A stretch of 64,000 nt of DNA from positions 1,240,001-1,304,000 of the forward strand of contig NZ_CP014161.1 in NCBI RefSeq assembly GCF_001543175.1, given 5' to 3'. Below the pieces are notes generated by a model. That model saw only the letters and a list, made by a program, of their open reading frames with translations. It did not search any database and had not been told where the DNA came from. The position numbers and the translations under genes are program-made. Every line of letters starts with the position of its first letter. The first letter of the stretch is position 1. The stretch is from Aerococcus urinae (GTDB lineage Bacteria > Bacillota > Bacilli > Lactobacillales > Aerococcaceae). This document shows positions 1 to 64,000 of the stretch, piece after piece.

Positions 1-932
1 TCTCTTCCCCCAGAGACAAAGTAAACCGGTACCTGGTAGCTATCCCCTTGGGCCAATTTAAATTGATTGGAAACAATCATCAAGGGCGCTTGGATGGCAA
101 TATAATGCGACAATTGAAAGAGAAAAAGTCCATACCATCTTAAATCCAGCCAAGAAAAATCGGGGGCAGTCAGGGCCAGCCATGTCCCTTTTAAAGCGTC
201 TGCGATGGGGTTACCCGGTAAATATTTTCCTGCTACCTGTTCAATGGTTAAGTAGTCTTGGGCGGGAATCAGACGATGGTTGAGTTGATCATCACTGGCC
301 CGTTTTAAAGAACGAATTTCTAGTAAACCGTCCCTATTCCCTGCTGCTCGGGCAGTGTTTTCTGCCTGGTCGAGAAGGCTTCTCTGGGAAGCAATGATAT
401 CAATAATCTGGCTCACTCCCAGATAGGCCCTAACCTTATGGGGGTGGGTCTTAATATAGAGGCTGCTCACTTGACTCCCCCAAGAGTGGCCGATAATAAA
501 GATTTTCTCTTGCTTAAAACGGGCCCTTAAATAATCCACGACCTCATCCATATCATCAATAATTTGGGCCAAGGTCATTTTGGAAACCTGCCCTTGGTTT
601 AAGTAATAAGTCCGTCCCGCTCCCCGCTGACTCCAATAAGCAAAGGTATAATCCTCTTCAAGGGCCGGTTGATAGGCATAGGTTAAAAAGGGATTAGCCA
701 TTCCTGGCCCACCGTGAACCCATAAAATCACTGGATTAGTCCTTTGATTACCTCTTAATTGCAGAGCCTGTGGGATGCCACCCGCTTGAATGATGACATT
801 TTCTTGGATTCCTAGGGGAGATGCTATTCGACTTTGACAGGCATGCTTCTTCCTCTGTAAAAAGATCGCTAGACTACTAAGTCCTAAAACGCTAAGACTA
901 GCCTTGAGGAAGCCTTTAAAATTCTGTTTCAT
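1..932 (-). CDS. Alpha/beta hydrolase, proline iminopeptidase-like (S33), 3' end missing
   Basis: The gene reads leftward from an ATG at 932 and runs off the left edge, so about 310 N-terminal residues are visible. GGAAAGGAG lies just upstream of the ATG. A short hydrophobic N-terminal segment (about residues 10-23) followed by QRKK suggests a membrane anchor or uncleaved signal. HGGPG is the oxyanion-hole motif of proline iminopeptidases and SQRGAGRT matches the family's DQRGxGRS. GHSWGS is the nucleophile elbow with the catalytic serine. The Asp and His of the triad would lie in or beyond the missing part. Family membership is clear; the substrate (N-terminal proline peptides or a small ester) is not. 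Confidence 0.85.
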   Translation of the reverse strand, partial: MKQNFKGFLKASLSVLGLSSLAIFLQRKKHACQSRIASPLGIQENVIIQAGGIPQALQLRGNQRTNPVILWVHGGPGMANPFLTYAYQPALEEDYTFAYWSQRGAGRTYYLNQGQVSKMTLAQIIDDMDEVVDYLRARFKQEKIFIIGHSWGSQVSSLYIKTHPHKVRAYLGVSQIIDIIASQRSLLDQAENTARAAGNRDGLLEIRSLKRASDDQLNHRLIPAQDYLTIEQVAGKYLPGNPIADALKGTWLALTAPDFSWLDLRWYGLFLFQLSHYIAIQAPLMIVSNQFKLAQGDSYQVPVYFVSGGR

Positions 933-964
933 GGTCGCTCCTTTCCTCTTCTGTTATTTGTTCA

Positions 965-973
965 ATTATAACA
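965..973 (-). promoter_or_regulatory. Extended -10 promoter for the hydrolase gene
   Basis: On the minus strand TGTTATAAT gives a perfect TATAAT with the TGn extension, about 30 bases upstream of the ATG at 932. No convincing -35 lies at the usual distance. Confidence 0.5.
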
Positions 974-1122
974 CGATTTATTGGCCAGCCTGCCCGTCAA
1001 CTAGGATTTTTACTGGATAAATGCCCCGACCTCTAAGGGGAAAATTTATTTTTCAGCGAGGTTACAGATAACTTATTATTTGATTAAATATTAGCCAAAG
1101 TTTTTTATTTGTCTTTGGGATT

Positions 1123-1131
1123 TGCTATACT
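1123..1131 (+). promoter_or_regulatory. Extended -10 promoter for the lipoprotein gene
   Basis: TGCTATACT is a TGn-extended -10 element about 40 bases before the ATG at 1171. The upstream T-rich stretch offers only a weak -35. Confidence 0.45.
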
Positions 1132-1170
1132 TAATGCAATTCGTAAAAGCGCTATGAAAGGAGTCCTCTG

Positions 1171-1821
1171 ATGAAATTACAAAAGTTCTCACTGATAAGC
1201 CTATCTCTATTAACTACTGGTCTCCTCCTCAGCTCTTGTCAAAATCAAGCCAATGAGGCAGCCAGTGCTCAAGCTCAAAACGAAAGTCAGTCTCAAGCCC
1301 ATACGATTAAAGAAGATGCCGATAAAGAAGCTAGTCAGCACAACCTGGAAAATCCCGCTGATAGTACCAAGCAAGAAAATATTGACCAAGATGCCAACTA
1401 CCAGGTCAATCAAACCATTCCAATCTTCTGCCCTGACGATCCAGAAAAATTAATTGCCGAATTGAAAGTAACGCAAGTGTCAAATACTGTCAACGCCCTG
1501 CCCCAAGACATGGTTGAAGACCCTAACTATGACCACAAGACCCTGGCCACAATTGAAATTGAATATAAGAATATCGCTTCCCAGGATGCCATGGCTATTG
1601 GACCAGAAAACTTCACAATCACAGACCAAAATGGTAATCAATTAGAAGCCATCGACCGAGTAGATGGGGACAAATCAGTCGACCAAGGCCAAATTGCTCG
1701 CTCACAATTCTTTGTCAAGTATGACCCCAGTCAAGCTTTTGACCAAGTCACCATGGACCTCCACCCCCTTAACGCCCAAGAACCCCTCGCTCGTATTCAT
1801 GCTAAGGTGAGCCACGACTAA
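1171..1821 (+). CDS. Surface lipoprotein with DUF4352/DUF5067-like domain
   Basis: This 216-residue protein starts with a lipoprotein signal peptide: basic KLQK, a leucine-rich core, and the lipobox LSSC with Cys at about residue 23. A low-complexity linker rich in Q, A, S, E and D follows (about 24-75). The last 130 residues form a beta-rich domain with alternating hydrophobic stretches, resembling the extracellular Ig-like DUF4352/DUF5067 domains of Firmicutes lipoproteins. It should be anchored on the outer face of the membrane. AAAGGAG lies 7 bases before the ATG. The gene is monocistronic, with its own terminator. The signal peptide is certain; the domain family is tentative and no function can be given. 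Confidence 0.8.
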   Translation: MKLQKFSLISLSLLTTGLLLSSCQNQANEAASAQAQNESQSQAHTIKEDADKEASQHNLENPADSTKQENIDQDANYQVNQTIPIFCPDDPEKLIAELKVTQVSNTVNALPQDMVEDPNYDHKTLATIEIEYKNIASQDAMAIGPENFTITDQNGNQLEAIDRVDGDKSVDQGQIARSQFFVKYDPSQAFDQVTMDLHPLNAQEPLARIHAKVSHD

Positions 1822-1855
1822 GGGCTAAGTGATCAGCTTACCATTAAATAGTAGC

Positions 1856-1901
1856 AAAAGTGCACCAGACAGCCTTAACACCCTAGTCCGGTGCACTTTT
1901 T
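1856..1901 (+). terminator. Rho-independent terminator after the lipoprotein gene
   Basis: AAAAGTGCACC pairs with GGTGCACTTTT across a loop of about 24 bases, and the 3' arm runs into a T tract. Confidence 0.85.
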
Positions 1902-2006
1902 GTCATGTATGGAAAACGTTTTTCACTAAAGCCTATGCCTTCTCGCTTAAAACGTGCTAAGCTATGATTAATTATAGATAAAGTTCTGCTTTGGAAAGGG
2001 CGTTTG

Positions 2007-3095
2007 ATGATGGATTATTTACAATTAATTGAAGATTTAACCAATGCTAAAGGGATGTCTGGCTTCGAAGATGAGGTGATTGAAGTCATTAATAAATATA
2101 AGGGCAATTATACCCTGCAAGTTGATAATTTAAAAAACTGCTACCTTAACTTGGACCAGGTCGACCCAGCTAAACCTACCGTTATGCTAGACTCCCACCT
2201 CGATGAAGTCGGTCTCATGGTGAAAGCCATTGACAAGGATGGACTCATCCTCATTCAAACTATTGGCGGCTGGGTCCCCTCTAACTTAACCGCCCAAGTC
2301 TTCTATGTCCGTAATCGTGACGGAAAATATTACAAAGGGATTTCAGCCACCAAGCCCATTCACTTTATGACCCCTGAAGAGCGGGAGAAGAAAATCGCCA
2401 TTAGCGATATTAAGATCGACATGGGCGCTACTTCTAGAGAACAAGTCGTCAATGACTTAGGGATTGAAATTGGTCAACCTATCGTACCAGCCACTAAGTT
2501 CTCCTATAATGAAGTCACCCGAACCATCCTAGCCAAGGCCTTTGACAACCGGATTGGAACCGCCTGTGCTGTCGCTATTATGCGCGATTTAGCGGATGAA
2601 GTGGGCGATTTTCCCTTTAACTTAGTCGCTGCCCCTGCTGCTCAAGAAGAAGTAGGCACTCGGGGGGCTTCGCTAACGGTTAAGCGGGTTAAACCCAATA
2701 TCGCGATTATCCTGGAAGGCACCCCTGCCGATGACTTTACTAATTCCAAAGAGCTCCTACAAGGGCAACTCGGCCAGGGTCCGCAAATCCGCCACCGTGA
2801 CAATTCCTATGTGGCTAATACCCAATTAATCGACCTCTTTAAGCAAACTGCAAGAGCTGAGAATATTCCTAGTCAGCACGCTGTCCGCGAAGGAGGAGGT
2901 ACCAACGCTGGTCCTATTCACCTGGGTAATCTAGGGACCCCTTGTGCCACCATCGGTATCCCCAGTCGCTACGCCCATACTAATGCCTGCTTCTGCTCCT
3001 ATGATGATTTTTTGAATACGATCCACCTGGTTAAAACTTTCCTCCGCCGTCTAAGTCTCGAAGATATCCAACAATTCGACCTGATGACCTATTAA
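2007..3095 (+). CDS. M42 family aminopeptidase (PepA/FrvX-like)
   Basis: A 362-residue dinuclear metal aminopeptidase of the cytosolic tetrahedral (TET/PepA) type, which removes N-terminal residues from peptides. The M42 residues are visible in order: SHLDEVG (metal-binding His and Asp, about 64-66), AFDNRIG (bridging Asp), QEEVGTRGA (catalytic Glu pair), ILEGTPADD and RYAHTNACF (last His ligand). Length is normal for the family. GGAAAGGG at 1993-2000 points to the tandem ATGs at 2007 and 2010; a TTG at 2004 is also in frame but less likely. The gene is monocistronic. Whether it prefers acidic N termini, like lactococcal PepA, cannot be read from the sequence. Confidence 0.92.
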   Translation: MMDYLQLIEDLTNAKGMSGFEDEVIEVINKYKGNYTLQVDNLKNCYLNLDQVDPAKPTVMLDSHLDEVGLMVKAIDKDGLILIQTIGGWVPSNLTAQVFYVRNRDGKYYKGISATKPIHFMTPEEREKKIAISDIKIDMGATSREQVVNDLGIEIGQPIVPATKFSYNEVTRTILAKAFDNRIGTACAVAIMRDLADEVGDFPFNLVAAPAAQEEVGTRGASLTVKRVKPNIAIILEGTPADDFTNSKELLQGQLGQGPQIRHRDNSYVANTQLIDLFKQTARAENIPSQHAVREGGGTNAGPIHLGNLGTPCATIGIPSRYAHTNACFCSYDDFLNTIHLVKTFLRRLSLEDIQQFDLMTY

Positions 3096-3120
3096 TAACA
3101 AATCGCGGATTTTACTGAAA

Positions 3121-3154
3121 GGAGCCTATGTTTTGAATAGCATGGGCTCTTTTG
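3121..3154 (+). terminator. Terminator after the M42 aminopeptidase
   Basis: GAGCCTATG pairs with CATGGGCTC (one G-T pair) around a 10-base loop, followed by TTTT. Confidence 0.75.
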
Positions 3155-3298
3155 TATCGAATTGGAATATACCCTTTATCTTATTAAAAGCCCCTCTGTT
3201 AAGTTCCCTTACAATTGAATTGTATGTACAAATTATATTTATTATAGCATTATTTATATTTTAAAAATGAAATAATTAGCTGTTTAGAAGTCTTTAAG

Positions 3299-3328
3299 TT
3301 GGAAAACGCTTTTATTTTTATTTAAAAT
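3299..3328 (+). promoter_or_regulatory. Possible promoter of the stress-protein gene
   Basis: TTGGAA, an 18-base spacer and TAAAAT lie about 80 bases before the ATG at 3407, with an overlapping TATAAT at 3328-3333. The rest of the gap 3155-3406 is AT-rich and shows no gene. No SigB-type GTTT/GGGTAT pair was found. Confidence 0.35.
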
Positions 3329-3406
3329 ATAATTAAGCATAAGTAAAGTATGAATTGTGCGAATTATATCACTGTAATTGGATGTCTTTAGAAAGGGTGT
3401 ATCATA

Positions 3407-4333
3407 ATGACTAAGCGTTTTGTCTATGATGTATTTTCAACTAATGATCAAGCCCGTGCTGCGATTAGCGACTTGATCAGCAAGGGTGTTCCCCGTTCTG
3501 CTGTCGTTTTAGTATCCAATGCCCCAATTGACCAAGAATATGGTTCAGAGGTTGACGTGGTCACTTCTGATGAATTAATTGAAGGAGAAGAAAGAAGTTG
3601 GTGGGACAATGTCTTAGGTTTCTTCTCTGATGACGAAGAAGACTCAAGAAGTGACGATATCGACTACAAGGGTTATGAAGCTTCCTTGAACCGTGGCGAT
3701 ATCTTAGTCCTCATCGACCAAGAATATGAAGGTGCGGTAAGCAACTTGGAACGCTCTCCTTACACCACTGGCCCTGAAGCGACTGAAGAAGCTACTGGCT
3801 ATGCGGCCGCTGGTGTGGCAGGCGCAAGTGCTGGTAGCGTTGAACCTGAATACGAAAAGGAAGCAGTCCATACTGATAACCAAAGACCAGTAAGTGAGGC
3901 AAGCTCCCGTCAAGAAACTCCTCCAAGCGCTGCTAAAACAGCTGATAATGATACCGAAAGAATCCGTCTCCACGAAGAACAAGTTGACGTTCAAAAACAC
4001 AAAAAAGACCTCGGTGAAGTTCAAGTGTCTAAGAATGTCGTTGAAGACACCAAGACGGTAGAAGTTCCTGTGCAACGGGAAGAAATTCATATTAAGAAAG
4101 TTACCCCTAGTGAAGGCGAAGTGGATGACAATGCCTTTGAAGAAGAAGAATTTGTGGTTCCAATCTCTGAAGAAGAAGTTTCTGTGAATAAGAATACCGT
4201 GGTAACTGGTGAAGTTGAAATTGAAAAACAAACTCACCAAGATACCGAAACCGTTTCTGAAACCACCCGTCGTGAAGAACTTGATGTTCAAGACGATACT
4301 GGTAAGGTCATCGACGACGATGCCAAGAAATAG
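3407..4333 (+). CDS. YsnF/YflT-like stress protein with DUF2382 domain
   Basis: A very acidic 308-residue cytosolic protein. Residues 1-110 (TKRFVYDVFSTNDQARAAI...) resemble the general stress protein 17M/YflT domain. An Ala/Gly-rich and polar linker follows (about 115-180). Residues about 180-300 form a DUF2382 region, with the usual RLHEEQVDVQKHKKDLGEV opening and repeated beta strands of charged V-E-V-P type. In Bacillus, relatives of this architecture (YsnF) belong to general stress responses; the molecular function is unknown. GAAAGGGTG precedes the ATG. A strong terminator follows, so it is probably transcribed alone. Confidence 0.85.
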   Translation: MTKRFVYDVFSTNDQARAAISDLISKGVPRSAVVLVSNAPIDQEYGSEVDVVTSDELIEGEERSWWDNVLGFFSDDEEDSRSDDIDYKGYEASLNRGDILVLIDQEYEGAVSNLERSPYTTGPEATEEATGYAAAGVAGASAGSVEPEYEKEAVHTDNQRPVSEASSRQETPPSAAKTADNDTERIRLHEEQVDVQKHKKDLGEVQVSKNVVEDTKTVEVPVQREEIHIKKVTPSEGEVDDNAFEEEEFVVPISEEEVSVNKNTVVTGEVEIEKQTHQDTETVSETTRREELDVQDDTGKVIDDDAKK

Positions 4334-4365
4334 TTTCCTATAAGCCAGCCTTTCATTACAAAATG

Positions 4366-4409
4366 ATCCGCCATTAGAAGCTTTTAAATGGCGGATTTTC
4401 TTTTTTCTT
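4366..4409 (+). terminator. Terminator after the stress-protein gene
   Basis: ATCCGCCATT pairs with AATGGCGGAT around a 12-base loop and is followed by a long T-rich run. Confidence 0.85.
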
Positions 4410-4512
4410 TACTATTTATATTATATTGGGGATTTAATAAAAAGGAATAAGTACGAAAACTAAGTCTTAGCTACTTGAGCACGAATCAGCAAATTAGGAG
4501 GAAGAAATCATA

Positions 4513-4977
4513 ATGAATACCTATCTAAGAATCACTAATGAATCAAGTCCCTTTGAAATTCAGCAAGGGCTCAATTTATTAGCTGATGTCGACTGGAAAG
4601 CCGCTGACTACCTAGCCAATAAATTAAAAAATAAGCGCTTGAAAAATACTGAAATGATTTATTTTTGTAGGTACCAAACTGGTCAATTAATCGGCTTTGC
4701 GGCCCTATTTTTAGAAGACATCATCTCCAATGCCGATTTTGGCCCATTTTTAAGCACGGTTTACGTCAATCCTCCCTACCGCAAGCAAGGTTTTTCATAC
4801 CAATTGGTAAATGAAATCGAGTTAGTTGCGAAAAATATTGGGTATACAAAGCTATATACGATTACCCAACATGTCGGTCTCTATGAGAAAATGAACTATC
4901 ATTTCTTTCGCCAAGATGTTGACGACATGGGGAGGACTGTGCGCGTTTTAGAAAAAAATTTATCAACCGATAAGTAG
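4513..4977 (+). CDS. GNAT family N-acetyltransferase
   Basis: A 154-residue cytosolic protein with the GNAT fold: a central strand STVYVNPPYRKQGFSYQLV, in which RKQGFS takes the place of the acetyl-CoA-binding R/Q-x-x-G-x-A/G loop, and a C-terminal aromatic-rich half (YEKMNYHFF). AGGAGGAAG lies 8 bases before the ATG. It stands alone between two terminators. Proteins of this size acetylate small amines, antibiotics or protein N termini; the substrate cannot be inferred. Confidence 0.82.
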   Translation: MNTYLRITNESSPFEIQQGLNLLADVDWKAADYLANKLKNKRLKNTEMIYFCRYQTGQLIGFAALFLEDIISNADFGPFLSTVYVNPPYRKQGFSYQLVNEIELVAKNIGYTKLYTITQHVGLYEKMNYHFFRQDVDDMGRTVRVLEKNLSTDK

Positions 4978-5074
4978 CTAGTAAAAATCATAAAATTACT
5001 AGTAGACATGATAACTCCCCTTAGGTGGCATCATTGTTTATAGAAAACTTAAGTCTGCCTTTCCTTATAAAATT

Positions 5075-5110
5075 AGTCACTGCTAGATTGCTCAGGAGTG
5101 GCTTTTTTTA
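5075..5110 (+). terminator. Terminator after the GNAT gene
   Basis: AGTCACT pairs with AGTGGCT around a 13-base loop, followed by seven T residues. Confidence 0.65.
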
Positions 5111-5166
5111 TTAAAAAAATCTGTTCACTTGTAAAGTTTATTTAATAATTGAAACTTTATTTTATA

Positions 5167-5194
5167 TTTACACAGATTACTTTTCTTGTATAAT
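5167..5194 (+). promoter_or_regulatory. Promoter of the nuclease gene
   Basis: TTTACA, a 16-base spacer and a perfect TATAAT. The predicted start near 5201 leaves an unusually long leader of about 210 bases before the ATG at 5410. Confidence 0.6.
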
Positions 5195-5200
5195 AACCCA

Positions 5201-5409
5201 AAATATATATGGTGTATTAGAGAAAGACTTAAAAGGTCCCACTAGCAATCCGATAAAGGCTAAGCTTAAAAGAATTGGTCTGGCTTGTTTATGAATGCTC
5301 AGCCCGAAAATGAAATGTTTCTATCCAATTCAAGGCTGGATTTTACAAGTGCTCCCTTTCAATTAACTTCCTTTAATACACTAATAAAATCACTTAAAGG
5401 GGAGATTTT
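5201..5409 (+). other. Long structured 5' leader of the nuclease gene
   Basis: No ORF is evident. GTGTATTA (5212-5219) can pair with TAATACAC (5374-5381), closing almost the whole leader. Inside it, GAATTGG (5272-5278) can pair with CCAATTC (5325-5331). AAAGGGGAG sits just before the start codon. The structure suggests post-transcriptional control but matches no riboswitch I recognise. Confidence 0.35.
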
Positions 5410-6768
5410 ATGAAGAAATCTATACAGGGATATCCTGGCTGCCTAGGAATAATACTTTCCATCTTATTCATAGGCATTATTTTTATGCTTTTTGCTTATC
5501 TGGCACCATTTATACTTGCCCTATCGCTCTTTTTTATCTTCTATTTTACCAAGAGAAAAATCAATCAGAGAAATAGGAATATCGCCATTCTTTGTGCAGT
5601 AGTCGGCCTTTTGGGGACATTATTTGCAACCCCTACCCTATTTGACCATAAAGAAAACACTTCTAATCAGGCTGCTGTCAGTCAAAGCGCTTCAAAGAGT
5701 TCAGATTCCAATAAGGAAAAAGCTAAGAGCGAATCGGAAAGCAAAAAGTCGCAATCCGATGCTGAAAAAGAATTATCTAAAACCAGAGAGGTGCCTCAAG
5801 ATAAGGCTTATGTTGAAGTCAATAATAATAAGCCTTTCTTTACTGATGATGATTTAAAGAGTAGTGAAGCCTATGAAAAATACGGTGACTTAGATAAACT
5901 AGGCCGGGTTACCGCTGCCAATGCCGTATTAGGGACAGAATTAATGCCCGATAAGGTAAGAGAAAGTATCTCTGAAGTGAAACCTACAGGCTGGAAGCAA
6001 GCCCGCTATGTAAATATCCCTGGTGGATGGTTATATAATCGTTGCCATCTGATTGGTTATCAATTGACCGGCGAGAACGCCAACCCTAAGAATTTAATGA
6101 CCGGTACCCATTGGTTTAATAACGAAGGCATGCTCCCCTTTGAAAACTTTGTCGCTAATTACATTGAAAAAACCAACAATCATGTGAGATATCGGGTAAC
6201 TCCAGTTTTTGAAGGAAAGAATTTATTAGCTAGCGGTATCTATATGGAAGGCTATTCCATCGAAGATGAAGGAAAAGGACTCTGTTTTAATATTTACATT
6301 CCTAACCGACAAAAAGATGTTGAAATTAACTATGCCGATGGAAGCAGTAAAGGCCCAGCTGGCCCACAAGAATATTCAAAGGATACCCAATTAGAAAAAC
6401 TGCCACAGTCAGAAAGCAAGGCTAAGACTGAAAACAAGACGGAGTCTGAAAAGCCGAGTCCTGCTGCTGAAGATACCGCTCGTCCAGAAGCAGAAGACAA
6501 GCCCGCTGATCAAGCATCCGCTCAAGAGCCAGCGCCTAGTCCAGCTCCGGCCCCAGAACCAGTACAACCGCCTGCACCAGCACCAGCTCCGCAACCAGTA
6601 CAAGCCCAAGGTCCACAATCTTCGTTAGCCGGTATCGATACAGATGGCAATGGCATTGTTACTATCAAAGAAGCTAGAGCGGCAGGTTTCTCCATGCCAA
6701 TCAGAAGCGACCACTGGTTATATCCATATATGATCGACCGCGACGGTGATGGTATGGTGGGCGAATAG
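5410..6768 (+). CDS. Membrane-anchored DNA/RNA non-specific endonuclease with Excalibur-like C-terminus
   Basis: A 452-residue protein. Residues about 10-76 contain two or three membrane segments. A Ser/Lys/Glu linker leads to a nuclease domain (about 130-300). Its core NRCHLIGYQLTG...NLMTGT, with the catalytic His near 213, is the form of the beta-beta-alpha-metal site seen in streptococcal DNA-entry and secreted nucleases; NRCH replaces the DRGH of classical members. A Glu/Pro/Ala-rich spacer (about 320-405) precedes a tail with an EF-hand loop (DTDGNGIVTIKE) and an Excalibur-like end (EARAAGFSMPI...DRDGDGMVGE) in which the usual cysteines are absent. The active domain should face outside and cut extracellular DNA, with calcium possibly bound by the tail. 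AAAGGGGAG precedes the ATG. Confidence 0.88.
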   Translation: MKKSIQGYPGCLGIILSILFIGIIFMLFAYLAPFILALSLFFIFYFTKRKINQRNRNIAILCAVVGLLGTLFATPTLFDHKENTSNQAAVSQSASKSSDSNKEKAKSESESKKSQSDAEKELSKTREVPQDKAYVEVNNNKPFFTDDDLKSSEAYEKYGDLDKLGRVTAANAVLGTELMPDKVRESISEVKPTGWKQARYVNIPGGWLYNRCHLIGYQLTGENANPKNLMTGTHWFNNEGMLPFENFVANYIEKTNNHVRYRVTPVFEGKNLLASGIYMEGYSIEDEGKGLCFNIYIPNRQKDVEINYADGSSKGPAGPQEYSKDTQLEKLPQSESKAKTENKTESEKPSPAAEDTARPEAEDKPADQASAQEPAPSPAPAPEPVQPPAPAPAPQPVQAQGPQSSLAGIDTDGNGIVTIKEARAAGFSMPIRSDHWLYPYMIDRDGDGMVGE

Positions 6769-6797
6769 AAGAAAAATGAATTACAGAGGTAAAGAAA

Positions 6798-7009
6798 ATG
6801 AAAATTCCTAATTACGTCGTCTTACAAGTTTCCTTAAAAGAAAAATTTATCCAGGTTCTAAAAACCTGGATAAATTAGAAACTGTGATTAACCAGCAAGC
6901 TAAAAAGGGTTATCGCTTACATACAATCGCCACCAGTAGCGCCAATAGTACAGGCTTACTGGGTGGTGACCGGATCCAAGCTACTTTGGTTTTTGAAGAA
7001 ATTATTTAA
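6798..7009 (+). pseudogene. Frameshifted DUF4177-like small gene
   Basis: An ATG at 6798 opens MKIPNYVVLQVSLKEKF and hits TAG at 6876-6878. From 6863 the -1 frame continues with NLDKLETVINQQAKKGYRL and ends in FEEII at a TAA at 7007-7009. Joined, the two parts give a small protein of about 70 residues of the DUF4177 type (short beta-alpha proteins with QQxxxGYRL-like cores). One base is missing near 6853-6858, inside a perfect 14-base inverted repeat (6844-6857 and 6863-6876). AGAGG lies 8 bases before the ATG. It follows the nuclease gene by 29 bases and may be cotranscribed. The frameshift may be a real mutation, a sequencing error, or, less likely, programmed. Confidence 0.6.
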
Positions 7010-7157
7010 AAATAAATAGAAAAGGAATAATAGCTGATAAGTACTTAGAGTGTTAATGAATTGACTGATTTTATTAATATCTATTTATTGATACCTCAAC
7101 TTAGGCAATGTAAAATTAAATTAATCGAAATGAACGGCTGAAGTTCAGCCAACCAGG

Positions 7158-7184
7158 GGGAGCTCTTTAAAAAGAGCTCCCTTT
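7158..7184 (+). terminator. Terminator after the nuclease/DUF4177 unit
   Basis: GGGAGCTCTT pairs with AAGAGCTCCC, followed by a short TTT. A second compact palindrome, GGCTGAAGTTCAGCC, lies just upstream at 7136-7150. Confidence 0.65.
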
Positions 7185-7319
7185 GTGCATATAGCGATTT
7201 TTTGTTATCAATATCATATATATCATATATAAGCTAATATAAAGGCATAAAGTAGTGTATGGTAATTGAATTAAACTGAATTTTTATATGAAATATATAC
7301 AGTAACACTACCCTTTGGA

Positions 7320-7370
7320 TTATGTTTATGATAGTTTAACAGTAGCCGATATATAAACATAAATTTTTTT
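7320..7370 (+). terminator. AT-rich hairpin with T tract in a gene-free gap
   Basis: TTATGTTTAT pairs perfectly with ATAAACATAA across 23 bases and is followed by seven T residues. No ORF upstream explains it. Confidence 0.45.
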
Positions 7371-7450
7371 AACCCTGATCATATAAAATAATTAAAACCT
7401 AATACAAGGGATTCTCTACTTGAATACTTTTCCTAATCTGATACCATATG

Positions 7451-7528
7451 TATAGAGAAAGCGCTGGTATCTCTCAGGAGGCCAGTACGACTAGCACCTC
7501 TGTTCATTTTGGATAGAGGTGCTTTTTT
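7451..7528 (+). ncRNA. Possible small structured RNA with its own terminator
   Basis: In the gene-free interval 7010-7727 this stretch folds as CTGG-CTC-loop-GAG-CCAG (about 7464-7484). It is followed by a strong terminator at 7493-7528, in which AGCACCTCT pairs with AGAGGTGCT before six T residues. A weak promoter-like TTGAAT lies at 7420. There is no ORF and no match to a riboswitch, tRNA, 6S or SRP RNA that I recognise. The terminator is firm; the RNA itself is a guess. Confidence 0.35.
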
Positions 7529-7685
7529 AATAAAGAATCTAATTCACTCGAAAACAATTAGATCTATTAAAATATAGGAAATTAATGATTGAATTTTTCT
7601 AATAAGCCCAATTTAAGCCCAAAATCTCCATTTTCAGTTCTACATTTGTAGACACTAAGCCAAAAACTTATTGTAACGACAAAAG

Positions 7686-7717
7686 CCGCTACCAGAAATT
7701 CTAGTAGCGGTTTTTTT
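7686..7717. terminator. Terminator downstream of guaA, probably bidirectional
   Basis: CCGCTAC pairs with GTAGCGG around an 11-base loop. The plus strand ends in seven T residues and the minus strand in CTTTTG, so it can end guaA, whose stop is at 7728, and any rightward transcript. Confidence 0.75.
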
Positions 7718-7727
7718 ATCTTTTAAG

Positions 7728-9278
7728 TTATTCCCACTCCACGGTGGCTGGCGGCTTAGAGGTGACATCTAAGACCACGCGGTTAATACCATCCACTTCA
7801 TTAACAATGCGGCGGCTGATGTGGTCAAGGACATCATATGGAATCCGAGCCCAATCCGCGGTCATTCCATCCACTGAGGTAATGGCACGGATAGCAATGG
7901 TGTATTCATAGGTCCGTTTGTCACCCATAACGCCAACTGACTTAAAGCCAGGGAGGACAGTGAAATATTGCCAAATGTCGCGATCTAGACCGGCATTGGC
8001 GATTTCTTCACGGAGAATGGCATCTGATTCACGGACAATATGAAGTTTTTCCTTGGTGACTTCGCCAATGACACGAATGGCTAAACCAGGACCTGGGAAA
8101 GGTTGGCGCCAAACAATGTTATCTGGCATACCTAATTCAGTCCCCACAGCACGCACTTCATCCTTGAACAAGGTATTGAGGGGCTCAATGAGTTCAAATT
8201 GCATGTCTTCAGGTAGTCCCCCAACATTGTGGTGAGACTTGATGGTTTCGGCAGTTTCAGTCCCTGATTCAATCACGTCTGTATACAAAGTCCCTTGGGC
8301 TAGGAAATCCATCCCATCTAACTTGGTCGCTTCGTCATCGAATACGGCAACAAATTCATGACCAATAATCTTACGCTTGCTTTCAGGATCAGAAACACCA
8401 GCTAATTTACCTAAGAAGCGTTCTTGGGCATCGGCTTTGATGATGTTTAAGCCAAACTTACCACCTAAGGTTTCCATCACTTGGTCAGCTTCGCCTTTAC
8501 GGAGTAAACCGTGGTCGACAAAGATACAGGTCAATTGGTCTCCGATCGCTTTTTGTAAGAGGACACCGACCACAGAAGAGTCTACCCCACCGGAAAGACC
8601 GAGGAGAACTTTCTTATCGCCAACACGGTCACGAATGCTTTTAATTTGCATGTCAATGAAGTCAGCCATGGTCCAGTCTCCCTGGCAGCCACAAATTTCA
8701 TAAACAAAGTTTTTCAACATTTGTTGGCCATGGATGGATGAGCGTACTTCAGGATGGTATTGGAAACCGTAAACTTGGGCTTCTTCGTTTTCAAAAGCAG
8801 CAGCTGGGCTGTGAGGAGCCACACCTGTGATTTCAAAACCTTCAGGAATTTCAGCAATACGGTCGCCGTGGCTCATTAAGACAGTTTCTTTTTCAGCTAA
8901 ATCTTTAAAGATTTTAGAATCGGTCTTTTGAATGGTCATTTCTTGTTGACCATATTCACGTTTGTCAGAGGCTTCAACCACACCACCAAATTTCTTAGTG
9001 ATCAATTGCATGCCATAGCAAATTCCTAAAACGGGTATTCCTAAGTTAAAAATTTCCTCGTCAATATCGAAGGAGCCTTCTTCATAAACTGAGTTAGGTC
9101 CTCCCGAAAGAATGATTCCCTTCACCTGGCCCTGGTCTTTAATTTCTTGAGCAGTTTGCCGGTGAGATTGTAATTCAGAATATACACCCAATTCACGAAT
9201 ACGGCGGGTAATCAGTTGGTTGTACTGGCTGCCGTAGTCAAGAACGATGATCTTTTCTAGGTCCTTTAAGGCTTTCAT
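7728..9278 (-). CDS. guaA: GMP synthase (glutamine-hydrolysing)
   Basis: A 516-residue enzyme, normal full length, converting XMP, ATP and glutamine to GMP in purine synthesis. The N-terminal class I amidotransferase domain carries GICYGMQL (nucleophilic Cys near 86) and YHPEV (His and Glu of the triad). The ATP-pyrophosphatase domain has the PP-loop [10 protein letters not shown] near 230. The C-terminal dimerisation domain ends in the conserved KPPATVEWE. The Shine-Dalgarno sequence is weak (TTAGG). I looked upstream (9279-9537) for a guanine riboswitch and saw no typical P1/J sequences. It is monocistronic and divergent from the mevalonate operon. Confidence 0.97.
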
Positions 9279-9473
9279 CCTAAGTTATCACTCACTTCCC
9301 TTATAATTTCTTTCTCATTTTATCAAAAACGCGCACATAATTCTAGTATTCCTTTCCTTTAATTCGGATTTATTCCTTTTTCTATCTATTTAACCGATAC
9401 CAAGAGAGATCCTTTAACAATTCTGTCTTTTTATAAAGTATTTATTAAAATGCTGTGGGAGATAATTCAAAGT

Positions 9474-9482
9474 TGTTATAAT
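9474..9482 (+). promoter_or_regulatory. Extended -10 promoter of the mevalonate operon
   Basis: TGTTATAAT combines a perfect TATAAT with the TGn extension, 56 bases before the ATG of mvk. No good -35 is seen. Confidence 0.5.
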
Positions 9483-9537
9483 TAGGGCTTTTATTGTATG
9501 ATAAGGCTATTAGAAATGGCGGAAACGAGGGAAAATC

Positions 9538-10512
9538 ATGCGCGAAATTTGCGGCAAATCACATGGAAAATTAATTTTAATGGGCGAGCACAGTGTGGTC
9601 TATGGCCAGCCATCCATTGCCCTACCCTTTCGAGCGGTAACCATTCAAGTGACTCTGGAGCCCGCTGGTAATTATTCCTATTTATTTAGTGACATCTATG
9701 AAGGTCCGGTAGAAGAAGCGCCTAAGAAACTTGATGCCTTGGTCGGTCTCTTTAACCGCCTTCGCCATGATTTCTTAAGCAGTCATGACCACTTCCTAAT
9801 TAAGGTGAATAGTAATATTCCCGTTGAACGCGGTTTAGGGAGCTCAGCGGCCTTGTCGGTGGCCTTTATCCGTGCCTTTTTTAATTACTTAGGTAAAGAT
9901 TTGTCCAATGAAGTCTTACTTGATTATGCGGACTTTGCCGAAACCATTAGCCACGGAACCCCTAGTGGCCTTGATGCCCGGGTAACGGCCTATAACCAAC
10001 CCCTCTACTTCAAAAAAGAAGAAGCAGCTCAACCCTTCCATTTCCATACTCCCTATTGGCTAGTGATTGCTGACACTGGGATTTCAGGAAATACCAAGCA
10101 AACCGTGAGAAATGTCCGGGATGCCTATGAAAGCCCCTTTGCTAGCCGGCAAATCGCTACTCAAAAAACCATTAAAAATCTAGGACTCTTAACTACTGAC
10201 CTGACCCAGGCCTTAAAAACCCCACAGCCTTCCTTAGAAAAACTTGCAAAATTAATCAACGCGGCCCAACATGATCTAACTGCCCTTCAAGTCTCTAGTC
10301 CAGAATTGAGTTGGGGGATTGATTACATGCGCCAACATGGGGCCGTGGCCGCCAAATTAACCGGTGGCGGAGGCGGGGGCTGCTACTATGCCCTGGTTCC
10401 TGACCGACAAACCGGTGAAAAACTCATCCAAGCCCTAGCTGATAGTCCTAGTGCCTGTCAAAGCTGGTTAATGCCTTTTTCAAGTGAATCAAATACAAGT
10501 GAAAAGGAGTAA
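9538..10512 (+). CDS. mvk: Mevalonate kinase
   Basis: A 324-residue GHMP kinase that phosphorylates mevalonate with ATP, the first committed kinase step towards IPP in the cytosol. The substrate loop GKLILMGEHSVVYG is near the N-terminus, the ATP-binding loop VERGLGSSAALSVA near 100, and the C-terminal glycine loop KLTGGGGGGC near 280. GAGGG lies 8 bases before the ATG. It is the first gene of mvk-mvaD-mvaK2-fni, the streptococcal order. The next ATG starts 3 bases after its stop, which implies translational coupling. Confidence 0.95.
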   Translation: MREICGKSHGKLILMGEHSVVYGQPSIALPFRAVTIQVTLEPAGNYSYLFSDIYEGPVEEAPKKLDALVGLFNRLRHDFLSSHDHFLIKVNSNIPVERGLGSSAALSVAFIRAFFNYLGKDLSNEVLLDYADFAETISHGTPSGLDARVTAYNQPLYFKKEEAAQPFHFHTPYWLVIADTGISGNTKQTVRNVRDAYESPFASRQIATQKTIKNLGLLTTDLTQALKTPQPSLEKLAKLINAAQHDLTALQVSSPELSWGIDYMRQHGAVAAKLTGGGGGGCYYALVPDRQTGEKLIQALADSPSACQSWLMPFSSESNTSEKE

Positions 10513-10515
10513 ACT

Positions 10516-11760
10516 ATGGAAAAATATCGTGGTATTTGTCGAGCCCACACCAATATCGCCCTGATTAAATATTGGGGAAAACGTGATGATGAACTCATCC
10601 TACCAATGAATAGTAATCTCTCTTTAACCTTGGACCGTTTTTATTCAGAAACCCAGGTCCGTTTTTCTAAGGATATCGTGGAAGACTGCTTCCAACTCGA
10701 TGGCGAGTGGCAAGACAATAGTGAAGTTGAAAAGATTAGTCGTTTCGTTGATCTTTTCCGTCAATTAGCCCAGGTGGATCTGGCTTGCGAAGTCATTTCC
10801 TACAACCATGTGCCCACTGCGGCAGGCCTGGCCTCATCTGCTTCTGCCTTTGCGGCCTTAGCTGGTGCTTGTAACCAAGCCCTCCGCTTGGACCTGGACC
10901 CTCTTGCCCTCTCCCGCTTAGCCCGGCGTGGATCGGGGTCAGCCACCCGCAGTATTTTTGGTGGCTTTGTCGAATGGGAGAAGGGAAGTGGCGATCATGA
11001 TTCCCAAGCTGTCCCTTTCGATGATGCCAATTGGGATGTAGGCATGGTAGTCCTAACCTTAAACACCAAAAAGAAGGCTATCAGTTCCAGACGAGGAATG
11101 AAGCACACGGTGGCGACCTCGCCCTTTTATCAATTATGGCCCCAAGTGAGCGAAGAAAAACTGCTAGAAATGAAAGCCGCTATTAAGGCCCGCGACTTGG
11201 ATTGGATGGGAGAAATTGCCGAAAGCCATGCCATGTTAATGCATGCCACTACCCTATCTGCCAACCCCGCCTTTACCTATTTAGAAGCAGAATCACTCAA
11301 GGCCATAGAAGCAGTCAAAGGTCTACGCCAACAAGGCTATAAGGCCTACTTCACCATGGATGCTGGACCTAATGTGAAGATTCTCTGCCCTTATTCACAG
11401 TCACAAGCCATTATTGATGCTCTGGCTCCTGAATTTGGGGCTGACCGACTCATAGCCAGTCGTCCGGGCCCAGGTATCCAATATTTAGAAGCATTACCTG
11501 ACCATCAGGCTAGCGATAAAAATTTTCAATTCTCAAGCCCAGAAGGAAGCCGTGAAGACGACAAGTTAGAATTAGTCAATGAGGAATTGAATGAAGACGG
11601 CGTGGACAGCCAAGAAGAATTTATGAAACGGTTGGCTAAACAAAAGCTCACCCTACAAGAAGAGTTAGAAGAAATTTTTAACCATTCTGCCCCTCACAAC
11701 TTTTTTAGACCATCAAATCGGCTCCCCCATGATCCTAATGATTCACAGGAGGAATTGTAA
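10516..11760 (+). CDS. mvaD: Diphosphomevalonate decarboxylase with acidic C-terminal extension
   Basis: Converts mevalonate 5-diphosphate to isopentenyl diphosphate, with ATP use and loss of CO2. Diagnostic motifs: ANIALIKYWGKRD-like start (HTNIALIKYWGKRD), PTAAGLASSASAFAAL, the serine loop RRGSGSATRSIFGGF, and MDAGPNVK near the C-terminal active-site lobe. The usual length is about 310-335 residues. Here 414 are present, because roughly the last 80 form a D/E-rich tail ending in DPNDSQEEL. AAAGGAG lies 6 bases before the ATG. The stop codon abuts the ATG of the next gene directly. Confidence 0.95.
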   Translation: MEKYRGICRAHTNIALIKYWGKRDDELILPMNSNLSLTLDRFYSETQVRFSKDIVEDCFQLDGEWQDNSEVEKISRFVDLFRQLAQVDLACEVISYNHVPTAAGLASSASAFAALAGACNQALRLDLDPLALSRLARRGSGSATRSIFGGFVEWEKGSGDHDSQAVPFDDANWDVGMVVLTLNTKKKAISSRRGMKHTVATSPFYQLWPQVSEEKLLEMKAAIKARDLDWMGEIAESHAMLMHATTLSANPAFTYLEAESLKAIEAVKGLRQQGYKAYFTMDAGPNVKILCPYSQSQAIIDALAPEFGADRLIASRPGPGIQYLEALPDHQASDKNFQFSSPEGSREDDKLELVNEELNEDGVDSQEEFMKRLAKQKLTLQEELEEIFNHSAPHNFFRPSNRLPHDPNDSQEEL

Positions 11761-12882
11761 ATGGAAACCATTATTAGTAAACGCCCAGGGAAGTTATATC
11801 TGGCTGGCGAATACGCCATTGTCCATTCCTTTCAAGGGGCTTTATTAGTAGCGGTTGACGCCTATGTCACCGTCGAATTGCGCCCCCTTGACCAAGCTCA
11901 GTCGCGCTTATCGACTAACCAGGCTCCAGAAACTTTTAGCTGGACAGTTAGTGATGACGGTGAGATCTCTGGGATCCCTAAGCAATTCTTATTAATCAAG
12001 ACCTTGATTCAAACAGCCTATCAATTTTTACAGGAAAGCGGTCACGTGGAAGATTCCTTTAAGAATATTGACCTAAAAATCTCCAGTGACCTGGATAGTC
12101 CTGACGGAAAAAAATATGGCCTAGGCTCCAGTGCTGCAGTCAGCATCGCTATCCTAGACGCGATTCTTAAGTTCTATCAGGTTGACCAAGACCACTCCAA
12201 GAAGGCCTTTGCCTATCTCCTCTACCAACTAGGAGCCATCGCTCAAATTAAAATGGACCTCAAGGGCTCCTTTGGCGACTTGGCAGCCTCTGCTTTTGGG
12301 GGATGTATTTACTATCAAAATTTTGACCATACTTGGTTGAAGGAAAGGGTAAAACAGGAGCCAATGAATCTCCTAGACCTCATCCAGATGCACTGGGATG
12401 GCCTGCTCATCGAACCACTGACTTTATCTTCAGATTGGAAGCTCCATGTAGCCTGGACAGAAAAACCGAGTTCTACCGAAGCCATGTTAGCCGGTAGGTC
12501 AACAAGAAAAACAGAGGACCATGAGTTCTCACTTAGCGAACGCCATTTTCGCTATGCCAGTCAACAATGCGTGATTCTAATCCGCCAAGCCATTATCGAC
12601 CAAGATTACTTTGTTTTTACTAAGGCCTTAACTTATAACAGTCATTTATTGTATAACTATACCAAACACCGACAAAAACCTTACTTAACCGCCGCTTTAA
12701 AGTCAGCTATTGATTTGGCCCGAGCTGCCGGAGGAACAAGTAAGGTTTCCGGAGCGGGAGGCGGGGACTGTGCTATTGCCTTTAGCGACCAGCCAGCTAT
12801 TGGGGAGCAGATTGACCAGGCCTGGCAGGAAGTCGGTATCCACCAACTCGACTTGGGACTGTGTCCTAGCTTCATCCAGTAA
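11761..12882 (+). CDS. mvaK2: Phosphomevalonate kinase
   Basis: A 373-residue GHMP kinase making mevalonate diphosphate from phosphomevalonate. It has PGKLYLAGEYAIV at the N-terminus, KYGLGSSAAVSIA (ATP loop, about 120-132) and KVSGAGGGDCAIAF near the C-terminus, as in streptococcal MvaK2. Its Shine-Dalgarno sequence AGGAGG lies inside the end of mvaD, and the ATG immediately follows the mvaD stop, so translation is probably coupled. In the pathway it works between mvk and mvaD, although the gene order differs. Confidence 0.94.
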   Translation: METIISKRPGKLYLAGEYAIVHSFQGALLVAVDAYVTVELRPLDQAQSRLSTNQAPETFSWTVSDDGEISGIPKQFLLIKTLIQTAYQFLQESGHVEDSFKNIDLKISSDLDSPDGKKYGLGSSAAVSIAILDAILKFYQVDQDHSKKAFAYLLYQLGAIAQIKMDLKGSFGDLAASAFGGCIYYQNFDHTWLKERVKQEPMNLLDLIQMHWDGLLIEPLTLSSDWKLHVAWTEKPSSTEAMLAGRSTRKTEDHEFSLSERHFRYASQQCVILIRQAIIDQDYFVFTKALTYNSHLLYNYTKHRQKPYLTAALKSAIDLARAAGGTSKVSGAGGGDCAIAFSDQPAIGEQIDQAWQEVGIHQLDLGLCPSFIQ

Positions 12883-12946
12883 TCCATCCACTTCTCACAA
12901 ATAGGCGCCATTGACCAAATTATTCTAAAGTTTAAAGGAGAATTCT

Positions 12947-13996
12947 ATGAAGAATCGTAAAGATGACCACATTAAGCTTGCCGATTGGCAGTATGCTCAA
13001 AGCGCTACCGATTTCGATGCCATCCGCTTTGTCCACCATTCCCTGCCCCATATTGATGCTGACCAAGTCCAACTCAATACCCAACTCTTCGGTCAAGAAT
13101 TCCCCTTTCCTTTCTTTATTAACGCCATGACTGGAGGCAGTGAATGGACCAAGGCCATTAACGAAAAATTTGCTACCGTGGCCCGGGAAACTGGCTTAAT
13201 GATGGCAACGGGGTCAGTCTCCCAAGCCATAAAAGATCCCGACACAGCCGATAGTTTCCAAATTGTCCGCCAAACTAATCCTGAGGGCTTCATCATTGCT
13301 AATGTGGGCATGAATCATGGCTTATCAGGAGCTAAACGAGCGCTTGAAATTACCGAGGCTGATGCCCTTGCTATTCATTTAAATACCCCTCAAGAGCTGG
13401 CCATGCCAGAAGGCGACCGCCACTTCCAAGCCGTTAGGGATAATCTCCAAGCTATTGTTGAAGGGGTTGACCGCCCAGTCATGGTCAAGGAAGTTGGCTT
13501 TGGCATGAGTCGTGAAACGATTGAGGAACTTCTCTCACTAGGTGTCAAGACCGTGGATATCAGTGGCCAAGGGGGAACCAATTTTATCGCTATCGAGAAC
13601 GAGCGCCGCAGTCTTAAGGATATGGACTACCTGACGCAATGGGGGCAAAGTACCGCAATCTCCTTACTCGAAGCCCAAAGCTTAAAAGATGAAGTCGACA
13701 TCATCGCTTCAGGGGGCGTTAAAACCCCACTCCATGTGGCCCTGTCACTAGCCTTAGGGGCTAAGGCAGTTGGGATGAGTGGGCAATTCCTCCACCTGGT
13801 TCTCAATCACGGCGTTCAAGAAACCATTGATTGGGTAGAAGAATTCAAAGACCAGGTCCGCATGCTTATGGTCCTAACCAATAGCCAAAGCCTTAGCGAC
13901 CTAGAAAAGACTGACTTGATTATTTCAGGACACGTGAGAGACTGGTGCCAAGCCCGTCAGATGCCCTACCAAAACTTTAGCCACCGTTCTCACTAA
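12947..13996 (+). CDS. fni: Type 2 isopentenyl-diphosphate delta-isomerase
   Basis: A 349-residue FMN- and NADPH-dependent TIM-barrel enzyme that interconverts IPP and DMAPP, completing the mevalonate operon. Typical motifs are FINAMTGGSEWTKAIN, LMMATGSVSQAI, the active-site HLNTPQELAMPEG (Gln and Glu), VKEVGFGMS, and the phosphate-binding GGVKTPLHVALSLALGA. AAAGGAG lies 7 bases before the ATG, 64 bases after mvaK2. A strong terminator follows, closing the operon. Confidence 0.95.
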   Translation: MKNRKDDHIKLADWQYAQSATDFDAIRFVHHSLPHIDADQVQLNTQLFGQEFPFPFFINAMTGGSEWTKAINEKFATVARETGLMMATGSVSQAIKDPDTADSFQIVRQTNPEGFIIANVGMNHGLSGAKRALEITEADALAIHLNTPQELAMPEGDRHFQAVRDNLQAIVEGVDRPVMVKEVGFGMSRETIEELLSLGVKTVDISGQGGTNFIAIENERRSLKDMDYLTQWGQSTAISLLEAQSLKDEVDIIASGGVKTPLHVALSLALGAKAVGMSGQFLHLVLNHGVQETIDWVEEFKDQVRMLMVLTNSQSLSDLEKTDLIISGHVRDWCQARQMPYQNFSHRSH

Positions 13997-14013
13997 TAAG
14001 CTTATTAACTAAT

Positions 14014-14044
14014 AGCTCCCTAGCCTATGGTTAGGGCTTTTTTT
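14014..14044 (+). terminator. Terminator of the mevalonate operon
   Basis: CCCTAGCC pairs with GGTTAGGG around a TAT loop, extended by GC pairs with a bulged T and followed by seven T residues. Confidence 0.8.
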
Positions 14045-14107
14045 ATTGGCTAGAACTAGCGATCAGTAATGATTGGTAATTTATTCCCAGCTTTTGAAGG
14101 GGTTAGC

Positions 14108-14155
14108 TTTGCAGAAGAGGTATTATGCGTTATAATAGTATTAGCTACTTGCTAA
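14108..14155 (+). promoter_or_regulatory. Promoter and possible operator of cysK-cysE
   Basis: TTTGCA (14108-14113), a 17-base spacer and a perfect TATAAT (14131-14136). Right at the expected start lies a small inverted repeat, TTAGC-TACTT-GCTAA (14141-14155), which could be a repressor site. No cysteine-responsive T-box is seen. Confidence 0.55.
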
Positions 14156-14210
14156 CAAAAAGTAAGTGACAATTTATCTTTCTATCCACAGCTTAAGGAG
14201 GAATTTTAAA

Positions 14211-15128
14211 ATGGTTTATAACAATATTTCTGAAGCAATTGGTAATACACCAATTATTAAATTAGCACACGAAGACAAGGATTCTGCTGATATTTATGTG
14301 AAGTTAGAATCTCGTAACCCAGGTGGTTCAGTCAAAGACCGCCCCGTTAAATACATTCTCAAGAGCCTACTCGACTCTGGCGAATTAAAAGAAGGCGGAA
14401 CAATTGTTGAATCGACCTCAGGAAATACTGGGGTTGCCCTTTCCATGTTAGGTGCCGCTTTCGGACTCCATGTGATTATCGTGATGCCAGAAACCATGTC
14501 GGTTGAACGTCGTAACTTGATCCAAGCTTACGGGGCTGAACTGGTCTTAACCCCAGGCTCTGAAGGGATGAAAGGTGCCGGCGAAAAGGCAGCAGAAATT
14601 GCTAAAGAAAAGAACGCGCCAATCTTTGGCCAATTTGTCCGCCATGAAAACGTTCAAGCCCATGAAGAAACCACCGCTAAAGAAATCTTAGCCGACTTAG
14701 ACCAAGTGGATGGCTTCGTGGCTGGTATTGGTACTGGTGGTACCGTAACTGGTGTTGGTAAAACCTTAAAAGCCCATGACAAAAACACCGTGGTTTGGGG
14801 TGTTGAACCTGAAGGCTCCCCACTATTAAACGAAGGTAAAGCTGGATCACACAAGATTCAAGGGATCGGGGCTAACTTCATTCCTAAGATCTTAGACCAA
14901 AATGTTCTCGACAAAGTTGATATCATTTCCAACGAAGATGCTATCCAAGGTGCTGTTCATTTAGCCCATGAATACGGTATCCTCGCTGGTTTCTCATCTG
15001 GTGGTAACTATGTTTCTGCTAAACGTCTAGCTAAGGAACTTGGCCCTGGCAAACATGTTGTAACTGTTCTTCCTGATACCGGTGAACGTTACCTCTCTAC
15101 CGGAGCATTCTCAAATGACGGAGAATAA
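14211..15128 (+). CDS. cysK: Cysteine synthase (O-acetylserine sulfhydrylase)
   Basis: A 305-residue PLP enzyme that makes cysteine from O-acetylserine and sulfide in the cytosol. GGSVKDR carries the PLP-binding lysine. TSGNTG binds the substrate carboxylate, GTGGTVTG binds the PLP phosphate, and SSGGN lies near the C-terminus. The start is placed at 14211 because AAGGAGGA lies 10 bases upstream. The frame stays open to 14166, but that 15-residue extension has no ribosome site. It overlaps the start of cysE by 14 bases. Confidence 0.95.
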   Translation: MVYNNISEAIGNTPIIKLAHEDKDSADIYVKLESRNPGGSVKDRPVKYILKSLLDSGELKEGGTIVESTSGNTGVALSMLGAAFGLHVIIVMPETMSVERRNLIQAYGAELVLTPGSEGMKGAGEKAAEIAKEKNAPIFGQFVRHENVQAHEETTAKEILADLDQVDGFVAGIGTGGTVTGVGKTLKAHDKNTVVWGVEPEGSPLLNEGKAGSHKIQGIGANFIPKILDQNVLDKVDIISNEDAIQGAVHLAHEYGILAGFSSGGNYVSAKRLAKELGPGKHVVTVLPDTGERYLSTGAFSNDGE

Positions 15129-15804
15129 GGCAAGCGGTCAAGACCAGCTTCCCTCTGACATGGAGAAAAAAACCATCAAAATTCAGTCACGAACCGTTCC
15201 TGGTATGTCTCTCTCCTCACTCACAAGAGATACCCTAGAATCGATGGAAGATAATGAAGATAAGTGGATCCGCCTAGCCAAAATCATCTATGATAATGAC
15301 CCCGCGGCCCACTCCTGGCAAGAAGTCTATGACCTCTACCCCAGCATTAAAGCGCTCCGGGCCCATGAACAAGCCCACCATTATTATAATAATGGCGACT
15401 ACTACCTGGCCCGGCAGTTAGCTGAGGAATCTCGACGAGAAACCGGGATTGAAATTCACCCTGGTGCCAAGCTCAGCGATACGGTCTTTATTGACCATGG
15501 CATGGGCGTGGTGATCGGTGAAACTGCTGTGATTAGTGATAATGTCAAACTCTTCCATGGTGTCACTTTAGGCGGTGTCGGTAGAGAAAAAGGCTGCAAA
15601 CGCCACCCTACAATACAAGACCATGTTGAAATTGGAGCGGGTGCTAAATTATTAGGCAATATTACTATTGGCCACCACAGTAAAATTGGAGCTAATGCGG
15701 TTGTCCTAGAAGATGTACCGCCCTATGCAACAGCAGTCGGCATGCCGGCTCGGATTATCCTCCATGATAAAAACTGGAACCGAATTGGTGACTATGTCAT
15801 CTAA
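15115..15804 (+). CDS. cysE: Serine O-acetyltransferase
   Basis: Makes O-acetylserine from serine and acetyl-CoA, feeding cysK just upstream. About 230 residues. An alpha-helical N-terminal part carries IYDNDPAAHSWQEVYDLYPSIKALRAHEQAH. A left-handed beta-helix of hexapeptide repeats follows, with IEIHPGAKLSDTVFIDHG, the catalytic histidines and GVGREKG. The ATG at 15115 is chosen because CGGAG lies 9 bases upstream inside cysK. The frame is open further upstream. The first 55 residues before the conserved part are longer than in minimal SATs. The overlap with cysK suggests coupled translation and a CysE-CysK complex. Confidence 0.93.
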   Translation: MTENKASGQDQLPSDMEKKTIKIQSRTVPGMSLSSLTRDTLESMEDNEDKWIRLAKIIYDNDPAAHSWQEVYDLYPSIKALRAHEQAHHYYNNGDYYLARQLAEESRRETGIEIHPGAKLSDTVFIDHGMGVVIGETAVISDNVKLFHGVTLGGVGREKGCKRHPTIQDHVEIGAGAKLLGNITIGHHSKIGANAVVLEDVPPYATAVGMPARIILHDKNWNRIGDYVI

Positions 15805-15818
15805 TTAAAGCATTCAAA

Positions 15819-15885
15819 CAGCTTATCTAGTCATGAATCACTCCCCTAACTAAGACATCATTTCATGGCTGATAAGCTGTTTTTC
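15819..15885 (+). terminator. Terminator of cysK-cysE
   Basis: CAGCTTATC pairs with GATAAGCTG, with a nested CATGAA/TTCATG stem, followed by T residues. Confidence 0.75.
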
Positions 15886-15911
15886 TTTATCCATTCTTAG
15901 GAAAAAACTTA

Positions 15912-15920
15912 TGTTACAAT
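15912..15920 (+). promoter_or_regulatory. Extended -10 promoter of the patatin-like gene
   Basis: TGTTACAAT is a TGn-extended -10 element about 40 bases before the start codon. Confidence 0.4.
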
Positions 15921-15961
15921 AGATACCATTATCAGCGTTTGTAGAAAGGAATGTGGGCATT

Positions 15962-16804
15962 TTGACGATTGGATTAGTTCTTGAAGGTGGCGGTATGCGA
16001 GCCTTGTTTACCGCAGGAGTTTTAGATGTCTTTTTATCAGAAGGCATTCAGGTTGACCAGATTGTCGGGGTTTCAGCAGGTGCTCTTTACGGCGTTAATT
16101 ACCCTTCTCAACAAAAAGGGCGCGCCCTGCGCTATAACAAAAAATATATCCAAGATAAGCGCTATCTTAGTCTTGGTAATTGGCTGAAGACCGGTAATAT
16201 AGTATCCACAGATTTTGCCTACCACCAAGTGCCCTTTGAACTCGATCCCTTTGACGAAGAAACTTATGAAGCCAGTTCTAGCGATTTTTATGCGGTGGTT
16301 ACCAATGTCGAAAGTGGTCAGGCTGAATATCTCTTAGTTCAAAATGCTGAAGAGCAAATTGATATCTTAAGGGCCAGTGGTTCGATGCCCTTTGTTTCAA
16401 AAATTGTTCCAATTGACGGTAAACAGTATTTAGATGGTGGGATTGCGGACTCTATCCCCTACCGCTTCATGCAGTCTTTGGGCGTGGACCGTTTGATCAT
16501 CGTCTTAACCCAACCCTACGGCTACCGCAAGGCAGACAAGAATAATTTCCTTGCTAAAGCGGTCTATGGTAAAAATTATCCTCAGCTGGTGGAAACGATT
16601 GAGCAGAGAACCTCTATGTACAATCAAGAAGTCACTGGCGTGGAAGCATTAGCCAAGAAGAACCAGGCTTTTGTCCTCCAACCTGCCCATCCCCTAGAAG
16701 TCAAGCGACTAGAGCGTGATCCTGAACGCTTACAAGCCACCTACGACCACGGTGTTGAAGTCGCCAAAAATCAAATAGACAGCTTAAAGCATTATCTCCA
16801 TTAA
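15962..16804 (+). CDS. Patatin-like phospholipase family protein
   Basis: A 280-residue serine hydrolase of the bacterial patatin (RssA/YjjU-like) group. It has the oxyanion motif LEGGGMRALF at the N-terminus, the nucleophile elbow GVSAGAL near residue 37 and DGGI (catalytic Asp) near 160. It probably acts on lipid or acyl esters in the cytosol; no signal peptide is present. AAAGGA at 15945-15950 is too close to a GTG at 15953 and better spaced (11 bases) for the TTG at 15962, so I use TTG. The GTG would add three residues. It is monocistronic. Confidence 0.88.
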   Translation: MTIGLVLEGGGMRALFTAGVLDVFLSEGIQVDQIVGVSAGALYGVNYPSQQKGRALRYNKKYIQDKRYLSLGNWLKTGNIVSTDFAYHQVPFELDPFDEETYEASSSDFYAVVTNVESGQAEYLLVQNAEEQIDILRASGSMPFVSKIVPIDGKQYLDGGIADSIPYRFMQSLGVDRLIIVLTQPYGYRKADKNNFLAKAVYGKNYPQLVETIEQRTSMYNQEVTGVEALAKKNQAFVLQPAHPLEVKRLERDPERLQATYDHGVEVAKNQIDSLKHYLH

Positions 16805-16806
16805 CT

Positions 16807-16868
16807 AAAAAAGCATGACAAGCTTTGAATCTCAAATCATTGAGAGATTAAGCCTGTCCATGCTTTTT
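16807..16868. terminator. Bidirectional terminator between convergent genes
   Basis: AAAAGCATG pairs with CATGCTTTT, with inner GAATCTC/GAGATT pairing. Both strands end in T runs, so it can serve the patatin gene and the EamA gene. Confidence 0.8.
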
Positions 16869-16896
16869 AATTTCCTATATTACGATTATTCTAGTC

Positions 16897-17790
16897 CTAT
16901 TCATGGGCCGTTAGGAAGACCGTCAATAAGATAAAGGCCATACCTAAGTAATCGATCCAGACGAAACTTTCACCTAGGATCATAACAGATAATATCGTTG
17001 CCGTTAAAGGCTCCACCGACCCAATCAGGGAAGCTGCCAAGGGTCCGATAAAGGTCACACTGGAAAGATAAAAGATATAAGGAACAATGGTCCCTACAAT
17101 AATGGTTAAGGTAAACCAAGCTAAAAAGTGGAGGGAAAGTTCTGGTGGGGCTAGACGCTCAATATTGAAAAAGATAAGGAAAATCCCGCCAAACAACATC
17201 CCAATTCCAGTAACCGGTAGAGAACCGTAGTGCTCGATTACCCGCAAAGGTAAGATATTATAGAGCGCTAAGCCAAAAGCTGACATCAAGCCCCAGAAGA
17301 AGGCTTCAGTCGATAAAACAAAGTGGCCCAATTGACCATGGGTAACCAAGAGGAAGACCCCAATAATAGTGAATAAGAGGGCCACAATTTCCCTTCTAAT
17401 CGGCCAACGGCGCCCGACCAAGCAATAATAAACCAATAGAAAAATAGGCCCGATAAATTGGAGAATGGTCGCCATCCCCGAATTACTATAGTGAATGGTC
17501 ATTAAATAAGAAAATTGATTAAAGACAATCCCACATATCCCAAAGATTGCGATTTGTAAAAGAGACCTTTTATCTTGTTTTAACTTTTCTATGGGTAACT
17601 TCTTCTTATAAGCCAGGAAAAGAAAAATCGAGATTCCTGCTGTTAACATCCGGTACATGGTCAGCTGCAAGGGTAACATGTTATAAGTCTGCATCAGGTG
17701 CTGACTCAATACCCCCCCTAGCCCCCAAGAACTACAGGCTAAAATCGTGGTAATAATTGCTCGTTTTCTAATCCCGCTCTTAATATGCAT
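16897..17790 (-). CDS. EamA/DMT family transporter
   Basis: A 297-residue polytopic membrane protein of the drug/metabolite transporter superfamily, with about ten hydrophobic helices in two EamA repeats (ACSSWGLGGVLSQHLM... at the start, FGLALYNILPLRVIE... in the second half) and the typical SLIGSVEPLTATILSVMILGE signature near the end. It likely exports an amino acid or metabolite; the substrate is unknown. GAGAGG lies before the ATG at 17790. Upstream, 17791-17960 is AT-rich with no gene. Confidence 0.9.
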   Translation of the reverse strand: MHIKSGIRKRAIITTILACSSWGLGGVLSQHLMQTYNMLPLQLTMYRMLTAGISIFLFLAYKKKLPIEKLKQDKRSLLQIAIFGICGIVFNQFSYLMTIHYSNSGMATILQFIGPIFLLVYYCLVGRRWPIRREIVALLFTIIGVFLLVTHGQLGHFVLSTEAFFWGLMSAFGLALYNILPLRVIEHYGSLPVTGIGMLFGGIFLIFFNIERLAPPELSLHFLAWFTLTIIVGTIVPYIFYLSSVTFIGPLAASLIGSVEPLTATILSVMILGESFVWIDYLGMAFILLTVFLTAHE

Positions 17791-17967
17791 AAATAACCTC
17801 TCATCTTTATTAATTAAGTTGTTTAATAGTAATAAAAACTATTATTAATTAACCTAAGTAATATTAATTTTTACTCACTTAAGAATATAAAATATCTAAT
17901 AAGTAAATTCAATGAGAACTTGGCAGTTTTTCAAAAATCAGTTTCCTATTTTCGATCAAGCTTGACT

Positions 17968-18003
17968 AAAAAAGCCAGTGACTCATTGAAGAGAAAGCTG
18001 GCT
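17968..18003 (-). terminator. Terminator at the end of the adhesin/accessory Sec locus
   Basis: On the minus strand AGCCAG pairs with CTGGCT, with an inner CTC/GAG stem, followed by six T residues. It lies 33 bases after the stop of the GT2 gene. Confidence 0.75.
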
Positions 18004-18036
18004 GGAAAAGGATTATTAATCGAATAAGTTGTTAGA

Positions 18037-19323
18037 TCATTCTGACGAATTCCTATCCTCTTTGAGTAAGGATTTTATCATAGCTACCATGGCACTCACT
18101 TCATCTGTAGCAAAGATCTGTCCCCCATCAACTAAGTCTGGTCTGTGGACGGTGGATTCAAAGGCGACCACCGGACAGCCCCTTTGGAGGGCGCGGCTGA
18201 CAATATCGTCGACTTCGTCATAATAGTTGATGTCTAGGTAGATGTCAGCTTGGTTAAGTAGGTCTTCGATTAGGTCGTTGTGAGCAAAGGGATGGATGAA
18301 AATATTCTCTAGACTTTCAGCTAAGTCGATAAGACTAGGTGCCACTACAGTATAAGCAACAATATGGATGCAGAGGTCAGGAAGAGCTCGTGCTAAGTCT
18401 TCAACTTGTTCTATTTCGGCTGAGTGGGTTAAGATGAAAGCATGTTGGGAGAAGTCCCTCATACTGAAGTATCTGGCATAGTCTGTATCCCAGGCAGATT
18501 TTACATCATCGTCAAAATGTTCATAAAGGCTCTGGCCCCGATATAATTTATCAATATAAGCGTTTAAAGTTATATGAGGATCATAGCCAAATTTTTGCAA
18601 GTCGGAGATTTTTTTACTTAAATTCTTGATATTATCATTGAAATGTTTAACTAGATTTCGACTACTTGTCGACATAATTGAACTATCATGTTGCCGATAG
18701 GCATATAAATTCAAATCAATGGCAAAAATTTCCGAGGCGGCCATATACCAGCGATAGGTTGTCGCTGAATCTTCATACCAGACCCCTATGGGAAATAAAT
18801 TCTGGCGCACAATATCTGCTTTGACCAACTTACACCATGCCGTCGTGAAGGACAGGGGAATCACCCCATCTTCATCTTTTCTAATAGCATCATGACTATC
18901 ATAGGACCTTATCGTAGGCAACCCTGTCGTCATCATCCAGTAATGGCCAGCATCATTAAAGTATTTGCAGGCTCCGATGACGATATCTGCCTGCTTATTC
19001 TGAGCAATGCGGTGTAAGATTTCTAGTGTATTTTCAACAATTTTATCGTCTGAATCCAAGAAGAAAATATATTCTCCCTTAGCCTGGCTCGTTCCAAAAT
19101 TCCGTGCCGCAGACAGGCCTTGATTCTCCTGGTGAAACAGCTTAAAGCGTTCATCCCTTTGGCAATAGTTATCTGCAATAACGGGAGAAGCATCTGGAGA
19201 TCCATCGTTAACCATGATCACTTCAAAATCTTTAAAAGTTTGATTTCTCACTGACTCTAAGCATTCAATCAGGTATTTTTCAACTTTATAGATTGGAATG
19301 ATAATTGAAATTTTGGGATTCAT
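18037..19323 (-). CDS. GT2 glycosyltransferase with GtfB-type C-terminal module, adhesin locus
   Basis: A 428-residue cytosolic glycosyltransferase. Residues 1-230 are a GT-A/GT2 domain: ISIIIPIYKVEKYL at the start, VMVNDGSPD-like nucleotide-sugar site (VNDGSPD), and FLDSDDKI as the metal-binding DxD segment. From about residue 295 a second domain begins (AFILTHSAEIEQ...). It contains ADIYLDINY and aligns throughout with the C-termini of GtfB and Gtf3 encoded upstream. As the last gene of the run, 26 bases after the small membrane protein gene, it probably adds a further sugar to the glycosylated adhesin. The C-terminal module may bind the acceptor or the partner enzymes. AAAGGAAG precedes the ATG. 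Donor sugar unknown. Confidence 0.85.
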   Translation of the reverse strand: MNPKISIIIPIYKVEKYLIECLESVRNQTFKDFEVIMVNDGSPDASPVIADNYCQRDERFKLFHQENQGLSAARNFGTSQAKGEYIFFLDSDDKIVENTLEILHRIAQNKQADIVIGACKYFNDAGHYWMMTTGLPTIRSYDSHDAIRKDEDGVIPLSFTTAWCKLVKADIVRQNLFPIGVWYEDSATTYRWYMAASEIFAIDLNLYAYRQHDSSIMSTSSRNLVKHFNDNIKNLSKKISDLQKFGYDPHITLNAYIDKLYRGQSLYEHFDDDVKSAWDTDYARYFSMRDFSQHAFILTHSAEIEQVEDLARALPDLCIHIVAYTVVAPSLIDLAESLENIFIHPFAHNDLIEDLLNQADIYLDINYYDEVDDIVSRALQRGCPVVAFESTVHRPDLVDGGQIFATDEVSAMVAMIKSLLKEDRNSSE

Positions 19324-19349
19324 AGCTACTTCCTTTCATTACCTTTCAA

Positions 19350-19541
19350 TTAAAATATATTTAGTAGTCTTATAATCAAAGCTAAAAAAATAGAAATAAC
19401 CATTAGAAAAGCTATCAAATAAGGTAATTTATTTGTGCTAGTCTTTTCGTCTTCCTCTTTTTTTGATTCCTTTTCTTCTCGCTGATCTTTAATCATCTTT
19501 TTTATTTCATTATCAACGTAGTTTCCCTTATTATTCTTCAT
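19350..19541 (-). CDS. Small membrane protein, Asp4/Asp5-like candidate of the accessory Sec system
   Basis: A 63-residue protein: a very polar, K/E-rich N-terminal half (about 1-36) and one membrane helix, LPYLIAFLMVISIFLALII, near the C-terminus. It starts 27 bases after secA2 with a good TGAGGTGAG site. In Streptococcus gordonii the small proteins Asp4 and Asp5, encoded in the same kind of locus, are needed for export and resemble SecE/SecG in size and topology. The single-helix layout here fits a SecE-like partner of SecY2. The assignment rests on size, topology and position, not on a recognised sequence motif. Confidence 0.6.
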   Translation of the reverse strand: MKNNKGNYVDNEIKKMIKDQREEKESKKEEDEKTSTNKLPYLIAFLMVISIFLALIIRLLNIF

Positions 19542-19568
19542 AAGCTCACCTCAATACGGCTATCTTCT

Positions 19569-21935
19569 TTATGCAAATTGAATTATAGGTTGACCATTTT
19601 TATCAGCCACAACTCGACTCAATGATAAATAATAGACAATTTTTTGATAAATCCGATCCTTCATTTCATTATAAGACCATAGCGCTTCTTTTTGGTATTC
19701 GTAAATGGGGTTGCGCTGAGCTGAACTCCTGGTTACAACAACTTGCTTAAATTGGGTCAAATAGTCCACTTGCTCCACCCAAACTTCATCAATGGCTTTT
19801 AATATACACTTACGCTCAAAATCCTCAAAATACTCTCCATGGCCTAAATGTTCTTTTTTAGATTCTAAAATAGTGAAAAAAATATTCATTAAATAATCGA
19901 TGAGAGCTTTGTCTGACAAATGATCGATACTTCTAGGTTCATAATTATAAGTTAAATTATCAAAAATCCAGCGGTCAATCTGGGCCTTACGACTTTTATC
20001 TGGATCAAGGTTATCAACAAGGTTTTTCATGACTTTCTCTGCTAAGTGACCAAGGTTGACTTCCTCTAATCCTTCACCTTCTAACAATTGATCGCGGGTT
20101 TGATAAATCAGTTTTCTTTGAATACTCATATCTTCATCCATTTGTATGATCTGTTTTCTAGCACTTTCCCCACTAGCATCACTAGCTTCTTGAGCTTGAT
20201 TAAAGTATTTCTCATAGCGAAAATTAGATAACTGTTTAATATCATCAATCTCTTCATCAGGATCCGACTGATAACGAATATGCTCTGGTGCCCATTTTTG
20301 GATGAGTTCGTCTTCTAAGGACACAAAGAACTTACTCATTCCTGGGTCTCCCTGCCTTCCTGCACGGCCACGTAATTGTAAATCAATGCGTTCACTAACC
20401 ATACGTTCGGTTCCAATAACTGCTAAGCCACCTAAGTCAGCAACTCTCTGTCCTAACTTAATGTCTGTTCCGCGGCCAGCCATGGCAGTCGCAACTGTCA
20501 CAGCTCCATGTTGACCAGCCTCTTTAATCATTTCCGCCTCTTTAGCTTCATTATAGGCATTGAGCACGTTATGGGGGATACCATCATTCAGCAAAATCGT
20601 TGAATACAACATGGATAACTGAACAGATCCGGTCGCAATTAATAGGGGTTGACCAGTAGCGTGTTTTTCTTCGATGTATTGGATTGAAGCAGCCAGTTTT
20701 TCTGGAAAACTGCGGTAAATTTCATCCGGATAGTCTTTGCGAATGACGGGCTTATTGGTTGGAATCGAAATGACTTCCATATTATAAGTGTCAATAAATT
20801 CGTCCTCAGCCGGTTTTCCTGTTCCTGTCATTCCTGCCATCCGGTCAAAGAGTAAGAATAAATTTTGATAGGTAATCGAAGCCATAGACCGATTTTCATC
20901 AGTCAATTCAACATGTTCTTTGGCTTCGATAGCCTGGTGCTGTCCTGCCTGCAAGCGTGTTCCTTTTAGAACCCGACCGTCACGACTATCTAATAATTCC
21001 ACCTCACCATCACGAACCACATAGTCCTTCTCATTGGTGAATAATTCATGGGCCTTAAGGGCTAAACTCACATGGCGTACCAGCTCACGATTGGATTGGG
21101 CATAAAATTTATCTAAACGGAAATATCTTTCTGCATGTCCTATCCCCTCTTGGGTAAGCCAAACCGCATCCTTTTCAGCAGTCACTTCATAATCACGTCC
21201 TGCTTCAAGGCTTTCTACAAAGTCATTAGCTAGCTGATAGAAATTCGATTGAACTCTTGGAGAACCTGAAATCACTAAAGGACTAGTCGCACCATCAAGT
21301 AAAACTGCATCCACTTCATCAATAATGACATAATAAAAATTCCGTAAAAATTGATCTTCTTTATCAGCAGCTAAATTATCACCCAAATAATCGAAGCCTA
21401 GAGCAGAATGAGTCGTATAGACAATATCAGCTCCATAAATTTTCCTTTTATCTTCAGCGGTTAAATCGTCTGAATTTTCGGGGACTCCCATTGCAATAGA
21501 TAAGCCCATAAAGCGATAAAGGGGCCCCATGTCTTCGGCATCACGGCGGGATAAATAATCGTTGACTGTAACTAGAATTACTCCCTTACCAGTTAAAGCA
21601 TTGAGGTATAAGGGCATAGTTGCAGTCAATGTCTTACCTTCTCCGGTCTTCATTTCAGCGATATTTCCCTCATGGAGTACAATAGCTCCGATCACTTGGA
21701 CATCATAGGGATACATCCCTAAAACACGTTTCGCTGCTTCCCTTACTGCAGCATAGGCTTCGGGTAGGAGGTCGTCTAAAGACTCACCTGCTTGATATCG
21801 TTCTTTAAATTCATTAGTCTTCTCCTTGAGACTACCATCTGATAAGCGGGACATAGCTCCTGCATAAGAATTGACTTGGTCAAGAATACGATTCAGTCGC
21901 CTTAAACGTTTTTTATCTAAATCAATTTTAAGCAT
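19569..21935 (-). CDS. secA2: Accessory Sec translocase ATPase SecA2
   Basis: A 788-residue SecA paralogue that drives export of the glycosylated serine-rich adhesin through SecY2. It has the Walker A MKTGEGKTLTA near residue 100, VIIDEVDAVLLD (DEAD-like), ATAMAGRGTDIKLG and QLRGRAGRQGDPG (helicase motifs V and VI), plus the SecA scaffold. It ends at NGQPIIQFA, without the Cys-rich zinc tail of housekeeping SecA, as SecA2 proteins of this system do. AAGGAGGAT lies before the ATG, 10 bases after asp3. It is part of one operon-like run with secY2 and asp1-3. Confidence 0.95.
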   Translation of the reverse strand: MLKIDLDKKRLRRLNRILDQVNSYAGAMSRLSDGSLKEKTNEFKERYQAGESLDDLLPEAYAAVREAAKRVLGMYPYDVQVIGAIVLHEGNIAEMKTGEGKTLTATMPLYLNALTGKGVILVTVNDYLSRRDAEDMGPLYRFMGLSIAMGVPENSDDLTAEDKRKIYGADIVYTTHSALGFDYLGDNLAADKEDQFLRNFYYVIIDEVDAVLLDGATSPLVISGSPRVQSNFYQLANDFVESLEAGRDYEVTAEKDAVWLTQEGIGHAERYFRLDKFYAQSNRELVRHVSLALKAHELFTNEKDYVVRDGEVELLDSRDGRVLKGTRLQAGQHQAIEAKEHVELTDENRSMASITYQNLFLLFDRMAGMTGTGKPAEDEFIDTYNMEVISIPTNKPVIRKDYPDEIYRSFPEKLAASIQYIEEKHATGQPLLIATGSVQLSMLYSTILLNDGIPHNVLNAYNEAKEAEMIKEAGQHGAVTVATAMAGRGTDIKLGQRVADLGGLAVIGTERMVSERIDLQLRGRAGRQGDPGMSKFFVSLEDELIQKWAPEHIRYQSDPDEEIDDIKQLSNFRYEKYFNQAQEASDASGESARKQIIQMDEDMSIQRKLIYQTRDQLLEGEGLEEVNLGHLAEKVMKNLVDNLDPDKSRKAQIDRWIFDNLTYNYEPRSIDHLSDKALIDYLMNIFFTILESKKEHLGHGEYFEDFERKCILKAIDEVWVEQVDYLTQFKQVVVTRSSAQRNPIYEYQKEALWSYNEMKDRIYQKIVYYLSLSRVVADKNGQPIIQFA

Positions 21936-21945
21936 GGTATCCTCC

Positions 21946-22920
21946 TTAACTGATGGTTTGCCCGTCTAACTTCAAAAGATTATGGTGATAGTCCAATAAT
22001 TTCTGTCCGAAATAAAGGTCTTTAGATAGTCTATTTTCATAATAGCACTTTATATTTTCTGGCCTTTGATCCCTGTCTCCCTGCAGCCAATCAATAACTT
22101 TTTCGTCAAGGCGAGATTGCTGGGCAATTTTTACATATTGATAGGTCTCTAAATAATCATCTGTTAATAGGGCTTGGGAATTAAGATAGCGGTCAGCATA
22201 ATAAGAAGCTGCTAAATTAGAAATAGGACCATAGCCTATAAAATAAAAATTGCTCGCTTGACTAGACTGAACAAAGGTCTCTACGCCAGACATGGCTTCT
22301 TCTGATAAATAGAGCTGGGCGTTTAATAATTCACTAGCCAGCAAATTAGCCTGGTGATTAACTACCGGCAATTGCTGTAACTTATTCACTTCTTCTTGGA
22401 TACTCCCTATTCCTGGCTCAACAAAAATCAAATGCTGAAAGGATTTATCATTTTCAATCAACAATGTATCTTTAGCCATCACTTTATCTAGGATGAGTTC
22501 AGCTATTATCAAGCGTTTAAAAACGATAGAGCGGCAGCCTGCATTAACTAAAGATATAGTGTAGTGTCCATAATTATCTGGTACAGTAAAAAAATCCTCA
22601 CTCGTTCGAACAAAATCCTTTTGCATGGATTCTCCGTAATAATCAAAGAATTCAACCGTGAACATGAGGGAATTTTCGGGTTGAACCTGCCCAATAAATT
22701 TAAGAAAGTAAGATTTACTACTAGTTAAAAGTGGCAAATTAGGCGATGAAAAATAGAGTCCATAAGATTTCTCAGAAGACCATTGGTTAATAACTATTCC
22801 CGAGTGAACCATAGAGTTTTTAAAAGATACCTTATCCGGTGACAGCCACTCTATTTGAGAACCATGACTGTATATATCGTCATGCATCAAGCCCCAACGA
22901 ACAATATAGTAATCTTTCAC
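21946..22920 (-). CDS. asp3: Accessory Sec system protein Asp3
   Basis: A 324-residue cytosolic protein. Residues about 1-155 match the Asp3 type (YYIVRWGLMHDDIYSHGSQIEW...NSMVHSGIVINQW), a beta-sandwich resembling carbohydrate-binding modules. The C-terminal half is helical. In the streptococcal system Asp3 binds Asp1, Asp2 and SecA2 and is needed for adhesin export. The start is GTG at 22920, overlapping the asp2 stop (GTGA), with AAGGAG upstream. The C-terminal part is less familiar to me than the first half. Confidence 0.85.
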   Translation of the reverse strand: MKDYYIVRWGLMHDDIYSHGSQIEWLSPDKVSFKNSMVHSGIVINQWSSEKSYGLYFSSPNLPLLTSSKSYFLKFIGQVQPENSLMFTVEFFDYYGESMQKDFVRTSEDFFTVPDNYGHYTISLVNAGCRSIVFKRLIIAELILDKVMAKDTLLIENDKSFQHLIFVEPGIGSIQEEVNKLQQLPVVNHQANLLASELLNAQLYLSEEAMSGVETFVQSSQASNFYFIGYGPISNLAASYYADRYLNSQALLTDDYLETYQYVKIAQQSRLDEKVIDWLQGDRDQRPENIKCYYENRLSKDLYFGQKLLDYHHNLLKLDGQTIS

Positions 22921-24467
22921 TCTTCTATCTCCTTACTTTCAAAATCTTCCCAGAGAATTCGCTTGTATTGATTAATAAACCAATTTGCAACAGTAGGTGT
23001 ATTATCATTATGTCGTCCCATCACGGATTTACTAATAATTTTAATTGGCTTATCGCTCAAATTTTTCAATAATCCATAATATGCCTCATTATCATAATCT
23101 TCATTGAGCATGTAAGTCATTGCAAAGGTAGATTGACTATAATGAGTCTGTTTTAATCTAGGCATTAACATACTGTCTAAAATATCTAAATCAGTGTCCA
23201 AATCATCATTGTCACCAAATTTCAAGGTTAAATCCATTGATGTTTTAAATGAGTCATTAGGACGCCTTAAACGTTGATTTCTGGTAATATTTCCTAAATA
23301 GACAAGTGGCCGCGCCATAATTATGGCATAAGGGTCTAAAAAACTTCCATAGTACAAAGCACCAAAGGTTCCCATAGACATACCTGAAAGGATTAGTTGA
23401 TCCTTAGTAAAATTTAACTCATCTAATACTTCTATTATCTTAGCAACAATGGTAGCCTCGAATTGGGCACTTCCTCGATAGAAGGCCCCGCCCTCTAAAC
23501 GTAAATCATTGATCAATATAAAGGGATGCTTTAAGTTCTTCATCATTGGAAAGCCTTCAAAACCTTCTGCTGTACGATAACCAGAAAAATAAACATTTAA
23601 AGGAGGTTTTAAATTCCCAGGATTATAATAAAAAGCAAACTCTTCACGATTATTATCAGCTATAATTTGTCCACCTGCTAAATAGTCTCCCCACTTTCTC
23701 CGGGAATGTCTAACATGTAAGGGACCAATTCTTAGTTGACCAGAGCCTTTGACACAAAGGGAAAAGCTCGCATAACAATTCTCAGGCGGATCTAATAAGA
23801 TTCTCTTTTTAATTGCTTCATTATCGTAGGAAATGCGCTCAACCACCTGATTAGAGCTTCCCCTACGAATAAAGGTAATCGTCAATTTTAGATCAACAGT
23901 CTCGTCTTTTATAAACTCTAACCAGATATCGAGATAGCGATCTATATTAGAGATAATAAGATGTCGCCAATATAACAAAGGTGCCATTTGTTCTGTTTGT
24001 TTAATTTGGAAAAGAATATAATTGTTTCCTAGGTATTGATAGTGGCCAGGGAAATTGGCTTGAATAGAAACATCTTGAACGCCACGTCTTTCGCCATAAT
24101 TACCGTCAAAGAAAACTTTTGCTAATTCAACAACCGTCTCAGCAATATTTTCCACTTCAATAAACTGGGCCTTTTTCATGGAAAATAAAAGTTTGAAGTC
24201 TGGAGCTGAGTAATAAGCTTCAAATTGTTGATCAATTACTACGGCATAAGCTTCCATAAAGGGAAGTAGCTTATCTATGAGTAATTCATTAATAGGAGCA
24301 GTCAGTAATACAAGGGAATAAGGTCTTTGAGGCAAAGTATCTTCTTCTAAGGATTTTTCATAAAAATCAGCAAGTTCTGTATTCAGGACAAAAGTCCAGT
24401 CGACTTCATTCTTAAATGCTACCCCCTGTGACCAGTCACTATAGCCAATTTGTAAAACTCTAGTCAT
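22917..24467 (-). CDS. asp2: Accessory Sec system protein Asp2 (acetyltransferase/hydrolase fold)
   Basis: A 516-residue cytosolic protein. The C-terminal half is an alpha/beta-hydrolase fold with ILSGMSMGTFGALYYG carrying the nucleophilic Ser, and a His in VMGRHNDN near the end. The N-terminal half is beta-rich. In Streptococcus gordonii Asp2 O-acetylates GlcNAc on the adhesin and is also needed for transport, so the same double role is likely here. It overlaps asp1 by 8 bases and asp3 by 4, so the three are probably translated together. GGAGAGGACAGCT precedes the ATG. Confidence 0.9.
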   Translation of the reverse strand: MTRVLQIGYSDWSQGVAFKNEVDWTFVLNTELADFYEKSLEEDTLPQRPYSLVLLTAPINELLIDKLLPFMEAYAVVIDQQFEAYYSAPDFKLLFSMKKAQFIEVENIAETVVELAKVFFDGNYGERRGVQDVSIQANFPGHYQYLGNNYILFQIKQTEQMAPLLYWRHLIISNIDRYLDIWLEFIKDETVDLKLTITFIRRGSSNQVVERISYDNEAIKKRILLDPPENCYASFSLCVKGSGQLRIGPLHVRHSRRKWGDYLAGGQIIADNNREEFAFYYNPGNLKPPLNVYFSGYRTAEGFEGFPMMKNLKHPFILINDLRLEGGAFYRGSAQFEATIVAKIIEVLDELNFTKDQLILSGMSMGTFGALYYGSFLDPYAIIMARPLVYLGNITRNQRLRRPNDSFKTSMDLTLKFGDNDDLDTDLDILDSMLMPRLKQTHYSQSTFAMTYMLNEDYDNEAYYGLLKNLSDKPIKIISKSVMGRHNDNTPTVANWFINQYKRILWEDFESKEIEE

Positions 24468-26010
24468 AGCTGTCCTCTCCTAACAAGGCTTTCCATTGAC
24501 TCACTAATTCCCCACTATGATATTGATTAATCTTTTCTACAGAATAAACCAAGGCCTCATTCCAATGTTTAAGCCCCTTAAAGTAATAATCAATCCCTTG
24601 AGCTAATTGATCTATGTTCTTAGCAATTAAACCATTCTTTAAATGCTCTACGTAAGCAGATTCCACTCGGTTGATCTGAGGAATTCCTGCACTAATTCCG
24701 GCAATTTGTCCGTAAACCCAGGGATGGGATGTCCAATCAATCATTAAGCGCACATACTTCAAGCTTTGGATAAAGTCCCGCTCGCTATGGTTAATTTGCA
24801 CCTGACAGACTGGCTCTTCTTCCGCGTCAGGCATCTTATCCGCAAACTCAACAACTTCTCCATAGTTAGGATCAAAGTATTTATTTAAACGATCTGATAA
24901 GTTTTCTATCGCTTCAATTTTAGCTTGATCAATCTGAAAGGCGCCTAAAACTAAGCGAATACGATTGTCTTTTTTCATCTTATCCTTAATAACTTCCATA
25001 ACTTCTTTAATTTCTTTAAGCCCCAGATGGCTTACTTCAAAGTAAATAATTAATTCCTTAATCCGTTGACTCAATCCTAACTGTAAACGAGTATCAAAGG
25101 GAGATAGTCGATAAATTGGTGTCATCAGAGAATAAGCTTTCTCATATTCGTTAACTTTATCCTTCAATTGGTCAGTATCCGTAATCAAAAGCTTAGCCCT
25201 ATCCAGCGACTCCAGGAAAGTGTTTGACTGAGAGTCAAACGACCGCTGACTATAAAGAGAATAGACTAAATTAATATTCTTTCTTTCAACAAGTCGATTA
25301 AACAATTCATTATGCTTATCGTTATAAGCAACAACAAGAACATCCTTTTCACCTATATGTTTAGCCAAATATTTGCTTGTGACTTCCTCTACTAGGTCAA
25401 CGAGTGATTGGTAAGTCGGATGAGAAAATTGTTTGCTTCCGGGCTGATCTTGGTTCACTTCTATTTGACCACTATCTAAAAATTCACGGATAACCCACTG
25501 ACCAGACAAAGTTAAATAATCCTGGTGACTGCTTTGATCATCATTATGATAAATAATACTCGATAAGAAACCTCGATCATCAAAAAGGTAGCGTCTTGAT
25601 ACTTGCTTATCTTGGTAATAATCAATAAAAGCAATATACCCATTTGATTGGTAATGAACATCGGCAAAATGTTGGTCTTGAACAAATACCATCATTAAAA
25701 AGGGGGTAGGCACGAATTCAGCAAACTGCGGAAAGGATAGGTCTTCTAGGGTAATCGGTCTTACCTTATTTAAATGAATTCCTTGAATAGCATCAAAAAC
25801 CGACCAATAATGATTCATCTCGACATTTTGATCATGCAAGTTCAACCGTAACATTGGCGCATAATCAAGCATTAATAGCTTATTAGCCTCCTCAGCCCGC
25901 TGAAATAAACGCAGTTGATTAACTGTATCATCAAAATATAAGTCCATATAGGAAGGTTCACCAGATCCCCAGTGATTATTTGTATACCAGGATGGAATAA
26001 AGTAATACAT
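24460..26010 (-). CDS. asp1: Accessory Sec system protein Asp1
   Basis: A 516-residue protein opening with MYYFIPSWYTNNHWGSGE, the characteristic Asp1 start. The rest has a GT-B-like layout with a C-terminal region (RLMIDWTSHPWVYGQIAGISAGIPQINR...YVEHLKNG) like the nucleotide half of glycosyltransferases but probably without activity, as reported for streptococcal Asp1. It forms the core of the Asp1-2-3 complex that hands the adhesin to SecA2. AAAGGGAAAACA precedes the ATG, 12 bases after secY2. Confidence 0.92.
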   Translation of the reverse strand: MYYFIPSWYTNNHWGSGEPSYMDLYFDDTVNQLRLFQRAEEANKLLMLDYAPMLRLNLHDQNVEMNHYWSVFDAIQGIHLNKVRPITLEDLSFPQFAEFVPTPFLMMVFVQDQHFADVHYQSNGYIAFIDYYQDKQVSRRYLFDDRGFLSSIIYHNDDQSSHQDYLTLSGQWVIREFLDSGQIEVNQDQPGSKQFSHPTYQSLVDLVEEVTSKYLAKHIGEKDVLVVAYNDKHNELFNRLVERKNINLVYSLYSQRSFDSQSNTFLESLDRAKLLITDTDQLKDKVNEYEKAYSLMTPIYRLSPFDTRLQLGLSQRIKELIIYFEVSHLGLKEIKEVMEVIKDKMKKDNRIRLVLGAFQIDQAKIEAIENLSDRLNKYFDPNYGEVVEFADKMPDAEEEPVCQVQINHSERDFIQSLKYVRLMIDWTSHPWVYGQIAGISAGIPQINRVESAYVEHLKNGLIAKNIDQLAQGIDYYFKGLKHWNEALVYSVEKINQYHSGELVSQWKALLGEDSYD

Positions 26011-26022
26011 TGTTTTCCCTTT

Positions 26023-27297
26023 CTAATGTTTATTAAATAGCGGTCGATATTGATTTCTTATTCTCAAGGCCCGTATTTCATCAATGATATTTAAAAATAG
26101 AGCGACCAAAATAACTATACTTCCCGGCAAATTGAGCCATTGGGAATATTCTGGAAATATAACCCCTAAAGACATGGGAAAACCCACTACAGCTGTCATA
26201 TAAATAGCTCCTATAATGGCCATATTTAATATTTTTCCTCTTAAAAATTTTTCAGTTGGCTTACCGGGATTGATGCCATCGATATAGTCCCCAGATTTTT
26301 GTAAGTTTTCACTTAATTGTTCGGGATCAACATTAACAAAAGCAAACCCAAGGCTTAATGCAATAATTAGTAGGACATACAAGAAAGCGCCCAAGGGCTG
26401 AGTCATACTCAACTGGTATTGTAAATTCCTCAATAAGTCAAGATTAGGAAAGAATATCAGTATTAAGTCAATGATATATCGCGGTAAGAGGGCTAAAGTC
26501 ATGGCATACATGATAGCCATCCCCCCACTCGGATTTAATTTAATCGGCAAGTAAGATTTTTCAGTAAAATTATTATTTATCATTACTCGGTTTATCGGAA
26601 TCCTTAATTCAGCCCGATCCATTACAATAGTAGTAAATGCTGTCATTAAAGCAAAAACCGAAACACTAATTAATAATACTTGTTCAATAAATGACGCTCG
26701 ATAAATTAAGAAAATCCTCAATGCAGCAAAATTACTTGGCATCCTTAGAAGCATATTAGCTAAAATAATGATCGTTTGGCCACCAATCCCAGCTTCTTGG
26801 TTACGTCCACCTAGCCAAATGGTAAAGAAAGTCCCCGCAACTAAAGCTAAAATAATTGTCCCATAAGCCATAAAGTCACTAGACATTATAGTCCCTTGTA
26901 AGGGAGTCAGCGGATAAGTTACCGCTAAAGTAATCGCTTGAACTAAGGCAAGGATTAAGGTCAGCAGGTTGCGATAATAATTATCCAGTCTAGGAGGGAC
27001 TTTCAGTGCTTTATACCATTTAGACATGGAGATAAAACGCCAAATGATCATAGTCGACATATATGGCCCTAGCCCTAAACTTAATAAAGAAGCTTGTTCA
27101 AAGCTACCACCAGTTGCACTTAGGGCTAATGAAAGAAAGTCATTTCCAGAAGGACTTTGCTGAATAGCCTGCCAATCAACTAAGGGTAAAGGAATGGAAC
27201 GTCCAATGATATAGACAATCAGAATTATGGCAGTAAATAATAACTTTTTATAAAGAAGTGGTAGACGAAATCTGTTTTCTTTATTTTGGATAGCCAC
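26023..27297 (-). CDS. secY2: Accessory Sec translocase channel SecY2
   Basis: A 424-residue, ten-helix SecY paralogue forming the membrane channel for the adhesin. SecY features include FSLATGGSFEQAS-like plug region (LSATGGSFEQASLLSLGLGPYMSTMIIW), GIGGQTIIILANM and the NPGKPTEKFLRGKI loop. It is shorter in the cytosolic loops than housekeeping SecY. The start is GTG at 27297 with AAAGG 12 bases upstream. A 98-base gap with a hairpin separates it from gtf3. It is the first of the export genes secY2-asp1-asp2-asp3-secA2. Confidence 0.93.
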   Translation of the reverse strand: MAIQNKENRFRLPLLYKKLLFTAIILIVYIIGRSIPLPLVDWQAIQQSPSGNDFLSLALSATGGSFEQASLLSLGLGPYMSTMIIWRFISMSKWYKALKVPPRLDNYYRNLLTLILALVQAITLAVTYPLTPLQGTIMSSDFMAYGTIILALVAGTFFTIWLGGRNQEAGIGGQTIIILANMLLRMPSNFAALRIFLIYRASFIEQVLLISVSVFALMTAFTTIVMDRAELRIPINRVMINNNFTEKSYLPIKLNPSGGMAIMYAMTLALLPRYIIDLILIFFPNLDLLRNLQYQLSMTQPLGAFLYVLLIIALSLGFAFVNVDPEQLSENLQKSGDYIDGINPGKPTEKFLRGKILNMAIIGAIYMTAVVGFPMSLGVIFPEYSQWLNLPGSIVILVALFLNIIDEIRALRIRNQYRPLFNKH

Positions 27298-27335
27298 TAA
27301 TTAAACAACCTTTCATACCATGTAAATAGTAAATT

Positions 27336-27365
27336 AGAGGCAAGGAATTGATTGCCTTTGCCTCT
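27336..27365 (-). other. Hairpin between gtf3 and secY2
   Basis: AGAGGCAA pairs with TTGCCTCT across 14 bases. There is no T tract, so it may be an RNA processing or stability element separating glycosylation genes from export genes rather than a terminator. Confidence 0.4.
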
Positions 27366-27395
27366 ATTGTGACATAAGAATAACTTGTATTTATT

Positions 27396-28850
27396 CTATT
27401 TGTTTACTCGATCCTCTTGCAATTTTATCTGACCAATTAGATCTTGATAATTTTCTTGTCCAAAGATATTATTAGGATTCAATAAATCTATCTGATGACA
27501 ATAACCTTCAAATGAATATATCCTTAAACCAAGATTGCTAGCTTTTGTCACTATATCTTCCACTTCTACCCCGTAATTGATATCTAGATAAATATTAGCC
27601 TTTAATAAAAGAGTATTAATCTGTTCTCTTCCTGCCGCTGGATAGAGAGACACATTAGGATATTTTTCTAAGTCCAATAAGCGATCTGACATTTGCGTTT
27701 GAGCCGCAATATGGAATTGATAATTGGGTAAAGCTTGAATAATTTCATCAATATGCAATAAGTAATCCTGAGCCGTCAAAATAAAAATATTATGGTCTTG
27801 TCGCATTAACGGACAATGACTGAGGTCCCCTTCAAAAGCTGAAAGTCCCCGACTAAAGATTTTAAAAACAGTTGCCGTTAAGAGACGTTGGGTAAAGTAG
27901 CCTTTGGTGATCAATTGACGAAAGTTAGCAACACTATTGATTAGTTCCTGATAAGTACTTTCTGACATGTTTTCTATAACCTCATTAGCTTCTTCTAATG
28001 ACTTGACGACAAAGCCTAGGCCATTGTCTTCAATAATTTTTTTATTTGATAAGCTTTCAGGAACAAATACAGGAATGCCTGCAGCTAAATACGTACTCAA
28101 TTTATGGGTAATACACATTTGGAAATAGTCTTGAATATAATCTTGATCAGTCCAGACCAGCCCAAAACCGCCCTTAGATAAGTTTGTTAAGAGTTCATAA
28201 TCAGGTAACCAGCCCTTAATAGTGACCGATTGCGGTAAGTCCAAGTCTCTAGCATGATTTGAATAAACATCGATAGGAGTCTCAAGTGACCAGTGCTTGA
28301 TAAAATCAAATTTGTTGATATCCCCCGCAAAATGAATCCTCTTTTGAAAGGAAATATCCCTAGGTTGGAAATCAGTTGGATGGTCCCACATAGCTTGGAC
28401 TAAGATCTTATTGACCGTTAGCCCTTCTAAGTAAAGGCGTTGATACATTTCTTGAGAAGGAACAATTACCAATTCAGCTTCATTGTAAATTTCAATAAGA
28501 GAACTCATCAAATAATAATTTTGAGGGAACATGATTGGTGGTATATCATGTATAAACACTGCTAGATGTGCTTTGAAAGTATACTTAATTTTATCAATTA
28601 AGGCCCTTTCAAAACGACTATCGTTCCATGTTGGTAATTGAACAACCACTAGGTCACCTTGACTAACTCCAGCTAAGATGCCATCCAAGCGTTTACTTAA
28701 TTCCTGATCAGAATCGTAAGAAGACTCATAGGCATAAATAGCTAATTCATTAAAATCTAATTTTTGAGCAATTGACATTGTCATCTCTTGAGAAATTAAT
28801 GCTGTACTTGCAGCAGAGTGACCATGCAAATTGGTAATATGCTTTCTCAT
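27396..28850 (-). CDS. gtf3: Gtf3/Nss-type glycosyltransferase with extra C-terminal module
   Basis: A 484-residue cytosolic enzyme. Residues 1-340 match the Gtf3 (Nss) family of serine-rich adhesin loci: MRKHITNLHGHSAASTALISQ, RLDGILAGVSQGDLVVVQLPTWND, FIHDIPPIMFPQNYYLM. In S. parasanguinis Gtf3 adds glucose to GlcNAc already placed on Fap1 by GtfA/GtfB. Gtf3 proteins usually stop near residue 330-340. Here an additional module of about 125 residues (from about 354, with ANIYLDINY) is fused, homologous to the C-terminus of the neighbouring GtfB. AGGAAGG lies upstream of the ATG, 28 bases after gtfB. Donor specificity is inferred from the family only. Confidence 0.85.
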   Translation of the reverse strand: MRKHITNLHGHSAASTALISQEMTMSIAQKLDFNELAIYAYESSYDSDQELSKRLDGILAGVSQGDLVVVQLPTWNDSRFERALIDKIKYTFKAHLAVFIHDIPPIMFPQNYYLMSSLIEIYNEAELVIVPSQEMYQRLYLEGLTVNKILVQAMWDHPTDFQPRDISFQKRIHFAGDINKFDFIKHWSLETPIDVYSNHARDLDLPQSVTIKGWLPDYELLTNLSKGGFGLVWTDQDYIQDYFQMCITHKLSTYLAAGIPVFVPESLSNKKIIEDNGLGFVVKSLEEANEVIENMSESTYQELINSVANFRQLITKGYFTQRLLTATVFKIFSRGLSAFEGDLSHCPLMRQDHNIFILTAQDYLLHIDEIIQALPNYQFHIAAQTQMSDRLLDLEKYPNVSLYPAAGREQINTLLLKANIYLDINYGVEVEDIVTKASNLGLRIYSFEGYCHQIDLLNPNNIFGQENYQDLIGQIKLQEDRVNK

Positions 28851-28878
28851 CGATTAACCTACCTTCCTAGCAACTTCT

Positions 28879-30201
28879 TTATCCATTAAATATAGCTTGG
28901 TATACTTCTTTACCAACATGATTGGATTGGACAATTTGGGAGGAAATGGCTTGCTGCCATTGCTTTTGATTATTTCCTAAAATTTTGATTGTATTTGACA
29001 AGGAAGCAGCTTCTTCAATTGAAAAAATAAATTCATCGGCGATATAGGCCTTCTTGTGCATGGTTTCTTCAAATGCCATGTTTAAGCAATGAAACTCAAA
29101 AGCTGCGCGAACTGCATCAACAATTTCATTGCCATGATTAATATCTAAGTAAAAACAAGCCTGTTTGAGTAGTTTTTGAATCAAATCCATAGAAATATTA
29201 GGATAGAGTTGTACATTAGGATATTGCCCATAATCCATTAATCTCTCTGACATTTCCGTTACGGCACCGATCCTAAATTGAAAATCAGGCAAATTGTCTA
29301 ACAAAAGATCTAATTGTTCGATCTGATCAGAATTAGTTAATATTAAAATTTCTTTAGCAAATTCTTTGCCCTCAAGTATAGGATAAATATAGCCTAAGGG
29401 TTTAATCGCCTCACTTGGTAGTTGATTTAATTCACATAATTCCAGTGCACGTTGGTAAGTGGCCTGGTCAGGAATAATGACCTGATTACACCGTGGTGTC
29501 TGCCCATTCAGAATGAGCTGCATATTACCGGGAATCTCTTCTGACAAAGTTTCATGCCAAATTAAAATATCCTGACCTTGTCGTGGAAGAGTGTGCGAAA
29601 TTAAGAAAGGAGTTGCCAATGAATTTATAATTATTCGCTCCAAAGGTAGACCAGATCTCAATAAGTAAAATAGGAAAAACTCCCTTTGATTATGAAAAAT
29701 CTTCTTTTTCCCTTGCCAATCCAAGATAACGTTACCAGTCACAAAGTTATCAACAATAACATCATGACCCCTAGTGTCAAAATAGATCTTCATGTGCGTA
29801 TCCTGGCCATGTCGAATGATTTGAGCATAGCGACGCCCAAACTGATTATAACAATCCGTCCACATGATCTGCTCTTTATCATTCAACCAATCCACTGTCT
29901 TAACTAGACGCTGTCCACTATTAGTAAAGTAATGGATATTGGCCCGCTTATGGTGGTAATCCCAGACGCTGGCTGAAGTATTTGTTGCTTTTATCTCCCA
30001 ATTTAAGGGAACTGGCACTTCATTAAAATATAGCGGACTCCCTTCCTCTTCCCCCATAAAAAAGCGATAAGGAGAAGTCGTTCCTTGGGGTAAAAATCCA
30101 TCCTCATTTAAAATCACAGTGGGAAAATTAAATCCAGCACGGAGCATGGATTGGTGAAAATCCCGCGTGGCTTCATCATAATTATCAAATAATTGAATCA
30201 T
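28879..30201 (-). CDS. gtfB: Adhesin glycosylation chaperone GtfB
   Basis: A 440-residue cytosolic partner of GtfA. The two form an O-GlcNAc transferase in which GtfB binds the serine-rich substrate and does not itself transfer sugar. It starts MIQLFDNYDEATRDFHQSMLRAGFN and contains the GtfB core YHHKRANIHYF...DWLNDKEQIMW. The start is set at 30201, giving an ATGA overlap with gtfA and GGAGGAGG eight bases upstream; the frame is open to 30231. The C-terminal region (about 284-405, with CFYLDINHGNE) is shared with Gtf3 and the GT2 enzyme of this locus. Confidence 0.92.
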   Translation of the reverse strand: MIQLFDNYDEATRDFHQSMLRAGFNFPTVILNEDGFLPQGTTSPYRFFMGEEEGSPLYFNEVPVPLNWEIKATNTSASVWDYHHKRANIHYFTNSGQRLVKTVDWLNDKEQIMWTDCYNQFGRRYAQIIRHGQDTHMKIYFDTRGHDVIVDNFVTGNVILDWQGKKKIFHNQREFFLFYLLRSGLPLERIIINSLATPFLISHTLPRQGQDILIWHETLSEEIPGNMQLILNGQTPRCNQVIIPDQATYQRALELCELNQLPSEAIKPLGYIYPILEGKEFAKEILILTNSDQIEQLDLLLDNLPDFQFRIGAVTEMSERLMDYGQYPNVQLYPNISMDLIQKLLKQACFYLDINHGNEIVDAVRAAFEFHCLNMAFEETMHKKAYIADEFIFSIEEAASLSNTIKILGNNQKQWQQAISSQIVQSNHVGKEVYQAIFNG

Positions 30202-31712
30202 GCTTGGACCTCCTCCACTAACTGCTTCCATGCATTTTCTACTTGCTTGTGTAAATATTGCTTAGCAATAGAGTATGACCATTCGCGCATAGCTGGACGG
30301 TCCGCTATTTGGAAATAACTTATAATCGCTTGAGCAAATGAGTTAATAATCTCTTCTCGCTCCATCTCACGGTTAAAAGGTAAGAGATAACCATTTTTCT
30401 TATTGTCAATGAAGGTTGGATTCCCATAAGGAACATCTAAACCAATCATAGCCTGTCCTGCACTCAGTGCTTCAACTAAAGTTAATCCAAAGCCTTCACT
30501 GGTTGAGGCGGTGAGATAGAGAGGATATTGTGGGTAAATTTCATCTAAATGTTGATGACCCTTGAGTTCAATATAATCTGCTGCATTAAATCGGTTGATT
30601 TGCTCCTGTAAACTCTTTCTTTTTCCACCTTCGCCATAAATATCAAATTGCACTTGTGGAAGTTGATCGTGAACCTTGACGACTGCTTCAATGAGCCAAT
30701 CAATATTCTTCTCCCCAGCTAAACGAGAAGCAGTCATCATGGCGTAAGGATTGGTATGACTATCAGCTAGCGTTAAGTGATCAACACTTCCTACTGGAAT
30801 TGTATAAACCACCGGCTGTATGCCGAAATAATGATCAAATTGCTCTATGAGTTTCTGGGTCTGAGCTTGGGTTGAAGTAATATAGAAATCAAATTGTCCA
30901 TAATGCATAAAAGGATACTCATAATGATTATTCCACAGGATATTCTGATCATTAGTTAAAGGCTGATTATAATGCTCAGCATGCACAACTGATCCTAGCT
31001 TAGCTCCATTTAAATTGTCTAGGAGGCCCTGACCAATGCCATCGGAGCGGTCTAGTAAAACAATGTCTTGATCAGTTAAGGCTAATTTTTCTATAAAGTA
31101 AGCGACTAACTCTTCCTTGGAATAGATAATACGATCTTTAAAGCGGTAAGTCGAACCGCCTTGGTTAATAAATTCTTCATAAGCGGTGGTGCCATCTTGA
31201 TTAAAATAACGTCGCATATAGAGCAAAGCTTTATTATTATTTGGGGCATAGTATTCAGTTAAAAATTTAAAACGATTAAAGAAATCTTTCCGAATTAATT
31301 TGTTGTTAGCAGTATATTCTACCCGATCAACAAGATCTTCCCCTTCTCTTGACAGGTAACACATAGCAAACTGCTTACCTTGATCATAGGTCAATTTTAC
31401 CCGGCGATTATCTAGCCTTTCTTCCTCAGGGCTATCAGATAGCTTTTCTTTAATTTGGTCAAGTGTGACTGTTGTTTGACTAAGTGGGATATCAGTAAAG
31501 TATAAATACATCCAAATAACATCCTCATTAGCAAAACCAATATTTTCAGTAAAATGAGCAATATTTTCATTCAAAATCAGATCGGTAAAAATAAATTTAC
31601 AGTCTAAGGATAATTCTTTAAAAATATGATAACGGTAAATCTGCGCATACTCTACGCCACTCGATGCCCAGCCTATTCCCTTATTAATATTATAGATAGT
31701 CAGAGTAACCAC
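30198..31712 (-). CDS. gtfA: Adhesin O-GlcNAc transferase GtfA
   Basis: A GT-B (GT4) enzyme of about 504 residues that starts O-glycosylation of Ser/Thr in the adhesin, using UDP-GlcNAc in known relatives. The opening TIYNINKGIGWASSGVEYAQIYR is diagnostic. The C-terminal nucleotide-sugar part carries ASRLAGEKNIDWLIEAV and ASTSEGFGLTLVEALS. The longest frame starts with GTG at 31712, but AAGGA ends only one base before it. Family members begin (M)TIYNIN, and a CTG at 31703 has much better spacing, so the true initiator is uncertain. It overlaps gtfB by 4 bases. Confidence 0.93.
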   Translation of the reverse strand: MVTLTIYNINKGIGWASSGVEYAQIYRYHIFKELSLDCKFIFTDLILNENIAHFTENIGFANEDVIWMYLYFTDIPLSQTTVTLDQIKEKLSDSPEEERLDNRRVKLTYDQGKQFAMCYLSREGEDLVDRVEYTANNKLIRKDFFNRFKFLTEYYAPNNNKALLYMRRYFNQDGTTAYEEFINQGGSTYRFKDRIIYSKEELVAYFIEKLALTDQDIVLLDRSDGIGQGLLDNLNGAKLGSVVHAEHYNQPLTNDQNILWNNHYEYPFMHYGQFDFYITSTQAQTQKLIEQFDHYFGIQPVVYTIPVGSVDHLTLADSHTNPYAMMTASRLAGEKNIDWLIEAVVKVHDQLPQVQFDIYGEGGKRKSLQEQINRFNAADYIELKGHQHLDEIYPQYPLYLTASTSEGFGLTLVEALSAGQAMIGLDVPYGNPTFIDNKKNGYLLPFNREMEREEIINSFAQAIISYFQIADRPAMREWSYSIAKQYLHKQVENAWKQLVEEVQA

Positions 31713-31725
31713 TTCCTTACTTTGT

Positions 31726-31734
31726 ATTATATCA
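31726..31734 (-). promoter_or_regulatory. Extended -10 promoter for gtfA
   Basis: On the minus strand TGATATAAT gives TATAAT with the TGn extension, 14 bases before the GTG at 31712. Its -35 region would overlap the hairpin at 31749-31779. It would allow the gtf/sec genes to be transcribed independently of the adhesin. Confidence 0.45.
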
Positions 31735-31748
31735 AAGCTTTATCTTTA

Positions 31749-31779
31749 GGATGTTAGAGAACCATTCTCTAGCATCCTA
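31749..31779 (-). terminator. Second intergenic hairpin between adhesin and gtfA
   Basis: AGGATGCTAGAGAA pairs with TTCTCTAACATCCT (one G-T pair), a very stable stem. Only a weak T-rich tail follows on the minus strand. It may act as an attenuator or RNA-stabilising element. Confidence 0.5.
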
Positions 31780-31790
31780 AAAACAAAGCT

Positions 31791-31819
31791 AGAGGGTAAG
31801 ATATAAATTCTTACCCTCT
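31791..31819 (-). terminator. Hairpin at the end of the adhesin gene
   Basis: AGAGGGTAAGA pairs perfectly with TCTTACCCTCT around a 7-base loop. On the minus strand AGCTTTGTTTTT follows, so it is a likely terminator, possibly leaky. Confidence 0.6.
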
Positions 31820-31848
31820 TTTGCTTTGCTTAAGATAAATCAACAATT

Positions 31849-34800
31849 CTATGCATCATTATCTTTCTTTCTCTTGAAACCTAAAGCACTTAGGCCTGCA
31901 AGGATTGCAGCTAATCCTGCGCCGAGAACAGAAGTATTTTGGGCTCCTGTTTGAGGCAAGAAACCTGATTGCTTAATTTCAACTTGAGAATCTTGATCAC
32001 TTATCAAAGCACTTTGTGAGCTTGATTCTGATGTAGATTCAGAAGCTTCGATAGTTTCAGAAGAGCTAATGCTTGCAGATCCATGTTCTTGAGCAGGTTC
32101 CAAATCAGAGACACTTGCTGATTCTGAAGCTAATTGACTTTCGCTAATACTTTCAGAACTTGAAGAGTCAGACTCACTAGAGTCGATTGGCGCTGCTGCA
32201 TCTTCAGATTCAGAGGCAGACACACTTGCTGATTCTGAAGCAGATACGCTTACGGACTCGGATGCCGAAGCACTGCTGCTTGCAGAGTTAGAGGCTGAAG
32301 CACTGGAGCTTGCGGACTCAGACGCTGAGGCGCTGGAGCTTGCAGACTCGGACGCTGAAGCGCTAGAGCTTGCGGACTCAGACGCCGAGGCGCTAGAGCT
32401 TGCGGATGCCGATGCTGAGGCGCTCGAACTTGCAGACTCAGATGCGGATGCACTTGAACTTGATGAGTCTGACGCTGAAGCGCTGGAGCTTGCGGACTCG
32501 GACGCTGAAGCGCTGGAGCTTGCAGATTCTGATGCCGATGCACTGCTGCTTGCGGAGTCGGATGCGGAAGCACTCGAACTTGCGGACTCGGACGCTGAAG
32601 CGCTAGAGCTTGCGGACTCAGACGCTGAAGCGCTGGAGCTTGCAGATTCTGATGCCAATGCACTCGAACTTGCAGATTCAGACGCTGAGGCACTCGAACT
32701 TGCGGACTCGGACGCTAAAGCGCTCGAACTTGAGGACTCGGACGCTAAAGCGCTCGAACTTGAGGATTCAGACGCGGACGCACTGGAGCTTGCCGATTCG
32801 AATACCGAGGCACTGGAGCTTGCAGACTCAGATGCGGATGCACTTGAACTTGATGAGTCTGAAGCTGAAGCGCTAGAGCTTGCGGACGCAGACGCTGAAG
32901 CGCTGGAGCTTGCAGAGTCTGATGCCGATGCACTGCTGCTTGCGGACGCAGATGCAGAGGCGCTGGAGCTTGCAGACTCGGATGCTGAAGCACTGGAGCT
33001 TGCGGACGCAGACGCTGAAGCGCTGGAGCTTGCAGAGTCGGACGCTGAAGCACTGCTGCTTGCAGATTCCGATGCCGAGGCACTGGAGCTTGCGGACTCG
33101 GATGCTGAAGCACTCGAACTTGCGGAGTCTGATGTTGAAGCGCTGGAGCTTGCAGATTCGGACGCTGAGGCACTCGAACTTGCGGATTCCGATGCGGACC
33201 CACTGCTGCTTGAGGACTCAGACGCTGAAGCGCTCGAACTTGCAGATTCCGATGCGGACGCACTGGAACTTGCAGAGGCTGAGGCCGATGCACTCGAACT
33301 TGCGGACTCAGACGCTGAAGCGCTGGAGCTTGCAGAGTCAGAGGCCGAAGCACTGGAGCTTGCGGATTCCGATGCCGACGCACTCGAACTTGCAGAGTCG
33401 GACGCTGAAGCACTGGAGCTTGCAGAGGCTGAGGCCGATGCGCTCGAACTTGCAGAGTCGGACGCTGAAGCACTGGAGCTTGCAGAGGCTGAGGCCGATG
33501 CGCTCGAACTTGCAGAGTCAGACGCTGAAGCACTGGAGCTTGCGGATTCCGATGCCGACGCACTCGAACTTGCAGAGGCTGAGGCCGATGCACTGGAGCT
33601 TGCAGAGGCTGAGGCCGATGCGCTCGAACTTGCAGACTCAGACGCTGAAGCACTGGAGCTTGCGGATTCCGATGCCGACGCACTCGAACTTGCAGAGGCT
33701 GACGCTGAGGCACTCGAACTTGCAGAGTCAGAGGCCGAAGCACTGGAGCTTGCAGAGTCGGACGCTGAAGCGCTCGAACTTGCAGATTCCGATGCGGACG
33801 CACTGGAACTTGCAGAGGCTGAGGCCGATGCACTCGAACTTGCAGACTCAGACGCTGAAGCGCTGGAGCTTGCAGAGTCAGAGGCCGAAGCACTGGAGCT
33901 TGCAGAGTCGGACGCTGAAGCGCTGGAGCTTGCAGAGTCAGAGGCCGAAGCACTGGAGCTTGCAGAGTCGGACGCTGAAGCGCTCGAACTTGCAGAGTCG
34001 GACGCTGAAGCACTGGAGCTTGCAGAGGCTGAGGCCGATGCGCTCGAACTTGCAGACTCAGACGCTGAAGCACTGGAGCTTGCGGATTCCGATGCCGACG
34101 CACTCGAACTTGCAGAGGCTGACGCTGAGGCACTCGAACTTGCAGAGTCAGAGGCCGAAGCACTGGAGCTTGCAGAGGCTGAGGCCGATGCGCTCGAACT
34201 TGCAGACTCAGACGCTGAAGCACTGGAGCTTGCGGATTCCGATGCCGACGCACTCGAACTTGCAGAGGCTGAGGCTGAGGCACTCGAACTTGCAGAGTCA
34301 GAGGCCGAAGCACTGGAGCTTGCAGAGGCTGAGGCCGATGCGCTCGAACTTGCAGAGTCGGACGCTGAAGCGCTAGAGCTTGCGGACTCAGACGCTGAAG
34401 CGCTGGAGCTTGCAGATTCTGATGCCGATGCACTCGAACTTGCAGAGTCGGACGCTAAAGCGCTCGAACTTGAGGATTCAGACGCGGACCCACTGCTGCT
34501 TGCAGACTCGGATGCTGAAGCACTGGAGCTTGCGGACGCAGACGCTGAAGCGCTGGAGCTTGCAGAGTCGGACGCTGAAGCACTGCTGCTTGCAGATTCC
34601 GATGCCGAGGCACTGGAGCTTGCGGACTCAGAGGCTGAAGCACTCGAACTTGATGACTCGGATGCTGAGGCGCTGGAGCTTGCGGATTCCGATGCCGAAG
34701 CACTGGAGCTTGAGGACTCAGATGCGGACGCACTCGAACTTGCGGATTCCGATGCCGATGCACTCGAACTTGCGGACGCAGACGCTGAAGCACTAGAGCT

Positions 34801-37800
34801 TGATGATTCGGACGCCGATGCGCTCGAACTTGAGGATTCCGATGCCGAAGCACTGGAGCTTGCAGACTCAGATGCCGAAGCACTCGAACTTGCGGACTCA
34901 GACGCGGACGCGCTCGAACTTGCGGACGCAGACGCCGATGCGCTCGAACTTGAGGACTCTGAGGCTGAAGCGCTCGAACTTGCAGACTCAGATGCCGATG
35001 CGCTGGAGCTTGCGGACGCAGACGCTGAAGCACTAGAGCTTGATGATTCGGACGCCGATGCGCTCGAACTTGAGGATTCCGATGCCGAAGCACTGGAGCT
35101 TGAAGACTCAGATGCGGATGCACTTGAACTTGCAGATTCAGATGCGGACGCGCTGGAGCTTGAAGACTCGGACGCTGAAGCGCTGGAGCTTGAAGACTCA
35201 GACGCTGAAGCGCTTGAGCTTGCTGATTCGGACGCTGAGGCGCTCGAACTTGCTGACTCAGACGCGGACGCACTGGAGCTTGAAGACTCGGACGCTGAAG
35301 CGCTCGAACTTGCTGACTCAGATGCGGATGCACTCGAACTTGCGGACTCTGATGCAGAGGCACTGGAGCTTGCGGACTCTGACGCTGAAGCACTTGAACT
35401 TGCGGAGTCGGACGCTGAGGCGCTGGAGCTTGCGGATTCAGACGCGGACGCACTTGAACTTGCGGATTCGGATGCTGAAGCGCTAGAGCTTGCGGACTCT
35501 GATGCGGACGCACTTGAACTTGCGGACTCAGACGCTGAAGCGCTAGAGCTTGCGGATTCAGACGCGGACGCACTTGAACTTGCGGATTCGGATGCTGAAG
35601 CGCTGGAGCTTGCAGACTCTGACGCGGAAGCGCTCGAACTTGCGGATTCTGACGCCAACGCGCTTGAGCTTGCGGACTCTGATGCAGACGCACTCGAACT
35701 TGCGGACTCTGATGCAGACGCACTCGAACTTGCGGACTCTGATGCAGACGCACTTGATTTTGCAGATTCCGATTGACTAGCACTTAATGAGCTAGATGCT
35801 GACTGACTGGCACTTTCAGATTGTGATTCTATCATAGCAGATTCACTTTGAGAAGCGCTGACAGACTCAGACTTCACTGACGATTCGGAAGCTGATTCAC
35901 TCTGCGAAATGCTATTGTTGTCTTTCGTCACATTAACAGTAACATTAGTATCATCCTTGGTTCCATCTGGATAATTCACAACAACTGGAATCGTTAGAGT
36001 GCCATCTTCAGGCCGTCCTTTACCCGGAGTGAAAGTTACTTCACCGGTATTAGGATCAATTGTCGCTGCGTCTCCCGTATTCGGATCTGTCCAGTTCGTT
36101 GTTCCATCACCAAAAGTAAAGGTCGTACCAGCTGGTGGTGTCACATTATCTTGGTGGGTCTTCGGACCTGTTGGATCGTTTGGATCAGTTGGGAGGTCAC
36201 TACTGAAGCTTGGACTTACAGTCGTTGGTGTTGGATTTTCACCTGATTCTGCTTGTCCAGTTGGGTAAGTAGGTTCATAGCTATCGCTGTTTGGATTATC
36301 TACAATCACTTGTACCGTCACTGGATCTGTTGTCCCATCTGGATAAGTAACAGTTACAGGTACTTCATAACTGCCTGGGTTCTTGCCATCTGGTAAAGCA
36401 TCTGGATTGTCAATCGAAACGGTTGGCGTTTGACCTGGATGAGCTGGATTCTCTTGGTAACCAGGTACAGTTACGGCCTTCTTGATCTCATCTTCAGTGG
36501 TTGCTTGGCCATAATCTTTCTCAACCGGCGTTACAGTTGGATCATAGAGTTCATTCTCAGGCTTACGAGTAATATCAACATAAACATTAGCGGTGTCTGT
36601 TGTGTTATCCGCATAAGTAATGGTGACTGGAATTTGAACTTTTTGGCCAGCCTTGCCTTCAGTGAAGCTTGCAGGGACAGTGATTGAGCCGTCAGCATTA
36701 ACGGTGACACCCGCTACACTAGTCGTGAATTGGCTAACTTCTGGTTGGACCACTTGACCGTTCTTGATGAAAGTCGGTGCAGCGACGGTGTCAGCTTGAC
36801 CTTCTTCAACAGAAATGTTGTCATAGCCTGGCTCGAATTCTTCAGCCATGGTAACTTTTTCCCATTGGGCATAGACGGTAGTTGAGTTTTGGAAGGCAGT
36901 TTCAGGTGTAATGTAGTCACCTGAACCGTCCTGGGCGGTATTCCATCCTAAGAAACGGTAACCTTCCAAGGTCGGATCCTTGGCCATGTTGCCTTCGAGA
37001 CCGTTATTGGTGTAGCCCACTTCATTGGAGAAGTCTTCGTTCCGAGGAACATCAGAGTTCTCGATAGCTGTCGTGTTACCTGCTGCATCATTCGTTTCTA
37101 CTGGCGCAGCGTAAGTCATCACGCGACGAGCGGAGGTCCCGTTAGGATTATTGAGGTCGTAAGTCACCTGGATAAGAACGCGGGCGATAACCGCATCCGA
37201 ACCCACTGCTGTTTGGATGGCTTCTTCATCTTCAGAAAGTGCTTTTTCCTCAACACTAGCGGTTGTATAATCAAAAGCTCTTGCAATGATTGGCGAATCC
37301 TTGACTAGGCGATCTGTATCCGGAATGACATATTCGAACTTGTACAAACCTTGGCCTGGTTCTGGATAGGTCTTGTCACCTTCAACGGTGTAAGTCGCAC
37401 CTGGTTCTGCTGTGCTGCCTGATAGTGTCCGGACATAGCGAGTCTGACCAGAGTTAGCATCAATATAGGAAATTTCAACTAATTGGTTAGGGACATAGGT
37501 ATAACCGGTAATCACCTTATCAAAGTCATACATATCCTTAACTACTGGCATATATTGAGTACGATCAAGAAGTGCAGACGACTGAACTTCTGTACCGATT
37601 AGCATCCTTGGAGCGAAACTTTTCTCAGCTTGCCCTTCACCAAAGGCAGCGACTTTTTTGCCACCAATATAAATTTCACCAGAGTTATTAACTAGATTTC
37701 CTAATTGACCTGTAAATAACTTAATTTCTGTGCCTGGATTTACTTTTGTATCATAGGGCATAGTATAGGTATAAGTTTTCCCATCACTTGAAACTTCAAA

Positions 37801-40701
37801 GTCATAACGATCATAGACTCCACGACCACCTGTTGAGTTAGGATAAATCCCTAAATTACCAAAAATTGGTGCTTCACCAAGTTTCATAGCTAGTTTATTA
37901 GCTGTTTCTGATAAGTTAACTCCTGATTCACTTCCATTAACTACTTCGTTAAGGGGTTTGGCAAATCGAATTTCAACCGTTTCCCCTTCTATAGCAGTTC
38001 CCTCATCAGTAGTAAGAATACTTAAGCGATCAATACCTTTTGGAGTTTCTAACAAAAAGGACGTATGAACATCTATAGAAGTCATTTCTGGCTCTTGGCC
38101 ATTAATTGTTGGATATAAACTCTTAAGATTATCTGAATCAATATTTAATGTTGTTAAAGTGAAAACTTGGTCAGATACACGGGTTCCTAAGTTATCTGTA
38201 AAACCATTCATGTTACCTTCAGTATAAATAACCTGTCCAGTTTCCGAGTTAGAATCAAAATCATTAGGCGCATAAATAACATATGCCATATTGCCAACTA
38301 CATTTACTTGGTCTCGAGTAAATCCTGTTCGGGTCTGATTTGGATTCACTCCGGCTTGTGCTCCAGATGTTTTCGATGGTTCAACGTAACCAATATAGCC
38401 AAACTCATCTTCTTTTAAAACATCAAGCAGCGACTTGTCAAAAGCTAAACGATATGCAAATGAATTACCATTTTGCGTTTCATTTGCAGTAGTTGCTCCT
38501 TTGACTGTCTGAGTAGCGATATATAGTTTATTTTCTGAAGGTTTATATGAAACATTATTTTGACTTGATATAAACGATGGAGCCTGGTCAGCTAGGAAGC
38601 TGCTGACTACTTGTAAGTAGGGAGATAAGCCTGTTTTTAAATTTGTCTCGTCTAATCTTGGTATGGAAGCTGCGGAAGTATAGGAGCCATATCCTGTCAA
38701 TTCTATATTTGAATCGCTAGTTCCACCCATATAGCGCGTATAGACTCTGCCTCTCCTATCAAGGATTCGAGTTTGAATCGTTGTATCAATATTATCTAAT
38801 TCTTCCCGAGTGGTATTTCTTAAATACAGCTTTATTGGCGTATGCTGAGCAAATGTACCTTGTTCCATATCAATAAACCGCATCAGTTTATCTGTTGATG
38901 AATTACCATTAGAAAAACGTTTTATGCCATTTCTACCACTATAATAAGACTTAGTCCAATCAACCCGTTTTTCTAACTCATCTGACACTTTCAAGTTTAC
39001 TTGATTCCAGACATTAGCTGATCTTAAGAAAAACGAATAAACCATATCGATAACAACATCGCCATCTGGAGTTTCATGATATCCCTTATAGTTCAGCTGA
39101 TAAGAACCAACTGGGTCTGATATATTATTAACTACTCGTAATTCTTGACCATCTTCTAATGGCCAACGCGAAAGGCCCTGTCCTTTAATAGACTGCTCAT
39201 CCCAGTTAGGCTCCAGATAATACTTCTTACCCGTATCCTGATCTTCAAAATATTTCCGGCCAGCTTGGTCAGTCTTAGGGGTCAAGATAGTATCCGCTGT
39301 GGTTGAATCGTTGAGGTCAGAGATAATCTTATCGACCTCTGCAGCGGACTTAGCCTCATCAATCTTGGCTTGAACAGCGGCCACATGAGCCGGGTCAGCG
39401 CTAGTTGCTTGCGAATTAGTCGCCTGGGTTCGTGCGTCTAGGATGGTTTTGGCGCTAGCTTTAGCAGACTCTTTGATGCGATTGAGTTCCGCTTCCTTCT
39501 GCGCTTCTTCTTCAGCAGTTTCCTCTTCTGGCCCGACATTAGCGGAAGGATACTTGGCTTGAGCTTCTTGGACCACCGCGCCAATTTCTTCAATGGTATT
39601 TGCCGCATCGATACGCGTCTTATAAGAGGCTAAATCACTGCTTGCTCCTGCCTTGTCGGCTAAGGCTTTCTCTAAGTCTTCCTTGACTTGGGCCTTATTA
39701 CCCGCTAGATTGCTGACAGCCGCATAGTAAGCTGCATGGTTGCTGTCATCTTCTTGGGCGGTTGATCGCTCTAGGCTTGCTTGTAAGTCATTAGCTTGAC
39801 GTTCTGCTTCCGCTTTGGTTTTTCCATTGTTTAAACCTGCTGCACCAGCTAAATCAGCGGCATCACTAGCAGTTCTCGCCACAAAATTGTTGACTGGCAC
39901 TTCAGGAATTTCTACCCCGCTAACTCCATAATGCTTTTCTGGACTAGAGGCACTTCTTAAGCCAGCACCATTTTGAACCGCCAGGCGATCTTCAACAGCT
40001 CGTTCTCTTTCATCAGCCGCTACTGGTTCTTGAATGCGTGAAGCAGATTCTTCTTCACTAACATTAATATCTTCATCAGCTAAGCTTTCTGAACTTTCAC
40101 TAGAATTGGATTCAGATTCCGTGTCATTTTCGCTAGTGGCAGCCGATTCTAATCCACTGATGGCCGCTGACTCTGAGCTCGACACACTAGTTGATTCAGA
40201 AGCTGATAATGACTCGGATTCGCTAATCGACTCAGACTCACTAATAGAAAGTGATTCCGATTCACTAGCGCTAATGGAAGCCGATTCGCTTGCTTCAATA
40301 TTTTCTGAAGCTTCATCCGCGACTTCACTTGCTTGAACCGTTTCGGTCGTTGATTCGACTGCTTTTAAGGCTGCTGAATCGGTATTAACTAAGGTTTCTT
40401 TTTCAAGAACTTTTTCCTTAGGTAGTTCATCCGCGCTCACTTGTGGTGTGGTTAATGCTGCACCACCGGCTAAGGCACCTAAGGCAGTCAGTCCTTTAAA
40501 TAGATACTCCTTCTTATCCGCTGAAGAATTCTCTTCAACTTGGGAAGATTCAATATGCTCAATTACGGGTGATTTTCCGAAGAAACGCAGTAAACCAAAT
40601 TGTGAAAGACATGATTTCACCCAGGACTTCCCGGCTTTGTACATCTTCACTCGTGTTTTACGTTCAGTTTCTAGATAATCCCCATGCCTAAATTTCCTCA
40701 T
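31849..40701 (-). CDS. Giant serine-rich repeat glycoprotein adhesin with LPQTG anchor
   Basis: 2950 residues. Order: a 90-residue KxYKxGKxW signal peptide (KMYKAGKSW at 19-27, cleavage after VSA), the type that directs adhesins to SecA2/SecY2; a short Ser-rich stretch (about 137-208); a charged helical region (about 260-470); a putative ligand-binding region (about 480-1170); an InlB-type B-repeat (FLGWNTAQDGSGDY, about 1180-1285); three Rib-like beta domains with YPDGT motifs (about 1286-1590); the large serine-rich stalk (about 1600-2905); and LPQTG plus membrane helix and KRKKDNDA (2915-2950). The start is at 40701 (GAAGGAG, 6 bases); an in-frame TTG lies at 40707. It should be heavily O-glycosylated by the adjacent Gtf enzymes and fixed to peptidoglycan by sortase. 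The ligand is unknown. Confidence 0.95.
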   Translation of the reverse strand: MRKFRHGDYLETERKTRVKMYKAGKSWVKSCLSQFGLLRFFGKSPVIEHIESSQVEENSSADKKEYLFKGLTALGALAGGAALTTPQVSADELPKEKVLEKETLVNTDSAALKAVESTTETVQASEVADEASENIEASESASISASESESLSISESESISESESLSASESTSVSSSESAAISGLESAATSENDTESESNSSESSESLADEDINVSEEESASRIQEPVAADERERAVEDRLAVQNGAGLRSASSPEKHYGVSGVEIPEVPVNNFVARTASDAADLAGAAGLNNGKTKAEAERQANDLQASLERSTAQEDDSNHAAYYAAVSNLAGNKAQVKEDLEKALADKAGASSDLASYKTRIDAANTIEEIGAVVQEAQAKYPSANVGPEEETAEEEAQKEAELNRIKESAKASAKTILDARTQATNSQATSADPAHVAAVQAKIDEAKSAAEVDKIISDLNDSTTADTILTPKTDQAGRKYFEDQDTGKKYYLEPNWDEQSIKGQGLSRWPLEDGQELRVVNNISDPVGSYQLNYKGYHETPDGDVVIDMVYSFFLRSANVWNQVNLKVSDELEKRVDWTKSYYSGRNGIKRFSNGNSSTDKLMRFIDMEQGTFAQHTPIKLYLRNTTREELDNIDTTIQTRILDRRGRVYTRYMGGTSDSNIELTGYGSYTSAASIPRLDETNLKTGLSPYLQVVSSFLADQAPSFISSQNNVSYKPSENKLYIATQTVKGATTANETQNGNSFAYRLAFDKSLLDVLKEDEFGYIGYVEPSKTSGAQAGVNPNQTRTGFTRDQVNVVGNMAYVIYAPNDFDSNSETGQVIYTEGNMNGFTDNLGTRVSDQVFTLTTLNIDSDNLKSLYPTINGQEPEMTSIDVHTSFLLETPKGIDRLSILTTDEGTAIEGETVEIRFAKPLNEVVNGSESGVNLSETANKLAMKLGEAPIFGNLGIYPNSTGGRGVYDRYDFEVSSDGKTYTYTMPYDTKVNPGTEIKLFTGQLGNLVNNSGEIYIGGKKVAAFGEGQAEKSFAPRMLIGTEVQSSALLDRTQYMPVVKDMYDFDKVITGYTYVPNQLVEISYIDANSGQTRYVRTLSGSTAEPGATYTVEGDKTYPEPGQGLYKFEYVIPDTDRLVKDSPIIARAFDYTTASVEEKALSEDEEAIQTAVGSDAVIARVLIQVTYDLNNPNGTSARRVMTYAAPVETNDAAGNTTAIENSDVPRNEDFSNEVGYTNNGLEGNMAKDPTLEGYRFLGWNTAQDGSGDYITPETAFQNSTTVYAQWEKVTMAEEFEPGYDNISVEEGQADTVAAPTFIKNGQVVQPEVSQFTTSVAGVTVNADGSITVPASFTEGKAGQKVQIPVTITYADNTTDTANVYVDITRKPENELYDPTVTPVEKDYGQATTEDEIKKAVTVPGYQENPAHPGQTPTVSIDNPDALPDGKNPGSYEVPVTVTYPDGTTDPVTVQVIVDNPNSDSYEPTYPTGQAESGENPTPTTVSPSFSSDLPTDPNDPTGPKTHQDNVTPPAGTTFTFGDGTTNWTDPNTGDAATIDPNTGEVTFTPGKGRPEDGTLTIPVVVNYPDGTKDDTNVTVNVTKDNNSISQSESASESSVKSESVSASQSESAMIESQSESASQSASSSLSASQSESAKSSASASESASSSASASESASSSASASESASSSALASESASSSASASESASSSASASESASSSASASESASSSASASESASSSASASESASSSASASESASSSASASESASSSASASDSASSSASASESASSSASASESASSSASASESASSSASASESSSSSASASESASSSASASESASSSASASESSSSSASASESSSSSASASESASSSASASESSSSSASASESSSSSASASESSSSSASASASASSSASASESASSSASASESSSSSASASASASSSASASESASSSASASESASSSASASESSSSSASASESSSSSASASASASSSASASESASSSASASESSSSSASASESASSSASASESSSSSASASESASSSASASESASSSASASDSASSSASASASASSSASASESASSSGSASESSSSSALASDSASSSASASESASSSASASESASSSASASDSASSSASASASASSSASASDSASSSASASASASSSASASESASSSASASESASSSASASASASSSASASDSASSSASASASASSSASASESASSSASASESASSSASASASASSSASASDSASSSASASDSASSSASASDSASSSASASDSASSSASASDSASSSASASESASSSASASASASSSASASESASSSASASDSASSSASASDSASSSASASASASSSASASESASSSASASESASSSASASASASSSASASASASSSASASESASSSASASDSASSSASASASASSSASASDSASSSASASASASSSASASDSASSSASASESASSSASASDSASSSASASESASSSASASASASSSASASESASSSASASESSSSSGSASESASSSASASESASSSASTSDSASSSASASESASSSASASESASSSASASDSASSSASASASASSSASASESASSSASASASASSSASASDSASSSASASASASSSASASDSSSSSASASESASSSASVFESASSSASASESSSSSALASESSSSSALASESASSSASASESASSSALASESASSSASASESASSSASASESASSSASASDSASSSASASESASSSASASESASSSASASDSSSSSASASESASSSASASASASSSASASESASSSASASESASSSASASESASSSASASNSASSSASASESVSVSASESASVSASESEDAAAPIDSSESDSSSSESISESQLASESASVSDLEPAQEHGSASISSSETIEASESTSESSSQSALISDQDSQVEIKQSGFLPQTGAQNTSVLGAGLAAILAGLSALGFKRKKDNDA
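32251..35760 (-). repeat. In-frame 30-bp tandem repeats encoding the serine-rich stalk
   Basis: About 117 consecutive 30-base units encode decapeptides such as SASASESASS, with E, D or A variants. Every unit keeps the same register for 3.5 kb without a single insertion or deletion, while synonymous positions vary (TCC/TCG/AGC/AGT for Ser). The array is protein-coding, not CRISPR. It also leaves long stop-free frames on the opposite strand. Confidence 0.95.
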
Positions 40702-40802
40702 ATGCAACTCCTTCTTAATAACGATTTAAAGACATAGATCAGACTAAAAATATAAGAAAATACCCGAGACAATAAGGGCTCAAGGTACATTATTTAGTTA
40801 GG

Positions 40803-40811
40803 ATTATCTCA
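40803..40811 (-). promoter_or_regulatory. Extended -10 promoter of the adhesin gene
   Basis: TGAGATAAT on the minus strand (TGn plus GATAAT) lies about 100 bases upstream of the adhesin ATG, with T-rich sequence (TTTACA, TTGCTT) further upstream. The rest of 40702-41005 is AT-rich and shows no gene. Confidence 0.45.
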
Positions 40812-41007
40812 TATTTTTTGTAAAAATAAAGCAAATTTAAGATTTTATACGCTTTAGTATATTGTTTTTCGCAAAAAAGAACATTATTTTAGAAAATTGT
40901 ATTTATTTATATATTTATCCAATTGTGGTCAGGCTGAAATGGTCATTAATGGTTCTTAGAACTGACTTTGACTACGACTTTAAAACAAAAATTTTTACCT
41001 TTTTCCA

Positions 41008-41050
41008 AGAAAAAAGCCCCTAGCTTAGCGATTAACTAAGATAAGAGCTT
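41008..41050 (-). terminator. Terminator of the metQ-amidohydrolase unit
   Basis: On the minus strand AAGCTC...CTTAG pairs with CTAAG...GGGGCTT around TTAATCG, followed by TTTTTT. Confidence 0.7.
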
Positions 41051-41105
41051 AGGAGGTTGTTGTGTATTTAGTGTTAACTGAATCTCTTTAACGTGTTTGG
41101 CTAGA

Positions 41106-42320
41106 CTAGTTGCCCTTGGCTAAGGCTGCTTGGTGGTCTTCCTTAATTTGGGCTAACTTATCAGGATCAAGAATTAAATCCAAACCGGTTAAAGCCAGTA
41201 GAGTAGCCGCAATGCGGATGGAATCTAATCCCTTTGCTGATTTAGCTGCGGCCACTAATGCTTTAGAGTGTCCGGGTACGGGCTCCTCAGAAATGGCTAG
41301 AAAGGGTTGGATGGTCGGCACCACATAAGAAATATTGCCAACATCAGATGACCCATGGGCTTGGCTGTCCGCTTCCTTAACTGTGTCTAAGTCTAAGCCC
41401 ACTTCGTCAGCATGACTGAAGAAAACATCATCAAAGGAAGGAGTAATGATCATATCATCGACCTTGTTTTGGAAAAGGCCAAACTTCAACTCTGCACCTG
41501 TGGCATGGGCGGCTCCTTCAGCAATTCTTTTTACTTTCTCTCTGACCTGGTCCAGAGTATGACGATTATAGGCACGAATATAGAAACGTCCTCGGCAGTA
41601 ATCAGGAATCACATTGGCAGCTTTACCGCCATCGAGAATGACACCGTGGATGCTGACATCATCATGGAGGTGGAGGCGTAAAGCATCGATCCCGTTAAAG
41701 GTAAGAATTAGTGGTTCCAGCGCTGAAATCCCATCTTCTGGGTTAGCAGTAGCATGGGCTGACTTGCCAAAGAATTCGATATCAACAGGGTCATTCGCGT
41801 ATAAGTGGCCACTAGGACTGGTGTCACCACCAGGATGCACACAGAGAGCCGCATCGACATCATCCAAGAAACCTTCGCGGACAAAGCTTTCCTTGGCTGA
41901 GCCGTTCTCCCCACCTTCTTCACCAGGCGTCCCGTAGACCCGAATTTCACCGCCCACTTGGTCAACGACCTGCTTCAAGGCCGCTGCCGCCAGGCTGGAA
42001 TAATTACCAAAAAGGTTGTGGCCACAGCCATGGCCGATATCGGGTAAGGCATCGAATTCGGCCAAGTAAACCAGAGTCGGTCCTTCCTTGTCGCTCTTAT
42101 AACGGGCATCAAAACCAGTAGGATGGCCAGCGACGTCTTTTTTCACGGTGAAGCCTTCCTTTTCCAGCTGATCGGTTAAGATTTCTTGGGCATAGTATTC
42201 ATGGTTACTGGTTTCTGGCTTGGCATGGATTTTTAGGGCATTGTCTTGGTAAGTGGCCAAGTTTTCCTTAACATAGTTTTTGATGGTTTCTTGTAGGGCT
42301 TTTTTATCGGTAGTGGTCAT
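41106..42320 (-). CDS. M20 family amidohydrolase/peptidase (M20D, AbgB-like)
   Basis: A 404-residue zinc-type hydrolase that removes acyl or amino-acyl groups from amino acids or small peptides. Motifs: EFDALPDIGHGCGHNL (metal and dimer region), GTPGEEGGENGSAK (catalytic Glu pair), DAALCVHPGG, and HGSSDVGNIS near the C-terminus. The start is set at 42320 because AGAGGAAG lies 8 bases upstream; the frame is open to 42353. It lies 57 bases after the MetQ-like gene and under the same Met T-box, so a role in freeing methionine from N-acyl-methionine or a peptide is a reasonable inference. The substrate is unproven. Confidence 0.88.
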   Translation of the reverse strand: MTTTDKKALQETIKNYVKENLATYQDNALKIHAKPETSNHEYYAQEILTDQLEKEGFTVKKDVAGHPTGFDARYKSDKEGPTLVYLAEFDALPDIGHGCGHNLFGNYSSLAAAALKQVVDQVGGEIRVYGTPGEEGGENGSAKESFVREGFLDDVDAALCVHPGGDTSPSGHLYANDPVDIEFFGKSAHATANPEDGISALEPLILTFNGIDALRLHLHDDVSIHGVILDGGKAANVIPDYCRGRFYIRAYNRHTLDQVREKVKRIAEGAAHATGAELKFGLFQNKVDDMIITPSFDDVFFSHADEVGLDLDTVKEADSQAHGSSDVGNISYVVPTIQPFLAISEEPVPGHSKALVAAAKSAKGLDSIRIAATLLALTGLDLILDPDKLAQIKEDHQAALAKGN

Positions 42321-42377
42321 TTGACATACTTCCTCTCCATATGTTCGTTTCATTTTTCGCTAGCATGTGGCTAGGGT

Positions 42378-43217
42378 CTAGTTACGGCCAAATTGTTTCC
42401 AAGCCGCAACATTAGCCCCGTTTGATTTATCCTTAATGACTTGTTCGGTTTCATCAGTTTGATAGGTATCGACAATCTTCTTATAGGTTGGGTTATCCTT
42501 ATCTTCTTGGCGAGCGACCACAATATTGACATAAGGTTTAGACCGTTCATCGACCGGTTCTTTGAAAATAGCGTCTTGGGGTTTTAAGCCAGCATCCACA
42601 GCATAACCACTATTAATGAGGGCAATATCCACATCGTTTAAAGTCCTTGGGGTTTGAGCAGCATCCATTTCTTCAATCTTTAAGTTTTTAGGATTTGAAG
42701 TAATGTCATCCACTGTTGGGGTAATGCCAGCGGCGTCATCCACTTCAATGAGTCCAGCAGATTCTAAGAGGATAATGGCCCGACCACCATTGGTCACATC
42801 GTTAGGAATCGACACGGTGGCCCCGTCTTGTAATTCCGACAGGTCCTTAATTTTATGGGAGTAGATCCCTAATGGTGCCACCACGGTATTCCCGATGGAG
42901 ACTAAGTCAGTGCCGAATTGTTCATTAAATTTATCTAAGAAGACTTGGTGTTGGAAGGCATTGAGGTCAACTTCCCCCTCTTCCAAGGCCTTATTAGGTT
43001 GGTTGTAGTCAGAGAATTTGACGTATTCAAGGTCGATTCCTTCATTTTTGAGACGTTCTTTGACGGTATCCCAGTCCCGGGTATCGTCCCCAACCACACC
43101 GAGTTTGACTGTGGTTTCCTGCTTGCCTTCACTGCCACTACCACTATTAGACCCACACCCTGCCAAGGCGAGGATACTTAATGCACTTGTTACTAATACT
43201 TTTTGCCATTTCTTCAT
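42378..43217 (-). CDS. metQ: MetQ/NlpA family substrate-binding lipoprotein
   Basis: A 279-residue lipoprotein: signal peptide KKWQKVLVTSALSILALAGC with the lipobox Cys at 21, then an NlpA/MetQ domain (TVKLGVVGDD...DLNAFQHQVFLDKFNEQF...VAPLGIYSHKIKDLSELQDGATVSIPNDVTNGGRAI-type motifs, given here in fragments). It should bind D- or L-methionine outside the membrane for a MetNP ABC importer. No metN or metP lies in the window. AGGAGG lies before the ATG. The upstream T-box with an ATG specifier candidate supports the methionine assignment. Confidence 0.9.
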   Translation of the reverse strand: MKKWQKVLVTSALSILALAGCGSNSGSGSEGKQETTVKLGVVGDDTRDWDTVKERLKNEGIDLEYVKFSDYNQPNKALEEGEVDLNAFQHQVFLDKFNEQFGTDLVSIGNTVVAPLGIYSHKIKDLSELQDGATVSIPNDVTNGGRAIILLESAGLIEVDDAAGITPTVDDITSNPKNLKIEEMDAAQTPRTLNDVDIALINSGYAVDAGLKPQDAIFKEPVDERSKPYVNIVVARQEDKDNPTYKKIVDTYQTDETEQVIKDKSNGANVAAWKQFGRN

Positions 43218-43242
43218 TATAAAGACCTCCTCATATTTTCCA

Positions 43243-43535
43243 TAAAAAAAGTCCCCTACTATTCACTTGAATAGCAAAGGACGACGTATCGTGTTACCAC
43301 CTTTTGTTCAGAGTACTACTATGGATACCATTGTAGTAACCCCCTCGACCTAGCCGAGACCCTAAGTGTCTAGACTAGCGCTCTTCTTATCGACCGAGCC
43401 CAGCCGACCTTGTCTACTTATTGACAAGATATCCTCAAAGGCCATCTTCAGCGCCTTTCACCTGGTTCCTCTCACCAAACGGAACCTCTCTTCAAAGTGG
43501 CTAACACTTACTCTCCTTATCACCGGATAATTTTA
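43243..43535 (-). promoter_or_regulatory. T-box riboswitch leader, probably methionine-specific
   Basis: The minus strand carries AAGGAGAGTAAGTG at the 5' end of Stem I, a hairpin AGGTTCC/GGAACC, and a candidate specifier GAAGATGGCC with ATG (Met) at 43445-43443. The T-box core AAGGTGGTAACACG (about 43303-43290) follows. The terminator hairpin pairs GTCC...CTATTC with GAATAG...GGAC and ends in seven T residues at about 43250-43244. Uncharged tRNA-Met should favour the antiterminator and switch on metQ and the amidohydrolase. The T-box class is clear; the specifier is inferred. Confidence 0.9.
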
Positions 43536-43556
43536 TGGATAATTAACTATGTACTT

Positions 43557-43586
43557 AGTCTATCACCAGGAATCGCTCCTTAGCAA
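43557..43586 (-). promoter_or_regulatory. Promoter of the T-box transcript
   Basis: TTGCTA (43586-43581), an 18-base spacer and TAGACT with a TGn extension (43562-43557), placed about 25 bases upstream of the T-box start. Confidence 0.5.
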
Positions 43587-43654
43587 GTGTTCGCCTGATA
43601 CCGGTTTATCATCACTAGTGTTCGCTTTTATCGATACCTCACTTAAATAAGACT

Positions 43655-43897
43655 CTATTTCTTATTTTTACGGTTACGGAAGAAGAAAAATCCGCCCACA
43701 ATCAGTAGGACGACACCGACAATGAGGGCTGTCCTTGTCACTTGGGCCCCAGTTTGTGGCAGGCTTTGGCTGTAATAAGTTCCCGCTAATACACTAGTCC
43801 CATCACCTAGTAAGAATACCGCTAGAGCAGTGAGAAGACTTAAGAAGTAAGCCGGGAAATTGTTACTTAATTTTGACAAGATCTTTGTATTTTTCAT
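43655..43897 (-). CDS. 80-residue LPQTG-anchored micro-protein
   Basis: The protein has a basic start (KNTKILSK), a hydrophobic signal core (FLSLLTALAVFLLG) and a likely cleavage site at SVLAG. LPQTG follows only about ten residues later (TYYSQSLPQTG), then a membrane helix and the RNRKNKK tail. After signal peptidase and sortase processing only about a dozen residues would remain on the wall. GAGAGAGGAAG lies before the ATG and an extended -10 promoter precedes it. It might be a remnant of a larger adhesin, a sortase competitor or the source of a small peptide; none of this can be decided here. Confidence 0.75.
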   Translation of the reverse strand: MKNTKILSKLSNNFPAYFLSLLTALAVFLLGDGTSVLAGTYYSQSLPQTGAQVTRTALIVGVVLLIVGGFFFFRNRKNKK

Positions 43898-43929
43898 CAG
43901 AATCTTCCTCTCTCTAATTTTCTAAGCCC

Positions 43930-43938
43930 ATTATAGCA
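43930..43938 (-). promoter_or_regulatory. Extended -10 promoter of the LPQTG micro-protein gene
   Basis: TGCTATAAT on the minus strand is a perfect TATAAT with the TGn extension, 33 bases upstream of the ATG. TTTGGT lies 17 bases further upstream. Confidence 0.55.
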
Positions 43939-43992
43939 AACATAAGCCTTACACCAAATCCATAGCCACCCTGCTGGCTTCTCAATCACGAT

Positions 43993-45282
43993 TTAAGCCT
44001 GGTGGCCGCCGATCAACTTATTGCGCTCCAGACCGGTCGCCCCTTCCACCAAACTATTGGCATAGAAAAGTGAGCTGGGTCCATAGTGGTCATGGATTTT
44101 TTGCATGGTGTCATAGAGGCGTTCTTTCTGCAAGGTACGTTCAGGGTCTTCAAAGAGACTGAGCTGGATACCTACCTTCTCTTGAAACTTGCTGGCGCTG
44201 AGGGCGATTTGGCGGATAGGTTGCCGATCTTCATAATACAAACGAAAGAGCTCCACCCAGGCGGCGTTGAGATCTTCGGGACGGTCGGTGGGATCAATGG
44301 GGACTTGGTGACGGAAGCCGCGATCCACTACCTCGTGGGAATACCCGATTGACAGAGAGACTTGACCGGCGAGCAAATGGTGCTGGCGCAAGCGGGCCGC
44401 GATATCGTTACCCATCTCGCGAATAATAATCGCCACTTGGCTCGGATCAGTATAATCACGCTGGAGAATTTGACTCTTACCAAAAGACCGCGAGGAAGGT
44501 ACATATTTGTCACGGATAATACTGTGGTCAATCCCGTTAGCATGTTCAAAGAGTTCCACACCAATAATTCCTAGTCGCTTTTGTAGGAGGTAGACATCCG
44601 CATGGGCCAAGTCGTCCACGCTGTAGATCCCTAATTGGTTGAGCCGGCGTTCTAAACCCTTGGCAATGCCCCAAAAATCCCTCAGTGGGTCAATCTTCCA
44701 AACCGTTTCGGGGATCGATTCATAGGACCAGTAATCAATGTAGGGAGGGGTCTTCTTGGCCGAGTTATCCAGGCATAATTTAGCTAAGAGCAGATTATCT
44801 CCAATCCCCACCGTGGCGGTAATTCCAAAAGCCTGGTAGACGTCGGCTTGAATCTGACGGGCGATAGCTTCATTACTGCCAAATAACTTGTGACTATAAG
44901 AAACATCCAAGAAACTTTCGTCAATACTATAGATATGAAGATCTTCTGGAGCAACATAGTTCAAGAAAATCTCGTTAATATCCAGGTTAATCTCAATATA
45001 TTGGCTCATATTGGGAGGGACAATTTGAATATTGTGGTGGCGGGGAAATTCAAAGAGCCGGGACCCGGTTTTCAAGCCATACTTAGCTTTGACAGTTGGG
45101 GTAGCAGCAAGAACCAGCCCACCATTGGCTTCTCCCCGTGACATGACCACCAATTCTGCTGTCAAGGGGTCCAGTTGCCGGGCCACACATTCCACACTGG
45201 CAAAAAAAGACTTCATATCGATGCATAGGATGTCGTGTTTGGGTTCTTTACTATAATCAAAATCATAATTGTAGCGCTTCAT
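43993..45282 (-). CDS. Y-family DNA polymerase (UmuC/UvrX-like)
   Basis: A 429-residue translesion polymerase of the UmuC/UvrX type. Motifs: CIDMKSFFASVEC (first metal Asp, about 20), YSIDESFLDVS (catalytic SIDE, about 115) and a helix-hairpin-helix region (DPLRDFWGIAKGLERRLNQLGI). The little-finger domain follows. It lacks an obvious beta-clamp motif that I can name with confidence. AGAGGATAA lies before the ATG. The promoter contains a LexA-type box, so it should be induced by DNA damage and copy past lesions at the cost of mutations. No umuD-like gene is adjacent. Confidence 0.92.
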   Translation of the reverse strand: MKRYNYDFDYSKEPKHDILCIDMKSFFASVECVARQLDPLTAELVVMSRGEANGGLVLAATPTVKAKYGLKTGSRLFEFPRHHNIQIVPPNMSQYIEINLDINEIFLNYVAPEDLHIYSIDESFLDVSYSHKLFGSNEAIARQIQADVYQAFGITATVGIGDNLLLAKLCLDNSAKKTPPYIDYWSYESIPETVWKIDPLRDFWGIAKGLERRLNQLGIYSVDDLAHADVYLLQKRLGIIGVELFEHANGIDHSIIRDKYVPSSRSFGKSQILQRDYTDPSQVAIIIREMGNDIAARLRQHHLLAGQVSLSIGYSHEVVDRGFRHQVPIDPTDRPEDLNAAWVELFRLYYEDRQPIRQIALSASKFQEKVGIQLSLFEDPERTLQKERLYDTMQKIHDHYGPSSLFYANSLVEGATGLERNKLIGGHQA

Positions 45283-45331
45283 GACTATTATCCTCTAACT
45301 GATTCAGTGATTGCTTGAACAACTTTTCTTC

Positions 45332-45360
45332 ATTTTAAGAACATACGTTCTATTTGTCAA
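45332..45360 (-). promoter_or_regulatory. SOS promoter with LexA box for the Y-family polymerase
   Basis: TTGACA (45360-45355), a 17-base spacer and TAAAAT (45337-45332). The perfect Gram-positive LexA core GAACGTATGTTC occupies 45350-45339, between the two elements, so LexA would block polymerase binding. Confidence 0.85.
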
Positions 45361-45424
45361 GTTGATTAATGAAGCCACTTCTTGCTCACTTATTAAAAGT
45401 ACTTACTTTTTGTGAGCATAAAAT

Positions 45425-45453
45425 TTGTCATTGCCTTTCTAAGCCGTTAAACT
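45425..45453 (+). promoter_or_regulatory. Promoter of the FMN reductase gene
   Basis: TTGTCA, a 17-base spacer and TAAACT, about 55 bases before the ATG at 45508. Confidence 0.55.
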
Positions 45454-45507
45454 AGGTAATGTAGTTAAAAATTAAAAAAATAAAAAATGAAAGTAGGAGA
45501 TATTATA

Positions 45508-46059
45508 ATGACTAAATATGGTGTTGTTTTAGGTTCAATCCGTAAAAACTCATTTTCAGAAGCTATTGCTAAAGGGCTCGTGAAAGGTTTACCTGAGGAT
45601 GCTGAAGTTACCTTCATCGAAACCGCTGACCTTCCGCTCTATAGCCAAGACTATGACGAAGCGCCAGAACAACCGAAAGAATATACTCGTTTCCGTGAAG
45701 AAGTGAAAGCTCAAGATGCTATCATCTTCGTGACTCCAGAACACAACCGCAGTGTTCCAGCAAGCTTGAAGAATGCCATTGACCTAGGTTCCCGTCCATA
45801 CGGTTCCAGCGTTTGGGAAGGTAAACCAGCACTTGTCGCTTCACAATCTCCAGCGGGTATTGGTGGGGCCATTGCTAACCACACCCTTCGTCAATCCTTA
45901 GTCTTCTTAGATATGCCAGTAATGCAACAACCTGAACTCTACATTGGTAACTCCGCAAACTTCATCGGTGAAAACGGTGAAATCACTGCCGAAGATACCC
46001 AAGAATTCTTAGCTAACGCTGGTAAGGCTTTCGCTGAATTTGCCACAAAATTCGTTTAA
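45508..46059 (+). CDS. NADPH-dependent FMN reductase family protein
   Basis: A 183-residue flavodoxin-like protein. The N-terminal phosphate loop GVVLGSIRKNSFSEAIA and the flavin motif TPEHNRSVPASLKNAIDLGSRP define the FMN_red family, which reduces quinones, azo dyes or flavin using NAD(P)H. SQSPAGIGGAIANHTLRQ is also conserved. The ATG at 45508 is chosen for AGTAGGAGAT 7 bases upstream; an in-frame ATG at 45487 has no such site. It is monocistronic with a strong terminator. The natural acceptor is unknown. Confidence 0.92.
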   Translation: MTKYGVVLGSIRKNSFSEAIAKGLVKGLPEDAEVTFIETADLPLYSQDYDEAPEQPKEYTRFREEVKAQDAIIFVTPEHNRSVPASLKNAIDLGSRPYGSSVWEGKPALVASQSPAGIGGAIANHTLRQSLVFLDMPVMQQPELYIGNSANFIGENGEITAEDTQEFLANAGKAFAEFATKFV

Positions 46060-46093
46060 GCCTAAGTTTTTAACCAGATAAAATATCGACATC

Positions 46094-46127
46094 GGGCCGT
46101 GACTCCACAAGAGACACGGCCCTTTTT
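46094..46127 (+). terminator. Terminator after the FMN reductase
   Basis: GGGCCGTG pairs perfectly with CACGGCCC around a 13-base loop, followed by five T residues. Confidence 0.9.
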
Positions 46128-46274
46128 AATGGTTCACTTTGTATAAAATAGTCAAGCGATTCGCTATTTAATGACTTGAGGAACTTCATTTTTTTCATTT
46201 TTAAATAAAGTCTGCTGTGTTATCCTAGACTTAAGAAAATTATTAGTCACTTAAACTCAGGAAAGGAGTTTATT

Positions 46275-47147
46275 ATGGATAAATTAGCGCTTCCTAACCG
46301 GGCGATCCGTCAAGCAGAAAAAGAAATTACCCCAAAAAGTCTCAAGTTCTTACTGGCTGACTTTGCTATTATTGTGATTCTTAGTTCTGCCATTGCATCA
46401 ATTACTGACTTTACCTTTGCCCGTTTTCAATTCTCTGAGAATTCCATTGATTTGGTCAACACCTTGATTTCTACCCTGGTCTTTGCCCTGCTGAGCTATG
46501 GCATGACCTGGGGCTTGGTCGACGCCGCAAAAAATCATACGCCCTATCAAGCTTTGAGTGTGTTCCAACCTTTTAAGAAGCATTTCTGGCATAATGCTTG
46601 GACCAGCCTCTTAGCACAAATCGTCAATATTATTGTGATTTGGCTAATCTCTTTTCTAACAGCCTTTGCCCTCCTCGTTTTTGCCTCTCTAGTCTTTGGC
46701 TCTGACGATGCCTGGCTCATAGTGGTCCTGGTTGGCGGGGGACTTTTGATTGGCTTAATTGCTTATTGGGTCAATATTAGTTTAGCCATGACCCCTATCC
46801 TGTTGAAAGAAGAACCTGAGATGGGTGCTTTCCAAGTCATCACGACCAGCTGGGGCTTAATGAGAGGCAACCGCTGGAGATATTTCTGCTTGATGCTTAG
46901 CTATAAGTGGATCGCCTACCTGCTCATTTTCATCTCCCTCCTTGTAAGTTTTGGGGTGATTGTCGCTGTCGACACTAGCTATGGTTCTGGACTCAATTTC
47001 TTAGGCCTAGTCCTCTTCTTTGCTGTCGCCCTCTTCATCGTGTTCGTTTCCGTTTACTACGGTCTGCGTTCGAAGGTAGCCGCTGCCGTCTTCTACCAAG
47101 CCCGGCTCGAACAAGAACGCGGTATTATCGAAGGCCAATTTAACTAA
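46275..47147 (+). CDS. DUF975-family integral membrane protein
   Basis: A 290-residue protein with about six membrane helices. The stretch LAMTPILLKEEPEMGAFQVI-TTSWGLMRGNRWRYF-LMLSYKW is the typical DUF975 segment (S/A-M-x-P-x-I-L...E-x-G-A...S-x-x-L-M-x-G-N). The N-terminus is cytosolic and charged. The function of this family is unknown. GGAAAGGAG lies 6 bases before the ATG. It is a single gene between two intergenic regions, with no clear partner. Confidence 0.75.
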   Translation: MDKLALPNRAIRQAEKEITPKSLKFLLADFAIIVILSSAIASITDFTFARFQFSENSIDLVNTLISTLVFALLSYGMTWGLVDAAKNHTPYQALSVFQPFKKHFWHNAWTSLLAQIVNIIVIWLISFLTAFALLVFASLVFGSDDAWLIVVLVGGGLLIGLIAYWVNISLAMTPILLKEEPEMGAFQVITTSWGLMRGNRWRYFCLMLSYKWIAYLLIFISLLVSFGVIVAVDTSYGSGLNFLGLVLFFAVALFIVFVSVYYGLRSKVAAAVFYQARLEQERGIIEGQFN

Positions 47148-47247
47148 GATTAAAAACTTTAAAATAAATGATTAAGAGTGACTCACTAATCGGTGGGTCA
47201 TTTTTTGTGCGTCGATTGCTTAAATAAGACCGGCAAAAGTCTTTCTA

Positions 47248-47256
47248 TGCTAGAAT
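47248..47256 (+). promoter_or_regulatory. Extended -10 promoter of the ThrE-like pair
   Basis: TGCTAGAAT has the TGn extension, 43 bases before the ATG at 47300. The -35 is weak. Confidence 0.4.
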
Positions 47257-47299
47257 GAGAGTAAATGACTGGCACAAATTATCCAGGAAGGAGATTACT

Positions 47300-48064
47300 A
47301 TGGCAGCCATCAGCGAAGAACAAAACCACTTACTTTTATCCACTTGTTTACTGGCTGGCAGGATTATGATGGAGTCTGGTTCCGAATCCTACCGGGTCGA
47401 AGATACTATGCAACGAATCGCTCAGAATAGTCATCGTTTCGATACCGCCTCCTATGTCACCAATACTGCCGTCTTTATGAGTTTGAATAAACAGTCAGAT
47501 ATGCAGATGGTCTTAGTCAAAAAGACATCCACCGACTTAGCCAAAATTGATGACACCAACCAACTATCCCGGTCTTATGCTGAAGGGAAACTTAGTCTGG
47601 AAGAACTCTATCAGGCGCTCCAGGCCGTTGATAAGCAAGAAAAAACCTTCCCTTTTAGTGTACAATTATTAGCTGCGGGCGCCGCCAGTGCTGCCTTTAT
47701 GTTAATGATTGACTCAACCAACTACTGGGATATTGGTTTTGCCTTTGCCATTGCGATCATCGGTTTTGCTATTTCTGAATACTGCAAGGTAGAATTTGAA
47801 ATTACCTTCCTCAGTGACTTTTTTGCGACTACCGTCATCGGCTTTTTAGCCCTGTCCTTAAACCGCCTAGGCCTAGTCAATAACCTGGATTCCTTGATCA
47901 CGGGCTGTATCATGCCTCTCCTTCCTGGACTGGCCATTACTGGTGCCCTCCGTGACCTCTTCGCCCGCCAGTTAATTTCGAGAATGGTTCAAGCGGTTAA
48001 CGCCATCTTAATTGCTATTGTACTCGGTGTCGGTATTGCCCTCACCCTGCAATGGTTAGGTTAG
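47300..48064 (+). CDS. ThrE/YjjP-like exporter subunit (N-terminal ThrE domain)
   Basis: A 254-residue protein. The cytosolic part (about 1-120) has LAGRIMMESGSESYRVEDTMQRI, the signature of the ThrE N-terminal domain (PF06738 type). Five or so membrane helices follow. In other bacteria this half and the ThrE_2 half work together as an exporter of threonine/serine or dicarboxylates such as succinate (YjjP-YjjB). The start is at 47300 with GGAAGGAG upstream; the frame is open to 47255. The next gene starts 14 bases after the stop. Confidence 0.88.
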   Translation: MAAISEEQNHLLLSTCLLAGRIMMESGSESYRVEDTMQRIAQNSHRFDTASYVTNTAVFMSLNKQSDMQMVLVKKTSTDLAKIDDTNQLSRSYAEGKLSLEELYQALQAVDKQEKTFPFSVQLLAAGAASAAFMLMIDSTNYWDIGFAFAIAIIGFAISEYCKVEFEITFLSDFFATTVIGFLALSLNRLGLVNNLDSLITGCIMPLLPGLAITGALRDLFARQLISRMVQAVNAILIAIVLGVGIALTLQWLG

Positions 48065-48078
48065 AAAGGAGTTTGGCC

Positions 48079-48585
48079 ATGTTTACGATTATTGAACAAT
48101 TTGCCCTCTCCTTTTTTGGAACGGTGGCTTTTTCCACTATTATTAATGTCCCCAAGCGAGCCCTAATTTATTGTGGCTTAACCGGAGCCAGTGGCTGGAT
48201 GACCTATTACTTTTTCATGTCCTGGTTTGGTGACTTAATTGTGGCTAATTTTATGGCCGCTATTGTGATTGGGATTATCTATATCTATCTCTCCCGTAAA
48301 TTGCGTTTGCCAGTAATTATTTTAAATACCCCCGCTATTCTCCCCCTGGTGCCTGGAAATGCGGCCTATCTCTTTATTCGTTATGCCGTACAAGGCAATT
48401 ATCAGTTGAGTGTCTCCTACCTAATGGACGTTTTCAAGGTATCCGGAGCCATTGTTTTTGGTTTTATGTTTGTTAATTTAGCCGAACAACAGATCCGTCG
48501 CCAACGCCAAGAACGGGCACGCCGACGTTTAAAGAAAAAAGCCGCCAAAGAAAAAGCTCAAAAAACGAAAATAACTAAGCCTTAA
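48079..48585 (+). CDS. ThrE_2/YjjB-like exporter subunit
   Basis: A 168-residue membrane protein with about four helices: FGTVAFSTIINVPKRALIYCGLTGA at the start, NTPAILPLVPGNAAY (conserved PLVPG) in the middle, and a long basic tail RRQRQERARRRLKKKAAKEKAQ. This matches ThrE_2 (DUF3815), the partner of the preceding gene. The start at 48079 has AAAGGAG 8 bases upstream; a longer frame overlapping the previous gene has no site. The basic tail is longer than the helices require and may contact membrane lipids or RNA (inference). Confidence 0.87.
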   Translation: MFTIIEQFALSFFGTVAFSTIINVPKRALIYCGLTGASGWMTYYFFMSWFGDLIVANFMAAIVIGIIYIYLSRKLRLPVIILNTPAILPLVPGNAAYLFIRYAVQGNYQLSVSYLMDVFKVSGAIVFGFMFVNLAEQQIRRQRQERARRRLKKKAAKEKAQKTKITKP

Positions 48586-48611
48586 TTCTTCGATTAAATC
48601 GCTCCTCATCA

Positions 48612-48648
48612 AAAAAATCAGTGCCACTTTGAGCACTGATTTTTTTTC
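48612..48648. terminator. Bidirectional terminator between the ThrE-like pair and pdxT
   Basis: AATCAGTGC pairs with GCACTGATT around CACTTTGA, with A/T runs of seven or more on both sides. Confidence 0.9.
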
Positions 48649-49233
48649 TTATTTTATAGCAGCCTGCTTAAAGGCTTCTACTTTTTGAAGAAAGTACTGG
48701 TGGATTCGGTAGTCCTGGGTTAATTCGGGATGGAAGGCGAGACCAATTTGATTTTCATATTCAACTCCCACCACCTTACCATCCACTTGGGAGAGGACTT
48801 CAACTGCTGGACCATAGTCAGCAATATAAGGCGCCCGAATAAAGATTGCCGGGTAATCACTAAGGGGACCCACTTGACTTTGGGTGGCAAAACTCCCCAG
48901 TTGCCGGCCATAGGCATTCCGCTTCACCGTCACCGGTAAGGTTCCTAGGTAACGGTGGGAGTCATTGGCTAAATCATCAGCCAGGAGGATAAGTCCAGCA
49001 CAAGTGGCTAAGGTTGGTAGGCCCGCTTGAATCAACTGGCGCAGAGGCTCTAGTAGGCCTAACTTTTCTAGCAATTGCCCCTGGACCGTACTTTCGCCTC
49101 CAGGTAGAACCAAGCCATCAATATCATCCAGATCTTTGAGTTGACGGATTTCTTTGACTTGAGCTCCCAGCCGGCGGAGGATATCCTCATGTTCAATGAA
49201 GGCCCCTTGGAGGGCAAGTACACCAACTGTCAT
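48649..49233 (-). CDS. pdxT: Pyridoxal 5'-phosphate synthase glutaminase subunit PdxT
   Basis: A 194-residue class I amidotransferase that supplies ammonia to PdxS. It has GVLALQGAFIEH at the N-terminus, PGGESTVQGQL (PGGEST motif), ATCAGLILLA with the nucleophilic Cys near 78, and FHPELTQD with the His and Glu of the triad. Its ATG follows the pdxS stop after one base, so the subunits are translated together. Length and motifs are normal. Confidence 0.96.
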   Translation of the reverse strand: MTVGVLALQGAFIEHEDILRRLGAQVKEIRQLKDLDDIDGLVLPGGESTVQGQLLEKLGLLEPLRQLIQAGLPTLATCAGLILLADDLANDSHRYLGTLPVTVKRNAYGRQLGSFATQSQVGPLSDYPAIFIRAPYIADYGPAVEVLSQVDGKVVGVEYENQIGLAFHPELTQDYRIHQYFLQKVEAFKQAAIK

Positions 49234-49234
49234 C

Positions 49235-50110
49235 TTACTGGCCTCGCTCTTCCATAATGATTTGAATTTCGCTCGGGTTAATCCCTACCATGGCTTCTCC
49301 CAAGTCTTCAGACAAGTGGGCAATTAATTGGGCATCTTGGTAGTTGGTAACGGCTTGGACGATGGCGGAAGCCCGCTTAGCTGGATCACCTGACTTGAAG
49401 ATTCCTGAACCGACAAAGACCCCTTCCGCCCCTAATTGCATCATCAAGGCGGCATCAGCTGGGGTGGCTACTCCACCGGCAGAGAAGTTAACCACAGGTA
49501 ATTTGCCATGGGCATGGACATATTGAACTAAATGATAAGGGACTTTAAGTTGTTTGGCAGCTTCATAGAGCTCATCTGTCGATAAAGAAGCGACTTGGCG
49601 GATTTGGGCATTAATTTTCCGCAAGTGACGGACCGCTTGGACGACGTCGCCTGTTCCTGGTTCCCCCTTAGTTCGAATCATGGAGGCTCCTTCTTCAATC
49701 CGACGTAAGGCTTCACCTAGGTCACGAGCCCCACAGACAAAAGGCACCTTGAAGGCGGTCTTATCAATATGGTAGACATCATCAGCCGGCGAGAGAACTT
49801 CCGATTCATCAATATAGTCAATCTCAATGGCTTCTAGGATTTGCGCTTCAACAAAGTGACCAATCCGCACCTTGGCCATGACGGGAATGGAGACAGCTTC
49901 TTGGATGCCCTTGATCATCTTAGGATCACTCATCCGCGACACCCCACCGGCTGCTCGGATGTCAGCGGGAATCCGTTCTAAGGCCATGACCGCTGCAGCT
50001 CCTGCGGCTTCGGCAATCCGGGCTTGTTCTGGTGTGGTAACGTCCATAATCACCCCACCCTTTAGCATCTGGGCCAGGGCTTGATTTAATTCATATTGTG
50101 TCTTTGTCAT
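49235..50110 (-). CDS. pdxS: Pyridoxal 5'-phosphate synthase subunit PdxS
   Basis: A 291-residue TIM-barrel enzyme that joins ribose 5-phosphate, glyceraldehyde 3-phosphate and ammonia into PLP, as a dodecamer with PdxT. Hallmarks: [50 protein letters not shown] (active-site Lys) and [18 protein letters not shown] precedes the ATG. It is divergent from pdxR, whose product should activate it when PLP is low. Confidence 0.97.
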
Positions 50111-50169
50111 CTGATGACCTCCTTGATTTGTTGCTTGTCGCTTGTTAAGCTATATCATAATTCAAAAGT

Positions 50170-50193
50170 GGTCATAGACAAATAGTCAAAGTC
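50170..50193 (-). promoter_or_regulatory. Candidate PdxR operator and pdxS promoter
   Basis: GGTCATAGAC (50170-50179) and AGTCAAAGTC (50184-50193) form an imperfect direct repeat, 7 of 10 identical, in the 118-base divergent gap. The minus strand of the first copy overlaps TTGTCT, which is followed after 16 bases by TATGAT, a plausible pdxS promoter. Paired direct repeats next to the target promoter are usual for MocR-type regulators. Confidence 0.45.
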
Positions 50194-50228
50194 ACAATAA
50201 AAAAGAAGCCAGTAAGGAGTAAAAAAAG

Positions 50229-51626
50229 ATGTTAACCTACCATCTAAAAAAAGGCCCAATCCCCCTTTATCAACAGTTATACCAAGCCATTAAAAGCGAT
50301 ATCATTGCCGGCAAACTGGAAAATGAAGAAAAACTACCTTCTAAGCGCAGCTTAGCCAGAAATTTAGGCGTTAGTACCATTACGGTTGAAAATGCTTATG
50401 ACCAGTTGATCCTAGAAGGCCTGGTCTATAGTCGGGAAAAACGCGGCTATTATGTCAATGATTGGCAAGGCCTTCCCAGTCTCAAGGAACGCGAAAAAAT
50501 TGACCACCATATCCGCCTACCTGAAGAAGAACACTTTACTTTTAACTTTTCCGAAAAGCAAAGCCAGTTAGATAGTTTCCCCTTTTCGATTATGAACCGG
50601 ATGATGCATGACACCATCGCCAACTACCAAGCTGACCTGCTCAAACCGCCCCTGGGTGGTGGAGTGGCCGCCTTAAGAGAGGCGATTGCTAGTCACTTGG
50701 CTTCTTTTCGTGGGATGGCCGTCGACCCCAAGCAGATTATTGTGGGAGCAGGAACAGAATACCTCTATGGCTTATTGATCCAACTCCTAGGGCGGGATAA
50801 GGTCTATTGCATTGAAAATCCGGGCTACCCCAAACTACGGCAAATTTACACCAAGCAAGGCGTTGCCTGTCGTTTAGCGGGAATCGATAACCAAGGCTTA
50901 AGGGTGGAAGAACTCGAGAAACAGCAGGCCCAAATTGCCCACCTTAACCCCACCCACCACTTTCCGACTGGCACTACCATGCCGGTCAGTCGCCGCTACC
51001 AATTGCTGGCCTGGGCCAATCAAGCGGAAGGCCGCTATATTATTGAAGATGACTATGATAGTGAATTTCGTTTTCACGGTAAGCCCCTTCCTACCCTGCA
51101 AAGCATTGATGCGAGTGCCAAAGTGATCTATCTCAACACCTTTTCCAAGTCTCTGGCTCCGACCATTCGAATTTCTTACATGGTGCTCCCTGCCCAACTG
51201 GCCAATCGCTTTTATCAAGAGCTGGCCTTCTATTCCTGTACCGTGTCCACCTTCGAGCAGTACAGTTTAGCCCAGTTTATCCGAGAAGGTTATTTTGAAA
51301 AGCATATTAACCGGATGCGCCGCCACTATAGTAAGAAAAGAGAAAAAGTCACCCAGTTGATTAAAGACCACTTTCCCAATGACCAGTGCCAAATTATCGA
51401 AGGCGAAACCGGTCTTCATCTGGTCTTAAAATTACAGACATCCTTGTCCGATAGAGAAGTAAAAGACCGATTGCTTAAGCAGGGTATCGGGATTAAGAGT
51501 GTTTCCGACTATGATATGGAGCCAGTGGTAGAAAGTCGCCAGCTCTTTCTCTTGAATGATGCGGCAGTTGACCTCAGTAAACTCCAGGAAGCCCTTGCCG
51601 TCGTCAAAGCAGAATTATTTTCCTAA
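50229..51626 (+). CDS. pdxR: MocR-type transcriptional regulator PdxR
   Basis: A 465-residue fusion. An N-terminal GntR winged helix (residues 1-75: GPIPLYQQLYQAIKSDI, LPSKRSLARNLGVSTITVENAYDQLI) is joined to a class I aminotransferase-like domain with GAGTEYLYGL, YIIEDDYDSEF and NTFSKSLAPTIRISY (PLP-binding Lys in the last). The PLP-binding domain senses the cofactor. Divergent placement from pdxST is the standard PdxR arrangement. AAGGAGT lies 8 bases before the ATG. A strong terminator follows. Confidence 0.93.
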   Translation: MLTYHLKKGPIPLYQQLYQAIKSDIIAGKLENEEKLPSKRSLARNLGVSTITVENAYDQLILEGLVYSREKRGYYVNDWQGLPSLKEREKIDHHIRLPEEEHFTFNFSEKQSQLDSFPFSIMNRMMHDTIANYQADLLKPPLGGGVAALREAIASHLASFRGMAVDPKQIIVGAGTEYLYGLLIQLLGRDKVYCIENPGYPKLRQIYTKQGVACRLAGIDNQGLRVEELEKQQAQIAHLNPTHHFPTGTTMPVSRRYQLLAWANQAEGRYIIEDDYDSEFRFHGKPLPTLQSIDASAKVIYLNTFSKSLAPTIRISYMVLPAQLANRFYQELAFYSCTVSTFEQYSLAQFIREGYFEKHINRMRRHYSKKREKVTQLIKDHFPNDQCQIIEGETGLHLVLKLQTSLSDREVKDRLLKQGIGIKSVSDYDMEPVVESRQLFLLNDAAVDLSKLQEALAVVKAELFS

Positions 51627-51632
51627 CCCCTT

Positions 51633-51665
51633 CTAGCAGCCACTATAGAGCTGCTAGTTTTTTTA
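51633..51665 (+). terminator. Terminator of pdxR
   Basis: CTAGCAGC pairs perfectly with GCTGCTAG around a 9-base loop, followed by seven T residues. Confidence 0.9.
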
Positions 51666-51711
51666 TGGGAAATGATATATAATGAATTAACTTTTGGGGA
51701 GGTTAATTATT

Positions 51712-52266
51712 ATGAATCATTTAGGTAGCCAACAACTAGAAAGCAAGCGCCTCATCTTACGGCCCTTTGAATTGATTGATGTGGACCAAGCCTTCAAGCA
51801 CTGGACCAGTGATCCAGAAGTCACCAAGTACCTAACCTGGCCCAGCCACCAGTCTCCAGCTGTGACTAAAGAAGTGATTGCCCAATGGGTCTCTAACTAT
51901 AGCCACAAGGACTTCTACCAATGGGCCATTGTTTTAAAGGCAAGTAATGAAGTGATCGGTAGTATTTCCGCCGTTGATGTCAAAGAAAAAATTTCTGCCG
52001 TCCATATTGGCTATGCTATCGGTAAAAAATGGTGGGGCTTGGGGATAACCACCGAAGCCTTTAAGCGTATTATTCCTTTCTTCTTCGATGAAGTCGGAGT
52101 CAACCGGATTGAATCCATGCACGACCCCAAGAACCCAGCCTCCGGTAAGGTCATGGAACATTGCGGTCTAGTTTATGAGGGAACCCTCCGCCAAGCTGAC
52201 CGTAACAACCTAGGCCTCTGTGACGCCGCCTACTACGGCCTTCTAAGAGAAGATTATTATCGTTAA
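51712..52266 (+). CDS. GNAT acetyltransferase of the RimJ/RimL type
   Basis: A 184-residue enzyme with LESKRLILRPFELIDVDQAF at the start and the acetyl-CoA region IGYAIGKKWWGLGITTEAFKRII. VNRIESMHDPKNPASGKVMEHCGLVYEGTLR, shown here only in parts, completes the RimJ/RimL pattern (NxxSxxVxExxGF replaced by NPASGKVMEHCGL). It may acetylate a protein N-terminus or a small amine. The start at 51712 has GGGGAGG upstream. TATAAT lies at 51678-51683. Confidence 0.88.
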   Translation: MNHLGSQQLESKRLILRPFELIDVDQAFKHWTSDPEVTKYLTWPSHQSPAVTKEVIAQWVSNYSHKDFYQWAIVLKASNEVIGSISAVDVKEKISAVHIGYAIGKKWWGLGITTEAFKRIIPFFFDEVGVNRIESMHDPKNPASGKVMEHCGLVYEGTLRQADRNNLGLCDAAYYGLLREDYYR

Positions 52267-52269
52267 GAC

Positions 52270-52297
52270 AAAAAGCAGCGAATCAATCGCTGCTTTT
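52270..52297. terminator. Bidirectional terminator between convergent genes
   Basis: AAAAGCAGCG pairs with CGCTGCTTTT around AATCAAT, with A and T runs on both sides. Confidence 0.85.
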
Positions 52298-52335
52298 TAG
52301 CTTGTTCTTAGTCTCATTTTCTAGTACAGAAGTTT

Positions 52336-52524
52336 TTACCAGTTTTCCTTATCCCAGGACAGACCATCTAATTGACCGCTGGCTTGCTGGTAACGTAAGT
52401 CCAGGGCTTCAATGGCTGCTTGACAGGCCTTTAGATAGGCGCGTTGTCCGTAGTCTTGACTTTCCTTTTTAGCCTCCTTGAGAACCTCTTTGGCCCAGGG
52501 GCCTAATGGATCATGTTCAATCAT
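52336..52524 (-). CDS. Hypothetical small acidic protein
   Basis: A 62-residue, mostly helical, soluble protein (DPLGPWAKEVLKEAKK...AIEALDLRYQQASGQ). It starts 9 bases after the stop of the oxidoreductase gene upstream with a near-perfect AGGAGGTTATT site, so it is very likely translated in the same operon. I recognise no family. A helper role for the oxidoreductase is possible but only suggested by position. Confidence 0.65.
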   Translation of the reverse strand: MIEHDPLGPWAKEVLKEAKKESQDYGQRAYLKACQAAIEALDLRYQQASGQLDGLSWDKENW

Positions 52525-52533
52525 AATAACCTC

Positions 52534-53214
52534 CTAATGCCGGGTGGTTTTTGGCAATTCAACTTCCAGCATATCTAATTCATCCAGTCGCCCTTCCCAG
52601 GCATCGACTAACAAATCAACCTGCCCCCTCAGTCCAGGGGAAAAGTCTTCCTGCCGCTTGCTCAAATGCTCAATTAACCAGCGACTCCGTTGACTAAAAC
52701 TACCCCGCTTAGGGTTTAAGAGATAGTATTGAACGGCAACATACTTTTGGGCGCGGTCCGCTTCACTGAGATAGTGGTATTGACTGAGGATAAAGGCAGG
52801 TAGAAATTCCCACTTCAAGGTCTGACACAGGGTTTGATAAGGACTAAAGAGGGTCGATAAACTGACATTATTCTTCCCGCCAGCCTGGTAATAAGATAAG
52901 GGGCTCCCTACAGTCACTATCAAGCCCAGTGATTTTCCTACAAGATGCTTACCATTCTGGTCTAGGAAATCATCACTTAACAGGTCCTGTAACCATTGCA
53001 CCATATGACCGGGGGCTTGGTACCAATAGAGGGGGAACTGTAAATAGATTCGCTCACTCTCTAAAAGGGTTTCTTGGGATTCCTGGATAAACTCATCATT
53101 ATAATTGGTTGGGACAGGGATGAATTTAATTTCTTCAGGACAAGCGGCCCGTAAAAATTGATGGCTGCTGGAATTTTCCAAGTCAGGGTGTCCACAAAAA
53201 ATACTTACTGTCAC
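52534..53214 (-). CDS. Flavodoxin-fold NAD(P)H oxidoreductase (KefF/YwrO-like)
   Basis: A 226-residue protein with GHPDLENSSSHQFL (phosphate loop), LESERIYLQFPLYWYQAPGHMVQWL and VTVGSPLSYYQAGGKNN, the pattern of the NAD(P)H dehydrogenase (quinone) 2 family including KefF and YwrO. It probably reduces quinones using FMN. The start is set at GTG 53214, because AAAAGGAG lies 9 bases upstream, whereas the ATG at 53223 directly abuts that site. The C-terminal 60 residues beyond the family core (QRSRWLIEHLSKRQED...) are of unknown role. Confidence 0.82.
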   Translation of the reverse strand: MTVSIFCGHPDLENSSSHQFLRAACPEEIKFIPVPTNYNDEFIQESQETLLESERIYLQFPLYWYQAPGHMVQWLQDLLSDDFLDQNGKHLVGKSLGLIVTVGSPLSYYQAGGKNNVSLSTLFSPYQTLCQTLKWEFLPAFILSQYHYLSEADRAQKYVAVQYYLLNPKRGSFSQRSRWLIEHLSKRQEDFSPGLRGQVDLLVDAWEGRLDELDMLEVELPKTTRH

Positions 53215-53328
53215 GCTTCCCATCTCCTTTTCCTGGTTCGCTTCCTATTGTAACAAATCACTCAAAGCTTAGCAGTCTAGCTAGCTCAGAAAAAACAGTT
53301 TTAGTAAATCTTGTTAAATTTACTCCTT

Positions 53329-53366
53329 AAAAAAGCCAAGTCAGTTTTGTGCTAACTTGGCTTTTT
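53329..53366 (-). terminator. Terminator of the ABC importer operon
   Basis: AAGCCAAGT pairs with ACTTGGCTT around a 13-base loop, with T runs on both strands. It lies 18 bases after the stop of the binding-protein gene. Confidence 0.85.
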
Positions 53367-53383
53367 CCTGTAACATTTTTTTC

Positions 53384-54709
53384 TTAATCTTCTCTAGCTT
53401 TGACTTGGTCTAGGGCCTTTTGGGCGGTTTCTTGGGCTTCAGCTAGGGCTTCTTCAGCAGGAATATTTTGCAGTTCCACCTTATCACGGGCGTCAGATAG
53501 GGCTTGATAAATTTTGCCTCCGGTAGGATCCGTAAAGCTATATGAAGCATGGGTCGATTGGTCCATGGGGGTCTTATAGGCCGGGTTTTCAGCTAAGAAT
53601 TCACTAAAGCCAGGCACCTTATTCATGGTTTCGTCAACACGGACCGGTACATAACCCACCGCCATGGTCCAGTCAGCTTGGACTTGGGGACTGGTAAAAT
53701 ATTTGATCCATTCAAAAGCCGCCCTTGCTTCCTGGTCAGAGGCTTGGTCAGGGATAGCCAAGTATAATCCTTCCGACATAGGACGGGGTTCATGGCCATT
53801 GTAGCCTGGTTGTTCGGCTGACCCAATAATATCAAAATCAAGGTCAGCCTTATCCCCAGATGAACCCGTATAGCCAATCGATTTCCCCGTCATAACGTTA
53901 TCGATGGTCCGGTACCAATATTCCCAACCTTGACCCCCAGATTCAATAGGACTAGTCCCATCATGGATATTCTCCCGGATGAAGTTCCAAGAATCAACCC
54001 AAGGGGCCTGGTCAATGAGGACCTTGGTGCCATCATCAGAAATAATTTGTCCGCCAGAACTATAGGCGATGTCAATCAAATTATCGGTCCCCCACATTAA
54101 CTGGTGGCCATTTTCGACATAGCCCTCCTCTTGGAGTTGCTTAGAATAGGCCATCACGTTTTCCCAAGAAGCATACATGTCCTCGGGATCAACACCCGCC
54201 TCGTCTAAGATATCCTTACGGTAATACATGACCTGGGTGGTCCCAAAGGCTGGGAATCCGTAGACCTGACCGTCAGAAATGGCTAAGTCCATAAAAACTG
54301 ACAGGAAGTCATCAGGATCCATGCTAGAATCCATGAAATCGTTGAGGGGTTTAAGAATTTGCGAGTCAGCTTGTTCCACGATGTCATCCGATAAGACCAC
54401 AGCCGGGGCAATGTCAGCTGCAATAGCTGCTTGGAGTTTCTGATAGGTTTCATCATAATTGGCTTGAGCCACACCGATCACACGGACTTGGTCTTGGCTG
54501 TTATTGAAGTCTTCAATGATTTCTTCCATGGTTTGCCCGGCAATCGATCCCAAACCATACCAAAATTCGATTTCCACCCGGTCGCCGCTTGCTTGGTCGC
54601 TATGTTTGCGGTCATATTCAGCCAGGGCTTGCTGGGCTTGTTGGGAACATCCACCCAGGAAGAGCAGAGCGGTAAACAGAGTCAGTAAAAATTTTACAAA
54701 TTTCTTCAT
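53384..54709 (-). CDS. Extracellular sugar/polyol-binding lipoprotein (UgpB-like)
   Basis: A 441-residue lipoprotein: MKKFVKFLLTLFTALLFLGGC with the lipobox Cys at 21, then a type 1 solute-binding domain (EIEFWYGLGSIAGQTMEEIIEDFN..., DETYQKLQAAIA, TQVMYYRKDILDEAGVDPEDM). The pattern and partners are closest to glycerol-3-phosphate (UgpB) and other CUT1 binding proteins, but the substrate cannot be fixed. The start at 54709 has AAAGGA 9 bases upstream. An ATG at 54718 overlaps the permease stop (ATGA) and could be used by re-initiation. It is the last gene of the operon. Confidence 0.9.
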   Translation of the reverse strand: MKKFVKFLLTLFTALLFLGGCSQQAQQALAEYDRKHSDQASGDRVEIEFWYGLGSIAGQTMEEIIEDFNNSQDQVRVIGVAQANYDETYQKLQAAIAADIAPAVVLSDDIVEQADSQILKPLNDFMDSSMDPDDFLSVFMDLAISDGQVYGFPAFGTTQVMYYRKDILDEAGVDPEDMYASWENVMAYSKQLQEEGYVENGHQLMWGTDNLIDIAYSSGGQIISDDGTKVLIDQAPWVDSWNFIRENIHDGTSPIESGGQGWEYWYRTIDNVMTGKSIGYTGSSGDKADLDFDIIGSAEQPGYNGHEPRPMSEGLYLAIPDQASDQEARAAFEWIKYFTSPQVQADWTMAVGYVPVRVDETMNKVPGFSEFLAENPAYKTPMDQSTHASYSFTDPTGGKIYQALSDARDKVELQNIPAEEALAEAQETAQKALDQVKARED

Positions 54710-54714
54710 CTTGA

Positions 54715-55554
54715 TCATCCTTTCGTCCCTGAACCAGAAATTCCTTTAACAAACCATTTTTGTAGGAGGATAAAGAGAATTAATAGCGGAACGACAACCA
54801 GGGTATTGGCTGCCATCAGCCGTGGCAAGTTATCGATAAAGTTCCCTTGGGTGGTGAAGAGCTGGTTCAAACCATTGGAGACCAGCATCTTGGCTTCACT
54901 AGAGATGATCAAGGATGGCCACATGTAGTTGTTGTAGTGGGTGACAAAGTTGATCAGAGCTGTCGTTAAAATCGCTGAGCGCGAATATGGAACGATAATC
55001 CGCCACAAAATTTGCCAGGAATTGGCCCCTTCCACTTGGCCGGCTTCGACTAATTCAATCGGCACCGAGCGGAAGGTCTGTACCAAGTAAAAGATGGAAA
55101 AGACGCTAGCAATATTAGAAACGATTAGACCGGTTAAGGTGTCTAAGAGTCCCATTTGGGCTAGGATCACAAAGGATGGCACATAAGTGGTAGCCACCGG
55201 TAACATGTAGGTTAATAAGATCGAAGTATAGAGGAATTTCTTCCCTTTAAAGTGGAAAAATACCAAACCATAGGCCATCAAGGCACTCAGAACTAACTGC
55301 ACAATAACAATGACTAAGGCCGTAAAGATACTGTTGAAAATATAGAGGTCAAAGGGGCCTAATTCAAAGACGCCGGCAAAATTCTTAAAGGAAAGAAAAT
55401 CTGGCGCTAAAGAAGCCGGATTAGATAGGATGGTGGCTGCCTCTTTAAAGGCATTTGACGCCATCCATAATAAGGGATAAACCATTAAAAAGCTGAGGAA
55501 TAAGAGTAAGATCGAACGAATAATCCCCTTACTATCCCATTTTTTATTTCTCAT
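54715..55554 (-). CDS. ABC importer permease, MalG/UgpE type
   Basis: A 279-residue protein with six membrane helices and the cytosolic EAA loop VEAGQVEGANSWQILWRIIVPYSR (shown partly) that contacts the ATPase. The N-terminal SFLMVYPLLWMASNAFKE is typical of MalG-type permeases. The start overlaps the upstream permease stop by 4 bases (ATGA). It pairs with the MalF-type permease to form the channel of a CUT1 importer. Confidence 0.93.
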   Translation of the reverse strand: MRNKKWDSKGIIRSILLLFLSFLMVYPLLWMASNAFKEAATILSNPASLAPDFLSFKNFAGVFELGPFDLYIFNSIFTALVIVIVQLVLSALMAYGLVFFHFKGKKFLYTSILLTYMLPVATTYVPSFVILAQMGLLDTLTGLIVSNIASVFSIFYLVQTFRSVPIELVEAGQVEGANSWQILWRIIVPYSRSAILTTALINFVTHYNNYMWPSLIISSEAKMLVSNGLNQLFTTQGNFIDNLPRLMAANTLVVVPLLILFILLQKWFVKGISGSGTKG

Positions 55555-56429
55555 GCCATACCCTCCTTACGATAGTGCCCTTGTAAGCTAAAGATCGCAA
55601 AGGCTAAGAGACCAGTAATGACCAGCATAATCACTGACAAGGCTGTGGCTTTGCCCATGTTAAACTCTTCAAAGGCCAGTTGATAGAACATGTATAGCAA
55701 GGTTCGCGTCGCCCCAGCTGGCCCCCCTTGGGTTAAGACGTTAATTTGGTCATAAGCCTGGATGGACGAAATTAAGGTAATCACCGATAAAAACAAGGTC
55801 GTCGGTAGGGTCATAGGAAAGTAAATCGTCCGGATCCGTTGCCAGTAACTGGCCCCAGCGATATCACAGACTTCATCATAGGCCGGAGAAATACTGGACA
55901 TGGCTGTGGAATAAAACAACATGGCCCAGCCCGCATTCTTCCAAACGGTCACGATAATGACTGCCACCATGGCAAAGGTTGATGAAGACAACCAGTCAGG
56001 TCCCGAAACCCCAATATGGGCTAAAAGATTATTGATGAGTCCTTCTGGTTGATACATCCAGGACCAAACAATGGAAACGGCAACCATGGGCGTTACCCAA
56101 GGAGCAAAGAGACAGGCCTGGATGAAATTATGCATAAATTTCTGCCGAATTAATAAAAGAGCTAATAAAAAGCCGATCACTAAGGTTGGAATCACTGTTC
56201 CTAGTGAAAAGACTACGGTATTCCACAAGGATGAAGCAAATTCTTCAGAAGTGATGAGGTCGGTATAATTTTCTAGTCCGACAACGTCATAAGTGGGTGA
56301 GATATAATCCCAGTTAGTAAAGGAAATAAAAAGGGAAATAAACATTGGTAAGAACCAGAAAATTAATAAAGGCAGGAGTGGGACTAAAATATAAATGAGC
56401 CACTGTTTTTTATTCATGTCTTTAATCAT
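55551..56429 (-). CDS. ABC importer permease, MalF/UgpA type
   Basis: A 292-residue protein with six membrane helices, opening LIYILVPLLPLLIFWFLPM, and an EAA loop (YDEVCDIAGASYWQRIRTIYFPMTLP, shown partly). The end of the ATPase gene overlaps it by 8 bases. The ATG at 56429 has no strong ribosome site, which fits translational coupling with the ATPase. A second ATG lies four codons later. Confidence 0.93.
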   Translation of the reverse strand: MIKDMNKKQWLIYILVPLLPLLIFWFLPMFISLFISFTNWDYISPTYDVVGLENYTDLITSEEFASSLWNTVVFSLGTVIPTLVIGFLLALLLIRQKFMHNFIQACLFAPWVTPMVAVSIVWSWMYQPEGLINNLLAHIGVSGPDWLSSSTFAMVAVIIVTVWKNAGWAMLFYSTAMSSISPAYDEVCDIAGASYWQRIRTIYFPMTLPTTLFLSVITLISSIQAYDQINVLTQGGPAGATRTLLYMFYQLAFEEFNMGKATALSVIMLVITGLLAFAIFSLQGHYRKEGMA

Positions 56430-57507
56430 TTTCAGTCACCAATCTTTCCCCACTTTTCTTATCGAAGTAGTAGAGATCCTTACTATCCAGATTAAAGGCA
56501 ATTTCTTGGCCCGCTTCAAAACGCTTATCAGTCGCCTCTTTAATGATTACTTGTGAAACTTCTAACTTCACGTGGAGGTCATAGTCAGCGCCTAGGAGTT
56601 CTACCATCTGGATAGTCCCAGTAAAGTGGGCCTGGTCAGAATTATCCGTCACTTGGGCCTTTTCCGGTCTAAATCCGACGACAATGTCTTGGCCTTCAGC
56701 GAAATCACCTGGTAAGTGGTCCACTAAGACTCGGTCCGTTTTGGATAAAATCTTGCCCTCTTTGACGTGGGCTTGGATGGTATTCATTGGTGGTGTGCCT
56801 AGGAAGGTTGCCACAAATAGATTCTTAGGGTTGTTATAAACCTCCCAAGGGGCTCCGATTTGTTGGATTTCTCCTTGATTCATGACGACAATCCGGTCGG
56901 CCATCGTCATGGCTTCGGCTTGGTCGTGGGTCACGTAAACAGTGGTGGCATGGAGGTGTTTTTGTAAATTAACAATTTCACTCCGCATCTGCACCCGGAG
57001 CTTGGCGTCCAAGTTACTCAAAGGTTCATCCATCAATAAAATACCAGCTGACTTAACGATGGCTCTGGCAAGGGCAACCCGTTGCATCTGACCGCCTGAT
57101 AAGGCACCTGGTTTTTTATCTAAATAGTCGCTTAAGCCCACCAATTCAGCAGCCTCTTTGACCGCTTTTTGACGGGTAGTCTTGTCGACTTTTCTAATTT
57201 TTAGGCCAAAGCCAATATTATCGGCAACCGATAAGTGTGGGAAGAGTGCATAATTTTGAAAGACCATGGCAATATTGCGGTCCTTGGCATCTTTATTATT
57301 CACCACTTCACCATCAATTAATAAGTCACCTTGGCTAATCTCTTCCAAGCCGGCAATCATCCGCAAGGTGGTTGATTTACCACAACCAGATGGGCCGACA
57401 AAGACAATAAATTCACCGTCACCAACATCTAAATTAAAGTTTCTGACGGAGTAATTTTTATTGCCCGGATAACGTTTACTCACATTTTTCAATTCAATTG
57501 TTGACAT
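56422..57507 (-). CDS. ABC importer ATPase, MsmK/UgpC/MalK type
   Basis: A 361-residue ATPase that powers the importer encoded downstream. Walker A GPSGCGKST (about 38-46), Q-loop FQNYALFP, signature LSGGQMQRVALARA, Walker B ILLMDEPLSNLDAKL and H-loop VYVTHDQ are intact. The C-terminal 120 residues form the OB-type regulatory domain (FRPEKAQV...). It is the first gene of the operon ATPase-permease-permease-binding protein. GGGGGATAATTA precedes the ATG. MsmK-like ATPases often serve several importers. Confidence 0.95.
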   Translation of the reverse strand: MSTIELKNVSKRYPGNKNYSVRNFNLDVGDGEFIVFVGPSGCGKSTTLRMIAGLEEISQGDLLIDGEVVNNKDAKDRNIAMVFQNYALFPHLSVADNIGFGLKIRKVDKTTRQKAVKEAAELVGLSDYLDKKPGALSGGQMQRVALARAIVKSAGILLMDEPLSNLDAKLRVQMRSEIVNLQKHLHATTVYVTHDQAEAMTMADRIVVMNQGEIQQIGAPWEVYNNPKNLFVATFLGTPPMNTIQAHVKEGKILSKTDRVLVDHLPGDFAEGQDIVVGFRPEKAQVTDNSDQAHFTGTIQMVELLGADYDLHVKLEVSQVIIKEATDKRFEAGQEIAFNLDSKDLYYFDKKSGERLVTEND

Positions 57508-57584
57508 TAATTATCCCCCTATCTTAAAGAAACAGGGACTAATCAGTAAGGAATAAGCAATGCCCAAGCTACTGATTAATCTCT

Positions 57585-57612
57585 CAATTACAATCGAACA
57601 AACGTACGTCAA
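57585..57612 (-). promoter_or_regulatory. Possible promoter of the ABC importer operon
   Basis: TTGACG, a 16-base spacer and a weak TAATTG on the minus strand. The predicted leader contains an inverted repeat, AATCAGTA...TACTGATT (57541-57578). No clear CcpA cre box was found. The rest of 57613-57893 is AT-rich and shows no gene. Confidence 0.35.
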
Positions 57613-57893
57613 TCCTACTCTAACATATATTTTTTAAATTTTCATTAAATACACTCTTCTATTAAAGGAATGCCCTAATTTACTTTTGATTAACGAACAA
57701 ATTATAGGAGTGGGGATATCGCAATCTGCATGCAGCAGTGATCGATAAAACCGTTGACAAGAGGTCAAAAAAACAGTAAACTAGACTCCTAATAATTTTT
57801 TCATTGCTTTCATAATCCATTACTTATGAAAGCATGTCTGCTAAGCACAAAATCCCTGTTTTGTGACTAGCTTGTAGATACAATTGATCACGT

Positions 57894-57925
57894 AAAAAGG
57901 CCCAGTTTCTAAACTGAGCCTTTTT
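57894..57925 (-). terminator. Probable original terminator of gshF
   Basis: AAAAAGGC, a C-A mismatch and CAGTTT pair with AAACTG and GCCTTTTT around a CT loop. Both strands carry T runs. No plus-strand gene lies upstream, so gshF is the natural client, although 190 bases now separate them because of the insertion at 57952-58113. Confidence 0.65.
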
Positions 57926-57938
57926 CTGCTAACTTTTA

Positions 57939-58123
57939 TCACACTCTATTTAAACCTGCTCCAAGCGCAAGGCAAGCGTCCACTTCACTAAAGGTCGACG
58001 AATTCTCTTTCAGAATTCTTACGTCCTTTAGCTCCAGTTGCTATAGCTGTTCGAAGCGAAGCGAGTTACAGATATAGTATGCGTAGCGGTCTTGCCTTTT
58101 GACGCGCTTGTCGCACTCTATTT
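57939..58123. mobile_element. Structured MITE-like insertion with direct repeats at the 3' end of gshF
   Basis: CACTCTATTT occurs at 57942-57951 and 58114-58123; with flanking bases the repeat is 12 of 13 identical. The second copy contains the gshF stop codon. The 162 bases between have inward inverted arms: CAAGCGC and AAGGCAAG near the left end pair with CTTGCCTT and GCGCTTG near the right end. Inside are further stems: CTAAAGG/CCTTTAG enclosing GAATTCT/AGAATTC, and CTATA/TATAG enclosing CTGT/ACAG. There is no ORF. This fits a small non-autonomous element or mobile RNA-like repeat that duplicated its target. No transposase is in the window. Confidence 0.55.
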
Positions 58124-60409
58124 CAAAAACGCTTTTTCAGGGAAGAGATAGTGGAGCAAGGATTCAGTCACACGGACGCCTTGGCCTTGGGCAGGATAGA
58201 CGTGCATCATCATCATGGGGTTGAAGTTGGCTTCAATAAAGCCATAATTGGTCCCTGCTTCACTGACTTGGGCAGCTTTGGTAATGTCTTGGACCATTAA
58301 ATCAATGCCTGTAATGTTAACGCCTAAGGATTGAGCCATCTGACTGGCGATGTCTAGATAAGACGGATGAACTTGGTCAGTGACATCGACGGAGTCGCCT
58401 CCGGTGGAAATATTGGAGTTTTCTCTTAAGTAAGCCTTTTGCCCTTCTTCTAAGACACTGTTGAAGGTCAAGCCCTGTTGTTTAAGGTTTAAGGCTTCAA
58501 TATCGCCCAGCTGAATCTTTTCCAATGGGGTGCGGTGGTCTAAGCCTCGCTTAGGGTCTTTATTCTTCTCAGCGACTAATTCTGCGATGGTCGCCTTCCC
58601 ATTACCAACCACATTAGCGGGCACCCGAAGTAAAACAGCGATGGTCTTGCCATCCAGGACAAAGAAACGGTACTCCACTCCTGGCACATAGTCTTCTAAG
58701 AGGACACTATCATCGGCTTCAAAGGCAATCCGACAAGCTTCTAAGAGTTCCTCACGACTAGGCCCCTGTTTAAAGATAGAAATCCCAATCCCCATATTGG
58801 TCGATTTCGGTTTAACCACTAGGGGACGATTTAGATACAGTCCGGCCGCCGCTTCAACCTCATTCAGACTGTGATAGGTCCGTGATTTAGGCGCTTGAAA
58901 ACCAGCTTCTTGGATAATTTGTTTGGTGACCTCTTTATTAGCTAAGAGATAGTGAGAAATATAGGTGTCCTTACTGGTGATATTTCCATTTTTGACATAT
59001 TCAATATGGTCCCCAACCGAGAGACGGAGTAAGTTATCTGTTCGGTCTAATATTTCCACTTGGATCCCTGAGCGAATCGCGTCAGCTATAAAGATCTGGG
59101 TGGACAATTCCATATCGGTAAAGCCGCCTAATTGATAAGGGGCCTTGAGGGCATTTTTCCGGTTCTTTTCCGCAATGGCTAAGCCAGATGCTAACCATTC
59201 TTCCACAGTCGGATAAGCCTTGACAATTTGAGCCGCTGGGGTTTCATCTGGAGCTTCCAGGCGGTGGAGAACCTCCTCAATCAAGTCTACTTTGTCTTGG
59301 CTCACGGCTAGGTCTGCAAGCATGTCGCGCATGCCATTTGCGATTTCCTTACCCTCGTCATAGTAGGCCGTTCGACTGAAGGGGTCTTCATTAGCCACTT
59401 GGGTCTTCATCTTAACCCCTTCTTCAATTTCAGGGTCATCCGCCATTTCATCTATCCAAAGCAGGTAGAGTAAGAAGTATTTAATAAAGACAAGTTCCCT
59501 TAAACGAATCCCATAAGGGGCATCGCCTTGGATATCGGTATTACGCACTTCTAAATATTTAATCCCAGTATGGAGGAGGTCTCTAACCTTAGCTCCACCG
59601 CGTAAGCGGACATTGGAATAAAATTCCTTCTCAGCAATAAGATGACCAGTTTTAACATTATTTTCCAGGGTGGTGATGTAAGTTTCTAAATCGTGGTAAG
59701 AAACATGGACATCTTCATGGTTAACATAGCCGTGCTCAGAATTACGGATACTCCGCACCGGATGATTAACTGGCTCCACCCCGGGTTCAAAGAAGGACTC
59801 GTGGGCATAGGGACTAGCCCCTAAGAAATAAACAATTACCCATTGATGGCGTAAAAAATTACGGGCCAATTTTAAGTAGAGAGCATTTTGGGTGTCAAAG
59901 AGGCTCCCATAGTCACTATAACCAGCTTGGTAGAAGCCCTTGATAAAGTCGGGATCGAGACCAAAGTTATAGTGGAGGCCTGAAATCATTTGCAATTTCT
60001 TACCATAGGCTCCTACTAAGTACTCCCGATAATCCACAGCTGCAGGATCATCCAGTTGGGCCACCTTAATCTGGTCATCACTAGGTAATTTTGGTGGCAT
60101 GCTGTAAGGCCAGATCGCTTCTTCCTTGTCTAGATGCCTGATGGTGACATCATAGATCGCGTGCATCCACTCGAGCACGCCCTCTTCCCGGCCAATCACT
60201 GGTGGTGAGACGAGTTCGGTTTGTGACTCCGCAAAGTCACGCTGAATATACTGGTTTTCACTGGACCCGTCCACCTTTTTGGGATGAGGGGTTTGAGCAA
60301 TATGCCCTTCTGGGGTTACCCGATGGCCTTCTTTTTCGATTCCAATCGAAGTATTTTGAAATAAGGCTGAAGTATTTTCATTTTTGATATAGTTTTGTAT
60401 TGGATTCAT
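58118..60409 (-). CDS. gshF: Bifunctional glutamate-cysteine ligase/glutathione synthetase
   Basis: A 763-residue fusion that makes glutathione from Glu, Cys and Gly in one protein, as in streptococci and Listeria. The N-terminal half is a GshA-type ligase (GIEKEGHRVTPEGHIAQTPHP, FAESQTELVSP, EVRNTDIQ). The C-terminal half is an ATP-grasp domain (RPLVVKPKSTNMGIGIS, EDYVPGVEYRFFVLDG, INTDLMVQD-like NITGIDLMVQD, FIEANFNPMMMMH). The start at 60409 has GGGAG upstream; the frame is open for 20 more codons. The stop codon lies inside the right direct repeat of an insertion, but the protein end appears intact. Confidence 0.95.
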   Translation of the reverse strand: MNPIQNYIKNENTSALFQNTSIGIEKEGHRVTPEGHIAQTPHPKKVDGSSENQYIQRDFAESQTELVSPPVIGREEGVLEWMHAIYDVTIRHLDKEEAIWPYSMPPKLPSDDQIKVAQLDDPAAVDYREYLVGAYGKKLQMISGLHYNFGLDPDFIKGFYQAGYSDYGSLFDTQNALYLKLARNFLRHQWVIVYFLGASPYAHESFFEPGVEPVNHPVRSIRNSEHGYVNHEDVHVSYHDLETYITTLENNVKTGHLIAEKEFYSNVRLRGGAKVRDLLHTGIKYLEVRNTDIQGDAPYGIRLRELVFIKYFLLYLLWIDEMADDPEIEEGVKMKTQVANEDPFSRTAYYDEGKEIANGMRDMLADLAVSQDKVDLIEEVLHRLEAPDETPAAQIVKAYPTVEEWLASGLAIAEKNRKNALKAPYQLGGFTDMELSTQIFIADAIRSGIQVEILDRTDNLLRLSVGDHIEYVKNGNITSKDTYISHYLLANKEVTKQIIQEAGFQAPKSRTYHSLNEVEAAAGLYLNRPLVVKPKSTNMGIGISIFKQGPSREELLEACRIAFEADDSVLLEDYVPGVEYRFFVLDGKTIAVLLRVPANVVGNGKATIAELVAEKNKDPKRGLDHRTPLEKIQLGDIEALNLKQQGLTFNSVLEEGQKAYLRENSNISTGGDSVDVTDQVHPSYLDIASQMAQSLGVNITGIDLMVQDITKAAQVSEAGTNYGFIEANFNPMMMMHVYPAQGQGVRVTESLLHYLFPEKAFLK

Positions 60410-60658
60410 CACTTGTTTTCTCCCTAATAGTACTTGGAAGTACTTAGACTGTTTCCTTAACTTTACCACGATTAGATATTGGGAAAAAGTGTTTAGCTTA
60501 CTTTTTGTTATTAAATTTTGATTATTAATATGATATCACCCTTGAACCTCACCATAACCTGGCTAGTATTTACTAGCACTGCAGGACTGCTTGCATTATC
60601 ATCTATAAGTAAAGAATAATGGTCATTTTTTCATTAACTAAGAAAGGAATCCTCTAAA

Positions 60659-61246
60659 TTGATTGATATTAAAGCCATCATTGAATCAAGCCCAGAACTC
60701 ATGCACTTACTTAAAATAATTCAATCCTTTCAACTACCGGATTGTTGGCTCTGTGCGGGTAGCTTACGAAATTATATTTGGGACTATTTAAGCCACGGTG
60801 ACCTCAGAAAAAGTCTTTATTTTTCAGATATCGATGTGATCTTCTATGATGAAAACATCTCCTACCAGCAAACACTGAGCATCGAAAAAAGCATCAAAGA
60901 AAAATACCCCCACTATAATTGGGAAGTCAGAAACCAATACTATATGCATAAGCACAGCCCCCATAGACAAAGGTATAGCTCATCTCAAGATGCTGTCAGC
61001 AAGTTTCCTGAAAAGTGTACGGCTATTGCTGCCCGTTTGAATGAAGACGATCAAGTCGAATATTATGCTCCCTACGGTGTTGAAGATATTATCCACTTTA
61101 AAGTATCACCCACCCCTTACTTCCTCGACAACAGTGACCGCTTAAAAGTGTATCAAGCACGCATGAGAAGAAAAAATTGGCAAAAGGTCTGGCCACAACT
61201 TTCTATTGAAGGCATTAAGCAAAAGAAAAAAGCAGCCAGGGACTGA
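60659..61246 (+). CDS. Nucleotidyltransferase family protein (COG3575-like)
   Basis: A 195-residue protein. LCAGSLRNYIWDYL followed by FSDIDVIFYD gives the GS...DxD arrangement of nucleotidyltransferase folds, and NWEVRNQYYMHKH plus the C-terminal YQARMRRKNWQKVWPQL match the COG3575/DUF925 type. The function of this family is unknown; it may transfer a nucleotide to a small acceptor. The start codon is TTG at 60659, with AAAGGA 10 bases upstream. It is monocistronic. Confidence 0.83.
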   Translation: MIDIKAIIESSPELMHLLKIIQSFQLPDCWLCAGSLRNYIWDYLSHGDLRKSLYFSDIDVIFYDENISYQQTLSIEKSIKEKYPHYNWEVRNQYYMHKHSPHRQRYSSSQDAVSKFPEKCTAIAARLNEDDQVEYYAPYGVEDIIHFKVSPTPYFLDNSDRLKVYQARMRRKNWQKVWPQLSIEGIKQKKKAARD

Positions 61247-61294
61247 AGCCATCCTAGTCACAGAGACAGGAGCTTTCAATCACTGGCTGCTTTA
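61231..61294 (+). terminator. Possible terminator after the nucleotidyltransferase-like gene
   Basis: GCAGCCAG, inside the last codons of the gene, pairs with CTGGCTGC at 61283-61290, followed by only TTTA. The loop is long. Confidence 0.35.
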
Positions 61295-61387
61295 TGAAGT
61301 ATACGGAACACAATTTAAAAGAAAAATTTTCTCTCTTGATTTATTAATAGAATCTTATCTCAGATTTTTAAGGATTTGCTAGAAGCC

Positions 61388-63175
61388 TTACAAGGTTTCC
61401 TTCCATTGGTACTGACGGATTTCTACCCCTTCAGCTTCTAGGTAATCGGTTAAAGGTTTGAGATCTTCAGCGTAATAGCGTTCTTTAAACTTAGCGATGG
61501 CTTCTTCTTCATGAAGTTTAGGATCGAGTTCTAAGTGTTCCACTGGGATTGGACGGTCCAGACTGATCTTACAGTCAATCACAACCACTTTACCGTCTTT
61601 TTCATCAGCGACCGCTTGGGTGAAGACATCTTTTAACTGGCTGATTTCAGTCACTGTGTAAGACACAGCGCCTTGAGCCTTACCAATCATGGCGAAGTCA
61701 ACATCGGCAATATCGATCCCATAGAAGTTATCGTTAGTATCTTCTTGTTCGTCACGGATAAAACCGAAACGCTCATTGGTGAAGACCACGTTAATCATGG
61801 GGAGCTTGTATTTGACTGCGGTAACAATATCTTGCATGGCCATGGAGAAGCCCCCGTCGCCGGCTAAGTTCCATACTTGACGGTCTGGCATTTCCAGTTT
61901 TGCAGCAATGGCGCCTGGGAGGCCATTGCCCATGGTAGCGAAGATATTAGAAGTCCGCCAGGTGTTCTTAGGTGTCATATGTAAGTGACGGATCGAAGTT
62001 TGGGTAGTGTTCCCCACATCAATGGAATAAACCGCATCTTCATCAGCCACTTGGTTAATAGCATGGTAAACTTGGAAGAGTTGCAAATCTCCGTCCTTTC
62101 TTTGTTCTAGACTTTGGAGATAGTCTTTCCAGTTTTTGGCATTGTCGATATTGGCCTTGTACCAGCCATTATCAGTTTTTTCTTCAATTTTTTCTGTGAT
62201 TTGACGGATAGCTTCTCCCGCATCTCCTAAGATGCTAACATCAGCATCATGACGCTTACCAAGTTTTTGTTGGTCGATATCGATTTGGATGAAATGTTTG
62301 ACATGGTCAAAGGTCCCTTCAACCTCAGCAAAAGGAAAGTTAGACCCAGCAAAGAGAATGGTGTCCGCTTCTTCTAAGGCTTCATTGGCAGGCTTCCAAG
62401 CCACCCGGTAGGCAGAACCTAAGAGGGCATCAAATTCATAGTCGAAGTTATCAAAGTTAATCCCGGTCACTACTACTGGGGCTTTGATTTTCTTAGAAAG
62501 TTCGATCACTTCTTGGCCACTGCCTTGAGTCCCAATACCAGCATAGATAATTGGCCGTTCACTGGCCTCTAAGACTTTAACCGCTTCATCGATATCCTTT
62601 TCACCGGGTGTCATTAGCGGATAGTCCCGGTAGCTCTTGGCGGAAGAATACCAGGAATCTTCTTCGAGGGGTTCCCAACCAAAGCTGACTGGTACTTCAA
62701 CTGCAGCCACGCCTTTTCTGGCAATGGCGGTACGGATAGCTTCGTCTAAGACCTTAGGCAATTGTTCAGCATAAGCCACCCGACGGTTATAAACAGCTAC
62801 ATCGGCAAAATAAGGATTTTGGTTAAACTCTTGGAACATGTCATAGTTAGACTGCACTTCAGGGCGTTGGCCGATAATTGCTAAGACCGGCACGTTATCC
62901 TCTTTGGCATCATAGAGACCATTGTAGAGGTGGGTTGCCCCTGGTCCTGCTGAACCGATACAAGCCGCAATCTTACCAGTGAATTTAGCACTCATGGAAG
63001 CGGCCAAGGCCCCAGTTTCTTCATGACGGACCTGGATAAAGTTAATCTTGCCCTGTTCCTTTTCAAAAGCATCCATTAAAGAGTTGAGCGAACCGGCTGG
63101 AAGGCCGTAAACATTCTTAATTCCCCAGTCTTCCAATACACGCAGTCCTGCCACCCATGCATCGATAGTCGCCAT
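61388..63175 (-). CDS. spxB: Pyruvate oxidase (H2O2-forming)
   Basis: A 595-residue TPP- and FAD-dependent enzyme converting pyruvate, phosphate and O2 to acetyl phosphate, CO2 and H2O2. It has the three-domain fold: an N-terminal Pyr domain with the catalytic Glu in RHEETGALAAS (about 52), a central FAD domain (ERPIIYAGIGTQGSG) and a C-terminal PP domain with GDGGFSMAMQD and the Mg/TPP loop. Length and the opening GLPAGSLNSLMDAF match streptococcal SpxB. GGAAAGGGA lies upstream of the ATG. It gives aerobic ATP and antagonism by peroxide. It is divergent from an ECF S-component gene. Confidence 0.94.
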   Translation of the reverse strand: MATIDAWVAGLRVLEDWGIKNVYGLPAGSLNSLMDAFEKEQGKINFIQVRHEETGALAASMSAKFTGKIAACIGSAGPGATHLYNGLYDAKEDNVPVLAIIGQRPEVQSNYDMFQEFNQNPYFADVAVYNRRVAYAEQLPKVLDEAIRTAIARKGVAAVEVPVSFGWEPLEEDSWYSSAKSYRDYPLMTPGEKDIDEAVKVLEASERPIIYAGIGTQGSGQEVIELSKKIKAPVVVTGINFDNFDYEFDALLGSAYRVAWKPANEALEEADTILFAGSNFPFAEVEGTFDHVKHFIQIDIDQQKLGKRHDADVSILGDAGEAIRQITEKIEEKTDNGWYKANIDNAKNWKDYLQSLEQRKDGDLQLFQVYHAINQVADEDAVYSIDVGNTTQTSIRHLHMTPKNTWRTSNIFATMGNGLPGAIAAKLEMPDRQVWNLAGDGGFSMAMQDIVTAVKYKLPMINVVFTNERFGFIRDEQEDTNDNFYGIDIADVDFAMIGKAQGAVSYTVTEISQLKDVFTQAVADEKDGKVVVIDCKISLDRPIPVEHLELDPKLHEEEAIAKFKERYYAEDLKPLTDYLEAEGVEIRQYQWKETL

Positions 63176-63252
63176 TCTATTGTCCCTTTCCTTTCTTTTC
63201 TTTTAAATTAATTATCTTTTCACAATCACTTTAACAAAAGCGAACAAAAAAT

Positions 63253-63303
63253 TTGAACAATATGCTCAATTTTTCTTTTACCAGGAAAAATATGCGTTAT
63301 AAT
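63253..63303. promoter_or_regulatory. Palindromic operator candidate and promoters between spxB and the ECF gene
   Basis: TTGAACAATATGCTCAA (63253-63269) is a near-palindrome of 17 bases, of which all but two symmetric pairs match. It lies about 85 bases upstream of spxB and 70 bases upstream of the ECF gene. A TATAAT for the rightward gene is at 63298-63303. On the minus strand GATAAT follows TTGTTA by 15 bases. A single regulator could control both directions. Confidence 0.4.
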
Positions 63304-63338
63304 TTATAGCAAATTAATTTAAAAAGGAGCGATAGCTT

Positions 63339-63896
63339 ATGCATAAAAACAATTCTCTCTTTGAATGGGTAGCCATGGGGATGTATGCAGCTCTCATTAT
63401 TTTAGCCATTACTTTTATTCACATTCCCATGCCCTCCGCCATTTCTAAGAGCTTTGTTCATCCTGGCAATGCACTAGTGGTCCTCGGAGTCCTCTTAATG
63501 GGCGAAAAACGGGGTACCTTAGCTGCCGCAGCGGGTCTCTTTCTCTATGATGTCCTCAATGGTTATGCCTCGGTGGCTATTTTCACAGTGCTAGAAAACC
63601 TGGTCGTCATTGCCGTCGTAAGCCTACTCTTCCGCAAGGTCTTTCATTCAGAGTTGACCATCGGACGCTTAGCCAGCATTGGAGTCGTCGCTGGAGTGAC
63701 CAAGGTCATTGTCATTTTCATTAAATATACTTTCCGCCAAGTTTTACTGGGAAATTCATTAGCAGCTGCCATGGCCATCGCCACTACCGGTATGCCGGCC
63801 AGCCTATTTACAGCAGCCGTAACCGCTGTGTTGGTTACCCTGCTCTACTATCCAATGAAGAAAGTCGTTGACCGCTACCCAGCCTTATCTGCTTAA
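63339..63896 (+). CDS. ECF transporter S component
   Basis: A 185-residue membrane protein with five or six helices. FHIPMP...FVHPGNALVVLGVLLMGEKRGTLAAAAG (fragments) is the pattern of ECF substrate-binding components of the PF07155 type. It would bind a vitamin or cofactor precursor and use the shared EcfA-A'-T module, which is not in this window. Divergence from spxB, an FAD and TPP enzyme, makes a flavin or thiamine precursor an attractive but unproven substrate. AAAAAGGAG precedes the ATG. Confidence 0.85.
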   Translation: MHKNNSLFEWVAMGMYAALIILAITFIHIPMPSAISKSFVHPGNALVVLGVLLMGEKRGTLAAAAGLFLYDVLNGYASVAIFTVLENLVVIAVVSLLFRKVFHSELTIGRLASIGVVAGVTKVIVIFIKYTFRQVLLGNSLAAAMAIATTGMPASLFTAAVTAVLVTLLYYPMKKVVDRYPALSA

Positions 63897-63917
63897 AAAC
63901 TTCTAAAACTATGACAA

Positions 63918-63949
63918 AAAGGGACTGTGAGTAAATTCACAGTCCCTTT
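63918..63949. terminator. Terminator between the ECF gene and the gene at the right edge
   Basis: AAAGGGACTGTGA pairs perfectly with TCACAGTCCCTTT around GTAAAT. A/T runs flank it on both sides, so it can act in both directions. Confidence 0.85.
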
Positions 63950-63960
63950 ACTTATAAGTC

Positions 63961-64000
63961 TTAGTTTTTAGGATTTTTAGCCATTAAGTCTTCAAATTGG
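63961..64000 (-). CDS. C-terminal end of an unidentified gene
   Basis: Reading leftward from the edge, 12 codons give QFEDLMAKNPKN followed by TAA (63963-63961), placed 11 bases from a bidirectional terminator. The composition and position fit the end of a real gene. It is too short to identify. Confidence 0.45.
   Translation of the reverse strand, partial: QFEDLMAKNPKN

Follow-up and report, generated by a model that had tools for sequence, protein, structure and literature searches.

Three proteins encoded in the accessory Sec cluster of Aerococcus urinae proved to share one homologous module: the C-terminal lobe of GtfB recurs at the C-termini of a Gtf3 and of a GT2 glycosyltransferase, and in related genomes it is attached to further sugar-adding and to acetyl-adding enzymes. 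We propose, with about even confidence, that this module is a non-catalytic docking domain, which would bind the serine-rich acceptor chain with its GlcNAc and thereby keep the enzymes of later steps on it. The cluster is located on the minus strand of the window (the whole stretch of 64,000 nucleotides that was analysed) and includes the adhesin, gtfA, gtfB, gtf3, secY2, asp1-3, secA2 and the GT2 gene, as follows:

31849..40707, minus strand: serine-rich repeat adhesin, the presumed common acceptor (2952 aa by the listed start; translation inspected by eye)
30198..31712, minus strand: gtfA, the catalytic partner (TIGR02918, 688 bits; E-X7-E kept)
28879..30201, minus strand: gtfB, 440 aa, the non-catalytic partner of GtfA (TIGR02919, 512.5 bits, cut-off 338.3)
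28987..29352, minus strand: module copy 1, the C-terminal (donor-side) lobe of GtfB, residues 284-405, YLDIN at 29137-29151 (TIGR02919 full-length; PDB 5e9t/5e9u)
27396..28850, minus strand: gtf3 of the GtfC/Nss type, 484 aa, carrying an added module (solved Gtf3 structures are matched by residues 1-331)
27426..27791, minus strand: module copy 2, C-terminus of Gtf3, residues 354-475, YLDIN at 27576-27590 (TIGR02919, leave-one-out profile, 5e9u_B)
26023..27297, minus strand: secY2 (TIGR02920, 329 bits)
24460..26010, minus strand: asp1 (TIGR03713)
22917..24467, minus strand: asp2 (TIGR03712)
21946..22920, minus strand: asp3 (TIGR03711)
19569..21935, minus strand: secA2 (TIGR03714)
18037..19323, minus strand: GT2 glycosyltransferase, 428 aa, carrying an added module (PF00535, E 7.8e-39, residues 6-139)
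18070..18441, minus strand: module copy 3, C-terminus of GT2, residues 295-418, YLDIN at 18226-18240 (TIGR02919, leave-one-out profile, 5e9u_B, 5gvv)

In an earlier sequence-only reading of this DNA the coordinates of GT2, Gtf3 and GtfB had been placed correctly (with gtfB, in its 440-aa reading, overlapping gtfA by 4 bases), and the three C-termini had been taken for copies of one homologous module. This was confirmed both with the GtfB family model and with leave-one-out profiles. Model TIGR02919 gave three matches at E <= 0.001 in the genome of 1,974,262 bases, in agreement with hmmscan: GtfB over model positions 1-437, Gtf3 over 282-408 (E 6.4e-36) and GT2 over 279-414 (E 2.2e-27). Only GtfB passed the equivalog cut-off of 338.3, the scores of Gtf3 and GT2 being 122 and 94.6 bits, respectively, and a single one of 14 control genomes, that of Lactococcus lactis, had a match, below the cut-off. 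Failure of a profile to recover the other proteins had been named beforehand as the outcome that would speak against homology; when the profiles were run against 180 six-frame ORFs (at least 60 aa), the third copy was recovered each time (GtfB at 1.1e-29, Gtf3 at 5e-31, GT2 at 3e-27) and nothing else among these ORFs was matched. The pairwise scores of 176-198 were far above the shuffle maxima of 49-50 (500 shuffles, z 30-34), and chance similarity of the three segments was thus ruled out by the TIGR02919 matches together with the leave-one-out and shuffle tests. The trimmed alignment of the three copies had 125 columns, 31 of them invariant, with 39% (Gtf3) and 36% (GT2) identity to the GtfB module, values that rule out recent copying and agree with the old divergence supposed previously. 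Over the module of the three window proteins, every Pfam model stayed below its threshold; the closest was Glyco_trans_1_4 on the GT2 copy (23.6 bits against a cut-off of 27, E 6.8e-5). GtfA was matched neither by TIGR02919 in the genome nor by the window profiles among the 180 ORFs.

The transferase part of the window Gtf3 is of the usual type. Its residues 1-331 matched the solved structures 4w6q (1.3e-93) and 3qkw (1.4e-92), and in the alignment with the latter, inspected by hand, the positions of D101, K246 and L320 are kept, with K in place of R179. The roles of these four residues and the family name GT113 are given in PMC12809243; by its domain, with the catalytic and donor residues, the window protein belongs to Gtf3/GtfC (GT113). 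The module is not the normal C-terminal lobe of Gtf3: the match to the solved Gtf3 chains stops at residue 331-332, and the module and Gtf3 profiles could be aligned over 13 columns only.

A search of the PDB with the three-module profile retrieved GtfB/Gtf2 (5e9t/5e9u, 1.8e-36) and then GlyE (5gvv, 1.6e-21; profile 14-140 on chain 276-403), the next match being at 0.32. The GT2 copy alone reached 5e9u_B at 1.9e-15 and 5gvv at 7.4e-12, and the Gtf3 protein reached the same two chains at 2.8e-16 and 7.3e-9. Since the three copies are homologous and their profile matches the solved structures of GtfB and GlyE, it follows that they should have one common fold. A profile of 81 modules aligned weakly, albeit over its full length, with the donor lobe of GtfA (2-143 on 311-469; probability 19%, single-comparison E 0.0012). 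In the register of this weak alignment, both E-X7-E glutamates are absent from all 116 non-redundant modules (0 of 38 in GtfB and 0 of 78 in other proteins), in contrast to the GT4 donor lobe (Glycos_transf_1/Glyco_trans_1_4) as in GtfA, a loose E-X7-E pattern being present in 27 of 33 GtfA proteins. With the motif missing, a catalytic second transferase is disfavoured, and the module looks like a non-catalytic GT-B donor-side lobe devoid of E-X7-E, the alignment used to position this motif being itself weak; these weak matches point to such a look-alike rather than to the dedicated docking fold assumed earlier. Positions conserved in GtfB and in the other copies alike (values for the other copies and for GtfB, respectively) include T4 (97 and 100%), P20 (96 and 97%), N45 (100 and 92%), D72 (97 and 100%) and N74 (91 and 92%). 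From the sequence pattern, we read the conserved T, D and N as probably located at strand ends, on the side which holds the ligand in GT-B lobes.

The module (E 1e-5 or better) was detected in 71 of 395 genomes of the order, belonging to 15 of the 80 genera, and in 2 of 348 genomes of a phylum-wide sample, both from the order of the window. The 71 genomes had 226 matches in total with a maximum of 10 per genome, 49 of them having at least two and 22 a single one. Its occurrence followed that of the accessory Sec system: SecY2 above the family cut-off was present in 60 of the 71 genomes with the module versus 4 of the 324 without it. If seven SecY matches of 223-247 bits are counted, a SecY2-like protein is present in 64 of the 71, while 7 of them had no SecY match above 223 bits. 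Not all module enzymes are encoded at the accessory Sec locus (exceptions are L085 and L086 of genome G074 and L106 of G168), and in one locus, L087, 9 of the 13 ORFs labelled as modifying enzymes are free of the module.

The survey of domain partners covered the window plus 122 loci, of which 46 came from searches, 36 were named contigs and 40 were regions picked from genome-scan matches; the locus set is not random, the 40 picked regions leaving out several genomes. Among the 225 module-carrying proteins 190 were different, 17 of these having fewer than 290 aa or being truncated at the end of a locus. Their architectures, labelled from BLAST clusters and with M standing for the module, were the N-terminal part of GtfB with the module (59), GT8-M (51), acetyltransferase-M (24), GT8-M-GTD (13), GT8-M-GT8-M-GTD (11), GT2+GT8-M (8, a label set by segment length, with a Pfam check on one member), M-acetyltransferase (7), module alone (4), GT8-M-M-GTD (4), Gtf3-M (3, including the window gene and one truncated by the end of its locus), Gtf3-M-GTD (3), GT2-M (2) and M-GTD (1). 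Representatives were identified with Pfam (ten) and NCBIfam (nine), the models concerned being PF01501, PF00535, PF08759, PF00132 and TIGR03728. We take the catalytic folds of the carriers to be GT-A for GT2 and GT8, GT-B for Gtf3, GT-D, and that of the hexapeptide-repeat acetyltransferases; with the folds so named, the module is common to enzymes of four unrelated catalytic folds.

The fusion to Gtf3 is rare. When the 395 genomes were scanned with the window Gtf3 as query, matches running from the Gtf3 domain into the module were found for the window, for G047 from another genus of the family (53% identity to the window Gtf3 over 1-475) and for G370, G128 and G245 of the streptococcal group, where the fused match reached query position 436-447. 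Among the matches listed, the other Gtf3 domains stop at or before query residue 356, including those of the same-genus genomes G008 (335) and G018 (332). The solved Gtf3 chains, of 332-354 residues, are without the module, and the 565-aa Gtf3 of Liquorilactobacillus, whose tail is of another kind, was treated as unfused. The module was acquired by Gtf3 on at least two occasions: in a tree of 28 Gtf3 domains the five fused ones fell into two supported clades (100/98 and 100/100), and a single origin was rejected on this tree (p-AU 4e-7, with long branches among the unfused rows). On the module tree a single origin was borderline (p-AU 0.058, from a reduced 42-row quick tree), the module trees, with 118 columns, being poorly resolved. 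The Gtf3 module of G047 formed a long branch (1.37) among the GtfB modules in the 116-row tree, and a constraint of the window and G047 modules to one clade was not rejected (p-AU 0.53); separate origins of these two may be considered.

A deletion between neighbouring genes is the likely route of the Gtf3 fusion, because gtf3 adjoins module genes, being located 9 bp upstream of GT8-M-M-GTD in L091, L092 and L093 and 86 bp upstream of the GT2-M gene in L084 and L050 (same-genus G008; Aerococcus sp. HMSC062A02), and because, in the module tree, the streptococcal Gtf3 module and the second module of a single GT8-M-M-GTD protein group together (99/61). The same gene neighbourhoods and grouping, together with the long branch of the G047 copy, would also be expected if an in-frame deletion had joined gtf3 to a transferase-module gene downstream of it and had merely left a functionless module on Gtf3 as a neutral by-product. 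We consider this improbable: the window copy has all five conserved residues (T, P, N, D and N) intact, and two genera of the family as well as three streptococcal genomes have retained the fusion.

Since the catalytic folds of the carriers are unrelated, the module they share should handle something that is also shared, most simply the acceptor. According to the docking proposal, the added module would descend from the donor-side lobe of GtfB or have a common ancestor with it; GtfA/GtfB would first add GlcNAc to the serine-rich chain, and the module would then keep Gtf3, GT2 and other enzymes on this chain, so that the later steps would proceed at a high local acceptor concentration. The enzymes with added copies would be expected to act after the first GlcNAc, and the feature bound by the module would include this GlcNAc. 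The absence of E-X7-E, the unrelated folds of the carriers, the accessory Sec association, the positions conserved in GtfB and the other copies alike, and the two gains by Gtf3 all argue for it. GtfB also recognises the GlcNAc-bearing substrate. In PMC12809243, GtfB is described as the acceptor-binding subunit. PMC6973325 and PMC6291802, on the other hand, attribute the GtfA-GtfB contact and the acceptor contact alike to the N-terminal DUF1975, a region missing from the added copies; with the acceptor contact attributed to DUF1975, the lobe alone may not bind, which counts against docking on the chain. So do the facts that Gtf3 functions without the module and normally has none, that the majority of the modifying-enzyme ORFs in L087 have no module and some module enzymes are off the accessory Sec locus, and that 7 of the 71 module genomes are without a SecY match at the level given.

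The absence of DUF1975 also bears on the alternatives. Binding of the modules to each other or to GtfA/GtfB, resulting in an ordered multienzyme assembly, would suit the occurrence of more than one copy in a genome (10 matches at most), the two-module proteins GT8-M-M-GTD and GT8-M-GT8-M-GTD, and the description of GtfA/GtfB and Gtf3 as oligomers in PMC12809243. Such an enzyme-to-enzyme scaffold is nevertheless unlikely, given that the GtfA-GtfB contact is, in the two papers cited, assigned to the missing DUF1975, that 22 of the 71 module genomes have a single match and that 9 of the 13 modifying-enzyme ORFs in L087 have none. The ordered glycosylation assembly suggested by the sequence-only reading was, by the same count in L087, not borne out. 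The shared docking role that it proposed remains our preferred interpretation, with the exception of docking on GtfA, which is disfavoured as far as the cited assignment to DUF1975 goes. An exclusively structural role of the lobe, in which it would stabilise or solubilise the catalytic domain or shape the active site of the latter and would not itself touch the acceptor, is quite unlikely: its presence on four unrelated catalytic folds is hard to reconcile with intramolecular packing, and a few polar positions are strongly conserved, even though the module may follow the acetyltransferase domain (24 proteins) or precede it (7), is not obligatory, and is, in the same two papers, not the part of GtfB to which acceptor contact is assigned.

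Among known systems, docking on the chain has to be compared mainly with GlyE of S. pneumoniae (PDB 5gvv, 5gvw), whose add-on domain is homologous to the module over residues 276-403 of 406 (1.6e-21); by whole-domain sequence homology, the window copies are thus of the GlyE add-on type. As in the window Gtf3 and GT2, the module of GlyE is C-terminal to a transferase of the same pathway kind, and Gtf3 and GT2, with their putative action on the adhesin, lie within the accessory Sec gene cluster; GlyE is a GT8, whereas the window copies are on Gtf3, GT2 and GtfB. Jiang et al. in 2017 (J Biol Chem 292:6213) reportedly called it an "add-on domain" and are said to have speculated that GlyA, GlyD and GlyE forward the peptide acceptor from enzyme to enzyme, an idea close to the scaffold considered above. 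The view that this fusion pattern had never been described as a system had to be given up, the same domain having been solved in GlyE and a forwarding role reportedly having been proposed. In GtfB/Gtf2 (PDB 5e9t, 5e9u; TIGR02919) the module makes up the C-terminal third (1.8e-36), while the added copies come without the N-terminal part, DUF1975 included. The representatives of GT8-M-GT8-M-GTD and GT8-M-M-GTD matched the SP_1767 family (TIGR03728), presumably GlyD, where the module is located between catalytic domains; these proteins differ in having several catalytic domains in one chain, and some streptococci have a Gtf3-M-GTD version. In PMC6291802, L. reuteri genes are described with an N-terminal GT4 domain and a C-terminal DUF1792, a layout that may resemble Gtf3-M-GTD. 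A literature search (the titles and abstract starts that were listed) found no description of a Gtf3 or acetyltransferase fusion with the module, and, as far as the searches show, its fusion to Gtf3 and to hexapeptide-type acetyltransferases is new.

These results bear on how the work of an acetyltransferase and of several cytosolic transferases is coordinated when they modify the same long repeat protein. In S. gordonii, according to PMC7948813, the C6 position of GlcNAc is contested between glucosylation and O-acetylation; the acetyltransferase described there is Asp2 and not a hexapeptide enzyme. The presence of one module on GT2, GT8, Gtf3, GT-D and acetyltransferases makes this coordination a direct binding question and provides a sequence marker for finding the enzymes of the pathway, including unlinked ones. 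Being homologous to a part of GtfB, the acceptor-binding subunit according to PMC12809243, the module may hold these enzymes on their common target. A wider and rather doubtful extension, which we offer tentatively, is that a glycan-reading module from the non-catalytic lobe of GtfB has been placed on sugar-adding and acetyl-adding enzymes, which would compete or alternate on the GlcNAc-marked stretches through the same contact, and that the module-bearing enzymes present in a given strain would determine the composition of its adhesin coat.

Fusions of the GtfB-type module, the C-terminal third of GtfB, with hexapeptide-repeat acetyltransferases were encoded at the following loci of the compared genomes (coordinates within each locus), and both domain orders occurred among them:

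L056:5290-6381, acetyltransferase-module gene of S. sanguinis
L063:3843-4718, acetyltransferase-module gene
L087:15321-16196, acetyltransferase-module gene
L090:14962-15834, acetyltransferase-module gene
L091:17009-17884, acetyltransferase-module gene
L106:3014-3880, acetyltransferase-module gene

The genes of L063, L087, L090 and L091 had accessory Sec or gtf3 genes as neighbours; around those of L056 and L106 no accessory Sec or gtf3 gene was labelled in the stretch examined.

Two GT8-module genes of a single genome (G074) were surrounded by unrelated genes and located more than 200 kb away from its secY2 and gtfB:

L085:3681-4868, GT8-module gene
L086:3076-4278, GT8-module gene

At L107, L108, L109 and L095, a GT8-module gene was present near a gtfA-gtfB pair with a diverged GtfB of 406-432 aa, and neither secY2 nor secA2 was labelled in the stretch examined. 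These pairs are reminiscent of the S. salivarius GtfE/GtfF arrangement, which PMC6973325 places outside the secA2/Y2 locus.

The module was searched for, and not found, in the long Gtf3 of Liquorilactobacillus sicerae, whose C-terminal tail, judged by eye, looks like a diverged GT-D domain:

L051:6666-8360, Gtf3, 565 aa

Within the adhesin gene of the window, at 32250-35783, both strands contain long ORFs; these do not look like genes and seem to arise from the regularity of the serine-rich repeats in the adhesin sequence.

Two genomes of the same genus as the window (G007 and G017) carried gtf3 remnants with internal stops, and genome searches matched neither GtfB nor the module in them, which suggests that the accessory Sec glycosylation locus has been lost in some relatives.
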